From assembly GCA_904066235.2 (NCBI GenBank), contig CAJFCV020000006.1, positions 1,550,001 to 1,614,000 of the forward strand: 64,000 nucleotides of DNA, in the 5' to 3' direction. Shown here one piece after another: positions 1 through 64,000 of the stretch; within the stretch, counting starts at the first letter, position 1; each line of letters opens with the position of its first letter. Made by a program: the position numbers and the translations under genes. The notes under the pieces were generated by a model. The model did no database searches. It had not been told where the DNA came from and saw only the letters and a program-made list of their open reading frames with translations. Source of the DNA: Bursaphelenchus xylophilus (taxonomy: Eukaryota; Nematoda; Chromadorea; Rhabditida; Aphelenchoididae).

Positions 1-998
1 ATCTGGTCAGTTCTTGTTGATTATTTCAAGAACAAGTCTTATTCTATTTTTAGAAATCAAATTTGATTGAATTACGGTGTGGGTTTGCCTCAATTTTTAG
101 CATTCTTTGGGGGTATGTATTCTATACCTAAATGATCAATTGTGAGACAGTTTCAAGTCTGATTTACGATATCGTTTCCATTTCACCTTCGGACGTACGC
201 CACCTGTCCAATAAAGGTAAGTAACTGTGAATCTGGTAGTCCGTTTTTTAGTAATTAAAGATTTTGTATATTATTCTAGGTTATTCAGAAAATTTTGTAC
301 GGGATTTGCCTGGTTTTCCCTCAAAATCACGTCCAACATATTAATTTTACTGTCCTAACCACGTTTTCCATCACCAGAGGTCTTCACAGATGTGATCCAG
401 ACGGTATACGTTACAGGGATCATGTATAACATCCGCCTGAAAAAAAAAACGCTAGATTGGTCTCAAACACATTTTTGCTTCGCTTGATGATCCTCGAAAG
501 TATTTTCTTTGATTTTTATGAAAATTCCGCATAGTTTGGGCGTTGAATTTCATCTCTACCTAAAATCTGCATCAACTTTGGACACAAAGAAAAAGTCTAA
601 AAGAGAAGGAGAAACCTGTCCACTTACGTTTTTATAGGCACTAGAGACCAATATTACGCTAAATAATCTAATCCAGGCCGAAAACTTGGCAAATCTCAAC
701 AAAAATCTTCAAAAGTACCTAGTATAATATACAAAATCTTTAATTACTAGAAAACGGACTACCAGATTCACAGTTACTTACCTTTATTGGACAGGTGGCG
801 TACGTCCGAAGGTGAAATGGAAACGATATCGTAAATCAGACTTGAAACTGTCTCACAATTGATCATTTAGGTATAGAATACATACCCCCAAAGAATGCTA
901 AAAATTGAGGCAAACCCACACCGTAATTCAATCAAATTTGATTTCTAAAAATAGAATAAGACTTGTTCTTGAAATAATCAACAAGAACTGACCAGATT
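1..998. mobile_element. Fold-back element with ~270-bp inverted arms
   Basis: The first ~275 bases are the near-perfect reverse complement of ~724-998: it begins ATCTGGTCAGTTCTTG and ends CAAGAACTGACCAGAT. The arms flank a ~440-bp unique middle with no coding capacity that I can see. This is the structure of a non-autonomous DNA transposon with long terminal inverted repeats. The left edge coincides with the window start, so the true end and target-site duplication cannot be checked. Confidence 0.75.
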
Positions 999-1094
999 TA
1001 CCTTGATTAACCTCCGATATAACAGTCTGAATTTCGGGGAAAAAATAATATTAGGGGAAAGACTTGACCACCACATGAAAAAAACTTGACCCGA

Positions 1095-2095
1095 CCCGCA
1101 GTGATAGGCTTTCTTGGGCTGTCGCACTGTGCAAAACCCTCATGGTGCGAGCGACACCCGACAAAATTGATTGCACCGTGCAAAAAGCAAGAAATTGCAC
1201 AGTGCAAAGCGAACTGTTGTTTTCGCACAGTGCATGTCGCCGTTTTCACCTTTACATTTTTTAGCAATCTTTCGGCATAAAAAACAAGCTGCCCATTTCT
1301 ACTGCAAAGAACAACATTTTCCCGCAAAACAATTCCAAATGCGTTTTTTCGCAGCACTGAAATCGACGATATGCACTGTGCAAAAACAAAAGTTTTCTTT
1401 GCACCGTGCAATTTCTTGCTTTTCGCACAGTGCAATAGGCTTTTTGGGGCTGTCGCTCGCACACTGACTTTTTTCGCACAGTGCAAACGCCAAAAATCAA
1501 ACCGGCGACATTTCACTGTGCGAAAACTAAAGTTCACTTTGCACTGTGCAATTTTCGACTTTTTGCACTGTGCAATAGGCTTTCTTCGGTTGTCGCTCGC
1601 TCTCTGACCTTTTTCGTACAGTGCAAACGCCAAAAATCAAACCGGCGACATTGCACTGTGCGAAAACAAAAGTTCTCTTTGCACTGTGCAATTTCTTGCT
1701 TTTTGCACTGTGCAATAGGCTTTTTTCGGTTGTCGCTCTCACCCTGACTTTTTTCGCACGGTGTAAACGCCAAAAATCAAACCGGCGACATTGCACTGTG
1801 CGAAAACAAAAGTTCTCTTTGCACTGTGCAATTTTCGGCTCTTTGCACCGTGCAATAGGCTTTTTTGGGCTGTCGCTCGCACTCTGACCTTTTTTCGCAC
1901 AGTGCAAACGCCAAAACTCACCCCAGCGACATGCACTGTGCAAAAAACAAAAGTTCACTTACATGCACTGTGCAAAAATTTAGGCATTTTTGTTCTACAA
2001 AATTGCACTGTGCAAAAATGTAGGCTTTTTTACACTATGGGACTGCACTGTGCAAAAATGTAGGCATTTTTGCACTATGAAACTGCACTGTGCAA
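1095..2095. repeat. GCAC-N-GTGC palindrome cluster with 140-bp tandem units
   Basis: The interrupted palindrome GCACTGTGC/GCACAGTGC (some GCACCGTGC) occurs about 35 times. From ~1430 to ~1930 it is built into a ~140-bp unit repeated about four times: the marker AAAAATCAAACCGGCGACAT recurs at ~1491, 1631 and 1771, with a variant at ~1910. Each unit also carries GGCTTTTT-rich stretches and GTTGTCGCTC. All three frames on both strands are open by accident, giving spurious Cys/Thr/Val/Gln-rich frames. A ~190-bp part (about 1251-1440) is nearly identical to 7437-7625. Confidence 0.85.
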
Positions 2096-2511
2096 AAAAT
2101 TTTGAAAAATTTTCTTATTAAAAATCTCGGTTGTTTTTGCAAAAGTCCCTTGCAAATTGGTCTCCGAACTTGACCCCCGTTCGAATTTCAGAGGGCCCAT
2201 TTTTCTCATTTTGTGACCACAAGAAAACGGAAACACTGACTGTTTGCACATTGTATTCTAAACCTCTTGTTCGGGGAGCAAAATAGAACTCGGGTAATCG
2301 CTGACGGCCTCGTCTTGTTGTTGCGAACGACCGCGGGTATGTAGGCTAGTATTTTTTTATTTTTTGATTTTTAAAAGCTTTTAATTACTTTTTAAAACAA
2401 GTTAACAGAGAAGTTTTATGATGATTTTTTAAACATTTTCAAGGTTGTAGAAAAAATTTTCGGAAAATAAATTTTGAACAATGAGGGCTGAGAATTGGCA
2501 TTGCCCCTATA

Positions 2512-2738
2512 CAGTGACGGACCTGATCCAGTGGCATAAAACGTATCATTTTGCATCAGGGAAGTATCAAAAAATGTGGCAAAATAGTTCCCTCATCAAG
2601 TGAAAAAACTCCAATTTCAAAAGCGCGCCCTTCAAAAACAAGTTCTTTTCATTTGGAAAGGGAAGCATTTTGCCACATTTTTGATGCTTCCTGGATACAA
2701 AATGGGACGTTTTTTGCGACTGGATCAGGTCCCCACTG
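2512..2738. mobile_element. Family A MITE (Tc1/mariner-like ends), complete copy
   Basis: The terminal inverted repeat starts CAGTGACGGACCTGATCC and continues through GTGGCA..AACGTATC..TTTTGCATC. The right end reads GGATCAGGTCCCCACTG. A TA dinucleotide lies at both edges (2510-2511 and 2739-2740), as expected for Tc1/mariner target-site duplication. It has no coding capacity. It is the reference copy for other family A elements in the window. Confidence 0.8.
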
Positions 2739-2754
2739 TAGGTGGTTCTAACTA

Positions 2755-3035
2755 TAAAAATTGCTCTGAATTGCCCTTGAAAAAAGAAGTTTTTTCGCTT
2801 GGAAAGGGAGGCGTTTTGCCACATTTTTTGATACTTCCCGGATGCAAAATTGTACGTTCTTTGTCACTGGATCAGGTCCATAAAAAATCTTCAACAAAAA
2901 AACTCCGCCGTTTTGAAGGACCCTCAAAAAAAGAGCTGGCGCGCTTTTGAAATCGGAGTTTTTTCACCTGGAGAAGGAGGTATTTTGCCACATTTTTTGT
3001 TACTTCCGGGATGCAAAATGGCATGTTTTCTGATT
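2755..3035. mobile_element. Two partial family A right halves in tandem
   Basis: Two successive right halves of family A (markers GGAGGCGTTTTGCCACAT and GGAGGTATTTTGCCACAT, each followed by TTTTTGxTACTTCC-GGATGCAAAAT) lie directly after the complete copy. The first ends in CTGGATCAGGTCC; the second lacks its terminus. This suggests internal recombination or unequal exchange among copies. Confidence 0.6.
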
Positions 3036-4190
3036 ATCGCAATTGTAGTATTTCCATTGTAAGACATAATAGTTATATAATATTTACTCAAAACTTTCTT
3101 AAAATACGACTACTACGATTTCTTAACGGGTCTAAAAGCATGAATAAGCTGTCTCTTGGTTTACATTTTTTACAGGTTGAAATGCAATTTTGCAAATTTT
3201 GTTTATATCATCTGAAAGAACGTTAAAAACGCTATCTACTGATATATGCCTCGTTTAGTAGGGCTTTACACAACGGTAATTATAAAGCTTCAAAGATGAC
3301 CAACTTTTTCTCTAAAAAATGTCACTTCTTTAAGTACAAGGTCTATTTCAAGTGATCGCGGCTACTTTTTTATATCCAAAGTGTATGTAAAAATGAAAAA
3401 AATCTGAGTTTTCCATTTGAGGCTCTTCCCTTGCCAATATTATTGTAAAATACGCACTTTATGATGAGTTAAAACAGGTTTTGCCAGAGAGTCGAGCTAG
3501 CTGTGCACAAAAAACAAGATGTTACAGTAGGTACTTGAAATACTTACCGTTGATAGCTAGTTACCATTGTATTAAAATGGGCAAGTCAAATTTTAAATTT
3601 TTGGCTTACTGTAGGTATACTGTAACATTTTAAAAATTTTCGTTTCTCCTCGATTAGTAGCCCGATTGACTCCGGACCTTTTCTGGGTTATAGAATGAGT
3701 GATTCTAAGCAACTTTCATATTGACACCTTTTTGTTAGGACTTCTGGAAGTGTACGAAAAATTTGCATATTTGGCAAAAAATTTAAAATTTTTGAATTTT
3801 CTCTTTCTACCTGCTTGGTCAAGTCTTCCTCTCAAAAAAATTTTTTGTAAAATACGTTTCCAATGCCTTTAACCCCCTTTATAAACTTCGAAAAAACTTT
3901 GAAATATGTTGGAATATTAAAATTTTGCTCGCAAAGACCTCCCACAGTGCGGAATCTCGAATTTTTTTGTTTGTTTCAAAGCCCTTGAAGTAATATTGCT
4001 CCTCTTCTCGGTGCTTTATTGGAATTCGTGGCTTCACGCGGCGAAGAGATTTGGTGATCACGCCAAAGTATGGGAGATTTGGGATAATATATTTGGTATT
4101 ATGAGGATTTTTCGCTGTTTTTAGTGGAGCTTGTTTTTGGGGTTTTGGGAATTTTTGTATTGTTTTAGTTAGAAGGGAAGTTTTAAAACT
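3036..4190. other. Unassigned intergenic stretch
   Basis: I see no gene, repeat family or RNA gene here. The stretch is moderately AT-rich and has no long open frame with coding-like composition and no convincing splice-bounded exon. Confidence 0.5.
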
Positions 4191-4194
4191 GCAG

Positions 4195-4535
4195 CGCTCA
4201 GATTTTCTTTAAATTTTGCAGACGTTTTGAGTATGGGCCGCATATAAATTTACGAAGATTTCAGCTTGCGTTTTGAAGGCGCCGCCGAGATATTCAATGA
4301 TCTTTGTGGTCGCGAGACTACGCGAAAAGCGGAGAGCGGTCAGAGAAGAATTTTTTGGCCATATCTTTGCCAGTTTCGCCGAAAAAATAATTTTTTTTGT
4401 GGAAAATATTACCTTATATGGTAGAAATAGGGATAAACATTTTCATGAAGAAGGCCGAAAAGGCTATCTAATTTTAGCCAAGTTTCGGATCAAAAAAATA
4501 TCGGTTGTTTCTGCAAAGTGCAAGCCAGGAATCTT
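4195..4535. mobile_element. Family C MITE fragment
   Basis: This shares the internal sequence of the family C element whose best copy is at 63238-63687. It has the series 'CGCGAGACTACGCGAAAAGCGGAGAGCGGT', then 'TTTTTTGGCCATATCTTTGCCAG' and 'TTTGTGGAAAATATTACC', broken here into recognisable blocks. It is diverged and both termini are missing. A family A element follows immediately. Confidence 0.55.
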
Positions 4536-4543
4536 GCATGATA

Positions 4544-4795
4544 CAGTAGGAGTGATCCAGTGGCAAAAAACGTGCCATTTTGCATCCGGGAAGCATCAAA
4601 AATGTGGAAAAATGCCTCCATCTTCAAGTAAAAAAACTGTGTTTTGAAGGGCGCGCCCTTTTTTTCACAAAACGAGCGGGTGCGCTTTTGAAATCGGAGA
4701 TTTTCCACTTGGAGAGGGGGGTATTTTGCCACATTTTTTTTGCTTCCTGGATGCAAAATGGTATGTTTTTTGCCACTGGATCAGGTCCCCCACTG
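4544..4795. mobile_element. Family A MITE, complete copy
   Basis: It begins CAGTAGGAGTGATCCAGTGG and ends GGATCAGGTCCCCCACTG, with TA on both sides (4542-4543 and 4796-4797). The body is as in the copy at 2512-2738, with an inserted purine/pyrimidine-rich centre. Confidence 0.75.
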
Positions 4796-4799
4796 TATT

Positions 4800-5288
4800 T
4801 AGAAAAAGCAAGCTCGCGCTTTGCCGAAACGACCGTGATTTTCAGGATGTCGCAAAAATCGCTGCAGCGGCTTTGCGAACGGTCTAACACCTTCTTGCGA
4901 CAATTTCACCTTGGAAGTTGGCGAAGCAATTTATTTTCCTAAACACTCCTGCGGTTATTGCGCGCGCCTCCCCCGCGCCTTTTGTTTACGCGCCAGATCT
5001 TGGGGAGCCGAGAGAGAAAAGCCGTTTTGGAAATATTCAAAACACTCTCGAGAGTGGACCCTCGAGCCGGACATACGTGGGGTTATATAATCGCGTTTTC
5101 GGTGATGGGATTAGACTTTTGAAGGGGTCGGGCGATTATTTGAAGCGGTTTGGTCGATTATTTGAAAACGAAAAAAAGGAGGAAGGTGAAGTGATGATTC
5201 AACAGGCTTATCATCCGAATATTTTTGTTTAATTTTGGGGTGATTTTGGTCAAAATTGAAAAAAATTTTGGTGGTTAAAAACCATAGG
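4800..5288. other. Low-repeat stretch with an unrecognised open frame
   Basis: This ~490-bp stretch is more GC-rich than its surroundings. It contains an open frame at 4918-5232 (plus, 104 codons) that matches no family I know. There is no clear splice signal or start context, and it may equally be a promoter or an old repeat. I do not assert a gene. Confidence 0.25.
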
Positions 5289-6329
5289 CAGTGAAGTACC
5301 TGATCCAGTGGCAAAAAACGTATCATTTTGCATCCGGGAAGTATCAAAAAATGTGGCAAAATGCCTCCTTCTCCAGGTGAAAAAACTCCGATTTCAAAAG
5401 GGTGTCAGCTCTTTTTGTGGGGGTCCTTCAAAACGGCGGAGTTTTTTAGTTGAGGATGGAGGCATTTTGCCACATTTTTTTGATACTTTTTTATGGACCT
5501 GATCCAGTGGCAAAAAACGTATCATTTTGCATCCGGGAAGTATCAAAAAATGTGGCAAAATGCCTCCATCTCCAACTACAGGGTCTTACAAAAAACGTGA
5601 AGGAAAGTGGAAGGCTATAACTTCCGGCGGAGGCAGCGCAGAGACTTCGTATTTGAAATATGTATTTTTAAAAGACATAAGTTTTTGTCCACGAAATAAA
5701 AAGCTTTTAAAGTGCAAACTGAGGTCGCTACAACCTTCTGAAGTAGACGCATCTCTACCCCGAAAACCAGGTTTTTTTCGGTTGAAAATGATCGAGAAAT
5801 TTCGGACTTCGTCGGTTGAAAATCACCAGGAAATGTTAGATTTTTTGGGGGTTTCTTGATATAGTCTTTAAGAAAACGTCGAAAAAATTGCAAGTGTTGG
5901 CACTTTCCTCCTCTTTTTCAACATCACCCATATCATACCCCCCAAAAAATCCGACATTTCCTGGTGATTTTAAACCGAAAAAGTCCGAAATTTCTCGATC
6001 ATTTTCAACCGAAAAAAACCTGGTGTTCGGGGTAGAGATGCCTCTACTTCAGAAAGTCGTAGCGACCGCATTCTGCACTTTAAAAGCTTTTTATTTTGTA
6101 GACAAAAACTTATGTCTTTTAAAAATACATATTTCAAATACGAAGTCTCTGCGCCGCCTCCGCCGGAAGTTATAGCCTTCCACTTTCCTTCACGTTTTTT
6201 GTAAGACCCTGTAAAAAGCTCCTTTTTGAAGGTCCCTCATTTCTCAAGATCTCTCCAAAATTTCGAAACCGGAGTTGTTTCTGTTGGAGAGGGAGGTATT
6301 TTGCCACATTTTTTGATACCTCCCGGATC
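5289..6329. mobile_element. Two family A copies, the second split by a nested element
   Basis: The first family A copy starts at 5289 (CAGTGAAGTACCTGATCC) and runs into a second left end at ~5493 (GGACCTGATCCAGTGGC). The second copy is interrupted after 'CTCCAACTA' at 5578 by the 633-bp family H element. It resumes at 6212 (TAAAAAGCTCC...) through GGAGGTATTTTGCCACAT to TACCTCCCGGATCC, where another family H fragment cuts it off. Confidence 0.75.
5579..6211. mobile_element. Family H MITE, ~250-bp TIRs, nested in family A
   Basis: The termini are CAGGGTCTTACAAAAAACG and CGTTTTTTGTAAGACCCTG, and the arms stay complementary for about 250 bp (GCTATAACTTCCGGCGGAGG near one end, its complement near the other). 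TA flanks both ends (5577-5578, 6212-6213). Comparison with the unoccupied family A copy at 18250-18265 (CTCTAACTAAAAAAACTG) shows the pre-insertion sequence had a single TA, so the duplication is real. No transposase is present. Confidence 0.8.
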
Positions 6330-6564
6330 CGAAAGTCCGAAATTTCTCGATCATTTTCAACCGAAAACACCTGGTTTTCGGGGTAGAGATGCCTCTACTT
6401 CAGAAGTTCGTAGTGCACCTCAGTTTGCACTCTAAGAGCTTGTTATTTCGTAGACAAAAACTGATGTCTTTTAAAAATACATATTTCAAATACGAAGTCT
6501 CTGCGCCGCCTCCGCCGGAAGTTATAGCCTTCCACTTTCTTTCACGTTTTTTTGTAAGGCCCTG
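6330..6564. mobile_element. Family H fragment (right half)
   Basis: This repeats the right ~235 bp of the element at 5579-6211 in the same orientation (GTCCGAAATTTCTCGATC ... CGCCGGAAGTTATAGCC ... GTAAGGCCCTG). The left half is missing and it abuts the truncated family A copy, so one or both were cut by a deletion. Confidence 0.7.
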
Positions 6565-6634
6565 TGCTCCCTCAAGGAAGTCATTACACTACTCCCTGTT
6601 CCTCAATTTTTCCTCAAATTCCAATATCCTCTTC

Positions 6635-6651
6635 CTCTCTCTCTCTCTCTC
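6635..6651 (+). repeat. CT microsatellite
   Basis: A short run of (CT)n. The surrounding ~6565-6900 holds nothing else I can identify. Confidence 0.8.
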
Positions 6652-6964
6652 AAAACGCATGTCATATGTAATGTCGCTACCTGAGCGGGGCGAGGATTTC
6701 GGAAAATCAAGTTTTTTCCCTGTATTTATGGCTCATTGGAGATTGAAAACGTCTTGTTTCGCCGCCTGTCTTCTTCTTTGCGAAGAGAAGACGGATAATG
6801 TCCGGAGATTATGTATTCGGAAGAGATTTACAATTATGGAAGGGAAGGGGAAGGCAATGTGTTGTCAATGCGCGCGGGTTGCGCTGTAAGCCGGCTTAAT
6901 TTTTGAGACTTTCTTTTCTCGGCGGAGGTTACCGAATGTCCTCCGGAGGCTTTGTTTGGAAGGT

Positions 6965-7440
6965 TCTGGACTTTTTGAGGAGGGGAGAAAAGTGCGACGA
7001 ACAGATTTTAAAAAAACTCGGCTCAAATTTAAAATATGTTTTGCTGAAATATGAGAGATTTCTAGCTTGCACTTTGCAGGAATTACCGAGATTTTTTGGT
7101 CGAAAGTTGGGGGAAATGTGAATTTTTTTGGCAAATTTTAGCATCAAAAATTTCGTATCTATTTCTGCCGTAGTAGGTAATGTTTTGACAAAAAATAGCT
7201 TTTTTTCGGACTGAAATCGGTGACGCGGATTCTGTAAAAACAAAAGTTTCCGTGCACTGTGCATTAGGCTTTTTTCAGCTGTCGCCCGCACCCTGACTTT
7301 TTTGCACAGTGCAAACGTCAAAAAATCAGTCCGGCGACTTTCCGGATCAATCTGGCACGAAATAATGAGCATAATGTTCCTTAGCTCGCGCTTTGCAGAA
7401 ACAACCCAGATTTTTTGAGCAAAGTTTGGAAAACCTTTAC
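6965..7440. mobile_element. Family C fragment joined to GCAC palindrome sequence
   Basis: Blocks of family C appear (GCTTGCACTTTGCAGGAATTACCGAGATTTTTTGG, then CTATTTCTGCCGTAGTAGGTAATGTTTTGACAAAAAA). A ~110-bp stretch with GCACTGTGC palindromes and GTCGCCCGCAC, as in the 140-bp units at 1.4-1.9 kb, interrupts it, followed by another family C block (CTCGCGCTTTGCAGAAACAAC). Confidence 0.5.
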
Positions 7441-7848
7441 ATTTTTTAGCAATCTTTCGGCATAAAAAACAAGCTGCCCATTTCTACTGCAAAGAACAAC
7501 ATTTTCCCGCAAAACAATTCCAAATGCGTTTTTTCGCAGCACTGAAATCGACGATATGCACTGTGCAAAAACAAAAGTTTTCTTTGCACCGTGCAATTTC
7601 TTGCTTTTCGCACCGTGCAATAGGTTTTTGGGCTGTCGCTCGTACCTTGCCTTTTTTGTACAGTGCAAACGGCAAAAATCAGTCCTGCGGCTTTCCGAAA
7701 GGCCTGTTAAAATTTTCATAAAGTGTATGGACATTTGCCGCAGCCGGCACCATGATCAGAAATGCCCGGTTTTTGCACCGTGCATTCACCTTTTTTTTAG
7801 TTTTGCACTGTGCGAAAGCGAAAAAATGTCCATGAAATTTATGAAAAT
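7437..7848. repeat. Duplicate of 1251-1440, then a family F element
   Basis: 7437-7625 is a near-exact second copy of 1251-1440 (marker GGCATAAAAAACAAGCTGCC). From 7713 to 7848 lies a family F element: TTTTCATAAAGTGTATGGACATTTG at the left and a complementary ATGTCCATGAAATTTATGAAAAT at the right, with two GCAC-N-GTGC palindromes inside. Confidence 0.65.
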
Positions 7849-7909
7849 ACTAATTTTACAACATTTACGGTAACACAAATTGCTCATTCCACTCGAAATT
7901 TTCCTATAT

Positions 7910-8330
7910 TTCATAGAAAAAATTTATCTAAATTTGTGCCAAGTTTCAGCAAAATCTGAGCGTTTCACTTGGAGCACTTCCTCAATTATATGTAAAACAT
8001 TGATGACACCCGACAAATCGCACATTCCAATCAAGTTTTTCCTCAAATTTCCCTTTCTCCGACCTTATTGTAACCTTTTCTGTCGATCTTCATTACTCCC
8101 ACTTGACTGAATTCCCCTCGCTCTCGTCCTTAGCCGTAGGGCAATAAACCGTTATAACCGGTACCGTCTTCGCAGCGGTGTCTTTGTTTTCCCCCCAAAA
8201 ATCTCGACGCTTTATCCGGGCGCGGATCTCATGGCGAATTTGGGAGATAAAAATCAATGGAATAATACAAGCGCGCCTCGAAATTCGGCGCAAAAATGGC
8301 GGATTTTGTTTTTATAAACGCGACAAATTT
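7910..8330. other. Family C remnant and unassigned sequence
   Basis: 7915-7990 matches one end of family C (AAATCTGAGCGTTTCACTTGGAGCACTTCC). The rest, to 8330, is unique, moderately GC-rich sequence with no exon I can support. Confidence 0.4.
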
Positions 8331-8600
8331 CGTTGGGATTCAAAAATTTTTCGGAATTTTTCGAATTTTTAATTTTTTGTGGAAATTTTTCAAATTTAGA
8401 AAAAAAAAATCGAAAAAAATTTTTTTTGAAATTTTGGCCAATTTTTGGCAAAATTTTTGAAAAAAAAAATATTTTTTTTAAAATTTTGCCCAATTTTTGG
8501 CAAAATTTTTTGAAAAAAAAATTTTTTTGGAAATTTTGCCGAATTTTTGAAAAAATTTTCCGAAAAAAAATATTTTTTCCCCATTTATCGACCAATTTAT
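8330..8600 (+). repeat. Phased A/T-run tract (PATC-like)
   Basis: Runs of 4-9 A or T recur about every 10 bases (GGAATTTTTCGAATTTTTAATTTTTT and onward), alternating A and T blocks. This is the pattern of periodic A-tract clusters known from introns and flanks of germline-expressed Caenorhabditis genes. The long open frames on both strands here are by-products of this composition. Confidence 0.6.
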
Positions 8601-9200
8601 ATTTTAAATTCCCAAAATTTTTCATTATTCAGATTCGAATCCCTTATTCACCGCTATAGCGCACAGTTTTTTATGAATTGCGAACATCTTTCCCTCACTT
8701 TAATAGCCTCGTTTACTATTATTCGAGAAAAATACTTTTCCCTTCGGTGTTTTTCTCGTGAAGGTCGTAAAATACAGGATCCACTGGGGGAAGAAAAGTT
8801 TTATTTATTTTTCGAAGCTGAGAAGCCGTACGGTCCGAGGAAAACTTATTGATGAAGAAAGGCCGGTTTGCGGGTAATTTTGACGAATTTTTGAAATATA
8901 GAAAAAGGCTAGCCATTGGTTGCGCTGAGCCTGAGAATTTTTAGAACGGACCGGGCCGGACCTGATATTTTCTCGGGCCGAACCTGAAGTCTACATAAAA
9001 TCTGAAAAAAACGGGCCGAGTTCACATTATTTCCCCGACAGACTGATACTAGTCCGTTCGCAGAGTCACTGTGCGGAAATAAAAGCTTGTTCATGCTGCG
9101 AAGATCACTCCAGCGACTTTGCAAACCGATAAGTAACCAACTGCGACGAGGCGAGTTGCTGCGGAAAAAGCCACGTTATTTTCCCGACATACTGATATTT
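8601..9200. other. Unassigned stretch
   Basis: It contains a few short matches to the GGGAAAATAATGTGG family (for example TTATTTCCCCGACAGACTGATA at ~9026 and TATTTTCCCGACATACTGATA at ~9177) bracketing ~150 bp, so 9020-9200 may be a diverged family E element. No gene is evident. Confidence 0.35.
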
Positions 9201-9645
9201 CAGGTACCCCAAGTGCGACGCCCAGATTTTAATAAAGCTTGCCACAAATTTAGAATTATTTTTTTAAGACATATGCGAGGTTTCTAGCGTGCGTTTTGCA
9301 GAAACAAACCGAGATTTTTAGATTGAAAGTTGGAAAAAATGTGGCACTTTTTTTCCAATTTTGGCATGAAAATTTTCGTAGTTATTTATATCATAGAGGG
9401 TAATGTTTCCACAAAAAATCATTTTTTTTCCGCGCGAAACTGGCAAAGATATGGCCAAAAAGTCTTTTCTCTGACCGTTCTCCGCGTTTCGCGTACTCTC
9501 CCTGTCACAAATATCGTTGAATATCTTGGCTTCGCCTGCAAAGTGGGAGCTGAAATTTTCAGGAATTGATATGTGGTCTATATTCAAAGTGTGTGCAGAA
9601 TTTTAAGAAAATCAGAGCGTCGGACTGGGGTAATTCCGTAGATAA
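9201..9645. mobile_element. Family C MITE, near full length, diverged
   Basis: It runs from CAGGTACCCCAAGTGCGACGCC to AATCAGAGCGTCGGACTGGGGTAATTCC, i.e. both subterminal TIR motifs are present. Internal blocks are in the usual order: CGTGCGTTTTGCAGAAACAAACCGAGA, then GGGTAATGTTTCCACAAAAAA, then TGGCAAAGATATGGCCAAAAAG, then TGAAATTTTCAGGAATTGATATG. Confidence 0.65.
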
Positions 9646-9904
9646 CTTTTTTTTCAATCCAATTTGCAATTTTTAGGACTGCTTGTAACTTTTTACAACG
9701 GGATTACAAAATACAATTTTTTTTTGTATTTTTAATTCTTTTCTCCAATTTTATTTCCGTTTTTCCTTTCGAAATTTCGTTCCAAAATTCCCAGAGATTT
9801 TACCCGAAATCGGAGCGCACTTCTCGCCGCGCTTCGAGTGGAAATATTACTTTGATCGTCTTCATCGAGAAGCTCCCGCGCAAAATCAAGATAAACAAAG
9901 GGGG

Positions 9905-10600
9905 ATATTCAAATTAATTTTTTTTCGGGGGTGTATGCAAATTTTTTTATGGTGAAAAAATTGTTTTTTTAAAGAGTATTTGTTCTTTTTTTTGAGAATA
10001 TTTTTTTGAAAATTTGATTTTTTGAATTTGCAGAAATTTGAATATGCAAATTTCTTTGTTTTTAGTTATTTAAAATTTTTTTTTTATTTTGAGAATTTGA
10101 ATATGCATTTTTTTCTTTCAGGTTCTTGGAGATGCATTTTTCATTCTGAAATTTGAATATGCAAATTTTTTAAGATTTTAGAAATTTGAATATGCAAAAT
10201 TTTTATTTTCAGATAATTAAAAATGCATTTTTTTTATTTCCGGGTAATTAAAAATCCAGTTTTTTATTTTGAAAATTTGAATACGCAAATTTTTTTAAAT
10301 TTTAGAAATTTGAATATGCAAATTTTTGTATTTTCCAGATGCTTAAAAATGCATTTCTTCATTTCTCGATATTTAAAAATCCATTTTTTATTTTGAAAAT
10401 TTGAATATGCAAATTTTTTAAAATTTTAGAATTTTGAATATGCAAATTTTTGTATTTTCCAGATATGTGAAAATGCATTTTTTTTATTTTTCAGTATTTA
10501 AAAATCCATTTTTTAATTTGAAATTTTGATATGCAAATTTTCTTAATTTCCAAAAATTTGAATATTCAAATTTTTAAGCATTTTTAACGCGATCCGAATG
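9905..10600 (+). repeat. AT-rich minisatellite (TTTGAATATGCAAATTTT)
   Basis: The phrase AAATTTGAATATGCAAATTTTT recurs about every 60 bases, alternating with TGCATTTTTT-rich spacer, from ~9995 to ~10560. It lies just upstream of the SAPCD-like gene. No coding capacity. Confidence 0.75.
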
Positions 10601-10650
10601 ATTTTATTATACAAAATTGCTCCATATTTTTTTTATTTTTTTTCATTTTT

Positions 10651-10653
10651 CAG
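10651..10653 (+). promoter_or_regulatory. Candidate trans-splice or 5'UTR acceptor
   Basis: A strong nematode acceptor (TTTTTCATTTTTCAG) ends at 10653, 115 bases before the chosen ATG of the SAPCD-like gene, with no donor obvious upstream. It may be the site where a spliced leader is added, or the end of an untranslated upstream intron. Confidence 0.35.
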
Positions 10654-10768
10654 ATCCCCATAAAAATAAAAAAATTATTCCGATTGCACCGTGCAAATTT
10701 TGGAATAGATTTGTAAAATACGGTTCGAGTAGCTGTTTGAATTTTCTCAACAATAAACATATGACCTG

Positions 10769-13700
10769 ATGAGATCACGACAGCAACATTCCAACCAACC
10801 GCCGCTGCCGCAGCACTTTGTGGAATCGCTGCAACGCCTCTTCAGCTTGTTGGACGCACAGTGCGGCGGGAAGGGGAAAGTCCCGTTGGAATTGGTAAGA
10901 GATGGGGTAAACGCAGGATAATTGTTTTTTTTTTTGACTACAAATATTGTAAAAAAGTCAAAAAATAAAAAAAGATTTTTGAAAAAATCAAAAAAAAAAA
11001 AAAATAAAATAGTAGAAAAAATAAAAAATAAAAATATTAAATCAAAAATAAATTAAAAATCAAAAAAAAAAATCAAAAATAAATTGAAAAATCAAAAGAT
11101 AATAAATAAATAAAATAAAAGAAATAATAAATCGTAAAAAAATTTAAAATAAAAAAAATAAAATAAAAAAAAATTTAATCAAAAATAAAATGAAAAATGA
11201 AAAAAAAATCAAAATAAAAAATTAAAAAAAATCAAAAAAATAAAACAAAAAATAAAACAAAAAAAACAAAATAAAAATAAAAATTTTAAAATCAAAAATA
11301 AATTAAAAATCAAAAATAAAACAAATTTAAATCAAAAATAAATTGAAAAATCAAAAAAATCAAAATCAAAATGAAAAAAGATAAAAAAATAAATAAAAAA
11401 TAATAAAAAAAAATTTAAAATCAAAAATAAATTAAAAATCAAAAAAATCAAAATAAAAAATTTTAAAAAATCAAAAAAAAAAAAAAAATAAAAAAAAATA
11501 AACAATAATAAAAAAATTTTAAATCAAAAATAAATTAAAAATCAAAAAAAATCCTTATTTTTTTCGTTTTTTTATTTATTTTTTTATTTCAGATCGCATC
11601 TCAATGGCAAAATCTTCAACACCAATTCCCCGCTGGCTTTCTGGAATGTCTGGGCCGTGTCGCTCCGCCTGACGGCCAACTGACATTTGAGAGATTTTTG
11701 GCCGGCTTCCGATTGGTCATCTCCAATCGGCAGCGCACGGTGCGCCTGAAAAGGGTCCGAAGCGAGGGAAAGTTGGATGAAATTGGAAAGTAAGTGAAAT
11801 ATTATTGTAAAACAGCGATGATAAAGTTTACTGGAAGAAAGGATAAAATCTTCTCATTTTGTTTTTGCACAGTGCAAAATTACAGTGTAAAAAAGCTTAG
11901 GTTTTTGCACAGTGCAATTTTCTAATTGAAAAAAGCCTACGATTTTGCACTGTGCAAAATTTTAGTTGAAAAAAGCCTATAATTTTGCACAGTGCAATTA
12001 TATAATTGAAAAAAGCCTATGGTTTTGAACTGTGCAAAAATTTAGTGCTGAAGATACTTGGTTTTTTTTGTACAGTGCAAAATTTAGTTGAAAAAAACCT
12101 ATAATTTTGCACAGTGCAATTTTGTAATTGAAAAAAGCCTATGATTTTGCACAGTGCAAAAATTTAGTGCAGAAAATACTTGGCTTTTTTGCACAGTGCA
12201 ATTTTCTAATTGAAAAAAGCCTATGTTTTTGCACAGTGCAATTTTTTAATTGAAAAAAGCCTATAATTTTGCACTGTGCAAAATTTTACGTTATAAAAAA
12301 TATCTCAAAATAAAATTTTTGAAACTTTAACCTTACCCGTAGCACTAAAAAACAAATAACAATTAATTTCTCTCCCAAAAATTTTTCACTTTTTTCTCCA
12401 TCGTCAGCAAAAATTCCCGAAAATTTTCGCTCAAGAAATGGTCCTTTAAACGCTGTTGTTCTTGCTCGCAACTCTTCTTTATTTGTCCATCCGAAGCGAT
12501 CTGGGGATGCGGTGGGAAAAAGTGGGGGGAATATGACCCGGAAATTTTGTAAAAAGAACATTATTTTAGTTTATTTGGGTTAAAGAGGGGATTTTCGGAT
12601 GAGTAAGGGGAAGGTGGGTATTTTATAAACTGAGATTTTGAGTCATAGATGGGAGGAGTTTTTTAATTTTTGCACAGTGCAGTTTTATAGTTGAAAAAAG
12701 CTTACAATTTTGCACAGTGCAATTTGCTTGTTGAAAAAAGCCTACAATTTTGCACAGTGCAGTTTTCTTGCTCAAAAAAGCCTATGGCTTTGCACAGTGC
12801 AGTTTTCTTTTCAGTCTTAGTAGCCTATACGTTTGCAATGTGCAATTTTATTGTTGGAAAAACCTAAAATTTTGCACTGTGCAATTTTCCTGTTGAAAAA
12901 AGCGTATGACTTTGCACGGGGCGGTTTTTTTGTTGAAAAAAGCCTAGAATTTTGCACCGTGCGAGTTTTTCATTTTATAGTTCGAAAAAGCCTACAATTT
13001 TGCACTGTGCAGTTTTACTGTTGAAAAAAGCATACGTTTTTGCACAGTGCAATTTTCTAGGTTAAAGAAGTCTAAAATTTTGCACTGTGCGGTTTTCTTT
13101 TTCCAAAAAAGGCCTAGAATTTTTGCACTGTGCAATTTTCTAACTGAGAAAAGCCTACAATTTCGCACGGTGCAATTTCGTAGTTGAAAAAAGCCTATAG
13201 CTTTGCACTGTGCAATTTTCTGATTGAAAAAAGCCTATGATTTCGCACTGTGCAATTTTCTAATTGAAAAAAGCCTACGATTTTGCACTGCGCAATTTTT
13301 TATTTTAGTAGATGTAAATTTTAGGGGAAATTGGGAACTAAAAATTCTAAGGATAGTTACAAATTACTGTGATATATAAAAGTGAAGGAATAAGACCGAC
13401 TTTGGAATTTTGAAAAGACACTAAACTCGCTTTCTCGAGCTTTTTTCTCACGTCGGCCCCATTTTTTCCATTTCAATTTTTCAAAAAAAAGCGAGGAAAG
13501 CGTTTTAAACGTTTTGCTTCGGAACGACCGGTGCGATCTTGCTTCTCACTCTTATATGATATATCATCTGATAAGGTATTTTTGTTCATAAATTTACCTC
13601 TCAAATCACCCAATCTTATTCCAGCTACGCCCGAATTCCCGCAATGGGCGTGAACGGGCTCCTGGTCGAGCAGCATCGCCCATTCTCCGCGGCCAGCAAC

Positions 13701-16700
13701 GCACGCGCCCTGAAAGCCCAATACGGCTCGCAACCCGCCCTCAACGCCAAATACGTCCAGCCTCCGGCCCCAATTTTGCGGCTACCCGAGTCGCGCGAGA
13801 ATTATTCGCATTACGATTATTTCAAACCCGAGCCATTCCGACGTCCCGCCAGCGCCGGCGCGGGCCATTTGGTGCGGGCTGGGACCGAAACAAACACGAC
13901 GACATCGGATTCTTCGCCCACCGACAGCAATAATTACAGTGTGGTGATGAGAAGTCGGAGCAAGGTAAATTACATTTTGATGTTTAAAATTCGAAGGGAA
14001 GTTTCAACATTTTTTGTTTGTATTTGATATTATTATTATATTATTTATTTTTTTTGCACTGTGCAGTCTAAATTTTGCACTGTGCAGTCTAAATTTTGCA
14101 CTGTGCGGTCTAAATTTTGCACTGTGCAGTCTGTGGAGTCAGAGTTTTGCATAGTACGGACTCAATTTCGACCAAAAAAATAAAAAAAATCGATAAATTT
14201 TTTATTACCAATTTTATCAACCAAATCATCAAGATTTAAATTTTGCACAGTGCGGAGTCAATTTTTCACTAAAAATCGGGCTGCACTGTGCAATATGGAA
14301 AAAGGTCGAACTGAAAATTCGAAAAATTGCTTTTTATTGAATTCGAGCTGTGACAATTTTTTTATTACCAATTTTATCGACCGTAGCATCAAGATTTAAA
14401 TTTTGCACGGTGCAAAGCCAATTTCGCACTAAAAATCGGACTGCACTGTGCAAAAAATTTTAAATTGTTTTGTGAGCTCAAAATGCTTATAAAAATTCAA
14501 AAACTGGTGGAAAAACTTTCTTCAGGGTCCAAGTAATCCATCAACAAAGCAGATTCGTGCTCCAGCCCCTCCACAGACCAAATCCGTTCATAGTTTACAT
14601 CAAGTTTTGAATGGAAATCGCTATCGGCCGGCTTCGCTGACCTCTTCCGGCAGTGGATCATGTGAGTCTTTGCGTTAGATAGCTCTCATTTTTTATATAA
14701 TCGTATTTTACCACAAAAATAGTTTGATTTTTTGTCTAATGTGATTTTTTAAAAAAAAATTTCTAATTTTTCAATTTTTTCATCAGCTCCGATTTCCTTC
14801 AAATTTTGCACACAATGCGAGGATAGGCCACGTATCAATCGCTGAAAATCTTAGCTCGCGATTTGCAGCGAGAGCCGAGATATTTAGCCAACTTTGCGGC
14901 CGAGAGAGCAAGCGAAATGCGGAGAGCAGTACAGAAAAAACACTTTTTTGGCTATATCTTTGCCAGTTTCGCGCGGGAAAAATAGATTTTTTGTGAAAAC
15001 ATTACCCACTACGGTAGAAATAACCACGAAACTTTTCATACCAAAATTCGCCAAAAAATGGTCAAAATTTTCCAACTTTCGACCAAAAAATCTCGGTCAT
15101 TTCTGCAAAGCGCGAGCTCAAAATCTCTGATATTCCTTCGCAAAAATTATTCTAAATTTATACCAAGTTTCATCAAAATCTGAGCATCGAATTATGGTAA
15201 TTGAACCCTCGGTTTGTCGGGAAAATAATGTGGATTTTTTGCAGCAAAATATAGGATAGTTCCCTCGTAAAATTTCCTGTGTTTTTTTCAACTCTTCCCC
15301 TCGAAAGTTCTCCAAAAATTGCGTCGATGAGTCAACGATCACCCTTATTATAGCGCCTTACTTTCAGCCGCACAATTTGCGGCTTCTTAATCGCCCCCTC
15401 TGGAAACGGGATTTCCACCTCGACGAATAATAACTTTTCCGCGATTTTCGGGAAGACATTACGGCTTCTCCAGAAGCTCCGAGGGATCGTTAGCAGGAGC
15501 GTTTTTGGGGTGATTGAAGATATTTTACAGGCATTTTAGGCAATTCAAATTGGATATTCTAAGGCTTGTCAAGATGCCAGGGTTTACTTTAGCTCAAAAC
15601 AAACCTTTTGAATTGGTAAAAACTTGGTCAAAAATGCATTTGCGTGGTGTTGCGAGAAAAGTTCGGGGGCCTTTTTCGCCCTTACAAACCAAAATTGAGC
15701 TGCTAATTTTTACATATTCTGACAGGGGAACTACTCCAAGTAAGACCCTCAGATTTTGATGAAACTTGGCATAAATTTAGAATATCTTTCTCTAAGATAT
15801 GTATATCCGAGAATCCTAGGTCGCGCTTTGCAGAAACGACCAAGATTTTTAGAACGAAAGTCGGCGAAAATTTAAGACTTTTTGCCGAATTTTGGCACGA
15901 AAAGTTTCATGACAATTTCATTTTTGCCAAAAAAGTTAGGAAAACCATTTTTGCCAAAAAAATTTAAAAAAGCATTTTTGCAAAAAAAAATTAAAAAGCA
16001 TTTTTGCCAAAAAAAATAGAAAGCATTTTAAGGGTTTTTTGCCGCAAAAAAGGGTTTTTTTGCACGGTGCGGCTCACAAAAAAAAAGCAAAAAAAAGTCT
16101 ACGCACTTTCTGCCAGGACTACTAGTCTTTTCATAAAGTGCATGGACATATTGTTGTGTGTGAAATGCACAGTGCAAATGTCGATGCACTTTATGAAACC
16201 GCTAATATCTCGCATGTCCAAATAGTTGCAAAAAAACAAGTCTAAATTTAGCCAAATTACTATTCAAATGTCACTAAATACTCGAGCGTTGCACTTTTCC
16301 CACTCCTTCCAAGTAGTATGAACTATAACATTATTATATTTCAAATCGACAACACTGTTTCTAGGTTCCGGTTCGAGTGGAATGGCCGAGGTGCGTTGGA
16401 CCAATTCCCGTCAGTCCTCCTCCAACTCGCCGCCCGACTCCGGCCCCCGATACGCGGAGGAGCATCAGCATCAGGTGGTAGGTTTACAATGTATTTTATT
16501 GCGGGCACAAAAGAAGAAGAATTCATTTACTCCGAACATAACAGCTTATACGTTTCGCCGACTACTTTTTGGCGGGTCGAAAGCCCTTCCGCGAGATCGC
16601 CACACTCCGCTTCTGCAGCGCGTTCAGGCGGTAGATGCCTTGCTCGACGAGGTCGGCCTGCGTCGCCAGGGGCACTGAGCGTTTCCCGGGTCTGAAAATT

Positions 16701-19700
16701 ATGCGAAATTAGAGTCGTAGGGAAACATTAAGGCCACAAAAAGCCGCAAAGAGGGTCGCAGCGAAAAATTAAGGCCAAAAATGGCTGAAAAGAGCGTTTC
16801 AGGGGCCGCTGCGGACTCTTTAGAGCCCGCTGCAAGCTCCTTGAAGCTTGAGGCTCTAGCGACGCCTAGTTACAAGTGACAGCCTAGTTACAAGTTCTCA
16901 AAACTGGAAAATTTTTCCATCCGATTCCCTTAAAAAACCCCTTAAAACGAAAACTTGGGATGCCAATTTTGAGTTCTTGGCATTATGCAACAATGATGTA
17001 TTTGTGGCTCTAATACATCTATGAAAGCGACGAACTTGATCCAGTGGCAAAAACCGTACTTTTTTGTATCCAGAAAGTATCAAAAAATGTGGCAAAATGC
17101 CTCCCTTTCCAACTAAAAACATCCGTCTTTAAGGTCCCTCTCAAAAAGAGCGCGCTTTTAAAATCCCAGTTTTTCACATGGAAAGGGAGGTATTTTGCCA
17201 CATTTTTTGCTACTTCCCGGATGCAAAATGATACATTTTCTGCACAGTGGATCAGATCTGCCACTGTAGAGCCGGCAAAATTGCCTACCTGAAGTTTAAT
17301 CGGCTAAGCGCCACACTCCTCTTCTCCATTCGTGGGTCGGGCTGGGAAAACACCTCCGCCCAGTCGGGTTCTACCTGTTCTTGGGGCTGCATGTACAGAT
17401 ATCTTGCATTTGGGTTCTCTGCTGCCATCTGAAAACAAAATTATGAGCTTTGAGAGATTATTAGCTTGTTTTGACGTCAATTTATATTAACCATGACTTC
17501 AAAAGAGGCGATCGGAAAAAAATCGATCTATCGTTGCGCTACAATGTTCTATGGCTTTGTAATGCATCTTATTCTGTAGAAAGAAGCTTATACTACTAGA
17601 TAAAACTTTGCAAACAAGTACTTTTCCTCTCGGCGACTGAAAAAATTGCAAATTACATTGTACTAGACGCAGCTCCCGGTGGCTCAAAAAATGGCCTGTG
17701 AATTGCAAATCAATCCCTAAACTATGTATTGTTTGATGCCGCTGGGTCAAATAACACTTAGACTTTCAAATAAATGAATGACAAAAAATATCGAGCGTAT
17801 CAAGTGTCAGAATCATAATAATTTTATTGTACTAGGTTCAAAAGTTGAGGAATTATAAAAAAATCGTTATAACAAAACGGCAGACAGAGTTTTTTGAAAG
17901 CGATGACGTGAAATAGATACTAGACAGCGCTGAAAAGCCTTGAGAATTTGGACATTGTGGATTTTGTCGCGTTTTGGCTACGAAAATTGCAAAAGAAGTG
18001 CTTATTGTTAGCACAGTGCATTTTGACCCAAAAATGCAACTTGAACAGTGCATTTCAAAATTTTTTGCGATTCTCATTCTCGCAGCGACAACTTCTTTCC
18101 TTCCAAAGCGCGACGAAATTCGGGGGTGCTTTTTCGGGCCGTATAGTATACACATATTATACCACACAATGACAGACCAGATCCAGTGGCAAAAAACGTG
18201 CCATTTTGCATTCGGGAGGTATCAGAAAATGTGGCAAAATGCCTCCATCTCTAACTAAAAAAACTGCGTTTTGAAGGGTCGCTCGAAAAAATAGCGGGTG
18301 CGTGTTTTAAATCTGAGTTTTTTCACTTGAAGAGGGAGGTATTTTGCCACATTTTTTGATACTTCCCGGATGCAAAATGATACGTTTTTTGCCACTGGAT
18401 CAGGTCCGCCTCAGTAGCCTTATGTAGAGCATTAATTTCGCGGTTATTGGAATATCAGTTTGTCGGGAAAATAATGAGCAAAATTTCACATGGCTTTATT
18501 GAAATGAAAAGCAATTTGATTTTGTCGCGACACATTTTTTTCTCTGGTGTTGCGATTTTCGATGCGACAGAGTGCTCGTTATTTTCCCGACAGACTGATA
18601 TTTCAATAACCCTTTTTATGTCCGCAATTTCACCAAAAAACTCAACCAAAAAACTCACCAAAACCACCTCTCCGTCCTCCGCATTCCTGCCGGCCGTGTG
18701 CGGCGCCGCCTCGATCAGCATGACCATGGAGGTGAAGGCGAAAGTCATCATAATTCTGGGCCACATCTCTTTTGAAAATGGGTTCGCGGGTGCTCTGGCC
18801 CGAAGTTGTACAATCTGCAAGCAGCCGCAATCGCACACCCTTAAATATGGGCCCTCGTCACGCGTCGAGGGAGGAGAATAAATGGACTTGGGGTTTGCAC
18901 GAAACGCCGAGGTAAAGCCGCCGCAATGTATAGGTGTTTATTACAACCGGTAGGGATTCTGGAAGCGGGTGATGCAATTCTCCCGCACGCACGCACAGGA
19001 CATGGGAAATGTTTTTTGGGAGTGACGAAACGCGTCGATAACTGTGATGCGTTGCAAACAAGGACCGCTAAGCCGGTTATCTTGAGTTGGGAGAAGGTGC
19101 AGTGGGAGGAAAACAGATCAAATTAAGTCGATTGTGTTGTTAGAAAGACCTGATTTGGGGAGTATTGCTTATTATGAAATTTGAGAGAATTATTGGTTTA
19201 TGTTAAAAAAAATTTTTTGCACAGTGCAATTTTGTTGAACAAAAAAGCCTAGGGTTTTGCACAGTGCAATTTCATAGTTGAAAAAAGCCTAAATTTTTGC
19301 ACAGTGCAATTTTGTAGAACAAAAAAGCCTGTATTTTTGCACAGTGCAAATTTCTAGTTGAAAAAAGTCTATATTTTTGCACAGTGCAAATTTTTCTGCT
19401 GAATTTTTTTGCACAGTGCGGTTTTTTAGTTGAAAAAAGCCTACAGAATTGCACAGTGCAATTTTGTAGAGCAAAAAAGCCTAGATTCTTGCACAGTGCA
19501 GATTTGTAAAACAAAAAAGCCTAAATTTTTGCACAGTGCAATTTTATATTTGAAAAAAGCCTACAGAATTGCACAGTGCAGACTTGAAGAACGAAAAAAC
19601 CTAGACTTCTGCGCAGTGAGAATTTATAGTTGAAAAAATAAGCCTAAGTTTTTGCACAGTGCAATTTTATAATTGAAAAAAGCCTACGGTTTTGCACCGT

Positions 19701-22700
19701 GCAGTTTCCTAGTTGAAAAAGGCCTAAATTTTTGCACAGTGCAATTTCATAGGACTAAAAAGCCCATATTCTCGCACAGTGCAATTTTGTAGAACAAAAA
19801 AGCCTAGATTTTTGCACAGTGAAATTTCAAAACTACATGGATTTTCATGACGTGCCCTGAGGCAAAATTAAAGTCGTAAAACTAAAGTCGATGCTGCAAA
19901 CGGACTGACCACTCTATGTTTAGTAGGCCGACATTTATATTGCGGACTCAGCAAAAACAACGCCCCCAGTAATTGTCCGATCGCATGATAACGGCAATTT
20001 TGGCATAATTGCAGTGCAAAGTGTTTTTTGGGCGAGGTCAATGGGGCTAAATGGTCGAAATGACGGTGACGATGCGGTCTGAAAAAGGTCGATTTGTCGT
20101 CAAGATGGATGTTTTGCAAAAGTTTTGACGTTTCCGTGCGCATTCGTTGCGATTTTAGAGCGCACTGTGCGTTCGATTGCCCTTTTCAAACCAATTTTTT
20201 GCACTGTGCGGGATGGCAGTGCGTCGTGAAGTTGGTTTGTCGCGGCGCGACAAGTTTTTCGAGCGACAGCGCACTGTGCAAGAAGCCGGAAATTGCACCG
20301 TGCAAACGACTTTCTTGTGGTTTGCACTGTGCAAAAAGGGAAGAATTGAACTTGTCGCGAATGCACTGTGCATTTTTCATTTTGCACAGTGCGCCGTCGC
20401 TCGAAAAACTTGTCGCGCCGCGACGAACCAACTTCACGGTGCACGGCGACGCCGCACAGTGCAGAAAAATTGTTTTGAAAAGGGCGATCGAATGCACAGT
20501 GCGCTCTTTTTTTGGACCCCGCTGGATTTTTATCGCGCGACAAATGCACTGTGCATTTTTCATTTTGCACAGTGCGCCGTCGCTCGAAAAACTTGTCGCG
20601 CCGCGACAAACCAACTTCCCGGTGCACTGCGACGCCGCACAGTGCAAAAAATTGTTTTGAAAAGGGCAATCGAATGCACAGTGCGGTCTTTTTTCGGACC
20701 CGCCCATTTTTTTATCTCGCGACAAGTTGTCGCAACGCCGAATTCATGCACCTGCACAGTGCGGAAACATGTCAAGACTTTTTGGCTCACTCTCCGCAAA
20801 GTGCATGGAATTTTCCCGCGGGGTGCGTTCGCAAAAAAAGTGCATCGCTAGTGCAAAAAAGTGACGTCACAGCGTGCGAAAAAACACAGAGCAAAGGGAC
20901 TATGCAAAATTCTCCGGGCATGGGTTTTGTGCAAATTTGCGTATTAGAAAATCCGATCATCGTACTTGAGTTCCTTCCCTTCTAAGGGCAATGACGTTGA
21001 CTAAAGACCCAAGAAGCCCAGAGACTTACTTGAAAACTACGGTGGCCGCTTAACTATAGGCGCTAGCGCGGAAACGCAAAAGCAGTCAAAACAAGCAACT
21101 AATCCGCAAATCTACCTCACCCTGCTTCCATGTAAAGGCCCGAGTAAAGAAATACAATCTATATATAATACGAAATGCGGCGCTACAACTCCGCGCTCCC
21201 TACAATCCGTCCTTCCTCCCATAAATACTAGTGAATTGTAGCATCAATTGTAGCTTTATGAGGAGCTGAATTGTAGCTACTTGTAAAGAAAAAGATTCAA
21301 AAAAAGTGGGTTGACAAAGGAACAATGCCATTCCATATTAAACTCGACCAATGTTTGCCCGGTGGGGGATTTGTAAGCGGTTCGAAAGTGGGCCAAACAA
21401 TGGGTTAGGGCAGAAACTGTGGTCCAAATGTGTAATGGATACGTTGGAGAGAGGGAGGCGACAAACTAAACCATGACGGGATGAATAATGTAAAATTAGG
21501 GCAAACATGGCAGTGTCGGGAAAATAATGTGGATTTAGCAATCTGTCCGGAAAATAATGTGGATTTCTCAGTCTGTCGGGAAGATAGTGTGGATTTCTCA
21601 GTCTGTCCGGAAAATAATGTGGATTTAGCAGTCTGTCCGGAAAATAATGTGGATTTGTTCAGCCTGTCGGGAAAATAACGTGGATTTTACGGCATGTCGA
21701 GAAAATAATGTTGATTTATCGGTCTGTGCTAGCCGTCGCAAAGCGATGATGGGGGATTTCAAGCTGCGATCAGTCCACATTAATTTCCCGACGGAGTGAG
21801 ATGGCAGTCCAAAGATATCAATATAGATCTCTTTTTTTTGCGAGATTGATCAAACAGTAGCTAAATTTAAAAAATTCTAGGCTAATTTAAAAACCAAAAA
21901 AATTGCAGTGCAAAGATACATAGGATTTTTCTGAATTATTTTTTGGTGCACAGTGCAAAAATATAGGCTTTTCTCAACTAGGGAATTGCACTGTGCAAAA
22001 TTCTAGGCTTTTTTCAACTGCGAAATTGCACAGTGCAATTATACAGTGCAAAGATTGGGTTAATTTTAACTACGCTTTTGCACAGTGCAAAATTCTAGAC
22101 TTTTTTCAACTATGAAACTGCACAGTGCAAACCTATAGGCTTTTTTTAACTACGAAATTGCACAGTGCAAAAAAATTTGCTCAATTCAAGCTTGTCGCTT
22201 ACAGTGTGCAATTTTTCCAACCCAACCGTATTCGAATACAACCCGAGAACATCACAAACCAACTGATACTGCTCAAAAACCCTTGGCGAAACCCGGAAAC
22301 GCCGTCTGAATTGAAATTCTCAAATTTAAATTTATTCCGCCGAGCTCAGCCGGTCCGAGTTCGAGCCCGGGGCTTTATAAATGCGTGCCGCACATCCCAA
22401 GGCCCGCCTCCGAAAGCCGCTTATCGCCGAGCGCTCGCGGATAACGGTGGGAAATTTCGTATGCAGCTGAATGATGAGTTGTAGACGCAACAAGATTACT
22501 CGAAAATTTGCTGGAGAGACGTCTGAGGAGATAAATAATTGGAAAACTTGAACGTATTTACTTTCAAAATTACTGTATAATGACGAAATCGCAAAAAAAT
22601 CTTACTGTAGAATACAGAAAAGCAAAAAAATGACAAATTTATTGTATCTAGTCCTAGAAAAGCTCATAAAATCTACAAAAATTACTTGATTAAACTAAAA

Positions 22701-25700
22701 GAAAAAGGGGTAGAGTATTAAAATCCAGTTTTTCTTGAGTATTCCTCGTAGTATTTGCTTTTGAAAACACAATATTCCCTTTTTTTCGGGGCAATTCCCC
22801 ATAAACTTTGGGTTTTACGAACTCTTCATAAATTTCGAAGCATATAAACTTGGATTCCTCAGCTGGAGAAAAAATAGACGCTTATTTTTCTATCCCTACA
22901 ATGCCGAGTGTAAAATCCAACATAAATTTTCGCACAGTGCAGTACATTTTCCGGCTGCACTGTGCACGAAAAGTTTGTCAAATTTCGCACAGTGCAAAGT
23001 TCAATATAAAATTTTTTGCACCGTGCAGTAAATTTTCCGGCTGCACTGTGCACGAAAAGTTTGTCAAATTTCGCACACTGCAACCTCCAACATAAAATTT
23101 CGCACAGTGCAGTAAATTTGTCGGCTACACCGTGCACGAAAAGTTTTTTAAATTTTACACAGTGCAAAATCCAACAAAAATTTTCGCACAGTGCAGTAAG
23201 TTTTAAGACTGCACCGTGCACGAAAAGTTTGTCAAATTTCGCACAGTGCAAAGTCCAAATAAATTTTTTTTTGCACCGTGCAGTAAAGTTCCACTGCACT
23301 GTGCATAAGATTATGCGATAAAACAAAAACGGCCTCCGCACAGTGCAAAATTTTTCAAGAAAAACATCCACTGCACTGTGCAAAAATTCTTCTAATAAAA
23401 AAGCCTCTGCACAGTGCAAGATTTTTTTCTGACAAAAGGTCGCTGCACTGTGCAATTTGTTCAAAAAAGCGGCCGCGCAGTGCAAAAATTCTTCTAAAAA
23501 GTTTTGCACTGTGCAAAAAAAATGCCAAAAAGCCTTTGCACTGCGCAATTTTTTCAAAAAAAAGCATCCGCACTGTGCAAAAATTCTTCTAAAAAGTTTC
23601 GCACTGTGCAAAACTTTTGACAAAAAGCCTCTGCACTGTGCAATTTTTTTCAAAAAAAAGCATCCGCACAGTGCAAAAATTCTTCTAAAAAGTTTCGCAC
23701 TGTGCAAAATTTTTCAAAAGAAAAACAGTCTGCACAGTGCAGAAAAATTTGCCAAAAGAAAGTCTCTGCACAGTGCAAAAATTCGTCTGACAAAAAATTC
23801 CTCTGCACTGTGCGGCGAAAAAAAGTTTTGCACGGTGCAGGACGAATTTGCATAACTGCGTAACAAATGATGTCAAAACACGGAATGCACGTGGAATTGA
23901 GTTATGACGCAGTAACAAAAGACACCAGACATTATTTTAAGCGTTTATAGGAAGCAAAAAATGTTTTTGAATATTCAAGTTGAAACATTTCGGAATTTTA
24001 TACATGTCCAACGGGGAAAATTGTGACTCTGTGAGTTCGAAATTGATATTCCGCTCGGTATAGAGGTCGAGGTTACGTGCGGGGATATCAAATTTACATC
24101 AATGTGAACAATGATGTATAACAATATAAACATCATCGATATATATAGAAAACCCATAGTAAAGAATAAAAAATGAACTTTGGAACATTGCTAGTCAATA
24201 TCGTCACGTAAAAATTGGAAATTTCAAATTTCCCATCATTTTTTGTAAATTTTTGGCATTCTGTTTCAGGTTTTCTAAAATGCTCAAATTTGTCTGGAAA
24301 TCAATTTTATCACTGTAATAGGGCTGGGAAATGATAGGAGGCAGAGAAATATAAGTTTTTTTTTGCAAGTTAGACCAGTAAAATCTGTTTTGTCATCAAT
24401 TATATAAACTTATAATATGTATATAATATATACTATAAGTCTGTCGGGAAAATAATGAGCACCCTGTCACTATGCCGATCGTGTCGCTGAAGAAAAAAGC
24501 AAATTGATTTTACCACAGGACAATTCATTTTCTCGACGGCTATGCAATTTTCGATGCGACAAAGTGCTCGTTATTTTCCCGACAGACGCAGATCAAGATG
24601 ACTAGCTCAATAAAGCCATCAGAGATATAGTCGTTAGGTAGGCTTAGCGACAATAAAAAGGGTAGACTCACATTTGTTTGGCGAATTACCGACCGGTCGG
24701 CACAACGACACGCAGTTACAGTTGACTTTGCGACTTTATTCGGGCCAAAGAAGAGACCAAAAATTGTACGAGCCATTACTTTTATACCAAATTTTTTGCA
24801 CTTTTGCAGATTTAAAAAAAAGTTCAAAAAAATCAAAAAAAAATTTCTTTGATTTTTGCTCTAAATTTTATAAAAGAACTAGTATAGCCTCCCGATATCC
24901 CTCCCAGAAATCTTAACTAAACCTTTACCCCCATCCACCACCTTCTGTTCCCAAAAATACGTTTGGTTTCACTGGCCTGATCGAATAAACTTCAGGGCTA
25001 ATGCCAATTACTGGGTGTAAATTCAATTTCGCAAAGTTTCCGTCGAAACAGAGCGAAATGTAATTTGTGGGCACGTCAAATGCAAACGCAGAAGCGATCA
25101 ATGTGCAAGAAAATGGTCTTTTGTTCGAACTGGAGAAATCTGCACTGTGCAGGAAACTTTTTTTTTGGCATTTTGAACGCACTGTGCGTCAAAATTAATC
25201 TGCACCGTGCGATAAAAATGAGAGTTTCGAATGCACAGTGCGGCAAGAAAATGAAGCTGCACCGTGCGATAAAAAAAAGAGATTTTGAATGCACGGTGCA
25301 ATAAAAAAAATGTCTGCACTGTGCGATAAAAAACAGTTTTGAACGCACTGTGCGGCAAAAAAATTTTGTCTTTTTTTTGCACCGTGCAAAAAATTTGGTA
25401 TTTGGACCGCCCTGTGCGATAAAAAAGAGTGTTTCTAACGTACCGCACCGTGCGCTGATAAAAAGATAAATCCGCACTGTGCGACAAAACAAAGAGGCTT
25501 TGAACGAACGCACGGTGCGGCGAAAAAATTGACCTGCACTGTGCATTGAATAAAAGAGAGGTTCGAACGCACAGTGCAGCAAAAAAAAAACAAATCTGCA
25601 CCGTGCAATAAAAAGTGAGGTTTTGAATGCACTGCGCGACAAAAAAAGAGCTTTTGACCGCACTGTGCAATTAAAAAAGAGAGTTTTGCAACGCACTGTG

Positions 25701-28700
25701 CAATCAAGAAGAAATCCGCACTGTTCGATAAAAAGCAATTTCGCACGGTGCGGAACATAATTTTGCCCTCGGATTTAGATTCACGGGCAAGATTTAGCCA
25801 AGCCAAACATTACATTGTACTGTATTGCCTACAAAATTTGCACAAAAGCGCCGAATACTCTGAATTGTCGTCAACAATGCTCGTAGTATTTTTTGAATTC
25901 TTCCTCAATCCGAACCCATATGTCAGCAAGAGTACAATATCCTTGATTTTTAAAGAGTTTTGATACAATTTGGGATGTGAAAAGGACCCAAATTGTATTC
26001 AATTATCGTTTCCGCTCGGGTTTTTTAGCACATGACTTGTTTTGAAATACATCGGATAAGATTTATTACAATTTGTAAATGCTAAAATTATCGGAAATTC
26101 ATGGGGGAAAGCACAAAAATACGTTGTTGTAATCTTTTTGCGTTGGCGGTTTGCTAAAAACATTTTTGCACAGTGCAATTTTTGGAGAAAAAAAGTTTGC
26201 ACAGTGCGGATTTCCAAAAAATTTTTGCACGGTGCAATTTTTGGAGAAAAAATTGCACCGTGCGAAACAAATTTTTCAAAAAAAAAATTCTCGCACGGTG
26301 CAGTTTTCAGAAATTTATTGCACAGTGCAATTTTAAAAAAATTTTTTTTTGCACTGTGCTTTGAAATTAAAATTTTGCACAGTGCAATTTTCAGAGAAAA
26401 AAGTTTCGCACTGTGCGATTTTAAAAAAAGTTGTTCGCACAGTGCGGTTTTCCAAAAAGGATTTCTGCACTGTGCAATCTGCAAAAAAAGATTTTGCACT
26501 GTGCGGTTTCCAAAAATTTATTGCACAGTGCAATTTCCCAAAAAAAAAAAAAAAAAAAAAAAAAATTGCAAAATTTTCAAATTGTTTTGCACAGTGCAAA
26601 AAATTATTTTTTGCAAAAAATACCCATATTTTTAGCAATAAGGCCGCAATAATACGGCTAAAAAACCATATAAATAAGCCAAAATTCCAATTTGGTATTC
26701 TCCCTCCCATTTTCTTATTATATTCTCGTTCATTTTCCACCCTCTGAAACGGAATATATAATCGCTGTTTTAGCGAACTTCACGTCATGTGTATAATATA
26801 CTATCGAAATCACAGAGGGTATTGAAATGTCGTAAATGATTAGTGGGTTGAAAAATGTTTTGTCAGGGCTTCATTTTATGGTGGGTAGTGTACAATGCAC
26901 TACGCGATATAATCGAAGAAGTAAAAAATTCGAAAACTGGGGGGTGTAAATATTGCAGAAAAAAAATGTATAATTTCTGTTTTCAAGAAATTTTTCTTTT
27001 TTTTGTTTTTTGAAAAATCAAAAAATCTCAAAAAGTATGGTCAGTACCATGATTAAAATTAAAAACCATCAAAATGAAAAAAAAATCGCTTTTTTCATTT
27101 CTGCACTGTGCAAAAGTCTAGGCTTTTTTCAACTACAGAATTGCACTGTGCGAAATCATAGGTTAATTTGGCCTACAAATTTGCACTGTGCAAAATCATA
27201 AGGCTTTTTTGACTAGATTTTTGCACTGTGCAAGTCCGGAGGGCCAAGATTTCTGCACTGTATGATTTTGTAGTGTAAAATAGCCTAAATTTTTGCACAG
27301 TGCAATTTGTTACTGCAAAAAAGCCTATGGCTTTGCACAGTGCGAAAATTTAGGCTAGTTTGCCTTACAAATTTGCACTGTGCAAAATCACAAGGCTTTT
27401 TTAACTATATTTTTGCATTGTGCAATTCCGGGAAAACTACAAATCTGCACCGTAAAATTCCGATATTGAAAAAAGCCTATGGTTTTGCACAGTGCAATTT
27501 GTTAGTGCAAAAAAGCCTATGGTTTTGCACAGTGCGAAAATGTAGACTAATTTGCACTACGAAATTGCACTGTGCAAAAAAATGTTATCAAATAAAATTA
27601 TTTGAGATGCACAAAAATTACCGTGAAGCTCACGGTAATTTTTTTAAAATCGCCTACGGAAATTTCCAAGTTTCGAAAAAAAAATTTCGAGAAAAAAATT
27701 TTTTTTTGATTTCGATTTTTTGAAAATTTTTTTTTCTCATTACAGTATCTCCCTCGAAAAAAGTATGAGAACTCGCTCTCAATCACCCTACTCAATTTGA
27801 TGTATACGTATGTTATAACATCACATTTTTGACCTTTCCACCCACCCGAATCCCACGTTCTTTCCGGCTTCAATTTCGTCAATTCCAACGCGCAGACACT
27901 TATGCAAATATCCCAAAATATAAAGTAACTCAAAATTTCGCACACGGATTATGTTTCATGCCCTTGTTGGGGGAAAAACCCCCGAATTGAGAGCGAAATT
28001 AAATTTACCGGAGGCGAGAAATTGAATCAAAAATTTGCGTGATGCGATTTCCTGCTAAACCCAATTAACAACATCATTTTTCCAGTATTTTAGAGGGGGA
28101 AATTCGGGGCGAAATTAATTCTGTGGGCTTTTTGGTGTGTGGTAAAAAGTTTTGACGCAGAATTTTTGAATGGTCAATGATCAAAAAATTGGATTTTAAT
28201 TCACGCAATCCACGTAATTTGCATTTACATTTATAGCGTAATTTGTAGCCACCAAGTGTACAAGTTGGAGGCAAAATATGTGTTTTGTTTGGGGAAATAT
28301 GCGCACTGTGCAATTTAGCAGTTGAAAAAAGCCTATGGTTTTGCACAGTGCAGCTCTGTAATGTAAGAAAGGTTATGGCTTTGCACTGTGCAATTCTGCA
28401 GTTGAAAAAAGCTTATATTTTTGCACTGTGCAATTTCCTAGTGCATAAAAGCCTATGGTTTTGCACCGTGCGGATTCATAGTTGAAAAAAGCCTATAGTT
28501 TTGCACAGTGCAATCTCGCAGTTGGAAAAAGCCTATAGTTTTGCACCGTGCAATTTCGCACTTGAAAAAAACTTTTAGAGTTTTGCAACGTTCGATCCCA
28601 TAGAGCAAAAAAGCCTACATTTTTTGAGCAGTGCAGTTTTTTAGTGTAAAACAGCCTCCGGCTTTGTGCTGTGTGATTTCATAGTGTAGAAAAACCTATA

Positions 28701-31700
28701 TTTTTTGCCCAGGGCAGCTTTCTAGTGAAGAAGAGCCTTTCGTTTTGCATTGTGCAAACTTCTACTTGAATTTAGTCTATGGTTTTGCACTGTGCAATTT
28801 CATAATGCAAAAAAGCCTAGATCCTTGCACCGTCCACTTTTTTACCTGCGACCCTCGGAGTTGTCCACAAAAAACGACAGAAAAAATTGCATATATTTTA
28901 CAAAACTGTCAACTAAAAATTTCCCGAGTTTTATCAAAATCTCCACCTTCAAAACGACTGAAAAGAAAACAAAAAAAAACTTTTTTTCATTACCCCAAAA
29001 AAAGGACTAAAATTCTACCATAAAGCACACGTTGTCTTTGACGCACGAACTTTAGGTCTCTTGGGCAGCCGGCCCACCGTATATCCATATTATATAAAAT
29101 GCGGAGCTAGACGAATGAATCCTGAGCATATATGAAAAAATGTAGTCCTTGTCAATTTTTGGATGTGGGAATGTAACAAAATTAAATTGCTATATGCTCA
29201 GGTGGGAAAACCCATAAAGTTTATGGCCGGTTAAAAGACTCGGAGCTCAGAAATTAGTCTGGAACATTATGGTTTGTTACATCATGCACTTTTACTTACA
29301 TAAAAATAGAGTTTTTATACCTGTTTGAAGAGTAGGAAAAAAAATTAATTTGAAAAATTGCACTGTGTGAAAAGCTAGGATTTTATTGCAGTAAGAATCC
29401 GCACAGTGCAAAAATTCAGGCTTTTTTCAATTATGAAATTGCACTGTGCGGAAATCTAGGCTTTTTTGCACTATGAAATCGCACAGTGCAAAGCCATAGG
29501 CTTTTTTGCTCTACAAAATTGCACTGTGCAAAAATTTAGGCTTCTTTTCCTTTCAAAATTGCCTGTGCGAAAAGCTGGGATTTTATTGCAGTAAGAATCC
29601 GCACAGTGCAAAACTGCAAGGTTTTTTTGCTCTACAAATTTGCACTGTGCAAAAATTTAGGCTTTTTTCAACTATGAAATTGCACTGTGCAAAAATTTAG
29701 GCTTTTTTCAACTATGAAATTGCACTGTGCAAAACCGTAGGCTTTTTTGCCCTACGAAATTGCACTGTGCGAAAAAATTCAATTATCAAAGCTTGTTGAG
29801 AACCGTAAAAATAACCAAAACAATTTAATAATCGTATGAAAGTCTCATACGCAAATAAATATTAGAAAATGCAAGTCCCCCATAATTCCCTTATCCGTCC
29901 TGTCGTGCCATGCGGATTAGGCTCCGTCAAAAATAACATGCGTCTTTTTATGCAATATTCCCGGTAGTTGGACGCGATCGGTTAATCCGGTCATGTTCTC
30001 AAGATTGCTGTACAAATTAAAGTGGATTTGGCAATTCACTGCGTGAATTGTAAATTTAGTTTTTTTTTCGATTTTTTTGCGGAATTACGGAAAAGTTGCG
30101 GTCTATTTTGAAGGAATAGCATTTTCATAAAGTGCATGGACATTTGCTATCTTTCCGGCAGTGCATTTTTAACTTTCTCCCATCCTTGTCGCCAATGCAC
30201 AGTGCATTTTTCTCTTTTCGCACGGTGCAAAACACTAAAAAGCCGTTTGCACTTGCAAATTTTTGAGCAAACCGCGGCGATATTTCGATGCACACTGCAA
30301 AAACAACAAAAAGATGAAATGCACAGTGCAAAATGTGAGGTTTTTGTGCACAGTGCGAACCGCGACGGAAGGCGCACGCACTTTATGAAAAAATTAGTCT
30401 GCCGGGAAAATAATGTGGATTTGCCGCAGCAGTCGAGCACCAAATCTCCAGACGCGGCTAGACTTCGCAAAGAAACGATGGTGCAAGACAGGTATCATTG
30501 TATTTTCCCGACACATTGATAGTTCCACATTATTTTCTCCACAGACTTATCAATCCACATTATTTTCCCGGCAATCTCATAAATCCACATTATTTTCCCG
30601 ACAAACTGAAAAACCCATATTATTTTCTAGACAAAAAAATAAATCCACATTATTTTCCCGACGGACCCATAAGTCCACATTTTTCCCGACAAACTAAAAA
30701 ATCCATATTATTTTCCCGACAGACCGATAAATTCTTATTATTTTCCCGACGGACCCATAAGTCCACATTTTTCCCGACAAACTAAAAAATCCATATTATT
30801 TTCCCGACAGACCGATAAATCCTTATTATTTTCCCGACAAACCCATAAGTCCACATTATTTTCCCGACAAACTGAAAAACCCATATTATTTTCTAGACAA
30901 AAAAAATAAATCCACATTATTTTCCAGACAGACCCATACAGTAGTCCGATTGTATCATTTCACGTCATTGTTACAAAACTTCCTGCCAATTCAAAGAACC
31001 TTCTGGGAAGCGGCGACAAACCAAAAAATTTTTAAATATCACCCGTAAAAATTTGAATTGTTCGGGCCGAGCACGCAAATCCCCGTTTCTACGTGCCGTG
31101 CATTCGGCGGGGCACGTATAATAGAAAGGGCGGCGCCATCGGCGAGCTATAGCTCAATTTATTGTTTTGGCGACCCGTTTCGCGGAAGAATGACTTCATT
31201 TGTCATGTGCGGCGTGCAATCGCTTGCATGCCAAGATTACGGTAATAGGCAAGATTATACGAGGAGAAACTAATGTATTAATGTTAATCATAGACAAGTC
31301 GAAGAGTGTAGAACACACAAGAAGTGGAGGAGCGAAAATTTATTAAAAATTTTATATTTGGAAGGGTTTGCAATGTAAAAAAATGAAGGGAAATATAAAA
31401 AATAGAAAATATGAACATGTGCTGGATTTTGGATAATGAAAAATTTTAGGGGTTTTTTTGAGAAATTGGTCGGGAAATCGGTCGAAATTTTGTAAAATTT
31501 TGTCAAAACTAGGCCAAATTTATAAGGTACTTGAGCCAACTGTGACGCTCAGATTTCTATCTAATTTTGCACAGAGCTCGGACATAGGCCCCACATCAAT
31601 TACTCAAAATTTTAGCTTGCAATTTACATGGGAAGCCGAGATAGAAAAAAATGATTCTAGATTTGTCCCAACTTTCATTGCACATTGCACGTTAGCTTTG

Positions 31701-34700
31701 GCGGCATATCAGTCTGTCGGGAAAATAATTTGGATTCTTAGCACCTTGTAATCGCCCATTGACGGCTAGCTGCAGCTGGGAATTGGCGAACGACGGAGAC
31801 GAGACGAGTCATTTTTCCGCGTCAAATCCACATTATTTTCCCGACAGTCTGATAAATCGATATTATTTTTACGACAAACCAATAAATCCACATTATTTTC
31901 CCAACAAACTTATAAATCCTCATTATTTTCCCGACAAACCATAAATCCGCAGTATTTTCCCGACAGACTATAAAAATCCACGTTATTTTCCCAACAGACT
32001 GATAAATCCTCATTATTTTCCCGACAAACAGAATAAATCCACGGTATTTTCCCGACAGACTATAAAAATCCACATTATTTTCCCGACAGGCCGATAAATC
32101 GACATTATTTTCCCGACAAACCAATAAATCCACATTATTTTCCCGACACACCAACCCATGACCGTAAATCCCCCAGAAACCGAAAACCTTGAATTGTATT
32201 ACATTACCCACACATTCGTTCCTAATTAGTCGAAACTTGTAAACACCACTAGGCCCTGTTTTTAGAACGTACAGTATTCCGCGATTCTCGGAATTTCCCC
32301 TCAACTCTTCTAAAATTATATTCCGCACACGGTGTTTGTTTGGAAACTTCCTCATTTGTTCGAGGGAAGACTTGAAAAACAATTATTTTTAAAAATTCAA
32401 ATTCGTGGCTCATTCGCCGAAAGCGTGAGTCACATGGGAAACTCGGGAAATGTAACATTTGGGGATGACTTTCAAAGGTGTGAGAAGTTGTATAAGCCGA
32501 GAATTTGAGTTAAGTTTGAAGTGATTTTAGGCCACGATTTCTGACTAGCGATGATTTCAAGGTACGTCAAGCAAAGTTGAATGAAAGTTAACACAAGTTT
32601 GAACATATTTTCCAACAAGACAGGTATCAGTCTGACGGGAAAATAATGTGGAATGATCGCAGAAAAACGCCTCGTCGGGCACCAAATTTCCAGCTCTGTC
32701 GGACAGCGGCAACAGGGAATTTGAAGGTGCGCCGAATCCACTTTATTTTCCCGACATATTGATGCTCCAAATTCTATGCTCAGATTCTGAGGAGGCTTGG
32801 CAAAAGCTTCGAAATTTCGTCTGAGAAATATGCGAAAGTCCAAGCTTGGCTCCACAAGAATGAATGAGATTTTTAGGTTGAAAATACGAAAAAAATGTCG
32901 CACACATTTTTCGAATTTTAGCATGACATTTTTCTTACATATTTCTGCCGTAGAGGGTAATGTTTCCACAAAAAATCAATTCTTTCCGTTCGAAACTAGC
33001 AAAGATATGGCCAAAAATTTTCAGTTTTTCTCGCTGGCTGATCTCCTCATCTCGCGTACCAAATGATGGTTGAATATCTCAGCTGCCTTGTATAGCGCTA
33101 GCTACAAAATTCCAAGCTTTTTATGAGACGCACAGCGTAGACTGAAAGAAATAGTGCATTATGGGTGAAAATAAAGTAGGCATGCTTCAGATGGTCACTA
33201 AATAAAATTAAAGCCGTAAAGCTGACAGATTACGATCTAGCGTCGGCAAGGGACAACGAAACACTTCCTTTACTCGGAAAAGGTTTACTCTAGGCGTAAG
33301 AGTGCTGTTCAAAATTCGATAAAGGCCAATTAAAAATTGCGAAACCTATGATGAATCATTATACCATCTATCAATGCTGACTGCTGTCCGCAGAACATAC
33401 GATAAATGAAGAAGTAATCCGTCTCGGGGTTTTATGCCGTATCTACCATATTCGAATTAGAAGACATATTGTAAACAGACAGTTGATATTTCAGCGATGA
33501 AAGAAGAGGAAATTAAAAATTAAGACTTGTAATAGGATGTAAAGCATGGTTTCCGCAAGGCATTTAAACCCTATGTCGAAAGGAAGTTTGAGTAATTGCT
33601 TCAACGACTGTAAAAGAACTTTGCTATATAGTGCTTCGTGGACGAAAAAATGATGAAAGTAAAATACGAAAATGCGAGCTCTGTCAACTACAGTATGTAT
33701 AATAAAAGATAGTATATATGATGAGAGCATAGATGCGTTTCTACCGGAAACATTACTAGACAATAACGTCACATAACCACACAAAATTTCAAATTTCCCG
33801 CCATTTTAAAATTTTTTTGGCATTCTGTTTCATCCACTCTAAAATGACGAAAGTTGTCCGAAAATCAATGCAATCACTGCGCTAGGCCTGAAAAAGTAAT
33901 AGGAGGTAAAAAATGTACAGTTGACTGAAGTTAGAAGCAATTTGACTTTGCAGCGACACAATTTATTTTCTTCGCGGCGAATATTCGATGCGGCTCATTA
34001 GTTTACAGAAAAACTGATAGTATAACATATGCTGTCAAGACCTTGGTAGAGGTCAAGTAATAAGGGTCCCTAATCTAGTTCTACCTAAGATCCCAAGCCC
34101 TATGCGAATACAACGACAACGACTATACAAACGAGCGACAATACAAACTAACTATGCCCTAGGCAACAACTTCACAAATGAACCCACAATACTTGAGGAA
34201 CCAACTTCACAAGAGCTGACCATAGACACAATACTAATAGACTACAGTAGAAATACCATTTATTGCAACTTCCAACCGGGAAAAACAAACACAAAAATAA
34301 TCCCATAATAATTGGCGATTTCTCTTCCTTTTATACCAATTTGTCGGTCATTCCGTGGGAATATGCAAATTCGCACGCGAAGTCGTGACAATGCTAGCCT
34401 GCTTCTTTTATGTCACATATATAGAAAGACCTAGCTTACAAATCCCCACCCACGACAGACATTTGGCTCATCTTTGTTCCCTTCTTTTAGCAGTCAAATC
34501 TTGGCACTTAAACTCAAAAAAAACCTCACCCCAACCCCGACAGTAAATCCTTTTTGTCTTCAAAAGAAGGTAAAATATGTACCGTAGTATTCTTCGCAAA
34601 GTTACCGTAATCCGATGAGATTAAAGCTCACATTTAATACTTTTAACAACATATTATTACCTGATTCCCAGACCCCATGACGCAGTAAATGTTGCATATG

Positions 34701-36490
34701 TTTTACCTAATCTTAGCGTCTGTGCTACGAAATTTTTTGAGGAATTTTAAAAAATATTACGTTGAGATTACCTGTGCTATCCCGAGTAACACGCTAATCG
34801 AATAAAAAAGTAATCTTCTCGCGTCTGACCACGGAGTTATTCTCGTGAAAACAACAACTCTAGATGTACTTGTTGCATTAATTTCTAGGTAGCAATGACC
34901 CAAAGGCTTAAAATTTTGTTAATGAGATTTAGCGGGTTCTGAGTAGGTCACAAGCAAGGTAGTAATTAGATTTGGGAAGTCGAGACATACATACTTCTAA
35001 TTGCATTGTTTTTTGGCGTTTGGCCAAGTAATGAATATGGAAAGAAGTGAAATTCAAATTTTTTCAACTTTTAGGAAAAACATGAGCAACTCCTGAAGGA
35101 AGAGGGAAAAATAGTGCAGAAGGGATTGGAAGTCACAAAACAATTGCTGAAATGGTACGACGAAAGAGTGGACAGCCTGGAGAAGAGAAAAAGAATGCTC
35201 AAGAAAGGCATGGTCGCGTTGGTAGGTGTAAAATACGACATGTTTTGATACTCAAAATTGTGAAAATTGAAATTGAATTTTTTGATTTTCTTTCAAATAA
35301 CATCGATATATGTATAGAAAAAGCCATGGTAAAGGAAAGAAATGATATTTGGGACATTACTGGTCAATAGCGTAACGTAAAAAGTCAAAATTTCAAATTT
35401 CCCGCCATTTTTTAAAATTTTTGGCATTCTGTTTCAGCTGTTGTAGAATGCTAAAAGTGGTCTGAAAATCACTTCTATGACTGTAGTAGGGCTGAAAAGT
35501 GATAGGAAGTAGAAAAAATTAGTTGAAAATTCGGAAAAAAATAGTATTTTTCGGGATTTTTTCGACTGAAAAATCTTGGTCGGTTTGTTGAAAAAGATAC
35601 GAAAAAAGCTCTTATATATCGTAGAAAAGCTTAGTTTTTGATTTTTGCCAAATTTTGTAAAAATCTGAGGTTTGAATTTTAATTTTTTTGAATTTTTTTT
35701 CATTTTTTTTTTATTTTTTTTTATTTTTGAAAATCAAATATTTCAGGACTCCGCCGTCCACGAGCAAAAGCTCAACTTCCAGCGCGCCCAAATCACGGCG
35801 TTGAATCGGCGAATGTGCGCGTTGATGACGTCATCGGAGAAGGGATTTCCGTCGCATGAAAACATCCGGAATCCCGTGAAGCCCCCTGAAAACGGCAACT
35901 ACACCAGCGTGGATCAGCCCGCCAACACCGCGCTGCAATTGCTGAAGCAGAACCGGAAGCTGGCCGAGGAATTGGAGGCCAAGTCGCAGCAAATCGAGCT
36001 GTTGCAGCGGGAGAAGCGGCTGCAAGAGCTAAAAGACATCGAAAAACGCCGGGGAGACAGCAAGTCAAGGTAAGATGGAGAAGTACTAAGATGGCCAGTG
36101 ATGTGGGCAGCTGAGATTAGTCGAGAAAATGACGAATTTCGGGGAAAAATGACGAATTTCGGGGTTTTAGCTCGGATTTTGGGTAATTCTCAGTAATTCT
36201 CAATTTTCGAGGATTAAAAAGCAAATAAAATGGTCTTTTATGCTTTCCATATGAAGTATATGATCTCTTCGTCTCATACGGAGCAAAAATAAAAGCCTAC
36301 GTAATCTTGAAATACCTTAAAACCCCAAAAATTCCCCGAAAATCCGGGTTTTTTGGTCTAAAATTCATTTTTTTCGTATTTTAGCGCCCTCCCCAACTAC
36401 GTTCATCGTCCGGCCGCCCTGGTGCGCCCCGCTATGGCCAAACAAAACTACTCGCAACTCCCCATAAAGGTTCATGATACGCTGCTCTGA
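10769..36490 (+). CDS. Suppressor-APC-domain protein (SAPCD1/2-like), 8 exons
   Basis: Exons: 10769-10894, 11593-11789, 13625-13964, 14526-14661, 16365-16477, 35075-35221, 35747-36069, 36385-36490. These sum to 1488 nt, an intact 495-aa frame with GT donors and TTNCAG/TTTTAG acceptors throughout. Residues ~14-90 match the suppressor APC (SAPCD) domain: FVESLQRLFSLLD, then WQNL..FP.GFLECLGRVAPP.G.LTFERFLAGFR. The middle (108-304) is Pro/Ser/Asn-rich and probably disordered. Residues ~305-353 (EKHEQLLKEEGKIV...) and ~412-456 (LQLLKQNRKLAEELEAKSQQ...) are heptad-rich coiled coils. The C-terminus is VHDTLL, a possible class I PDZ ligand. In vertebrates SAPCD2 acts in spindle orientation and cortical polarity; that role here is inference. 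The start (MRSRQQHSN) is the first in-frame ATG upstream of the domain. Intron 5 is 18.6 kb and contains a nested antisense gene. The exon 5 donor could also lie 3 nt earlier. Confidence 0.85.
10920..11560 (+). repeat. A-rich low-complexity tract in intron 1
   Basis: A ~640-bp run of AAAATCAAAAATAAATT-like words, over 75% A by eye, fills intron 1 of the SAPCD-like gene. Confidence 0.85.
11868..12300 (+). repeat. GCAC-N-GTGC array in intron 2, part 1
   Basis: About a dozen units of the form TTTTGCACAGTGCAATTTTxTAATTGAAAAAAGCCTAxx. The spacer AAAAAAGCCTA is conserved between palindromes, so the whole unit (about 40-50 bp) is the repeat. Confidence 0.85.
12668..13300 (+). repeat. GCAC-N-GTGC array in intron 2, part 2
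   Basis: Roughly 20 further units of the same orientation, separated from part 1 by ~370 bp of unique sequence (12300-12668) in which I see no gene. Several palindromes have decayed (GCAATGTGC, GCACGGGGC, GCACTGCGC), which gives a sense of mutation load. Confidence 0.85.
14055..14460 (+). repeat. GCAC-N-GTGC array in intron 3
   Basis: Four short units TTTTGCACTGTGC(A/G)GTCTAAA in tandem (~22 bp), then two ~120-bp units (TTTTATTACCAATTTTATC-A/G-ACC ... TCGG(A/G)CTGCACTGTGCA). Both differ from the common spacer, so the palindrome has been incorporated into several unit types. Confidence 0.75.
14780..15215. mobile_element. Family C MITE in intron 4
   Basis: Blocks are in order: GCTCGCGATTTGCAGCGAGAGCCGAGATATTTAGC; AGCGAAATGCGGAGAGC; TTTTGGCTATATCTTTGCCAGTTTCGCGCGG; ACATTACCCACTACGGTAGAAATA; TTCTGCAAAGCGCGAGCTCAAA; AAATCTGAGCATCG. 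The termini are degraded. Confidence 0.7.
15705..16200. mobile_element. Family C left half and a short family F element
   Basis: 15722-15920 carries the left half of family C, starting GACAGGGGAACTACTCCAAG and running through GATTTTGATGAAACTTGGCATAAATTTAG. After a run of GCATTTTTGCCAAAAAAA-type low-complexity repeats (15920-16030), 16128-16198 is a compact family F element: TTTTCATAAAGTGCATGGACAT and its inverted TGCACTTTATGAAA, with one GCACAGTGC palindrome between them. Confidence 0.6.
16562..18766 (-). CDS. RPamide-type neuropeptide precursor (NLP-2/22/23-like), nested antisense
   Basis: Minus-strand exons are 18659-18766, 17289-17428 and 16562-16691 (378 nt, 125 aa plus stop). Junctions are GTGAGT / TTTTCAG and GTAGGC / TTTTCAG, phases matching. 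Residues 1-21 form a hydrophobic signal peptide with likely cleavage near IEAA-PH. Dibasic KR sites at 72-73, 86-87 and 110-111 would release SVALSRLNFRPG (Gly giving a C-terminal RPamide), a 22-residue spacer peptide starting SVPLATQ, and SVAISRKGFRPA followed by KK and stop. The S(V/I/M)A(I/L)xRxxFRP pattern is that of C. elegans NLP-2, NLP-22 and NLP-23 peptides. Known family members act as secreted neuromodulators; receptor and role here are unknown. The last peptide has no amidation Gly. Both introns carry MITEs (family A in intron 2; A and D in intron 1). The whole gene lies inside intron 5 of the SAPCD-like gene on the opposite strand. Confidence 0.8.
16692..17288. mobile_element. Neuropeptide intron 2 with a family A MITE (~17021-17266)
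   Basis: The family A element runs from GACGAACTTGATCCAGTGGC to GTGGATCAGATCTGCCACTG, TA on the right. Its left CAGTG has decayed to GCGACG. The other part of the intron (16692-17020) shows no feature, but GCCAATTTTGAGTTCTTGGCATTATGCAAC recurs in complementary form near 60380-60420, so it may be another dispersed repeat. Confidence 0.6.
18167..18414. mobile_element. Family A MITE in neuropeptide intron 1
   Basis: It runs from CAATGACAGACCAGATCCAGTGG to CCACTGGATCAGGTCCGCCTCAG. Its centre (CTCTAACTAAAAAAACTGCG) is the empty-site reference for the family H insertion at 5579. Termini are slightly diverged. Confidence 0.7.
18456..18597. mobile_element. Family D palindromic MITE
   Basis: CAGTTTGTCGGGAAAATAATGAGC at the left and GCTCGTTATTTTCCCGACAGACTG at the right form the TIR, around ~95 bp that includes TGTCGCGACAC and GATGCGACAGAG. 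Other copies are at 24438, 52401 and 56919. It ends 62 bp from the neuropeptide gene's first-exon donor. Confidence 0.75.
18841..18847 (-). promoter_or_regulatory. TATA-like box upstream of neuropeptide gene
   Basis: On the minus strand TATTTAA stands about 75 bases before the ATG at 18766, in otherwise GC-rich unique sequence (18770-19130) with no repeat families. Position and composition fit a core promoter, but nothing confirms it. Confidence 0.35.
19215..19830 (+). repeat. GCAC-N-GTGC array
   Basis: About 16 units of TTTTTGCACAGTGCAATTTxxTAGxxxxAAAAAAGCCTA, nearly all with A at the centre, period mostly 45-60 bp. 18880-19210 upstream and 19830-20150 downstream contain nothing I can name. 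Confidence 0.85.
20155..20870. repeat. Complex GC-rich palindrome repeat (GTCGCG type)
   Basis: A repeat type distinct from the AAAAAAGCCTA arrays: GCAC-N-GTGC palindromes alternate with CTTGTCGCGCCGCGAC, GCTCGAAAAACTTGTCGCG and TTTGAAAAGGGC(A/G)ATCGAATGCAC. A ~180-bp block is present about three times, at least once inverted (20160-20290 versus 20390-20500 and 20570-20690). Its GC richness makes spurious frames of about 150-220 codons on both strands. Confidence 0.75.
20880..21480. other. Unassigned intron sequence
   Basis: Unique sequence with a short TGAATTGTAGC direct repeat (~21231, 21266) and no exon, RNA gene or transposon that I can support. Confidence 0.4.
21505..21805 (+). repeat. 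Family E minisatellite (GGAAAATAATGTGGATTT)
   Basis: Seven to eight units of about 30 bp, CAGTCTGTCCGGAAAATAATGTGGATTT, run to ~21725. A ~60-bp unique piece and an inverted end (CACATTAATTTCCCGACGGAGTGAG) follow at ~21775-21800. This is a family E transposon whose left terminus has been tandemly multiplied. Confidence 0.8.
21945..22205 (-). repeat. GCAC-N-GTGC array, reversed orientation
   Basis: About nine units in which the spacer reads TAGGCTTTTTTCAACTA, the complement of the arrays at 12-13 kb and 19 kb. 22205-22925 downstream is unique sequence including a GC-richer patch (22300-22480) with no recognisable gene. Confidence 0.8.
22930..23860. repeat. GCAC-N-GTGC array, two unit types
   Basis: 22930-23300 has ~115-bp units with two to three palindromes each (GCACAGTGCAGTAAATTTTCCGGCTGCACTGTGCACGAAAAGTTTGTCAAATTTC style). 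23330-23850 has ~45-60-bp units with the spacer AAAATTCTTCTAAAAAG or CAAAAAGCCTCTGCA. About 40 palindromes in total. The 282-codon minus-strand frame across it is an artefact of units whose period preserves frame. Confidence 0.85.
24130..24350 (+). repeat. Family I dispersed repeat, copy 1
   Basis: A ~220-bp repeat shared with 33700-33920 and 35290-35520: ATCGATATATATAGAAAA, then GACATTACTGGTCAATA-like, then AATTTCAAATTTCCC(A/G)CCATTTT, TTGGCATTCTGTTTCA and TGATAGGAGG. No termini could be defined. Confidence 0.6.
24438..24587. mobile_element. Family D palindromic MITE
   Basis: AGTCTGTCGGGAAAATAATGAGCA at the left and TGCTCGTTATTTTCCCGACAGAC at the right flank ~100 bp containing GTGTCGCTGAAG and GATGCGACAAAG. 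Same family as 18456-18597. Confidence 0.8.
24590..25135. other. Unassigned intron sequence
   Basis: Unique sequence with an AAAAATC-rich patch at ~24815-24870. I see no coding exon or RNA gene. Confidence 0.4.
25138..25760. repeat. GCAC-N-GTGC array, GATAAAAAA-type units
   Basis: About 22 palindromes in ~50-bp units of the form TTTTGAA(C/T)GCACTGTGCG(A/G)(T/C)AAAAAA. Central base C is more frequent here than in other arrays. Spurious minus-strand frames up to 220 codons result. Confidence 0.85.
26160..26600. repeat. GCAC-N-GTGC array with a poly-A run
   Basis: Around 20 palindromes in short (~25-30 bp) units with spacer TTTCCAAAAAATTT or TTTTGGAGAAAAAA. At ~26540-26565 there is a ~25-base A homopolymer. 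25760-26160 before it is unique, unassigned sequence. Confidence 0.8.
26600..27100. other. Unassigned intron sequence
   Basis: AT-rich unique sequence without any feature I can support. Confidence 0.4.
27100..27585. repeat. GCAC-N-GTGC array, mixed orientation
   Basis: About 16 palindromes; the spacer appears as TAGGCTTTTTT and as AAAAAAGCCTA within the same array, so the array contains an inversion or arose from two sources. Several units have decayed (CACTGTATGA, GCACCGTAAAA). Confidence 0.8.
27612..27645. repeat. Perfect short hairpin
   Basis: AAAAATTACCGTGA, a three-base loop AGC, then TCACGGTAATTTTT form a ~14-bp perfect stem followed by more T. It lies right after the palindrome array. 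It could be a tiny fold-back repeat. No RNA gene family is recognised. Confidence 0.6.
27646..28290. other. Unassigned intron sequence
   Basis: Starts with an A/T-run patch (27675-27740), then unique sequence without a supported exon. Confidence 0.4.
28298..28835 (+). repeat. GCAC-N-GTGC array, eroded
   Basis: About 14 units with spacer AAAAAAGCCTATGGTTTT. Towards the right end palindromes are progressively corrupted (GCAACGTTCGA, GAGCAGTGC, GTGCTGTGTGA, GCCCAGGGC), consistent with reduced homogenisation at the array edge. Confidence 0.8.
28840..29345. other. Unassigned sequence with a 12-bp inverted repeat
   Basis: CCTGAGCATATA (~29123) and its complement TATATGCTCAGG (~29201) frame a ~65-bp interval. 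I see no gene otherwise. Confidence 0.45.
29350..29780 (-). repeat. GCAC-N-GTGC array, TAGGCTTTTTT orientation
   Basis: About 13 units such as AAATTGCACTGTGCAAAAATTTAGGCTTTTTTCAACTATG. Two adjacent ~48-bp units (~29645-29740) are virtually identical, suggesting recent tandem growth. Confidence 0.8.
29781..30115. other. Unassigned intron sequence
   Basis: Unique sequence; no exon, RNA gene or repeat family recognised. Confidence 0.4.
30121..30395. mobile_element. Family F element carrying GCAC-N-GTGC palindromes
   Basis: The left end is CATTTTCATAAAGTGCATGGACATTTG and the right end GCGCACGCACTTTATGAAAAAA (inverted). Inside are four GCAC-N-GTGC palindromes and blocks TTTCTCCCATCCTTGTCGCCAATGCAC and TTTTTGTGCACAGTGCGAACCGCGAC. 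The same internal blocks are massively repeated at 44570-45410. Confidence 0.75.
30396..30945 (-). repeat. Family E element expanded into a ~28-bp minisatellite
   Basis: The left end GTCTGCCGGGAAAATAATGTGGATTTGCCGCAGCA is followed by ~75 bp of body, then about 17 tandem copies of the right terminus, ATCCACATTATTTTCCCGACAGACNNATAA. Three sub-blocks repeat at a higher level (AAGTCCACATTTTTCCCGACAAACTAAAAAATCC occurs at ~30671 and ~30761). Adjacent to family F. Confidence 0.85.
30946..31514. other. Unassigned sequence
   Basis: Includes a GC-richer patch (31060-31270) whose open frame matches nothing I know. No splice-bounded exon is convincing. Confidence 0.35.
31515..31700. mobile_element. Family C fragment
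   Basis: GTACTTGAGCCAACTGTGACGCTCAGATTTCTATCTAATTTTGCACAGAG and GGCCCCACATCAATTACTCAAAATTTTAGC are one end of family C, cut off by a family E insertion at ~31710. Confidence 0.5.
31707..32150 (-). repeat. Family E element with multiplied right terminus
   Basis: Left end CAGTCTGTCGGGAAAATAATTTGGATT at ~31710, ~90 bp of body, then about 11 units of ATCCACATTATTTTCCCGACAGACTNATAA. Some units carry CAGTATTTTCC or CCTCATTATT variants arranged in a higher-order pair (the TATAAAAATCCAC junction occurs twice), a sign of block duplication. Confidence 0.85.
32627..32768. mobile_element. Family E MITE, unexpanded copy
   Basis: CAGTCTGACGGGAAAATAATGTGGA at the left and TCCACTTTATTTTCCCGACATATTGATG at the right, with ~90 bp between containing GCAGAAAAACGCCTCGTCGGGCACCAAATTTCC. 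This unexpanded form is useful as the presumed ancestral structure. Confidence 0.75.
32765..33125. mobile_element. Family C fragment
   Basis: Blocks in order: CTCAGATTCTGAGGAGGCTTGGC, AGCTTGGCTCCACAAGAATGAATGAGATTTTTAGG, CTGCCGTAGAGGGTAATGTTTCCACAAAAAATC, CTAGCAAAGATATGGCCAAAAA and TATCTCAGCTGCCTTG. Confidence 0.55.
33126..35074. other. End of the 18.6-kb intron: family I copy 2 and unique sequence
   Basis: 33700-33920 is a second copy of family I (CATTACTAGACAATAACGTCAC, TTTCAAATTTCCCGCC, TTGGCATTCTGTTTCATCC). A third copy lies beyond, at 35290-35520 in the next intron. The rest is unique, with a Thr/Asn-rich open frame at 34102-34308 that I cannot assign and do not call. Confidence 0.4.
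35290..35520 (+). repeat. Family I dispersed repeat in intron 6
   Basis: ATCGATATATGTATAGAAAA, GACATTACTGGTCAATAGCG, TTTCAAATTTCCCGCC, TTGGCATTCTGTTTCAGC and GAAAAGTGATAGGAAGTAG match 24130-24350 and 33700-33920. Confidence 0.6.
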
Positions 36491-36519
36491 TCAAAAACAT
36501 TAATTTATATTGGAGATTG

Positions 36520-36525
36520 AATAAA
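36520..36525 (+). terminator. Polyadenylation signal of the SAPCD-like gene
   Basis: AATAAA 30 bases after the TGA stop at 36488-36490. Confidence 0.6.
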
Positions 36526-38163
36526 AAATTACTAACAAAAATTGGCAAGTTAAATGCTTCGGATTTACCTCAAATTTGGTATATATTATCTACAGGGTTT
36601 AGCAATTAATTGTTGAAAATTTTGGCGGTCAACTTGGGAAGGGAGTCGAGATATTTAAGGGTGTTTTTGGACGAGAGAGTGTGGAGAATGGGGAGACGGT
36701 CAGAGAAAATTTGTTTTTTAGCGTATGCGCTTGCGTTTTGATGGGGAAAAAATTGTGTTTTAGTGGAAATAATGTACTTTTTCAATAAAAAAATAAAAAT
36801 AAAAATAAATAAAAAAATAAAAAAAAAATTTTTTTTGATTTTTTTTTAAAAACCCCAATTTTTTCATACATTCATAAACTATTAGGTTGTATAATAAGTT
36901 ATGACCATAATTTTCTAAAATTCCTAAAACTTTAATGATGCTTTTTTCAGAGTTGAATAGCATACCGCTGGGTAGGGTGGAGACAGTAGATTACAGGAAC
37001 CAGTAGCACATCGGCCTCCGGCTAAAACATCGGAGAAAAGAAATTAAGAAATGAGGGCATCCCAAGGAGCTAAAACAAAAATACGCCTTAAATCTGAGAA
37101 TTCTGAGAGGCTAGTAATGGCAATGCTTCTGTAGGACATTCGAGGCGTCCCTTTTACATACGCTGTGCTGGATCAACTCTACCTCCCCTACCTGAGCTTT
37201 ACTATTCAAAATATAAATTGAGGTATACCTTCATTGTTATGAACCCTGATTCGTTTCGAATTAATCTCACCTTAAATAACGTGGTTCAGCTGTAAAGAGT
37301 CACTTATGAGTTGCTTTTTGATAACCTACTCAAATCAGAAACTGCTTGTATCAGGTGACAATAAGGAACTCCCTTAAAATCGTTACATTTTGAGGGCCGC
37401 TGGACTAGAGTTCAAAACTTTTATTGAGTACGCGCTAGCGCCATCTTGTGAGGAACTGTCTTTGGCGGTTATATACACTACATACCTCGGCGAAAACGAC
37501 AGTATATGTTCTTTGAGTTTGCGGCTGTTAAGTTCTAAAAAATTGAAATTTAATTGGATGATCCAAAATTCTGCTAATTCTTAGATTTTTCTGGAGATTC
37601 CAATTATTGCATGCTCCAAAATTTGTCTGGTGTGACAACAGGCATGTGATCTCGTATTACTACGAGTTATAACAATAGACAATAGAAACCCCGGGCGCTA
37701 AACTTTTTAGACGCTTTTTCAGGCGACGGCTTCGGTAACCTTCCGGAAAAACAGCTCATAAAATGAGTTGTCACTGCTACCTTGCAACGATGCTGTGTCA
37801 GCGTCTTTTCCGACCCTTGAAGATTATAATAACACCAATCTGAGACCAGCAGCGGTTGGCAGAGAGACGTGACTTGAGTTGTTTCGTACCCCGCCAAAAT
37901 CGGGGCACTTCCGAGTTTTTAGCAATAGAAAATCGCGGCTATGCCGTAAGACTTTGCAATATGCACTAGATGAAACTTCGATAAGCCCTCTATTAGTCTA
38001 TAAGTATGTTGAACTAAGTAGGGATCTGAGCTAGGAAATAATCGACTTCAAACGTTTGCAAGAAAATGGTCATAACATATTATACAACCTAATAAAATCC
38101 TTTTTTTCACATTCGAAAACTACTTTTTTCCCACAAAAAATCCCAAAAAGTTCAAAAATTAAA
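36526..38163. other. Convergent intergenic region, nothing supported
   Basis: About 1.6 kb separates the 3' ends of the convergent SAPCD-like and GPCPD1-like genes. It includes a short AAATAAAAATAAAT low-complexity patch (36780-36850). Otherwise it is unique sequence without palindrome arrays, unusual for this window. Frames at 37390-37584 and 37667-37897 are not assignable. Confidence 0.45.
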
Positions 38164-38169
38164 TTTATT
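38164..38169 (-). terminator. Polyadenylation signal of the GPCPD1-like gene
   Basis: AATAAA on the minus strand, about 22 bases after the TGA stop at 38192-38194. Confidence 0.6.
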
Positions 38170-38191
38170 TCCTCAAAAAAATCATCATTTT

Positions 38192-41100
38192 TCACTTGGA
38201 ACTAGGGGAACCCGCTGAATCCGACCTTCCAACCATCGCTTTTGGCCATTTTTTCTTCAGAATCTCCGGATCGATTTGCCCGTTCATGTCCTGCGACATG
38301 CTTCTCAGCCCCGAATTCGTTATATGGGGATGAGGGTTGTCCAAAGAGCCTCGCCGCGACGGCGAAGGTGATTGGAACAGCGAGATTCGCTGTTCTCTTT
38401 CCACCATGAACACGTTTTGGCGCTCTTCCATCTCGCCAATTCTGAAAAAAAAAATTGAATTTTTTTGAAAAAAAGATTGTTTTCTGGAAAAATTTTTTTA
38501 TTTTCTGAAAAAATTTTTTTTTGATTTTTATTTTTTTTGCTCAAAAAATCAAAAAAAAAATAAAAAAAAATAGCTTTTTCTCAAAATTTTCCCTCCAAAA
38601 ATCGATTCAAAAACCTCAAAAATATCTCAATTACCCGTCAAAATACCCTAGTAAAAATTTTTTTTCAAAAATTTCAAAAAAAATCTCAAATTTCGATGGA
38701 TTTTTGCCAATTTTTTCCAAAAAAGTCACAAAAAGCCTAGTAGTTAGGCTCCCGCCAAAACCGAAAGAAAAACAAATCCTTCAGCAACCGTGGTCCCGTG
38801 GCGTAATGGATAACGCGTCTGACTTCTAATCAGAAGATTGCGGGTTCGACCCCCGCCGGGACCTAGTGGCTTTTCTGAACTTCCTTTGTCCATTTTTTAA
38901 TTCGAGTCGTATTTTAGGCCGTCGTTATTAACTTCATGTTGTTCTATAAAGCAGTTAAGACCATAAATTTTGGTTTTTAGACAAAAATTTCGGGATTTTT
39001 TTTTCAAATTTGGAAAAAATTGATTTTTTGGGGAAAAAACTGTTGAAAAATACGATTATTGATAGTAAAATATCCAAAAACTCATTTGGAACCAGACTTT
39101 TTCCCGAGACCTATTTTTCACAAGGAAAGTACTTTTATGGGGGCTCCTACTTTTTGACGGGACATATCTCAAAAAATCAGAAAAAATGTGCTGATCAAGG
39201 ATATATAAATCCTAGCTGCCCATTTTGGGTTTTTAGGGGTGAAAACTCAATCGGAAGTTGACTTAAAGTCCTATATGAACCCTTTTTCGCTTAATTTTTC
39301 ACAGGTTTACAATTTTTATTTTGGCTTAAAATGATGTTTATTGAGTTTCTAAGACGTAATAAATCAGTCTTGGCACAAAAATTTATTTTTCCGACCTTCA
39401 TCTTCAAAAAAAGTTGATTCAGCCCAAAAGCGAAATCGAACCCGTGCGGCGTTCCCCTTCTTGATTCCCAAACTACGGCACTAGCCACTCGGCCACACCG
39501 CTCTCTTCCGAAGGAAGAGACCGACTGCGCTTTTTATCGTTTGGAATGCCTGCGCCTTTTGTAGGGAAATTAAGCCAGTTTTTGGGCATTTTCACCCCTA
39601 AAAACCTAAAATGGGCAGCTAAGATTTATATATCCTTGATCAGCACATTTTTTCTGATTTTTTGAGATATGTCCCGTCAAAAAGTAGGAGCCCCCATAAA
39701 AGTACTTTCCTTGTCAAATTAATTTTTAGAAAATTTTTTAGAGAATTTTGCACAGTGCAATTTCGTAGTGCAAAAAAGCCTATGGTTTTGCACTGTGCAA
39801 ATTTTTTTTTCTTGTGTAATTTTTTGGTAAGATACATGGTATTCTGCTATCATAAACATTTTTAGAACAATTTATTTCAGTTTTTGGACCCATAAATCAG
39901 CTGATTTTTACCAAAAAACTACATTTTCTGCCTTTTCCCCCTTTTTTATCAAAAAATCATCAATTTTTGGTAATAAATTGATTACAAACTACAAAAAATG
40001 AAATTCAAATTCACTCACTTGTCGTATATGATCCCTTCCACTGCCAGATCACGGCGAAAATAGTCAATATTCTTCTTGGAATCCAAGTCGTCGCCCCACA
40101 CAAAGCTGACCAAGCCCAATCTTTTGGCCCTTTCCACCGGTCTGCGGTCGTGCAACAGCTCCTCGGAATGGAAATTGCAGCCCAGAATCTTCTCGGACTT
40201 GGCAAAATTTGCGGCAACAATCGAATCGGCCGATCTTTTGTCCGTGAACGGGACATATCTCTTGGTGGCGCCCACGCAGAGGAATAAACAAGGGAAAAGG
40301 CACTGTTTTCGGGCAATCCTGAAAGAAAATGAAAGTAAAGATAAAATGGGACGAAATTTAAAAAAAAAAACTGAAATTTTTTTTTCAAAATTTTACTTGA
40401 ATCGCACAGTGCAGTTTCACAGTTGAAAAAAGCCTAGAATTTTGCACTGTGCAAAAAAAATGTTCGGAATTTTTTCAAGCTTCAAAAAAAAAAAATTTTT
40501 TTTTGCACTGTGCAAAACTTTTGAAGAAAAAGGCTTAAAAAATCCGTAATGAATAAAAATTAGCTCAAAAGAAAAATTCGAATCTTGCACAGTGCAGTAC
40601 TGTAGTTGAAAAAAAGCCTAGATTTTTGCACAGTGCAGTTTCATAGTAGAAAAAAGCCTATAACTTTGCACTGTGCAGTTTTCTAGTTTAAAAAAGCCTA
40701 GATTTTTGCACAGTGCAGTTTAATAGTAGAAAAAAACCTATAACTTTGCACTGTGCAGTTTTCTAGTTGAAAAAAGCTTACAATTTTGCACCGTGCAAAA
40801 AATTTTTCGGAACTTTTTCAAATTTCAAAAAAATTTTCCGCACTGTGCAAATTTTGGTGAAAAAAAAACTCAAAATATCCGTAATGCATAAAAATAGCTC
40901 GAAAAATTATTTTTGAATTTTGCACAGTGCAGTTTTCTAGTTGAAAAAAGCTTACGATTTTGCACCGTGCAAAAAATAATTCAAAAATATTTTTGCACCG
41001 TGCAAATTTCTCTGCTCTAAATAACCTTGCACAGTGCAGTTTTCTAGTTGAAAAAAGCCTAGATTTTCGCACTGTGCAGTTTCATAGTTGAAAAAAGCTT

Positions 41101-44100
41101 ACATTTTTGCACAGTGCAAAAAAATAATTCAAAAAAAAAATTTTTCCGACCGATTCTTTTTTCACACCGTGCAATTTTCTAGTCAAAAAAAGCTTAGAAT
41201 TTTGCACCGTGCAAGCATTTCGCTTACATTGAGCAAATATCCGGTTCAAAACTCGAGAACACAATCCGCCGCGCTCCCGCATTCTCAATGACGTCCTTGA
41301 GGATGCGGTCGATGAACTCGTTGCGTTCGAAATAATTTCGGCATTCATGTTCCCCGTCCGCCAGCTCCATGGGGTATTTGATTTCGACGTTGAAGCCCGT
41401 GTCCACGGGTACCCGTTTCAAAACGTCCACCAGAGTGGGAAATGGCCTATGGTCGTCGGATTCGTCGGGGTCTCCGGTCACTTTTAGCATGTTTCGATTC
41501 TCCTGGGCCTGATAGTGCTCGACCTAAAAAATTTTTGCTTTTTTTTAAAAAAAAATTTTTTCATTTTTCAAAAAAAATTTTTTCCAGAAAATTTTTAATT
41601 TAAAAAATTCTAATAAAAAAATCAAAAAAAATTTTTTTGATTACTCTTTTATACTATACCAACCAATTCCCCCACTTCCCTGATCAAAAATAAGCCAAAA
41701 TTGAACCGTGGTCCCGTGGCGTAATGGATAACGCGTCTGACTTCTAATCAGAAGATTGCGGGTTCGACCCCCGCCGGGACCTAGTGGTTTTTTTGCGATT
41801 TTTGAATTGGCAGTCGTGTTTTTTGAGGTATCTGTGGAAGTAAACAGATGGAAATGTTTATTTCTGAACTCAAACCGACATAAATAAAATCAATTTTTAC
41901 AAAAATTTTGAGGGAATTTTGCACAGTGCAAGTTTATAGTGCAAAAAAGCCTAGATTTTCGCACAGTGCACTGTGCAAAATTTTTTTGGCCAATAAATGT
42001 TAGATTTTGATGAAACTTGGGTAAAAAATTAGGTCGTAATTTTACTAGAAGTTTTTAACATGCCATTTTGGGCAATCGCCGAGATTTTTTTGCCAAAAAC
42101 ATCAAAATTTTTTTTTTTTTCAAAAATGCCCCCATCTCCCTCCAAAACTCACATGAAGCAGCCTGAGTTGTTGCAATTTCAAATCCTTGACCGCAATCTC
42201 ATGATAATCGCTCATCGCATTCTGGAGACCTAAACTTGGCCTTTGCGGCCCACTCGTTCCAACCGCCGCCGCCTCCGTTTCCTTCGACAAATTAGCGCCC
42301 GGCGAGCATGTGGATCGTTTCGCCACCGCGACGAGCACATGGAAGTCGTGGAAGATGATGGCAATCTTGTCCTTGGTCAACTGGACATCGAATTCCACGT
42401 AATCCGCGCCTTTTTTCGAGGCGTGACTCAGCGAATGGATTGTGTTTTCACGTACTGTGGAGGTCCTACAAAAAATTTTTAATTAAAAAGAAATAAAAAA
42501 AATTTTTTTTTAAAATTCACAGTGCAAAAATCTAGGCTTTTTTGCACTATGAAATCGCACCGTGCAAAAACGTAGGCTAAATTCAACTAAAATTTTGCAC
42601 GGTGCAAAATCATAGGCTTTTTTGCACTATGAAATCGCACAGTGCAAGATCATAGGCTTTTTTACCCTAAAATTTTGCACGGTGCAATATCATAGGCTTT
42701 TTTCACAAGGAAAGTACTTTTATGGGGGCTCCTACTTTTTGACGGGACATATCTCAAAAAATCAGAAAAAATGTGCTGATCAAGGATATATAAATCTTAG
42801 CTGCCCATTTTAGGTTTTTAGGGGTGAAAACTCAATCGGAAGTTGACTTAAAGTCCTATATGAACCCCTTTTCGCTTAATTTTTCACGGGTTTACAATTT
42901 TTATTTTGGCTTAGAATGGTGTTTGTTGAGTTTCTAAGACGTAATAAGACAGTCTTGGTCCAAAAATTTATTTTTCCGACCTTCAACTTCAAAAAAAGTT
43001 GATTCAGCCCAAAAGGGAAATCGAACCCGTGCGGCATTCCCCCTCTTGAATCCCAGACTGCGGCACTAACCACTCGGCCACACCGCTCTCTTCCGAAGGA
43101 AGAGACCGAGTGCGCTTTTTATCGTTTCGAATGCCTGCGCCTTTTGTAGGGAAATTAAGCCAGTTTTTGGGCATTTTCACCCCTAAAAACCTAAAATGGG
43201 CAGCTAAGATTTATATCCTTGATCAGCACATTTTTTCTGATTTTTTGAGATATGTCCCGTCAAAAAGTAGGAGCCCCCATAAAAGTACTTTCCTTGTCAA
43301 CTAAAATTTTGCACAGTGCAAAATTATAGGCTAAATTCAACCATAATTTTGCACGGTGCAAAAAAAAAATTAATTTTAAAATTTTGCACAGTGCAAAATT
43401 CTAGGCTTTTTTGCACTATGAAATCGCACAGTGCGAGATCATAGGCTTTTTTACCCTACAATTTTGCACAGTGCAAAAAACACGATTTTCATAATTTTTA
43501 TGGCCTGAAAACAGCCTACGAATATTTTCCGATCTCCAAAACATTATATAAATTCACTTTTCAGACGTTTTTTCCAAAAAAATATTCCTTTTGTCACAAA
43601 AAAGCGCTTCTCTCTTCTCCCTTTGCCCGACGATTTGTTTGAAGAAGAGAAAAAGAGGGACTCCTACCGTGGTCCCGTGGCGTAATGGATAACGCGTCTG
43701 ACTTCTAATCAGAAGATTGCGGGTTCGACCCCCGCCGGGACCTAGTGGTTTTTTTGGGGTTTTTTTGGTAATTTTCTTAATTCAAATCGTATTTTAGATA
43801 GTCTGTTTTTGTTGCATATTGTTTTACAAAGCATCTCAGACTATGAAATTTGGTTTTTTGACTAAAAATTTGCTATTTTTTCATTTTTATTAGAAAAATG
43901 TTAATTTTTTGGAGAAAACTGTTGAAAAATATGCTTTTTGACAATGAAAAATCCAAAACATCTATAAGTCATTCAGGGTAAGGATTTTTCCACCCAAACC
44001 TACTTGGTATACGAATTGCCAAAGCCTCTGTGGCCCACTTCCACCGTTTTTCTCTTCTTCCAATGCCTCGTATAACAATGTTCCATGGTTAAGGGCACCT

Positions 44101-47100
44101 TCAGGTCATATCCCAGCGATTTGATCAGCAAATAGTCCACTAAAATTTGCAATTTTTCATAAAAAAGCAAAAAAACATTTTTAGTAAAAGCAATTTCGGT
44201 CCCACCACGAAAGCCTCACTTTTCAGCTGCCCGATTGGCATTTGGTTTTTGGCCAAGATTGGGACCTGATGCTGGCCGCAAGTGTCCATTCGCGCCGAAA
44301 ACATGACGTACGCAATGCCGACGCGCTCAATTTTCACCGACTTTTTCGCGTCGTAACTGTGCTCCTGGAGGAGGGCGTTGTGCGCCGCGTTCGAGATCCC
44401 AATCGACGCCAACGCGTCGCTGTTGCACACCTGGTCTTCGTCGATTGTGGGGGGCTGGGAGGGCTTTTTGGGACGTTGTTCGGTGAAAAGTTCCACTCGA
44501 AAGGCCTAAAATTTGCATTTTTTTTAAATTTTTTATAAATTTTTGCCCTCAAATTTGCACAATGACTAAGGTCTCTTTCGCACAGTGCATTTTGAACCTT
44601 TTCCCACGCTTGTCGCCGGCGCACTGTGCATTTTCACATTTCTCTTTTCGCACCGTGCAAACGACATAAAACAAGGCAATGCACGGTGCAAAATGGATGT
44701 TTTTTGTGCACTGTGCGGAGCGCGACAATTTCAAAAAGAAAAACAAAATTGCACTGTGCAACCTCACTCACAATGCAATCCACCAAAAAAAAAACGTTTG
44801 CACAGTGCGTTTCCAGCTTTTTCCCATGCTTGTCGCCAACGCACAGTGCAAGCAAAAAAAAGTCGTTTGCACTGTGCAAATTTTTGAGCAAAATGCACGG
44901 TGCGAAATCAAAAAAATCTTTCGCACAGTGCATTGTGAGCCTTTTCCCATGCTTAGCGCCAACGCACAGTGCATTTTCACTTTTCTCTTTTCGCACCGTG
45001 CAAACGACAAAAAACAAGGCAATGCACGGTGCAAAATGGAGGTTTTTTGTGCACAGTGCGGACCGCGACAAAATGCAAAAAATAAAAACAAAATTGCACT
45101 GTGCAATCTCACGCACAGTGCAAGTCGCCAAAAAAGCTGCCTGCACCGTGCAAATTTCAGCTGTTTCACACGCTTGTCGCGAACGCACTGTGCATTTTCA
45201 ACTTTTTCTCACGCTTGTCGCCAACGCACAGTGCATTTTCAGCTTTTTCCCACGCTTGTCGCGAACGCACAGTGCATTTCACTCTTTTCGCCACTGTGCA
45301 ATCTCACGCACAGTGCAAACCACCAAAAAAGCCGTTTGCGCTGTGCAAATTTTCGAGCAAAATGCACGGTGCGAAACGAAAAAAATGAACTGCACAGTGC
45401 AAAGCACTCACCAAAAAATCGGGCGCTATGGATTGCGTGCGATAGATGAAGATGCTGGAGGGATTGTGATAGGGTTGACCGGTCGATTTTTGGTCGGAAA
45501 ATGTTGGAGCGGCGTCGTGAGTTGAGAGGACCTAAAACAAAAAAAAAATTTTTTTGGAATCTTGTCAAGTGTGATATCGTATTTTATGTGGGAATTTAGC
45601 TCAAGAATTATGCAAATGAAAACAAACACGGCCCAGGGCATGTTTTCAAGTCCATATTGTAATTTTTGACATCAAAAATTCAAAAAATCTCAAAATTCAA
45701 AAGCCGTATTTTACGTCGTATTTTATAAAAAAATCATCGGAAATCAAACAAAAAAGGTTAAAAATAACATTAAAATTATTTTCCGACCATTCTGAATCAA
45801 AAAATTCAAAAAATCCCAAAATTCAAAAATCGTATTTTATGTCGTATTTTACAAAAAAATCATCGGAAATCAAATAAAAAAGGCTAAAAACCACATTACA
45901 AATATTTTCCGACCATTCAAAATCGAACCAAAATTTAAAAATTAAAAAAATCTCAAATCTCAAAATACGTATTTTAGATCGTATCTTACACAAAATCGTC
46001 AAAAGTCAAGTAAAAAGAGTTAAAAACAGCATTAAAAATATTTTCCGACTATTCTAACTCAAAAAATCCAAAAAATCTCAATATTTAAGAATCCGTATTT
46101 TAGGGCGTATTTTATTAAAAAAATCAATTAAAAAAGTAAAGAATCACATTTAAATTATTTCCGACCATTCTAGCTCAAAAAAAAAATCGAAAAATCGCAA
46201 AATTCAAAATCCGTATTTTAGGCCGTATTTTATAAAAAAATCGTCAAAAATCAATTAAAAAAGCCTAAGAATCACATTAAAATCATTTCCCGACCATTCT
46301 AGCTCAAAAAAATTCAAAAAATCCCAAAATTCAAAATCCGTATTTTAGGCCGTATTTCACATTCTTACCGCCAATTCCGTGGGCGAGAAGCTCGGCAACG
46401 CCGGCAGAAAGGCGTTGGCGTCCTTGTCCTCCGGCTCATCAATGTCAAAGCTGCCCATCTGAAAGCAAAATTGGCTAAAAATTTTCGTCAACCCCCCATT
46501 TCCTCCTAAAATACGGGCTACACAACTACGACTACACAACATTATTACGCTTTGCATGAAGACCGATGACATTCGCCACAGGCCCCGGCCTTTCTGCGCT
46601 CTGTTATAGGGGTTATACTCCTGAAATTTGAGGGGTTTTTGTCCCATTTGTTTTAGTGAGTAAGTCAAAAAAAAAAAAAAAAAAACTCACTTCTTTGCGC
46701 CGCAGGTCGAATGGCGTGATTTTGATGTGGTATTGGCGCTGTTGATGCCGATCCTTGTAGAATGTCATGCAGTTGTCGTACATGAACAGGCGCACTTCCG
46801 TCTGGGATTGGTGGTTCAGCCATCCATCCGAAATCAGCTTTTTCCCGTCTGAAACGAAAAAAATAAAGTGCATGGACATTCGTTCTACTATAAATATTCC
46901 TGCAAAAAGCCTCAAAAGTGATCAAAAGGTATCCAAAAAACCTCTAAGTGAAGCATCATTTCAAACGCTCCAAAACAGATATACAGATGATAAAAAGAGT
47001 TAAAGTTTCTTCTGACCTAATCAAAAACCTCAAAAAGTATCCAAAACACTCAAAAGTGATGAAAAGGTATCCAACGGACCTCAAACGTGATCCACTATTA

Positions 47101-48842
47101 AAAAAAAAGAACACAGAAGATAAAAATGGTCAATCGTTATAATATCGTATTCAAAACCGCAAAAAGAATCCAAAAACCTCAAAGGTGATCCAAAGTTACC
47201 CAAAAACCTCGAAAGTGATCCACAGTTATCCAAAAACCTCAAAAGTGATCTAAAGTTATCCAAAAACCTCAAAAGTGATCCAAAGTTATCCAAAAACCTC
47301 AAAAGTGAGCCAAAGTTATCCAAAAACCTCAAAAGTGATCCAAAGTTATCCAAAAACCTCAAAAGTGGTCCAAAGTTATCCAAAAACCTCAAAAGTGGTC
47401 CAAAGTTATCCAAAAACCTCAAAAGTGAGCCAAATTTATCCAAAAACCTCAAAAGTGAGCCAAATTTATCCAAAAACCTCAAAAGTGATCTAAAGTTATC
47501 CAAAAACCTCAAAAGTGATCCAAAGTAATCCAAAAACCTCAAAAGTGAACCAAAGTTATCCAAAAACCTCAAAAGTGATCCAAATTTTTCCAAAAAGCTC
47601 AAAAGTGATCCAAAGTTATCCAAAGGCCTCAAAAATGATCCAAAGTTATCCAAAGGCCTCAAAAATGATCCAAAAACCTCAAAGGTGATCCAAAAACCTC
47701 AAAAGTGATCCAAAATGATCCAAAACCCTCAAAGTAATCTAAACGTATCCATTGCCAAAAAACACCTTTTCCATCGCCCCCTCGACCTACCATAAGTTCC
47801 AAATTCGTGATTCTGCACCAAAACATCACTCCCAGTCGGTGGAATAAGAGATCGAGGGACCCTTTGAGCCTCCCATCGGCTGACAATTCGCAATTTACTC
47901 GCGGGATCATTAGTGGATTGTAGATAATATCCGATGAAATACCGAAACTTGAGCGGCTCCTTGTGACTTGAGACCAATTTTACGGTTGCTGACCAGCGTC
48001 TGGAAAGAAATTTTTAGAGGAAAAAGTGAAAAATGAGGGAGAATTTTAGATTTTTTTTTGATTTTTTGGCGGAAAAAATCTTGGAAAGTGCCGAAAAATA
48101 AGCGTGTCAAAAATTTCTGGTAAAATAGCAAACTAATTCTGGCCCAAATTTCATCAAAATCTGAGATTTTTTTGGCCAAAAAAAATTTTGCAATGTGCGG
48201 AATTTTTTCGAGAAAATCGCACAGTGCAAAATTCTAGGCTTTTTTGAACTATGAAATTGCACAGTGCAAAAATTTGAAGCAAATTTAAAGCACCCCGAAA
48301 AAGATAAGTCACAAAGTAGCGAAGATGGATGTCATAACGAGTAAGTTGTTCCTTTTTCAGCCTGTGAATTTTTGAAAAAAAAATTTTTTAAAATAATTTT
48401 TAAACAAAAATCTGCGATTTCACATTTGAATTTAGAGTTTTCACTGTGCAATTTCATAGTGCAAAAAAGCCTATGGCTTTGCACCGTGCGATTTTATAGT
48501 TGAAAAAAGCCTATGGTTTTGCACAGTGCAGTTTTCTAGTGGAAAAAAGCCAATGGTTTTGCACAGTGCGATTTTATAGTGCAAAAAAGCCTACGCTTTT
48601 GCACTGTGCAAATTTTTAATTTCCAAAAAGCCGTCCCCCGGCTTCAACTTCACTCTAAACTTGCAAAAAATCTCGAAAAAACTTCAAACCAACCCTTCAA
48701 CTTTGTCCTTTTCCAGCTCCACCGCCTTGTCCGGGTTCCAGGCGCCCAGCTCGGCCGCGTTTCCGACCACAAAAATCGACTCGAATTGACGAATGAAATG
48801 ACAATGAACGTTGAAGCGAACACCCAGCCCAGCGGATGACAT
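38192..48842 (-). CDS. Glycerophosphocholine phosphodiesterase, GPCPD1-like (CBM20 + GDPD), 12 exons
   Basis: Minus-strand exons: 48694-48842, 47791-47999, 46691-46848, 46549-46620, 46369-46458, 45412-45531, 44220-44505, 44004-44139, 42153-42465, 41228-41523, 40019-40318, 38192-38441. The sum is 2379 nt, an intact 792-aa frame. Residues ~1-115 form the CBM20 glycan-binding fold (FVVGNAAELGAWNPDKAVEL). The GDPD domain starts ~394 with VGHRGFGNS. Expected catalytic and metal residues are present: His398/Arg399, Glu413-Asn414 (RENT), Glu431/Asp433 (EFDV), His446 (FHD), Glu558/Lys560 (NVEIK); WGDD at ~684-687 precedes IIYDK. The enzyme class hydrolyses glycerophosphocholine to glycerol-3-phosphate and choline, probably in cytosol (no signal peptide). 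A ~80-aa Ser/Pro-rich tail (exon 12) extends past the domain. Exon 1 uses a weak donor (GTTGGT), forced by the reading frame. Introns hold three tRNA genes, two MITEs and a 30-bp minisatellite. Human GPCPD1 is 672 aa. Confidence 0.9.
38450..38720 (+). repeat. Phased A/T-run tract in GPCPD1-like intron 11
   Basis: Alternating A and T runs at roughly 10-base spacing, as at 8330-8600. No coding content. Confidence 0.45.
38792..38864 (+). tRNA. tRNA-Arg (anticodon UCU), copy 1
   Basis: A 73-nt cloverleaf. Acceptor arms GGTCCCG and CGGGACC pair, discriminator T; box A TGGCGTAATGG; anticodon loop CTTCTAA (anticodon TCT) on stem TCTGA/TCAGA; box B GGTTCGACCCC. Followed by a T run (GGCTTTTC) for Pol III termination. 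It sits antisense in intron 11 of the GPCPD1-like gene. Confidence 0.93.
39121..39713. mobile_element. Family J MITE with internal tRNA-like segment, copy 1
   Basis: The TIR of ~130 bp starts CAAGGAAAGTACTTTTATGG and ends with its complement CTTTCCTTG. It includes GACGGGACATATCTCAAAAAATC and TGTGCTGATCAAGG. TCA flanks both ends (39118-39120 and 39714-39716), a possible 3-bp target duplication. About 590 bp long, ~90% identical to the copy at 42706-43296. No transposase. Confidence 0.8.
39422..39503 (-). pseudogene. tRNA-like segment inside family J MITE (copy 1)
   Basis: On the minus strand GAGCGGTGTGGCCGAGTGGC gives a box A (TGGCCGAGTGG) and CACGGGTTCGATTTCGC a box B, spaced as in a class II (Ser/Leu-type) tRNA. 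The acceptor ends do not pair and the anticodon stem is poor, so this is a tRNA-derived, SINE-head-like sequence, not a working tRNA. Confidence 0.6.
39738..39805. repeat. Short GCAC-N-GTGC pair
   Basis: Two palindromes with spacer GTAGTGCAAAAAAGCCTATGG immediately right of the family J element. Confidence 0.7.
40398..41218 (+). repeat. GCAC-N-GTGC array in GPCPD1-like intron 10
   Basis: About 22 units with spacer TAGTTGAAAAAAGCCTA, plus a higher-order repeat of ~430 bp (a GAAAAAxxxxTAAAAxATCCGTAATGxATAAAAAT block at ~40520-40565 recurs at ~40860-40900). The array ends about ten bases from the exon 10 splice donor at 41228. Confidence 0.8.
41710..41782 (+). tRNA. tRNA-Arg (anticodon UCU), copy 2
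   Basis: Identical across its 73 nt to the copy at 38792, including acceptor GGTCCCG/CGGGACC and the TTCTAA anticodon region. Flanks ACCGT upstream and AGTGGTTTTTTT downstream are also shared, so the duplicated block exceeded the gene. Intron 9 of the GPCPD1-like gene, antisense. Confidence 0.93.
41925..41990. repeat. GCAC-N-GTGC units
   Basis: Two units, one containing the fused form GCACAGTGCACTGTGC (two overlapping palindromes sharing GTGCAC). From 41990 to 42150 there is only AT-rich intron. Confidence 0.7.
42515..42703 (-). repeat. GCAC-N-GTGC array interrupted by family J
   Basis: About seven units in the TAGGCTTTTTT orientation. The array is cut in the middle of a TAGGCTTTTTTCA spacer by the family J insertion at 42706, and continues at 43300. 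Confidence 0.8.
42706..43296. mobile_element. Family J MITE with internal tRNA-like segment, copy 2
   Basis: Starts CAAGGAAAGTACTTTTATGG, ends with the inverted CTTTCCTTG; TCA on both flanks. It lies inside a palindrome array in GPCPD1-like intron 8, so it is younger than that array. 591 bp versus 593 bp in copy 1; one arm lacks the TATA of TATATATCC. Confidence 0.8.
43007..43087 (-). pseudogene. tRNA-like segment inside family J MITE (copy 2)
   Basis: The minus strand has GTGTGGCCGAGTGGTTAGTGCCG and CACGGGTTCGATTTCCC. The box B region is closer to a real tRNA than in copy 1 (TTTCCC against TTTCGC), but acceptor pairing is still absent. Confidence 0.6.
43300..43485 (-). repeat. GCAC-N-GTGC array, continuation
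   Basis: About seven units, same orientation and spacer as 42515-42703, on the far side of the family J insertion. Confidence 0.8.
43671..43743 (+). tRNA. tRNA-Arg (anticodon UCU), copy 3
   Basis: Third identical 73-nt copy; upstream ACCGT and downstream AGTGGTTTTTTTGG are again conserved. Intron 8 of the GPCPD1-like gene, antisense. The three copies are about 2.9 and 2.0 kb apart. Confidence 0.93.
44575..45412. repeat. Amplified family F interior with ~40 GCAC-N-GTGC palindromes
   Basis: Blocks known from inside family F elements (TTTTCCCACGCTTGTCGCC-AACGCACAGTGC, TCTTTTCGCACCGTGCAAACGAC, GGTTTTTTGTGCACAGTGCGGACCGCGAC) are repeated: two ~360-bp units (44580-44930 and 44930-45290), then four ~57-bp units of TTTTTCCCACGCTTGTCGC. 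GC-rich and open in several frames (up to 299 codons), but it is intron 6 of the GPCPD1-like gene. Confidence 0.8.
45590..46368 (+). repeat. ~125-bp tandem repeat (CGTATTTTAGGCCGTATTTTA)
   Basis: About six units. Each contains a doubled CGTATTTTA, then TCATCGGAAATCAA or a variant, AAAAAGGCTAAAAA, TTTCCGACCATTCTAGCTC and AAAAAATCCCAAAATTC. It fills intron 5 of the GPCPD1-like gene up to the exon 5 splice site. Confidence 0.85.
46900..47755 (+). repeat. 30-bp minisatellite (CCAAAAACCTCAAAAGTGAT)
   Basis: About 25 units of 30 bp, core ~47160-47720, with diverged units on the left (46915-47100). Because 30 is divisible by three, a 193-codon minus-strand frame with a 10-residue repeat (RFLDNFGSLL) stays open. 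It is bounded by GPCPD1-like exons 2 and 3 and their splice sites, so it is intronic. Confidence 0.9.
48010..48180. other. Family C-like remnant in intron 1
   Basis: TTTCATCAAAATCTGAGATTTTTTTGG resembles a family C terminus; otherwise AT-rich intron sequence. Confidence 0.3.
48185..48612. repeat. GCAC-N-GTGC units flanking a duplicated exon-like piece
   Basis: About eight palindromes. Between them, 48290-48360 (CACCCCGAAAAAGAT...GAAGATGGATGTCATAACGAGTAAGTTG) is a diverged copy of 52057-52115. Confidence 0.65.
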
Positions 48843-49039
48843 GGCCGATGGTGTGCCCACTGGATGCAATATTCGGATTTTCGAGGGAAATTGGACCGAA
48901 TTTCGCGTACAAAAGTTGGTGAAATGAAGGGATTTGCGGGGAAATGGGGGAAATATGCAAAATTTTAGGGACAAAAAAAATTAAAATATTGAAAAAAAGT
49001 GCATCAGAAGGTCTGCCTCATTAGTTTTTACAAGAAAAT

Positions 49040-49790
49040 CTCAATTTTTTGAGTTTCAGGTTTTCGTGGTGGGACCGAAAAATTGATGTAAAAAATGAAA
49101 TTCTAAGGAATACAAGATGAATAAGACTAGAAAATATTTAAAAAAACCCTTCACAAAGCTTGGTTTCATCAGTTTCTATTAGAAAAACTCGATTTTTCCG
49201 AGTTTCAGTTTTTCGTCGTGGGACCCAAAAATTGATGTAAAAAATGAAATTCTAAGGAATACAAGATGAATAAGACTCGAAAATATTAAAAACACCCTTC
49301 CTAAGCTTGATATTACATTTTTTTTGCAAAAAACTTGATCTTTCCGAGCATCAGGTTTTCGTGGTGAGACCCAAAATCAGCTAAATTATCAAATTTCTAC
49401 AAGTGTTGAATAAGAAATGTTGTGAAAAATTGGTTATAATAAAGATCAGCGGTTTTTTAACCTCAGACCACCAGTTTTTTGACTTTTCAAGTTTTCGTGG
49501 TGAGACCCAAAAAATTGTAAATTCTGAAGAATTGCAAGATGAATAAGACCGGAAGATGTTTAAAATACGTTCCGCGAGACTTTCTGTTATGTTTTTTATC
49601 AAGAATAATCCATTTTTCGACTTTTCAAGTTTTCGTGGTGAGACCCAAAAATTGTAATTCTGAGGAATTGGAAGATGAATAAGACCGGAAAATGTTTAAA
49701 ATACGCGCATCATGGCTTTTTTAAAATATCTTTTTGCCAAAATAGTCCATTTTTCGACTTTCAAGTTTTCGTGGTAAGACAAAAAATTCA
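49040..49790 (+). repeat. ~140-bp tandem repeat (AGTTTTCGTGGTGAGACCC)
   Basis: Six units with starts near 49056, 49205, 49349, 49489, 49628 and 49763. Each has TTTTTCGACTTTCAAGTTTTCGTGGTGAGACCCAAAAATTG, then AATTCTGAGGAATTGCAAGATGAATAAGAC. It lies upstream of the GPCPD1-like gene. Confidence 0.85.
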
Positions 49791-49794
49791 AAAA

Positions 49795-50230
49795 TCTTTC
49801 AAATTTTAACCAAAAATTGCCTTCTAAGCTTTAAAAACATGTCGCTAAGCCAATAAAAAACACTATCTGCCTTTGTGGCCCCCAAGAACTCAAAAAAAGT
49901 TTTAGAAATTCCATCGAAAAAGGGCAAAACTGGGAAAACACAAAAAAAGAGTAACCCTTTTTTGACGGACCCAAAAGAATATAATATTTTGCGTGCCAAA
50001 AAGAATGGCGCGTTGAGTTAAGGAGGGTTTTTTTGAGCAAAGCAGTTTTTTGGGGGCAAATGCTCAAAAATTTTGGAGGAAATTTTGAGATTTTTCGGAT
50101 GAAAAAAGATTTTTTTTGTAAAATACGACAAAACAATGTTACAATTTCTTTAGACCCTTTTTGAAAAAGATTTTAATTACCTAAAATAAAAAAAATTTTT
50201 TAAAATCCAGATTTTTCCAAAAGAAAAACA
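49795..50230. other. AT-rich unassigned stretch
   Basis: No exon, RNA gene or repeat family recognised. Confidence 0.4.
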
Positions 50231-50234
50231 TTTC

Positions 50235-50425
50235 TTTGAAATCGCACTGTGCAAAGCCATAGGCTTTTTTGCACTATGAAATCGCACAGTGCAAAATTGT
50301 AGTTTTTTTACACTATAAAATCGCACAGTGCAAAACCATAGGCTTTTTTCAACTATGATATTGCACAGTGCAAAACTATAGGCTTTTTTGCACTATAAAA
50401 TTGCACTGTGCAAGGATTTCAAGCA
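50235..50425 (-). repeat. GCAC-N-GTGC array
   Basis: Six to seven units, TAGGCTTTTTTGCACTATGAAATCGCAC style, period ~48 bp. 50425-50790 after it is unassigned. Confidence 0.8.
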
Positions 50426-50794
50426 TCCAAATAAAAATAAATCACAATAGTATACTCATTTTTATTCAAAAAAATCCCAAAAATTCTTCAAAAATCCCAT
50501 GAAAACCTCAGTTTCCAAAAAAATTTCGAATCCCTCCATGTATGCCTAAAAAACAGAAAAGGCGAAAAGATATACCAAATATCCCATACCAAAAACGGTT
50601 GTCTGCAAAAAAAGGCATGACAAATATTCTTTTGGGTCTTCAGGGCTTTTCCAAAACAAAATCCAATAATGCCGGCCTCAAAAACTTGCCCAAAAGGCAA
50701 TAAAACGACATCACGAGGGCGGGGGAGGAAACAAATTAGCTTAAACTTGACGGAAAATGTTGTGAGATTGTTTAGACTTTTTTGTAAAATACGG

Positions 50795-51480
50795 ATTGGG
50801 GAAATAAAAAAATAAAAAAAAAACAAATAAAATAAAAATGAAAACAAAAAAAAAATAAATAAATAAGTAAAACAAAAAAAAAAATTGTTAAAAAGACGCC
50901 TAAAACTTTCAGACGACTTTAAATAAAAAAGACGAAAAAAAAAATAAAATAAAAAAGCAAATAAAATAAAAATGAAAACAAAAAAAAAGTATTAAAGAAT
51001 CGCCAAAAACTTTCAGACGACATTAAATAAAAAAAAACAAAAAAAAATAAAATAAAAAAAGCAAATAAAATAATAATAAAAACAAAAAAAAAATAAATAA
51101 AACAAAAAAAAATATTAAAAAATCGTCTAAAATTTTCAGACGACTTTAAATTAAAAACAAACAAAAAAGATAAAATAAAAAAAGCAAATAAAATAAAAAT
51201 GAAAACAGAAAAAACAGGATAAATAAATAAGTAAAAAAATTATTAAAAAATAAAATGAAAAAATAATAAACAATAAAAAAATAACAAAAAATGAACCTAA
51301 AATTAAAGCCGCATTAAATCTTAAAAATAATAAATCTTTAAAAAAATAAAAAAATAAAATAATATTAAAATAAAACAAAACACTTAAAAACATTATAAAA
51401 AATGTCTTAAATTGTAATTCAAAAAATAAAAATAGAAAGCAAAAAATAAATTTATTATTAATAATTTCCTCCGTTGACAA
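50795..51480 (+). repeat. A-rich low-complexity repeat with ~100-bp units
   Basis: AAAATAAAATAAAAAAGCAAATAAAATAAAAATGAAAAC recurs with a CCTAAAA(C/T)TTTCAGACGAC(T/A)TTAAAT segment at ~50900, 51010 and 51130, giving a tandem unit of about 100-120 bp. Confidence 0.75.
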
Positions 51481-51671
51481 TAAATTTCAAATAAAGCTGA
51501 TTAAAAGAGCGTCTGCCCTAAAGAAAAATTGACGGAAAACGTGAAAAACGGGACAAATCCAAAACAAACAAACTCCAAAAAGAAACCCTAGACCGAAGTA
51601 TATTCAATTAATTACAGCTGGCATTTTTGGGAGCCTAGTTTTTATTCTTTTTAGTAATTATTTCACCAAAA

Positions 51672-52052
51672 CCCATGCACAGTGCAAAATTATAGGCTTT
51701 TTCACTCTATGAAACTGCACTGTGCAAAACCATAGGCTTTTTTACCCTACAAAATTGCACAGTGCAAAATCCTAGGCTTTTTTATTCTACGAAATTGCAC
51801 AGTGCAAAATTTTAGGCTTTTTTAACCTATGAAATTGCACAGTGCAAAACTCTAGGCTTTTTTACCCTACAAAATTGCACAGTGCAAAACCATAGGCTTT
51901 TTTGCCCTGTGAAAATGCACAGTGCAAAACCATAGGTTTTTTTACTCCACGAAATTGCACTGTGCAAAACCATAGGCTTTTTTGCCCTATTAAATTGCAC
52001 TGTGCAAAATCCTAGGCTTTTTTACCCTTCAAAATTGCACAGTGCAAAAATT
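51672..52052 (-). repeat. GCAC-N-GTGC array, highly regular
   Basis: Eight to nine units of ~45 bp, such as GAAATTGCACAGTGCAAAACCATAGGCTTTTTTACCCTAC. This is the most regular TAGGCTTTTTT-oriented array in the window. Confidence 0.85.
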
Positions 52053-52088
52053 TGAAGCACCCCAAAAAAGATTCCCAAAGTAACAAAG

Positions 52089-52319
52089 ATGGATGTCATG
52101 ACGAGTAAGTTGGTCTTCTCTCCCCCCAGTCGATTTCTCATTTCGTCTTTTTCTCTCACAAATATCGGATTTTCAGTGGGGTTTTCTGCCCAAGAAATGG
52201 AGAAACCCCAAAAGAGCCCTCTTTTTGTTATGGGTTCGGCCGCGAAAAGCAAAATTTTAGAGAGCTCAACATGCGAGGAAAAAAATCGTAGTACGTCGAG
52301 GTTTTGCGCTCAACCGTAG
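52089..52319 (+). CDS. Possible small two-exon gene, unrecognised
   Basis: A candidate first exon ATGGATGTCATGACGA (52089-52104) is followed by GTAAGT and an acceptor TCGGATTTTCAG. Exon 2 (52177-52319) would give a 52-aa protein (MDVMTMGFSAQEMEKPQKSP...) ending TSRFCAQP. It resembles no family I know. The first exon with its donor is repeated at ~48331-48350 without a matching second exon. Unspliced, the same interval is open for 76 codons. Could be a real small gene, a broken duplicate or chance. Confidence 0.25.
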   Translation: MDVMTSKLVFSPPSRFLISSFSLTNIGFSVGFSAQEMEKPQKSPLFVMGSAAKSKILESSTCEEKNRSTSRFCAQP

Positions 52320-52400
52320 CCTCTTTCAACACAAAAAAAATTGGTTTTGGACGAGGTCAAAAAAAGCGAGATATCACGTATAAGGAGGAGATTTTCAATA

Positions 52401-52551
52401 AGTCTGTCGGGAAAATAATGAGCATTCTGTCGCATCGAAAATCGCATGAACGCTTAGGAAATTAAATTAGTCGCGGTGAAATTGAATTTTTTTTCACTTT
52501 GGCGACGCGATGGACGCAGCGACAGAGTGCTCATTATTTTTCCGACAGACT
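52401..52551. mobile_element. Family D palindromic MITE
   Basis: AGTCTGTCGGGAAAATAATGAGCATTCTGTCGC at the left mirrors GCGACAGAGTGCTCATTATTTTTCCGACAGACT at the right. The ~85 bp between includes AGTCGCGGTGAAATTG. Confidence 0.8.
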
Positions 52552-52659
52552 GATATCTCGGAACTGGTTTGGCCGATTTTTCTGATTTTGGTGTCAAAAA
52601 ATTTGTCATGGTCTGCACTATGTATACAAAGTGTGAAATCGATGATAGTGACAAAAATT

Positions 52660-53335
52660 TTGGAGAAATCGACCGAAATCGAAAATTTTTCGACCTATTT
52701 TTGGTTCGGTTAGAAGATAGGGAAGATCAATGGATTTTTGAAAAATTCTATGATATTCAACCATACATTGACTAGGGCTTTCGAATGGTATAAAAATTTC
52801 AACGATTCGACCAGATTTTTTACTAGAAATCGACCAAAATTAAAAATTTTTTGGACCCTTTTTTGATTTGGCCAAAGAGTAGTGAAGATCAATAAAGCAT
52901 TGAAAAAAAATATAATACCAAACTAGAGTATTAGTAGAGATTTGGATTCATATAAAAATTTCCACAATTCGACCAGGTTTTCCACTAGAAATCGACCGAA
53001 ATCTAAAAATGTTAGGACCCATTTTTGATTCGGCCAGAAAATACAGAAGATCTCCCAAAGAGACAATGGTTAATAGTCATCTAGATCAAGACTAGAGCTT
53101 TCGAACGGCATAAAAATTTCAGCGATTCGACCAGGTTTTCCACTAGAAATCAACCGAAATCGAAATTTTTTAGACCTATTTTTAATTCGGCCAGAAGATA
53201 GTGGATATCAACAAAGCATTGAAAAAATCGATAATACTTAACTAGAGTATGACTAGGGCTTTCGAATGGTATAAAAATTTTCACAATTCGACCAAATTTT
53301 CCCCTAGAAATCGACCAATCTTTCTTGGTCGAAGA
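52660..53335 (+). repeat. ~160-bp tandem repeat (GACTAGGGCTTTCGAATGG)
   Basis: Four full units, starts near 52771, 52930, 53089 and 53250, plus a partial on the left. Each reads GGTATAAAAATTTCAACGATTCGACCAGATTTTCCACTAGAAATCGACCGAAATC, then TTTTTGATTCGGCCAGAAGATAG. It sits just beyond the 3' end of the MFSD8-like gene. Confidence 0.85.
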
Positions 53336-53434
53336 CAATTTTTTGGTTGAAACACAATGCCAAAAAAATCAAGTTTTTTTCGTTTCCTCAAGCAACTTTT
53401 CTTCACTTATTCATTACAGGCTCAAAAAATACAG

Positions 53435-53440
53435 TTTATT
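53435..53440 (-). terminator. Polyadenylation signal of the MFSD8-like gene
   Basis: AATAAA on the minus strand, ~26 bases after the TAA stop at 53466-53468. Confidence 0.6.
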
Positions 53441-53465
53441 CCAACATATTTGTTCATTTTTACAA

Positions 53466-56400
53466 TTACTCCGCCACAAACTTGAAGCTGGTCATTTTGA
53501 AGGTGGGTCGGCGGAAGATCTTGGCCGGAATCATTCGTGTGTAAAAGACGAACCAGAAGATGAGCACGATGACCAGCACAATCATCTCCAACAGCCACGC
53601 CAACTGCGGGCCGAACATGGTGAAGAGGCGGCTGAAATTTTACTTTTACCGTTTTCATAAAGTGCGTAGACTTTTCGTCGCAAATTTTCGCACTGTAAAT
53701 TCGACCTTTTGCACTGTGCAAAGACATGACATTATTGGTCTATCGGGAAAATAATGTGGATTTATCGGTCTGTCGGGAAAATAATGTGGATTTATTGGTC
53801 TGTCGGGAAAATAATGTGGATTTATTGGTCTGTCGGGAAAATAATGTGGATTTATTGGTCTGTCGGGAAAATAAACTGGATTTTTCAGTTTGTTGGGAAA
53901 ATAATGTGGACTTATGGGTCTGTCGGGAAAATAATGTGGATTTTTTCAGTCTGTCTGGAAAATAATGTGGATTTATCACTCTGCCTGGAAAATAATGCAA
54001 AATGGTTGCGGTATGGATCTCTCCGCGATTAGACACTTGGTGAGCAACTGCGGCGAGGCAAAACATTTTGCTGCGGAAAAATCCACGTTATTTTCCAGAC
54101 AGAATTTTTAATCCGCATTATTTCCAGACGGACTAAAAACTCCACACCATTTTCCAGACAGACCTATAAATCCACATTATTTTCCCGACAGACAAAAAAA
54201 CTCCACATCATTTTCCCGACAGAATGATAAATCCACATTATTTTCGCGACAGACGGATATAACCAAATTATTTTCCAGACAGACTAATAAACCCACATTA
54301 TTTCCCCGACAGACTGATAGTATGTAATTTTTCTCGCTTTTCCAACCTACCTCAACAAGATCGGTCCCATGATCCGTCCAGCCGACCCACTCAACAGGAA
54401 CCAGCTCTGCGGCTGCGCCTGTCGCGTGTTCCCCAAAATCCGCAGGAACAGCGTGCCCAGCGCCAAGTTCATGTTCGGCATGCACAACCCAAACACCGCC
54501 GTGAACGCGACCATGTACAGCCAGAAGTTGATTGGCGACACAATCTCGCACCAGCCGTACAAGTCGGCGTCGCAGCCAACGTTTTGTTGCGACAAGTTGG
54601 TGGCATTTTCGGCGTAAAATTGGATGTGGCCCGGGAGGAAGGGCCAAGTGTAGGTGACCAGGTAGAAGACGAAGAAGCCGGACACGGCGGAGATGCAAAT
54701 TTGCCGCAGATTGGCCCACTTTTCCACGTCGAAAAAGGTGTACAAGTTGTGAATGGCGACGGTGAAAAGGCCGATCAGAAATTGTGCGACGACCATGGCG
54801 AGTACCGTGTGAACTCGGCTCATAGCGAACATTGTCATGATGAAAATGGCGCCAATTCTGAAGAGCATACAATTAGCAGTATGCTGTAAAGTGCATGGAC
54901 ATTTTTTCTCTTTCGCAGTGCATTTTGAACCTTTTTGTACACTTGTCGCTAAAGCACAGTGCATTTTTCTCTTTTATCATTTTGCACAGTGCAAGCCACA
55001 AAAAATCCGCTTGCAAAAAAAGTAGAATGCACCGTGCAGAATGGGGTCTTTTGTGGATGGTGCCGGCCGCGGCTAAATGCCCGTGCACTTTTTGAAAATG
55101 CTAATGATACGACTTAGCAGCAGTGTTCCAAGTGCGACGCTCGGATTTTTCCGAAACGGACGAGATTTTTATATTTTTATGCAAAAAAAAGATTAAAAAA
55201 ATGTGGAGTTTTTTGTAAAAGTTAGGTTTCAAAAGTTTAGTATCTATTTCTACCGTTGAGGGTAGTGTTTCCACAAAAAAATAAATTTTTTTACGCTAAA
55301 CTAGCTAAGCAATGGCCAAAAGCATCTTTTTTCCGACCGCTCTACTCATTTCGCATACTTTCTCGGCCTTAAAAATCGTTGAATATCTCAGCTTTCTCTG
55401 CAAAGTGCGAGCTAAACTTTCAGGAATTGATATGTCACCCATGCCCAACATCTGTGCAAAAAATTTAAACAAATCTGAGCGTCGCACTTGTAACGCTTCC
55501 CAGGCCAAAACTCCTCTCCCAAACCTACGTTTCCATATTCGTGAACGCGAATAACTGCGCAAATCGCGTCAAGAGGCATACGACGCAAGCCCACCGGTCG
55601 TATGGCATGACTACCAGCTCGTTTTCCTTCAGCATATCCGCATGCATTCGGTCGACGTAACATTCCTCGAATACGAAGAGAACCAAGAAGATCCCGATGA
55701 CATTCAACGCGCAGCATACGATGGGGCCGGCTGTATACATGTTGAGACGTAAGTTTTCGGTCAGTTGGAGTCCGTCTTCACCGAGAAGCCAGAAGACGAG
55801 TTGAAGGCCTGAAAAAAAGCGATTTCAACTGGCTAGAGTTTGTCCGGAAAATAATGTGGATTTATCGGCCTGTCGGGAAAATAATGTGGATTTATGAGTC
55901 TGTCGGGAAAATAATGCGGATTTATCGGCCTGTCGGGAAAATAATGTGGATTTATGAGTCTGTTGGGAAAATAATGTGAATTTATTGATCTGTCGGGAAA
56001 ATAATGTGGATTTATCGGTCTGTCGGGAAAATATTGTGGATTCGTCGCAGCAAAAAAACCTCCAGCCAGCCGTCGCAAAACCGTTGTAGAACGATTTCAG
56101 GACGCGACGAATCATATTATTTTCCCGACAGACTGGTGGATTTTTTGAGATTTCTTGGTATGTAAAACTTGAAGTGGCGATTTTTTCTTCAATTCAATCT
56201 CTTACAAAAGAAGTGCCAAAAGTGCGAAGCCAAGATTTTGATGAGACCGTAGTGTAATGTTTTCAAAAAAGCCGATTTTTCCGCACAAAACTCGCGAATA
56301 TAGGGCCAAAAGTCTTTTCTTCTTTCCGAACGACCTCCGCGTTTCGCGGACTCTGTCGGCCGCAAGGACCGTCGAATATCTCGGCCGTCCGTGTAGGGCG

Positions 56401-57360
56401 CGAGCCTAAATATTCAGCAATTTATGTCAGGTATATTTCCAAGGGCATAGCAGACTTACAGGGCCCAACGAATCCTCCGAACGCCAAGCCGGTGGTGGAA
56501 ATGGCGATGGCTTTGGGTCGATCCTGCGGCAGGCTTGAGGACGCCGCGTAGCTTTGAAAAATGGTTAACGACGCTGAAAATTGGCGTTGACTCCAATTTT
56601 AATATCAAAATTGCGCCTATTATACCCACATTCTCCGGTCCCGACGATCGCGCGCGACACCAAAATCGCCCATTTTGCATTTTCTCCGAGTGAGGCGGCC
56701 AGAAAATAGATCAAATGACCGATAAACATTATAATCAGACAGGCCAAAAGAATGGGCCGTAAAGCGTTCGACTCTTGACGCCATTTGTCGAAGAATGGGG
56801 CCGACACAAGATGGCCGAAACTGTAGGCGGCAATAATCAGGCCGAAAAAGACAATTGAAGCGTCGGGGTCAAGCTGAAAATTGCTTTTTTTGTTGAAGTT
56901 TAGACTGATATATACCACCAGTCTGTCGGGAAAATAATGGGCACTCTGTCACAGCGAAAAAAATGAATTGTGTCGCGACAAAATCAATCTTTTTTCTCAC
57001 TTCAGCGACACGATTTTCAATGCGACAGAGCGGGCATTATTTTCCCGACAGACTGATATATGTAGCAGCAATTGCCATGTTTGTAGACTGCATTAAAGAT
57101 ATATTTACCATGTTCAAATAGGGCCACATTGGAGTGAAATACATGGAGAATTGGATGGCCTGACAGCAGGCCAACCCCGACATGACGTAGATCGAGGGCC
57201 ACGGGGTTTCGTCCGCTTGGGTCGGCTCGAACGACACGACCGAGAGCTTGGCGGACGCCATCGAAATCCGCGACACAATCGAGGGCCTGGTCTGGGAATG
57301 TCGGGGCTGTCGATGGACTTGCGAAGTTGTGGATTCAATCGAATCCGTCCGGTCCGTCAT
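53466..57360 (-). CDS. Major facilitator transporter, MFSD8/CLN7-like, 6 exons
   Basis: Minus-strand exons: 57109-57360, 56630-56873, 56460-56573, 55529-55808, 54351-54857, 53466-53631 (1563 nt, 520 aa; human MFSD8 is 518 aa). After a polar N-tail, WPSIYVMSGLACCQAIQFSM then MWPYLNM matches the first helix of the family; LDPDASIVFFGLIIAAYSFG matches helix 2. The MFS loop 2-3 motif is weak (APFFDKWRQES). SRAIVGTGE, FGGFVGPCLQLVFWLLGEDG, NMYTAGPIV and SGSAGRIMGPIL follow in family order. AENATNLSQQN in a late loop is a potential N-glycosylation site. In vertebrates this protein is a lysosomal membrane transporter/channel mutated in CLN7 disease; nematodes have several relatives, so exact orthology is uncertain. 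Introns carry family C, D, E and F elements. Confidence 0.88.
53653..54330. repeat. Family E element with both termini expanded (intron 5)
   Basis: 53735-54000: about nine units of TGGTCTGTCGGGAAAATAATGTGGATTTAT. Then ~60 bp of body (CGGTATGGATCTCTCCGCG...AAACATTTTGCTGCGG), then about eight inverted units (ATCCACATTATTTTCCAGACAGAC) to 54325. A family F end (TTTTCATAAAGTGCGTAGACTTTTC) and one palindrome lie at 53653-53725. Confidence 0.85.
54885..55109. mobile_element. Family F element with internal GCAC palindromes (intron 4)
   Basis: Left AAAGTGCATGGACATTTTTTCTC, right CCCGTGCACTTTTTGAAAATGCTAATG. The interior has CGCAGTGCATTTTGAACCTTTTTGTACACTTGTCGC and GCACAGTGC palindromes, as in the element at 30121. 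Confidence 0.7.
55120..55510. mobile_element. Family C MITE (intron 4)
   Basis: Runs from GTTCCAAGTGCGACGCTCGG to AATCTGAGCGTCGCACTTGTAACG, with GTTGAGGGTAGTGTTTCCACAAAAAA, CTAAACTAGCTAAGCAATGGCC and TCAGGAATTGATATGTCACCC. It ends ~19 bp before the exon 4 donor. Confidence 0.7.
55838..56140. repeat. Family E element with left terminus expanded (intron 3)
   Basis: Seven units of ~30 bp (TCGGCCTGTCGGGAAAATAATGTGGATTTA), then ~55 bp of body (GTCGCAGCAAAAAAACC...GGACGCGACGAATC) and one inverted terminus ATATTATTTTCCCGACAGACTG. Confidence 0.85.
56205..56445. mobile_element. Family C fragment (intron 3)
   Basis: CCAAAAGTGCGAAGCCAAGATTTTGATGAGACC, then GCACAAAACTCGCGAATATAGGGCC, CGAACGACCTCCGCGTTTCGCGGAC and ATATCTCGGCC: family C interior, diverged. 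Confidence 0.55.
56919..57055. mobile_element. Family D palindromic MITE (intron 1)
   Basis: CAGTCTGTCGGGAAAATAATGGGCACTCTGTCGC at the left and GCGACAGAGCGGGCATTATTTTCCCGACAGACTG at the right. About 53 bp from the exon 1 donor of the MFSD8-like gene. Confidence 0.8.
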
Positions 57361-58265
57361 CTCGCCGACTTACGGGGAATATCTTCTTTTGTGGGGTAGT
57401 AATACGTAATATATAATGTACTACAGATGAACTGCGAGACTTTTAAAAGTCAAACGGCCATGAAAATAATCGTGGAATGAAAAGAGCAGCGGCAAGTTCT
57501 ATCGAAATACCTGGGAAATCAGATCGACCCAAAAGTGACAGTTGCTCTTGTCGCTGGAGATTTGCATGTTTAAACGGGGGTTTGAAGCCATCTACGAACA
57601 GAGGTGTTGTAGTTTATTTTCAAAAGTCATATGCATGTGCTTGACCTAAACGTGGCGAGTAGAACCGTCGCCGCCCAGAAAACACTTGGACTGCCGCTGA
57701 GTCCCGAATCGATCAGATTGCTAACCTTGGCATTCCGTCGCAAGCCGCTGAAAGATGAAGAACGGGGACAATTGGACAGTTAGTTGGAGATTACACGCAG
57801 GAGAAGCAGCCGAGAAGAGTCGAGGACCGCTCAGGCTAGAGGTCCGTCGGTGATATAGAATCTGATACGTTATTTACTTGCTGATATTGTGATCGGATTG
57901 AGGCGGATAAACCAGGTGATATTTGTTATTGAGTGTTGTTATTCGGTTGGCGTGAGGCGGAACGACCGAGCTTCGAGGATTTCCCACGAGAAACGATCTA
58001 CATTTATTCAAATTTGATTGTACTTTCCTACGTGTGGCTTCCCTATAAAATCCCTCCTTTCCACAGAATAAATCACTTGACTCTTGAGCGTCTCGTCTCG
58101 TTACTGGGTTGTCGGGCCTTTCGACAGTTGAGTGTTTTAGGAATCAGTCAAAGGGGTTACCCAAGGCTATATTCCGGCTGAAACGGTGTCCGAACCAAAG
58201 ATCTCTCGAGCCCAAGGCCCGGCCTGGTAAAAAGCAAAACATATTGTATTACTTTTTTTCAAAAG
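57361..58265. other. Upstream of the MFSD8-like gene, possible LTR-like remnant
   Basis: No supported gene. From ~58040 the order TATAAAATCCCTCC, then AATAAATCAC, then GGTTACCCAAGG resembles the TATA, polyadenylation and primer-site order of an LTR. A similar order occurs at 60034-60180. A 49-codon plus-strand frame near 57634-57783 is not identified. Confidence 0.3.
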
Positions 58266-58269
58266 TGCG

Positions 58270-58435
58270 CATCAGTTTGCCGGGAAAACAATGTGGATTT
58301 GTCGCGTAAAAATTCATGGCATTGCTGCTATTGCGCACCAAATTTCAAGCCGCCGCCAAGCCTTCGTAAAGCCATGATGGACGTTTACAAAACACGACGA
58401 ATTTTCGAGTTGGTTCCAAATGGTCGGATCACCAA
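58270..58435. mobile_element. Family E remnant
   Basis: AGTTTGCCGGGAAAACAATGTGGATTTGTCGC, then GCGCACCAAATTTCAAGCCG and CAAAACACGACGA, is a family E left end and body. Its right end is missing, replaced by mariner sequence. Confidence 0.6.
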
Positions 58436-58830
58436 GTAGACCTCTACTGCGCTCAACTCGAATGAATGTATGCGGCGCTTGGCAAAAAAATATCCTGCTT
58501 TGATCAATCGAAAGCGCGTACTCCAGCAACAAGACAACGCAAAACCTCACACCGCCAAACAAACGAAGAAAAAGATCAAAACTCTCGACGCCATTGAGCT
58601 TCTTCCACATTCAGCGTATAGTCCGGACCTTGCGCCATCCGACTATCACCTTTTCCGCTCCATGGCACACTTTCTGCGTCGTCGGAGCTTCAATCATCTG
58701 GACGATGTCGAAAACGGGTGCCGCGAGTTTTTTGCTTATGAGAACAAAGAGTGGTACCGCAGCGGGATCGCACAACTGCCGATAGATGGGTTCAAGCCAT
58801 TGGTTCAAATATTTTGCCGACAGACACTCG
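58436..58830 (+). pseudogene. Mariner transposase fragment, C-terminal part, broken
   Basis: An open frame from 58470 translates to the C-terminal half of a Tc1/mariner DDE transposase: KKYPALINRKRVLQQQDNAK (one catalytic Asp in QDNA) and HSAYSPDLAPSDYHLF (third Asp; the DD34D spacing looks kept), then FFAYENKEWYRSGIAQL. Just upstream, VDLYCAQLE at ~58436 is in a different frame, followed by an in-frame TGA, so there is a frameshift and a nonsense change. The N-terminal DNA-binding domain and first Asp are absent. It is not functional. Confidence 0.85.
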
Positions 58831-59360
58831 GACTTCAGTCTATCGGGACAATAATGAAAGAAAGAGCACAAATGTAGCCGATAGCGTCGCTGAACTGGTT
58901 TCTCCGCGACCAATACATTTTCTTGGTATCCAGAAAATGGCCCAGTTGCCATGTCCTCGCGACCAAGCGTAAAAACAGCAGTTCGCAATACAATATTTAC
59001 TTCCAAAACATAAACTTACCTCCTTTGTTTTTTGTATTGTGTCAGCGGCACATAAATTACATGACATGATGTTTGCCATTTGTATGTATTTGCAAGTGAC
59101 TTGTTCGCATCTGTTTGCTTATTCTATTCTTGGAAAAGACTGCAAACAGCTTTACCCGTTGTAGTGGGAAATCACAATTTAGATGTACAAAAGAAGCAGA
59201 AACTGCTCATTTTCCGTGGAATACAATATTTATTTGAAAATATGTATTATTCTCGCGGTTTTGTAGGCTACTCTTGCGAACTTTCATTGCTAATTTTATT
59301 GATGGTTCTCTTGTAGGCAGGACGTCACAGCCACAAATAATAACAAGGATGTACACTGAC
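58831..59360. other. Unassigned sequence after the mariner fragment
   Basis: Starts with GACTTCAGTCTATCGGGACAATAATGAA, like a family D/E terminus; the remainder is unique without a gene. Confidence 0.4.
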
Positions 59361-59381
59361 GGATGTTGAAGTATTTTCGCA

Positions 59382-60245
59382 GAGTGTCAGATTCCAGGAT
59401 GTGTCAACTGGATGGAATTTATGGAGAGAGAGAGAGAGATGTCCCCTGTGTCAACTGTTTCCCCAGTTGTTTTTCCCCGATGTTCGAGAATGTTCGATGG
59501 AGAGATCCCGAAGCGGAAAGCCTGAATCACGGCACCGTAACCTTCTCCGAGGTTTTATCCCGTCTTGATCAGTTGTAGTTCGTGAGTGGTCGTGTTGTGA
59601 AGATCGAGTTGTTGTCGAGTTGTTTTTGTTGTCGAGCGTTGTAGTTGTAGTGTTGTGAGTGTGGTTGTAGAGTTGTGTTGGGTAGAGTATTGTCTTTTTG
59701 TATTGCCTTATTTATTGTATTGTTTACTATTGTCTGATAAATCATTTATTCGAGTTGATCATTCTCTATTCTCGTGTCTATTTACAAGGGGAACGAATAC
59801 AATCGATTACCGGAATCCACATCCGCAACCTTCCACTTGGAAGGCCAAGTATTTCCAGGTAGAAGGTGCTGAAGGTAGTCGATTGAAGAGGCCACCGCAA
59901 GACCACTAGCCATATCGTTGAATTTCTTTTCTTTCCGAAGGTGGAATCGGACAAAGAGTACGTAGGCCAGACATTGCTACAGGGCCTATTAACATTTGCT
60001 GGCGCAAGACCCAAAATTTGTATAAGCTCGCTGATTCCCTATAAAAGCCACGGATCTGGTCATGTTATAATCACTTTTCCTGCTGTGGTGCGAAATAAAC
60101 ACTTCCTTCTCGGTCTTCTCGTCTTCTCCTACCGGTCGGTCCCACATCAAGTCCCATTCTCCCCTGGTTACCCAGTGCAGCGTTTTCGTAAACTGCGTGG
60201 ACACTTGCATCGTGAATTTGGTCTTGTGGGGCCTGTGGCCGGGCC
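59382..60245 (+). mobile_element. Duplicated transposon-like segment, copy 1
   Basis: 59382-59580 (GTGTCAGATTCCAGG, GATGTCCCCTGTGTCAACTG, CGATGTTCGAGAATGTTCG, CGTAACCTTCTCCGAGG) and 59895-59960 (ACCGCAAGACCACTAGCC, GAAGGTGGAATCGGACAA) recur at 61905-62255. Between them is GTTGT-rich sequence. Further right are TATAAAAGCCACGG, GAAATAAACAC and CTGGTTACCCAGTGC. Probably a decayed LTR-type element; no protein domain is recognisable. Confidence 0.45.
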
Positions 60246-60830
60246 CTGAGGATTGTTAGGCCCGACGTCAAAAAAAATTTTTTTTTTGATAAATTTTGAG
60301 TTATTAATATAATTCTCCCGCCACGCATGACGTTGGCATTGTGTTTTTTCGATCCGTTATAGAGCCACAAATACATCTTTGTTGCATAACGCCAAAAACC
60401 CAAAATTGGCATCCCAAGTTTTCGTTTCAAGGCGGTTTTCTTTGAAGGGGCTGGACATAAAATTTTTCATTCTCGAGCCCAAAGCGTGGCCTCAAAAGAT
60501 TAGATCCTGCTTCAGGCCAAAAAAAGTAGGCTCTTCAAAATTTCCAAAGCTCTGTCTTGACGATAACAACACTAAGGCACAGTATACAATATTACAATCC
60601 TGCTCCCGCCTCCAAACGCTCTCCAAAAGTCGTACGGACGCGCTGATATTATATAGAAACCAGAGATTACACAGAAGAAACTTTACAATTTATAGTTACT
60701 ACGGTACAATCTACAGGCCATTGCAATCATATATCGTGACTTGCATGTTGGGAGGGAAGAGTCGTATAACGAGGGATGGGCAAGAATTTTGTGTGCTTGT
60801 ATTTACTATGACAGCGTGGATAGTCTTGCC
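60246..60830. other. Unassigned stretch
   Basis: 60370-60425 (TTGTTGCATAACGCCAAAAACCCAAAATTGGCATCCCAAGTTTTCG) is the complement of sequence near 16935-17000 in the neuropeptide gene intron, so a further dispersed repeat. No gene is supported. Confidence 0.4.
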
Positions 60831-60837
60831 AGCTTAT

Positions 60838-61175
60838 CTGTCGGGAGAATAATGTGGATTTGTCGCAGCAAAATGTCTGGCCTTGCGGCGTAAATCTCCC
60901 AGTTAGCCGAGGGATTAAGGGCGATTTTAACATAATGTGGATTTATCAGTCTGTCGGGAAAATAATGTGGTCATATCAGTCTGTCGGGAAAATAATGTGG
61001 ATTTGTCGCAGTCAATGTCTCGCCTCGTCGCAGTTGCGCGCCAAATATCTAGAGCACGACTAATCCACATTATTTTTCCGACAGACTCATAATCCATATT
61101 ATTTTCCCGACAGACTGATAATGAGCTAAATGTCGCGGCGATAAATCCACATATTTTCCCAACAATCTAATAAGT
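60838..61175. repeat. Family E elements, partly multiplied ends
   Basis: Left termini CTGTCGGGAGAATAATGTGGATTTGTCGCAGC (60838), AACATAATGTGGATTTATC (60930) and two full CAGTCTGTCGGGAAAATAATGTGG units; body GCCTCGTCGCAGTTGCGCGCC; then inverted ends at ~61062-61120 (CCACATTATTTTTCCGACAGACTCATAATCC...). Confidence 0.8.
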
Positions 61176-61189
61176 AGTCCTTACCCAAG

Positions 61190-61880
61190 TTTTTTTGTGA
61201 CAAAAGAAAGTGCAAGAGGCCAAGTGCGGGAAGCTCGAGACGAAGCATCCATGCACTTTATGAAAACGTTAATATCATAAAACACTGCTCACTTGCAGAA
61301 AGGTCCCGTGAGAAAGTATAATATCATAGAATCGAAAATTGTAGCAGACATTTAGATTGTGCCGCTTTACAGGTTCCACAAAGTGCATAGATTTTTTGTC
61401 GCGGGCCGCACCGCGCACAAAACCTTCTTTTGCAGCGCATTTGACCTGTTGTACCGTGCAAGTGCGGTCAACTTTTTCCCCGAGTAAAAAAAACATACCG
61501 TATGTAAAAAGCAAAGTACCGAATCAACCAACACAAAGGTTGCATAAAAGGAGCTGATTTCGATAGAGATCGTAATCATAGCCTGTCAGGAGCTTGGAGG
61601 CAATTTTGGAGTCAGTTCTGACGATTTTAAGTTTCGTATGGTTTGTATTATACATGGTGAGTTTGATGGGTTCGTATCTTTTCAAAAAGCGCACTGGAAA
61701 CAGGAAATTTTTACTATTCGGTGCAAACAAGGCAGAAAAAAGTCTATGCACTTTCTGGAAAGAGTCGCGGTTTCAAAAAGTGCATAGACTTTTTGTCGCA
61801 AGCTTTTTCCCTGTGTCGCCGCGAATTTTGCGCGAAACAAGTCTACGCACTTTATGGAATAAGGACGACTATTCGCTTAT
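61190..61880. mobile_element. Several family F ends
   Basis: Family F termini appear at ~61250-61270 (GCATCCATGCACTTTATGAAAACG), 61375-61400 (CACAAAGTGCATAGATTTTTTGTCGC), 61742-61760 (AGTCTATGCACTTTCTGG), 61778-61800 (AAAAAGTGCATAGACTTTTTGTCGC) and 61838-61860 (AGTCTACGCACTTTATGGAATAAG). At least one complete short element (about 61775-61860) is framed by inverted ends. Confidence 0.6.
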
Positions 61881-61902
61881 TCATAAATTCATAAGGTGCA
61901 TG

Positions 61903-62260
61903 AGTGTCAGATTCCACGGAACCTGGAGTTATCCACGATGTGTCAACTCGATGGAATTTATGGAGAGAGAGAAATGTCCCCTGTGTCAACTGTTTCCCCA
62001 GTTGTTTTTCCCCGATGTTCGAGAATGTTCGGTGGAGAGATCCCGAAGCGAAGCGCCTGATTTACGACACCGTAACCTTCTCCGAGGTTTTATCCCATCT
62101 TGATCAGTTATATTTTATGGTGTTGTTGTAGCGTGGTGGAGTTGTTGTGTTCGTGTGTCGAGTTGTTGTAGGTGTTGTAGAGTTGTGAAACCACCGCAAG
62201 ACCACAGCCAGATCGTTGAATTTCTTTTCTATCCGAAGGTGGAATCGGACAATGAGCATT
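61903..62260 (+). mobile_element. Duplicated transposon-like segment, copy 2
   Basis: Matches 59382-59960 at high identity but is shortened: ~300 bp of the middle of copy 1 is missing, so either copy 1 gained or copy 2 lost it. No coding domain recognised. Confidence 0.5.
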
Positions 62261-62399
62261 GTGCAAGAAAAGAAGGCCAACTGCACAGCGCACTTGATTT
62301 TTCAAACAAAATCGTTGCGACGCAAGCCTTTTTTGCATTGGGAGAAAGCGAAAGGCACAACTACAAAAATCCATTCACTTTATGAAAATGCTCATAAGT

Positions 62400-62850
62400 A
62401 GTAGCAATTGAACGTTGAGCTGATGCTTTAGTATTATATTTTAGGGAGTTTTGACCTCATTTTTAATATTTGTTTAGTGTCTATTAATTGATTTTGTATA
62501 ATCTTAACAAAAAGGTGTTTTAAGTTTATAGTTTTGGTACGTATGTGCCCACATTGAAGAGTTGTCATAGTAGAGAACATTCTGGCCATTTGTATCGACA
62601 CTTGAAGAACAGTGAGACATTCTGTTTTGCACAGGTTACACTCTCTTTTTAGCTATAGGATTTTGAATTTTTGTCGGCTTGTGTGGGCAGGGTTTAGTAG
62701 CTGCTGTATTTTTGGGTTCATAGATGATTTTGAGGCTCCACAAACTCCAAAATCCTAGTTTATATCGAAGTTCTTTGTTGGTAGAAAAATTATTTCTCTG
62801 TCGAGAAAATAATGAGCACTTTGTCGCTTTCCGATAGCCACTAGTCGTTC
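62400..62850. other. Unassigned sequence
   Basis: A family D/E left end (TCTGTCGAGAAAATAATGAGCACTTTGTCGC) is present at ~62798-62826. Otherwise I see nothing. Confidence 0.4.
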
Positions 62851-62998
62851 CATAAAGTGCATAGACTTTTGTTCACAAAATGCGCGGCGACGTAGGTGAA
62901 AGAATAATATGTCGCGGTGACTTTTGAATTGCAAAAGGTCAAATGAAAGTGCACAAAATTTGCGACGTATAGTCTACGCACTTTATGGAAATGCTAAT
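62850..62998. mobile_element. Family F element, complete copy
   Basis: Left TTCCATAAAGTGCATAGACTTTTG, right AGTCTACGCACTTTATGGAAATGCTAATAG; ~100 bp interior (GCGCGGCGACG, ATATGTCGCGGTGAC) without GCAC-N-GTGC palindromes. It immediately precedes the duplicated MFSD8 exon. Confidence 0.7.
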
Positions 62999-63003
62999 AG
63001 TAA

Positions 63004-63093
63004 AATTTCAGTCGCCTTTTCACAATGTTCGGCCCGCAATTGGCGTGGCTGTTGAAGATGACTGTTCTGGTCATCGTTCTCATCTGCTGTTAT
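63004..63093 (+). pseudogene. Duplicated fragment of the last MFSD8-like exon
   Basis: ATTTCAG-TCGCCTTTTCACAATGTTCGGCCCGCAATTGGCGTGGCTGTTG... copies the acceptor and first ~75 bases of exon 6 of the MFSD8-like gene (53560-53640, minus strand), here on the plus strand (MFGPQLAWLLKMTVLVIVLI against MFGPQLAWLLEMIVLVIVLI). Homology stops at CTCATCTGCTG, where a family D/E terminus (TTATTTTCCCGACAGACTG) takes over. Differences are mainly at third codon positions, so the source may be a paralogous gene under selection rather than this one. Confidence 0.75.
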
Positions 63094-63149
63094 TTTCCCG
63101 ACAGACTGAAACGAGTTTTGACTTTGTTTTTGTATAGGATAATTCACTA

Positions 63150-63236
63150 CAGTGAGGGGCCTGATCCAGTGGCAAAAAACGTCCCATTTTGCATCCAGGA
63201 AGGAACCAAATTGCCTCCAAATACCTCCCTTTTCTA
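63150..63236. mobile_element. Family A left half, interrupted by family C
   Basis: CAGTGAGGGGCCTGATCCAGTGGC with TA at left, running to AATACCTCCCTTTTCTAA, where the family C terminus CAGGGGAAGTACTCC begins. Confidence 0.65.
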
Positions 63237-63237
63237 A

Positions 63238-63687
63238 CAGGGGAAGTACTCCAAGTGCGACACTCAGATTTTGATGAAACTTGGCACAAATTTAGAATGT
63301 TTTTTTCTAAGACATATGCGAGAATCCCAGCTCGCGCTTTGCAGAAACAACCGAGACTTTTAGATTGAAAGTCGGCGGAAATTTAGGACTTTTTGCCGAA
63401 TTTCGGCACGAAAAGTTTGATGCCTATTTCTACCGTAAAGGATAATATTTCTACAAAAAAATCAAATTTTTCCGCACGAAACTGCCAAAGTTATGGCCAA
63501 AAAGCGCTTTCCTCTCTCTGCTATCCACGTTTAGCGTGCTCTCTCGGCGGCAAAAATCGTTTGATTTCTCGGCGGCGCCCGCAAAGCGCGAGCTAAAACT
63601 TTCAGGAATTGATATTTAGTCCATACCCGACATGTGTGCAAAATTTAAAGAAAATCTGAGCGTCGCACTTGGAGTACTTCCCCTGAA
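63238..63687. mobile_element. Family C MITE, best copy
   Basis: TIRs CAGGGGAAGTACTCCAAGTGCGACACTCAG and CTGAGCGTCGCACTTGGAGTACTTCCCCTG. Interior order: GATGAAACTTGGCACAAATTTAG, TCGCGCTTTGCAGAAACAACCGAGA, CTACCGTAAAGGATAATATTTC, GCCAAAGTTATGGCCAAAAAG, GCAAAGCGCGAGCTAAAACTTTCAGG. ~450 bp; this is the reference for all family C calls. Confidence 0.8.
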
Positions 63688-63723
63688 AAAAAACCCCTCG
63701 TTTTATTTTTAAAGCGCCATCTA

Positions 63724-63975
63724 CAGTGACGTACCTGATCCAGCGGCAAAAAACGTATCATTTTGCGTCCTTGAAGTATCAAAAAATGTGGCAAAATGCC
63801 TCCATCTCCAAGTGAAAAAACTTCGTTTTGAAGAGCTCTCACAAAAAGAGCGGGCGCACGTTTGAAATTGGAGTTTTTTTTTCACTTGGAGAGGGAGGCA
63901 TTTTTTGCCACATTTTTTAATACTTCCCGGATGCAAAATGGCATGTTTTTTGCGACTGGAAGTACTTCCCCTGTT
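63724..63975. mobile_element. Family A MITE with a family C right terminus
   Basis: Left end CAGTGACGTACCTGATCC with TA before it. The right end reads GCGACTGG-AAGTACTTCCCCTGTTAG, i.e. the last bases of family A are replaced by the terminal ~14 bases of family C. The flank after it (TATACAAGATAATTCACTA) repeats the flank at 63133-63149, so the A/C composite may be tandemly duplicated beyond the window. Confidence 0.6.
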
Positions 63976-64000
63976 AGTTTTTATACAAGATAATTCACTA

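Follow-up and report, generated by a model that had tools for sequence, protein, structure and literature searches.

A probable NLP-2-type RPamide precursor gene lying antisense within an intron of a SAPCD2-like gene in Bursaphelenchus xylophilus

The RPamide neuropeptides of nematodes (NLP-2, NLP-22, NLP-23 and NLP-46) are described as typically carrying Ala at position 3, Gly at position 5 and Arg at position 6, and in C. elegans RPamides activate GNRR-3/6 and affect quiescence, according to PMC7303124. The same source reports that NLP-23-1 (LYISRQGFRPA) failed to activate GNRR-3/6. In print, the pattern of an unamidated peptide ending in FRPA turned up in NLP-23-1 (PMC7303124) and in Mi-NLP-2 (PMC5344539), each a single case; a third match, in PMC4654748, probably concerns 'GFRPamide' alone. 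One survey reports nlp-22 and nlp-23 counterparts in Caenorhabditis only (PMC8764417), an earlier paper names other nematode genes nlp-22 (PMC4654748), and the naming is disputed.

In the window, by which we mean the whole stretch of 64,000 nucleotides analysed, three short minus-strand exons very probably constitute a genuine NLP-2-type RPamide precursor gene of B. xylophilus, placed within intron 5 of a SAPCD2-like gene and antisense to it. It is a real but ordinary small neuropeptide gene, the mild surprise being that one of its two peptides is unamidatable.

Structure of the precursor gene and its host

The first-pass annotation had proposed minus-strand exons of 108, 140 and 130 nt with a 125-aa product, exact frame closure, consensus splice sites, KR cleavage sites and two quoted peptides, all nested in an 18.6-kb intron of a gene on the other strand. 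On joining, the exons proved correct to the base (Table 1), giving 378 nt, or 125 codons and TAG, in a closed frame with both introns GT-AG; the KR sites and the two peptides are present as given, and the enclosing intron measures 18,600 nt, its flanking exons joining in frame. The N-terminus is hydrophobic, residues 7-18 forming the top 12-residue window of a hydrophobicity scan (mean 1.95). Intron 2 contains a palindromic repeat at 17038-17253; a stretch near 18180-18400 in intron 1 is similar to it, as judged by eye and without alignment.

Table 1. Features of the neuropeptide gene and its host, in window coordinates
Feature	Position	Strand	Description
Neuropeptide exon 1	18659..18766	-	108 nt; start codon, signal-peptide-like N-terminus MWPRIMMTFAFTSMVMLIEA, propeptide start; from the join and an identical database protein
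Neuropeptide intron 1	17429..18658	-	1,230 nt, GTGAGT...TTTTCAG (GT-AG)
Neuropeptide exon 2	17289..17428	-	140 nt; acidic spacer, first KR site, peptide 1 as far as FR
Neuropeptide intron 2	16692..17288	-	597 nt, GTAGGC...TTTTCAG (GT-AG); phase 2, interrupts peptide-1 core between FR and PG
Neuropeptide exon 3	16562..16691	-	130 nt; PG-KR of peptide 1, linker SVPLATQADLVEQGIYRLNALQ, KR, peptide 2 SVAISRKGFRPA-KK, TAG
AATAAA, polyadenylation-signal-like hexamer	16495..16500	-	starts 62 nt past the stop; 20 nt from host exon 5 (opposite strand)
Host gene, SAPCD2-like	10769..36490	+	8 exons, seven GT-AG introns, 494 aa; in-frame join
Host exons	10769-10894, 11593-11789, 13625-13964, 14526-14661, 16365-16474, 35075-35221, 35747-36069, 36385-36490	+	
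Host intron 5	16475..35074	+	exactly 18,600 nt; encloses the entire neuropeptide coding sequence

The gene model is not new, since the exact 125-aa protein is already present in NCBI as an unnamed B. xylophilus product, an entry which may itself be a prediction. A B. okinawaensis counterpart is 44% identical and covers 100% of the query (E 1.4e-11 in a database of 5.77 billion sequences), and the proposed splicing is supported, at the level of sequence, by this homology together with the existing entry. The precursor has no match to any Pfam model, which is uninformative because the C. elegans relative P0029 is also without one. In the host, Pfam recognises a SAPC2_N domain (E 2.7e-19; 69.2 bits, above the cut-off of 27), and Suppressor_APC (E 5.7e-5) reaches 23.7 bits, below the cut-off of 25.4. 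The idea that retention of intron 2 might switch amidation was not adopted, because any phase-2 intron starting GTAA or GTAG is expected to put a stop directly after the donor.

The two peptides and the fate of the amidation site

Peptide 1 ends in FRPG-KR and so has the Gly required for SVALSRLNFRP-NH2, while peptide 2, SVAISRKGFRPA, ends in FRPA-KK and not FRPG. The RPamide hallmark, a C-terminal RPG with a dibasic pair directly behind it, is found in the first and missing from the second, and as encoded only peptide 1 can be amidated, so that peptide 2 cannot become an RPamide. By analogy with general neuropeptide biology, the precursor would enter the secretory pathway, be cut at its KR sites by a prohormone convertase of the EGL-3 type and be trimmed at the ends by a carboxypeptidase of the EGL-21 type, the Gly of peptide 1 then giving the amide in SVALSRLNFRP-NH2 (calculated MH+ 1258.738); peptide 2, with Ala instead of Gly, would emerge unamidated, in the free-acid form SVAISRKGFRPA-OH (calculated MH+ 1288.748). 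The amide is most likely to act on a GNRR-3/GNRR-6-type (GnRH/AKH-like) receptor, modulating locomotion or quiescence, and the acid is most likely inactive at such a receptor. This GNRR activity is uncertain, because both B. xylophilus peptides are without Gly5, a residue that nematode RPamides are said to conserve.

The typical Ala3 occurs in both peptides (SVALSR..., SVAISR...) and the typical Arg6 is likewise present, but position 5 is Ser in both rather than the usual Gly; since Gly5 is described as typical and not as defining, we do not take Ser5 to exclude RPamide membership. Position 5 is other than Gly in 8 of 322 cores, and four of these eight come from Bursaphelenchus. Cores with Ser5 lack the amidation Gly more often than the rest (3 of 6, compared with 37 of the remaining 316; p 0.027), a weak association on numbers too small to rely on. 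Aligned between B. xylophilus and B. okinawaensis, the peptide-1 core KRSVA[LI]SRLNFRPGKR differs in a single residue, and peptide 2 reads SVAISRKGFRPA-KK in the former and YVLARTGFRPA-RK in the latter, with FRPA in both species; the earlier reading had been made to depend on the cores being conserved in sister species, and this holds for peptide 1 and in part for peptide 2.

Copies that cannot be amidated are also seen in the relatives of this gene elsewhere among nematodes. Among 103 retrieved proteins the amidation Gly is absent from 40 of 321 cores, as counted by a regular expression which misses cores without FRP or without a dibasic site; the proteins are profile matches, obtained by scoring the 7,991 candidates with most words in common, are not dereplicated, and contain fragments, NLP-86-type and unnamed metagenomic proteins. 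For genera which we take to belong to clade IV (22 of the 103 proteins, from named species outside Aphelenchoididae, isoform P0044 omitted), non-Gly copies account for 13 of 20 heads of tandem runs versus 0 of 57 other copies, with a Fisher p of 4e-10 that counts related species as independent and was computed once the pattern had been noticed. Counted per genus, the figures are 5 of 10 heads versus 0 of 11 others (p 0.012), 'head' being defined via spacing and in Ditylenchus and Panagrellus not strictly homologous. The pattern weakens when the 103 proteins are taken together, where non-Gly copies make up 24 of the 80 heads, 12 of the 104 solitary copies and 4 of the 137 that are internal or last. 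The dibasic pair is KR at 285 of 285 sites after RPG, and KK or RK at 5 of 41 sites after a non-Gly residue.

It is conceivable, at a modest probability, that the FRPA or FRPS acid of nematode NLP-2-type precursors is a signal in its own right rather than a worn-out RPamide, one which would hold a fixed place at the run head in several clade IV genera, would in Aphelenchoides have replaced the dibasic-flanked output of NLP-2 type, and would form half of the output in Bursaphelenchus, amide and acid leaving one precursor for two different receptors. It is also conceivable, at an equally modest probability, that the precursor is decaying, drift having removed the amidation site of copy 2 and left copy 1 as the last working one. 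Decay would fit the single amidatable copy, as against at least two in most named relatives, the two retrieved Aphelenchoides NLP-2-type precursors, without Gly in any dibasic-flanked copy, the linker SVPLATQADLVEQGIYRLNALQ between the Bursaphelenchus peptides, which may be a degraded copy, and the second RPamide gene on C3, whose four RPG copies could take over. However, FRPA is kept in both Bursaphelenchus and both Aphelenchoides species along with R6, F9, R10, P11 and the dibasic site, a co-retention partly due to selection by the regular expression, which demands most of these; furthermore, the non-Gly copy always heads the run in the 22 clade IV proteins from outside Aphelenchoididae, a placement that drift does not predict and that counts against it. 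More generally, the recurring change at the amidation site makes it possible to ask, by comparing species, whether RPamide signalling depends on the C-terminal amide and whether there is a separate receptor for the acid.

Family placement and nesting

The first-pass annotation had likened the peptides to an NLP-2/22/23 RPamide style; the RPamide kinship holds, and the profile relatives point to the NLP-2 type rather than to NLP-22/23; the second peptide, ending in Ala, cannot become an RPamide. Profile matches at E 1e-10 or better come from Ancylostoma, Cylicocyclus, Parastrongyloides and Toxocara, and a wider profile search reaches database-named NLP-2 of C. briggsae, C. brenneri, Ascaris, Ditylenchus and Meloidogyne graminicola, as well as a C. 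elegans 'Neuropeptide-Like Protein' (P0029) with cores of the same kind, which we read as NLP-2. The named closest relatives in these searches are NLP-2-type precursors, and the gene is a putative nlp-2 orthologue by resemblance, such precursors being short and repetitive. The Aphelenchoides proteins are not prominent in BLASTP: at 50.8 and 49.3 bits they fall slightly below two Caenorhabditis proteins (54.7 and 51.6 bits).

The ISRxGFRPA that peptide 2, SVAISRKGFRPA, has in common with NLP-23-1 LYISRQGFRPA (as given in PMC7303124) could mean that this gene corresponds to C. elegans nlp-23, amide and ISR-x-GFRPA acid having been kept since before the split of Caenorhabditis and Bursaphelenchus. 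This is improbable: the Caenorhabditis-only distribution of nlp-22 and nlp-23 in the survey cited above (PMC8764417) argues against it, the named relatives retrieved are NLP-2-type with no match recognised as the C. elegans NLP-23 precursor, and FRPA copies are present in many NLP-2-type precursors, so that a common FRPA ending need not mean common descent with nlp-23.

As to the nesting, its most likely explanation is the length and repeat content of the host intron rather than joint function, tandem arrays making up 4,769 nt (26%) of host intron 5 at the repeat score used. A functional arrangement, with the SAPCD2-like host regulated through antisense transcription of the neuropeptide gene or vice versa, might be read from the 3' end of the neuropeptide gene almost touching host exon 5 and from overlapping genes being ~12x rarer than expected in the worm, so that nesting is not a matter of course; yet the same source finds nested pairs preferred among worm overlapping pairs (PMC2330155), and given the length and repeat content of the intron we consider functional nesting very unlikely. 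That the exons form a chance reading frame with no gene behind them, for which one might cite their shortness and the lack of a transcript in the sequence-based analysis, has a negligible probability, being ruled out by the conserved B. okinawaensis protein and the profile matches across the RPamide family.

Comparison with known RPamide precursors

Protein searches of the B. xylophilus genome gave this gene and an NLP-86-like one on C3 near 10.0006-10.0010 Mb as the only RPamide genes (NLP-46 lay outside their scope), at a limited sensitivity, the A. fujianensis query having missed the nested gene and the Steinernema query having matched it along a single stretch (E 0.023). A further, weak match lay on C4 (E 0.91). 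A degenerate DNA pattern for SVALSR-like cores was uninformative in this genome (376 matches versus 553 in a reversed control). The NLP-86-like locus also encodes an RPamide precursor but is a separate gene, with four GRWGLRPG cores that all have the amidation Gly; membership of NLP-86 was rejected for the nested gene, whose cores are SRLNFRPG and SRKGFRPA, not GRW[GQ]LRPG. A likely function can be given to an unnamed protein of the pine wood nematode, the product of one of two RPamide genes found in its genome.

The NLP-2-type precursors of C. elegans (P0029), Ascaris (P0024), Meloidogyne graminicola (P0048) and others are likewise of secreted type with KR-flanked S-x-A-x-x-R-x-x-FRPG cores, but most named relatives have at least three cores and Gly5, whereas B. 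xylophilus has two cores, Ser5 and a last core ending in Ala. The likeness to C. elegans NLP-23, whose NLP-23-1 has the same ISRxGFRPA without amidation Gly (PMC7303124), concerns this peptide. Mi-NLP-2 SSLASGRIGFRPA of Meloidogyne incognita is similarly an unamidated FRPA peptide from an nlp-2 gene, with Gly at the family position, unlike Ser5 of B. xylophilus (Table 1 of PMC5344539); in three Meloidogyne congeners a run of three cores begins with the matching copy, the other two cores keeping the amidation Gly. In Aphelenchoides, which shares with Bursaphelenchus an F[SA][EQ]PDxR directly ahead of the first cleavage site, the NLP-2-type precursors of A. fujianensis (P0062) and A. besseyi (P0074) have a last core SVAxxRxGFRPA, as in B. 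xylophilus. They differ from B. xylophilus in keeping Gly5 and having three cores (one in A. besseyi without a dibasic site), and none of their dibasic-flanked cores has the amidation Gly, whereas Bursaphelenchus retains one amidatable core.

Structure and kin of the neuropeptide gene

The window, corresponding to bases 1,550,001-1,614,000 of contig C6 in a Bursaphelenchus xylophilus assembly of 78.25 Mb in 8 contigs, carries a minus-strand RPamide precursor gene whose three exons, correctly placed by the first-pass annotation, form a 378-nt reading frame of 125 codons plus stop across two GT-AG introns of 1,230 nt and 597 nt, and whose AATAAA starts 62 nt past the stop. The precursor begins with a hydrophobic stretch (residues 5-18) that appears signal peptide-like and continues with an acidic spacer, KR-SVALSRLNFRPG-KR, a 22-residue linker and KR-SVAISRKGFRPA-KK at the extreme C-terminus. 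Peptide 1, the amidatable core, is split by intron 2 between FR and PG; peptide 2 is the last core. The repeat lying in intron 2 has full-length genomic copies of which the best, besides itself, are ~81-86% identical (40 scored of 2,484 candidates).

The precursor is identical to an unnamed B. xylophilus product at NCBI and is matched across its whole length by a B. okinawaensis protein (44% identity, E 1.4e-11), whose first and last cores align as SVAISRLNFRPG-KR and YVLARTGFRPA-RK; beyond these two entries, a protein search with the precursor gave no further match up to E 10. A profile of the two Bursaphelenchus sequences returned eight matches, both queries included, among them Ancylostoma, Cylicocyclus, Parastrongyloides and Toxocara precursors and two unnamed proteins. 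The eight-protein profile in turn, scored only against the 7,991 candidates with the most words in common, returned 103 proteins with E no higher than 10, including database-named NLP-2 from C. briggsae, C. brenneri, Ascaris, Ditylenchus and Meloidogyne graminicola. A number of the RPamide-core precursors in this wider search bear misleading names, such as Kininogen-1, Short neuropeptide F, FMRFamide neuropeptide and Secreted RxLR effector peptide. The Aphelenchoides fujianensis and A. besseyi proteins share with Bursaphelenchus the motif F[SA][EQ]PDxR directly before the first cleavage site, and their BLASTP score does not exceed that of two Caenorhabditis proteins.

The first-pass annotation was right to assign the gene to the RPamide precursors: it belongs to a known family, in which it is an ordinary member that had not been named before. 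Of the NLP-2/22/23 style then proposed, the profile search bears out NLP-2-type kin, and NLP-2-type seems the better label, because a published survey, in its accessible part, reports nlp-22 and nlp-23 counterparts in Caenorhabditis only (PMC8764417). The same text concedes conflicting naming in earlier work, and the available portion of PMC4654748 applies nlp-22 to genes from other nematodes. One other RPamide gene was found in the genome, an NLP-86-like gene on contig C3 whose four RPG cores resemble GRWGLRPG; nlp-86 is also among the B. xylophilus genes in the accessible part of the survey (PMC8764417).

The host intron and other features

The eight exons of the host gene join in frame to encode 494 aa, and all seven introns are GT-AG. 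We read it as a probable SAPCD2 homologue, since Pfam places SAPC2_N (residues 13-90, E 2.7e-19) and Suppressor_APC (residues 308-379, E 5.7e-5, slightly below cut-off). All of the neuropeptide coding sequence lies inside intron 5 of the host. Of this intron, 4,769 nt (26%) consist of tandem arrays, many of them based on palindromes resembling TGCACTGTGCA, and repeats therefore account for part of its length. Overlapping gene pairs in worms, as far as the accessible text of PMC2330155 reports, are rarer than expected, yet preferentially nested; we see no need to assume a functional link between host and neuropeptide gene.

Features of the window
Feature	Position	Strand	Remarks
SAPCD2-like host gene	10769-36490	+	
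Host intron 5	16475-35074	+	18,600 nt
Neuropeptide gene	16562-18766	-	
Palindromic repeat, intron 2	17038-17253		MITE-like
Stretch in intron 1	about 18180-18400		similar to the intron-2 repeat (by eye)
Tandem arrays, host intron	19213-32154		numerous; many have units of some 30-40 nt with the palindrome TGCACTGTGCA or TATTTTCCCGACA at the centre
Candidate gene	about 41200-48900	-	GDPD and CBM_20 stretches, perhaps one gene; we take it to be perhaps GPCPD1-like
GDPD domain stretch	42120-42482	-	Pfam, E 4.3e-19
CBM_20 starch-binding domain stretch	48684-48980	-	Pfam, E 3.9e-8
Open frame resembling transposase fragment	58440-58877	+	Pfam DDE_3, E 2.7e-4, below cut-off; presumably mariner-like

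Proposed signalling and the missing amidation glycine

Gene structure and conservation are demonstrated. The precursor would be secreted and then cut at KR, peptide 1 would be amidated, peptide 2 would be set free as an acid, and the likely target of the amide would be a GNRR receptor of the GnRH/AKH-like type. According to the available part of PMC7303124, such receptors in C. elegans mediate the quiescence-promoting effect of NLP-22 and the movement-promoting effect of NLP-2; the paper also describes Gly5 as typical of nematode RPamides. Both xylophilus peptides instead have Ser5, a difference that counsels caution on GNRR-receptor action.

The 321 cores recovered from the 103 proteins by regular expression end in Gly (281), Ala (35), Ser (4) or Arg (1). 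Since the amidating enzyme requires a C-terminal Gly, non-Gly copies, if released at all, must leave as acids. A slightly looser expression (322 cores) finds at least one such copy in 33 of 101 core-bearing proteins, and exclusively such copies in four, including both Aphelenchoides NLP-2-type proteins; A. besseyi has an additional FRPG without a dibasic site. In the retrieved protein P0057 all three cores lack the Gly (SVAVSRKNFRPA, and SAAFGRLRFRPA twice).

In the 22 clade IV proteins from named species of 11 genera outside Aphelenchoididae, Gly is missing from 13/20 heads (first cores of tandem runs, as all 13 are) against 0/57 other copies; with genera as the unit, the figures are 5/10 for heads and 0/11 for other copies (p 0.012). 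Heads retain Gly in Ditylenchus, Globodera, Halicephalobus, Heterodera and Panagrellus. The pattern weakens when the whole set of 103 is counted (24/80 heads, 12/104 solitary copies, 4/137 internal or last copies). A recurrent loss of the amidation Gly, tied to one position in several genera, merits a second look, and the neuropeptide gene is one instance of it. In the accessible parts of the open-access literature we recognised no description of this pattern across nematodes, only two single cases: NLP-23-1 (LYISRQGFRPA), which activates neither GNRR-3 nor GNRR-6 (PMC7303124), and Mi-NLP-2 (SSLASGRIGFRPA), which is listed with unamidated peptides (PMC5344539).
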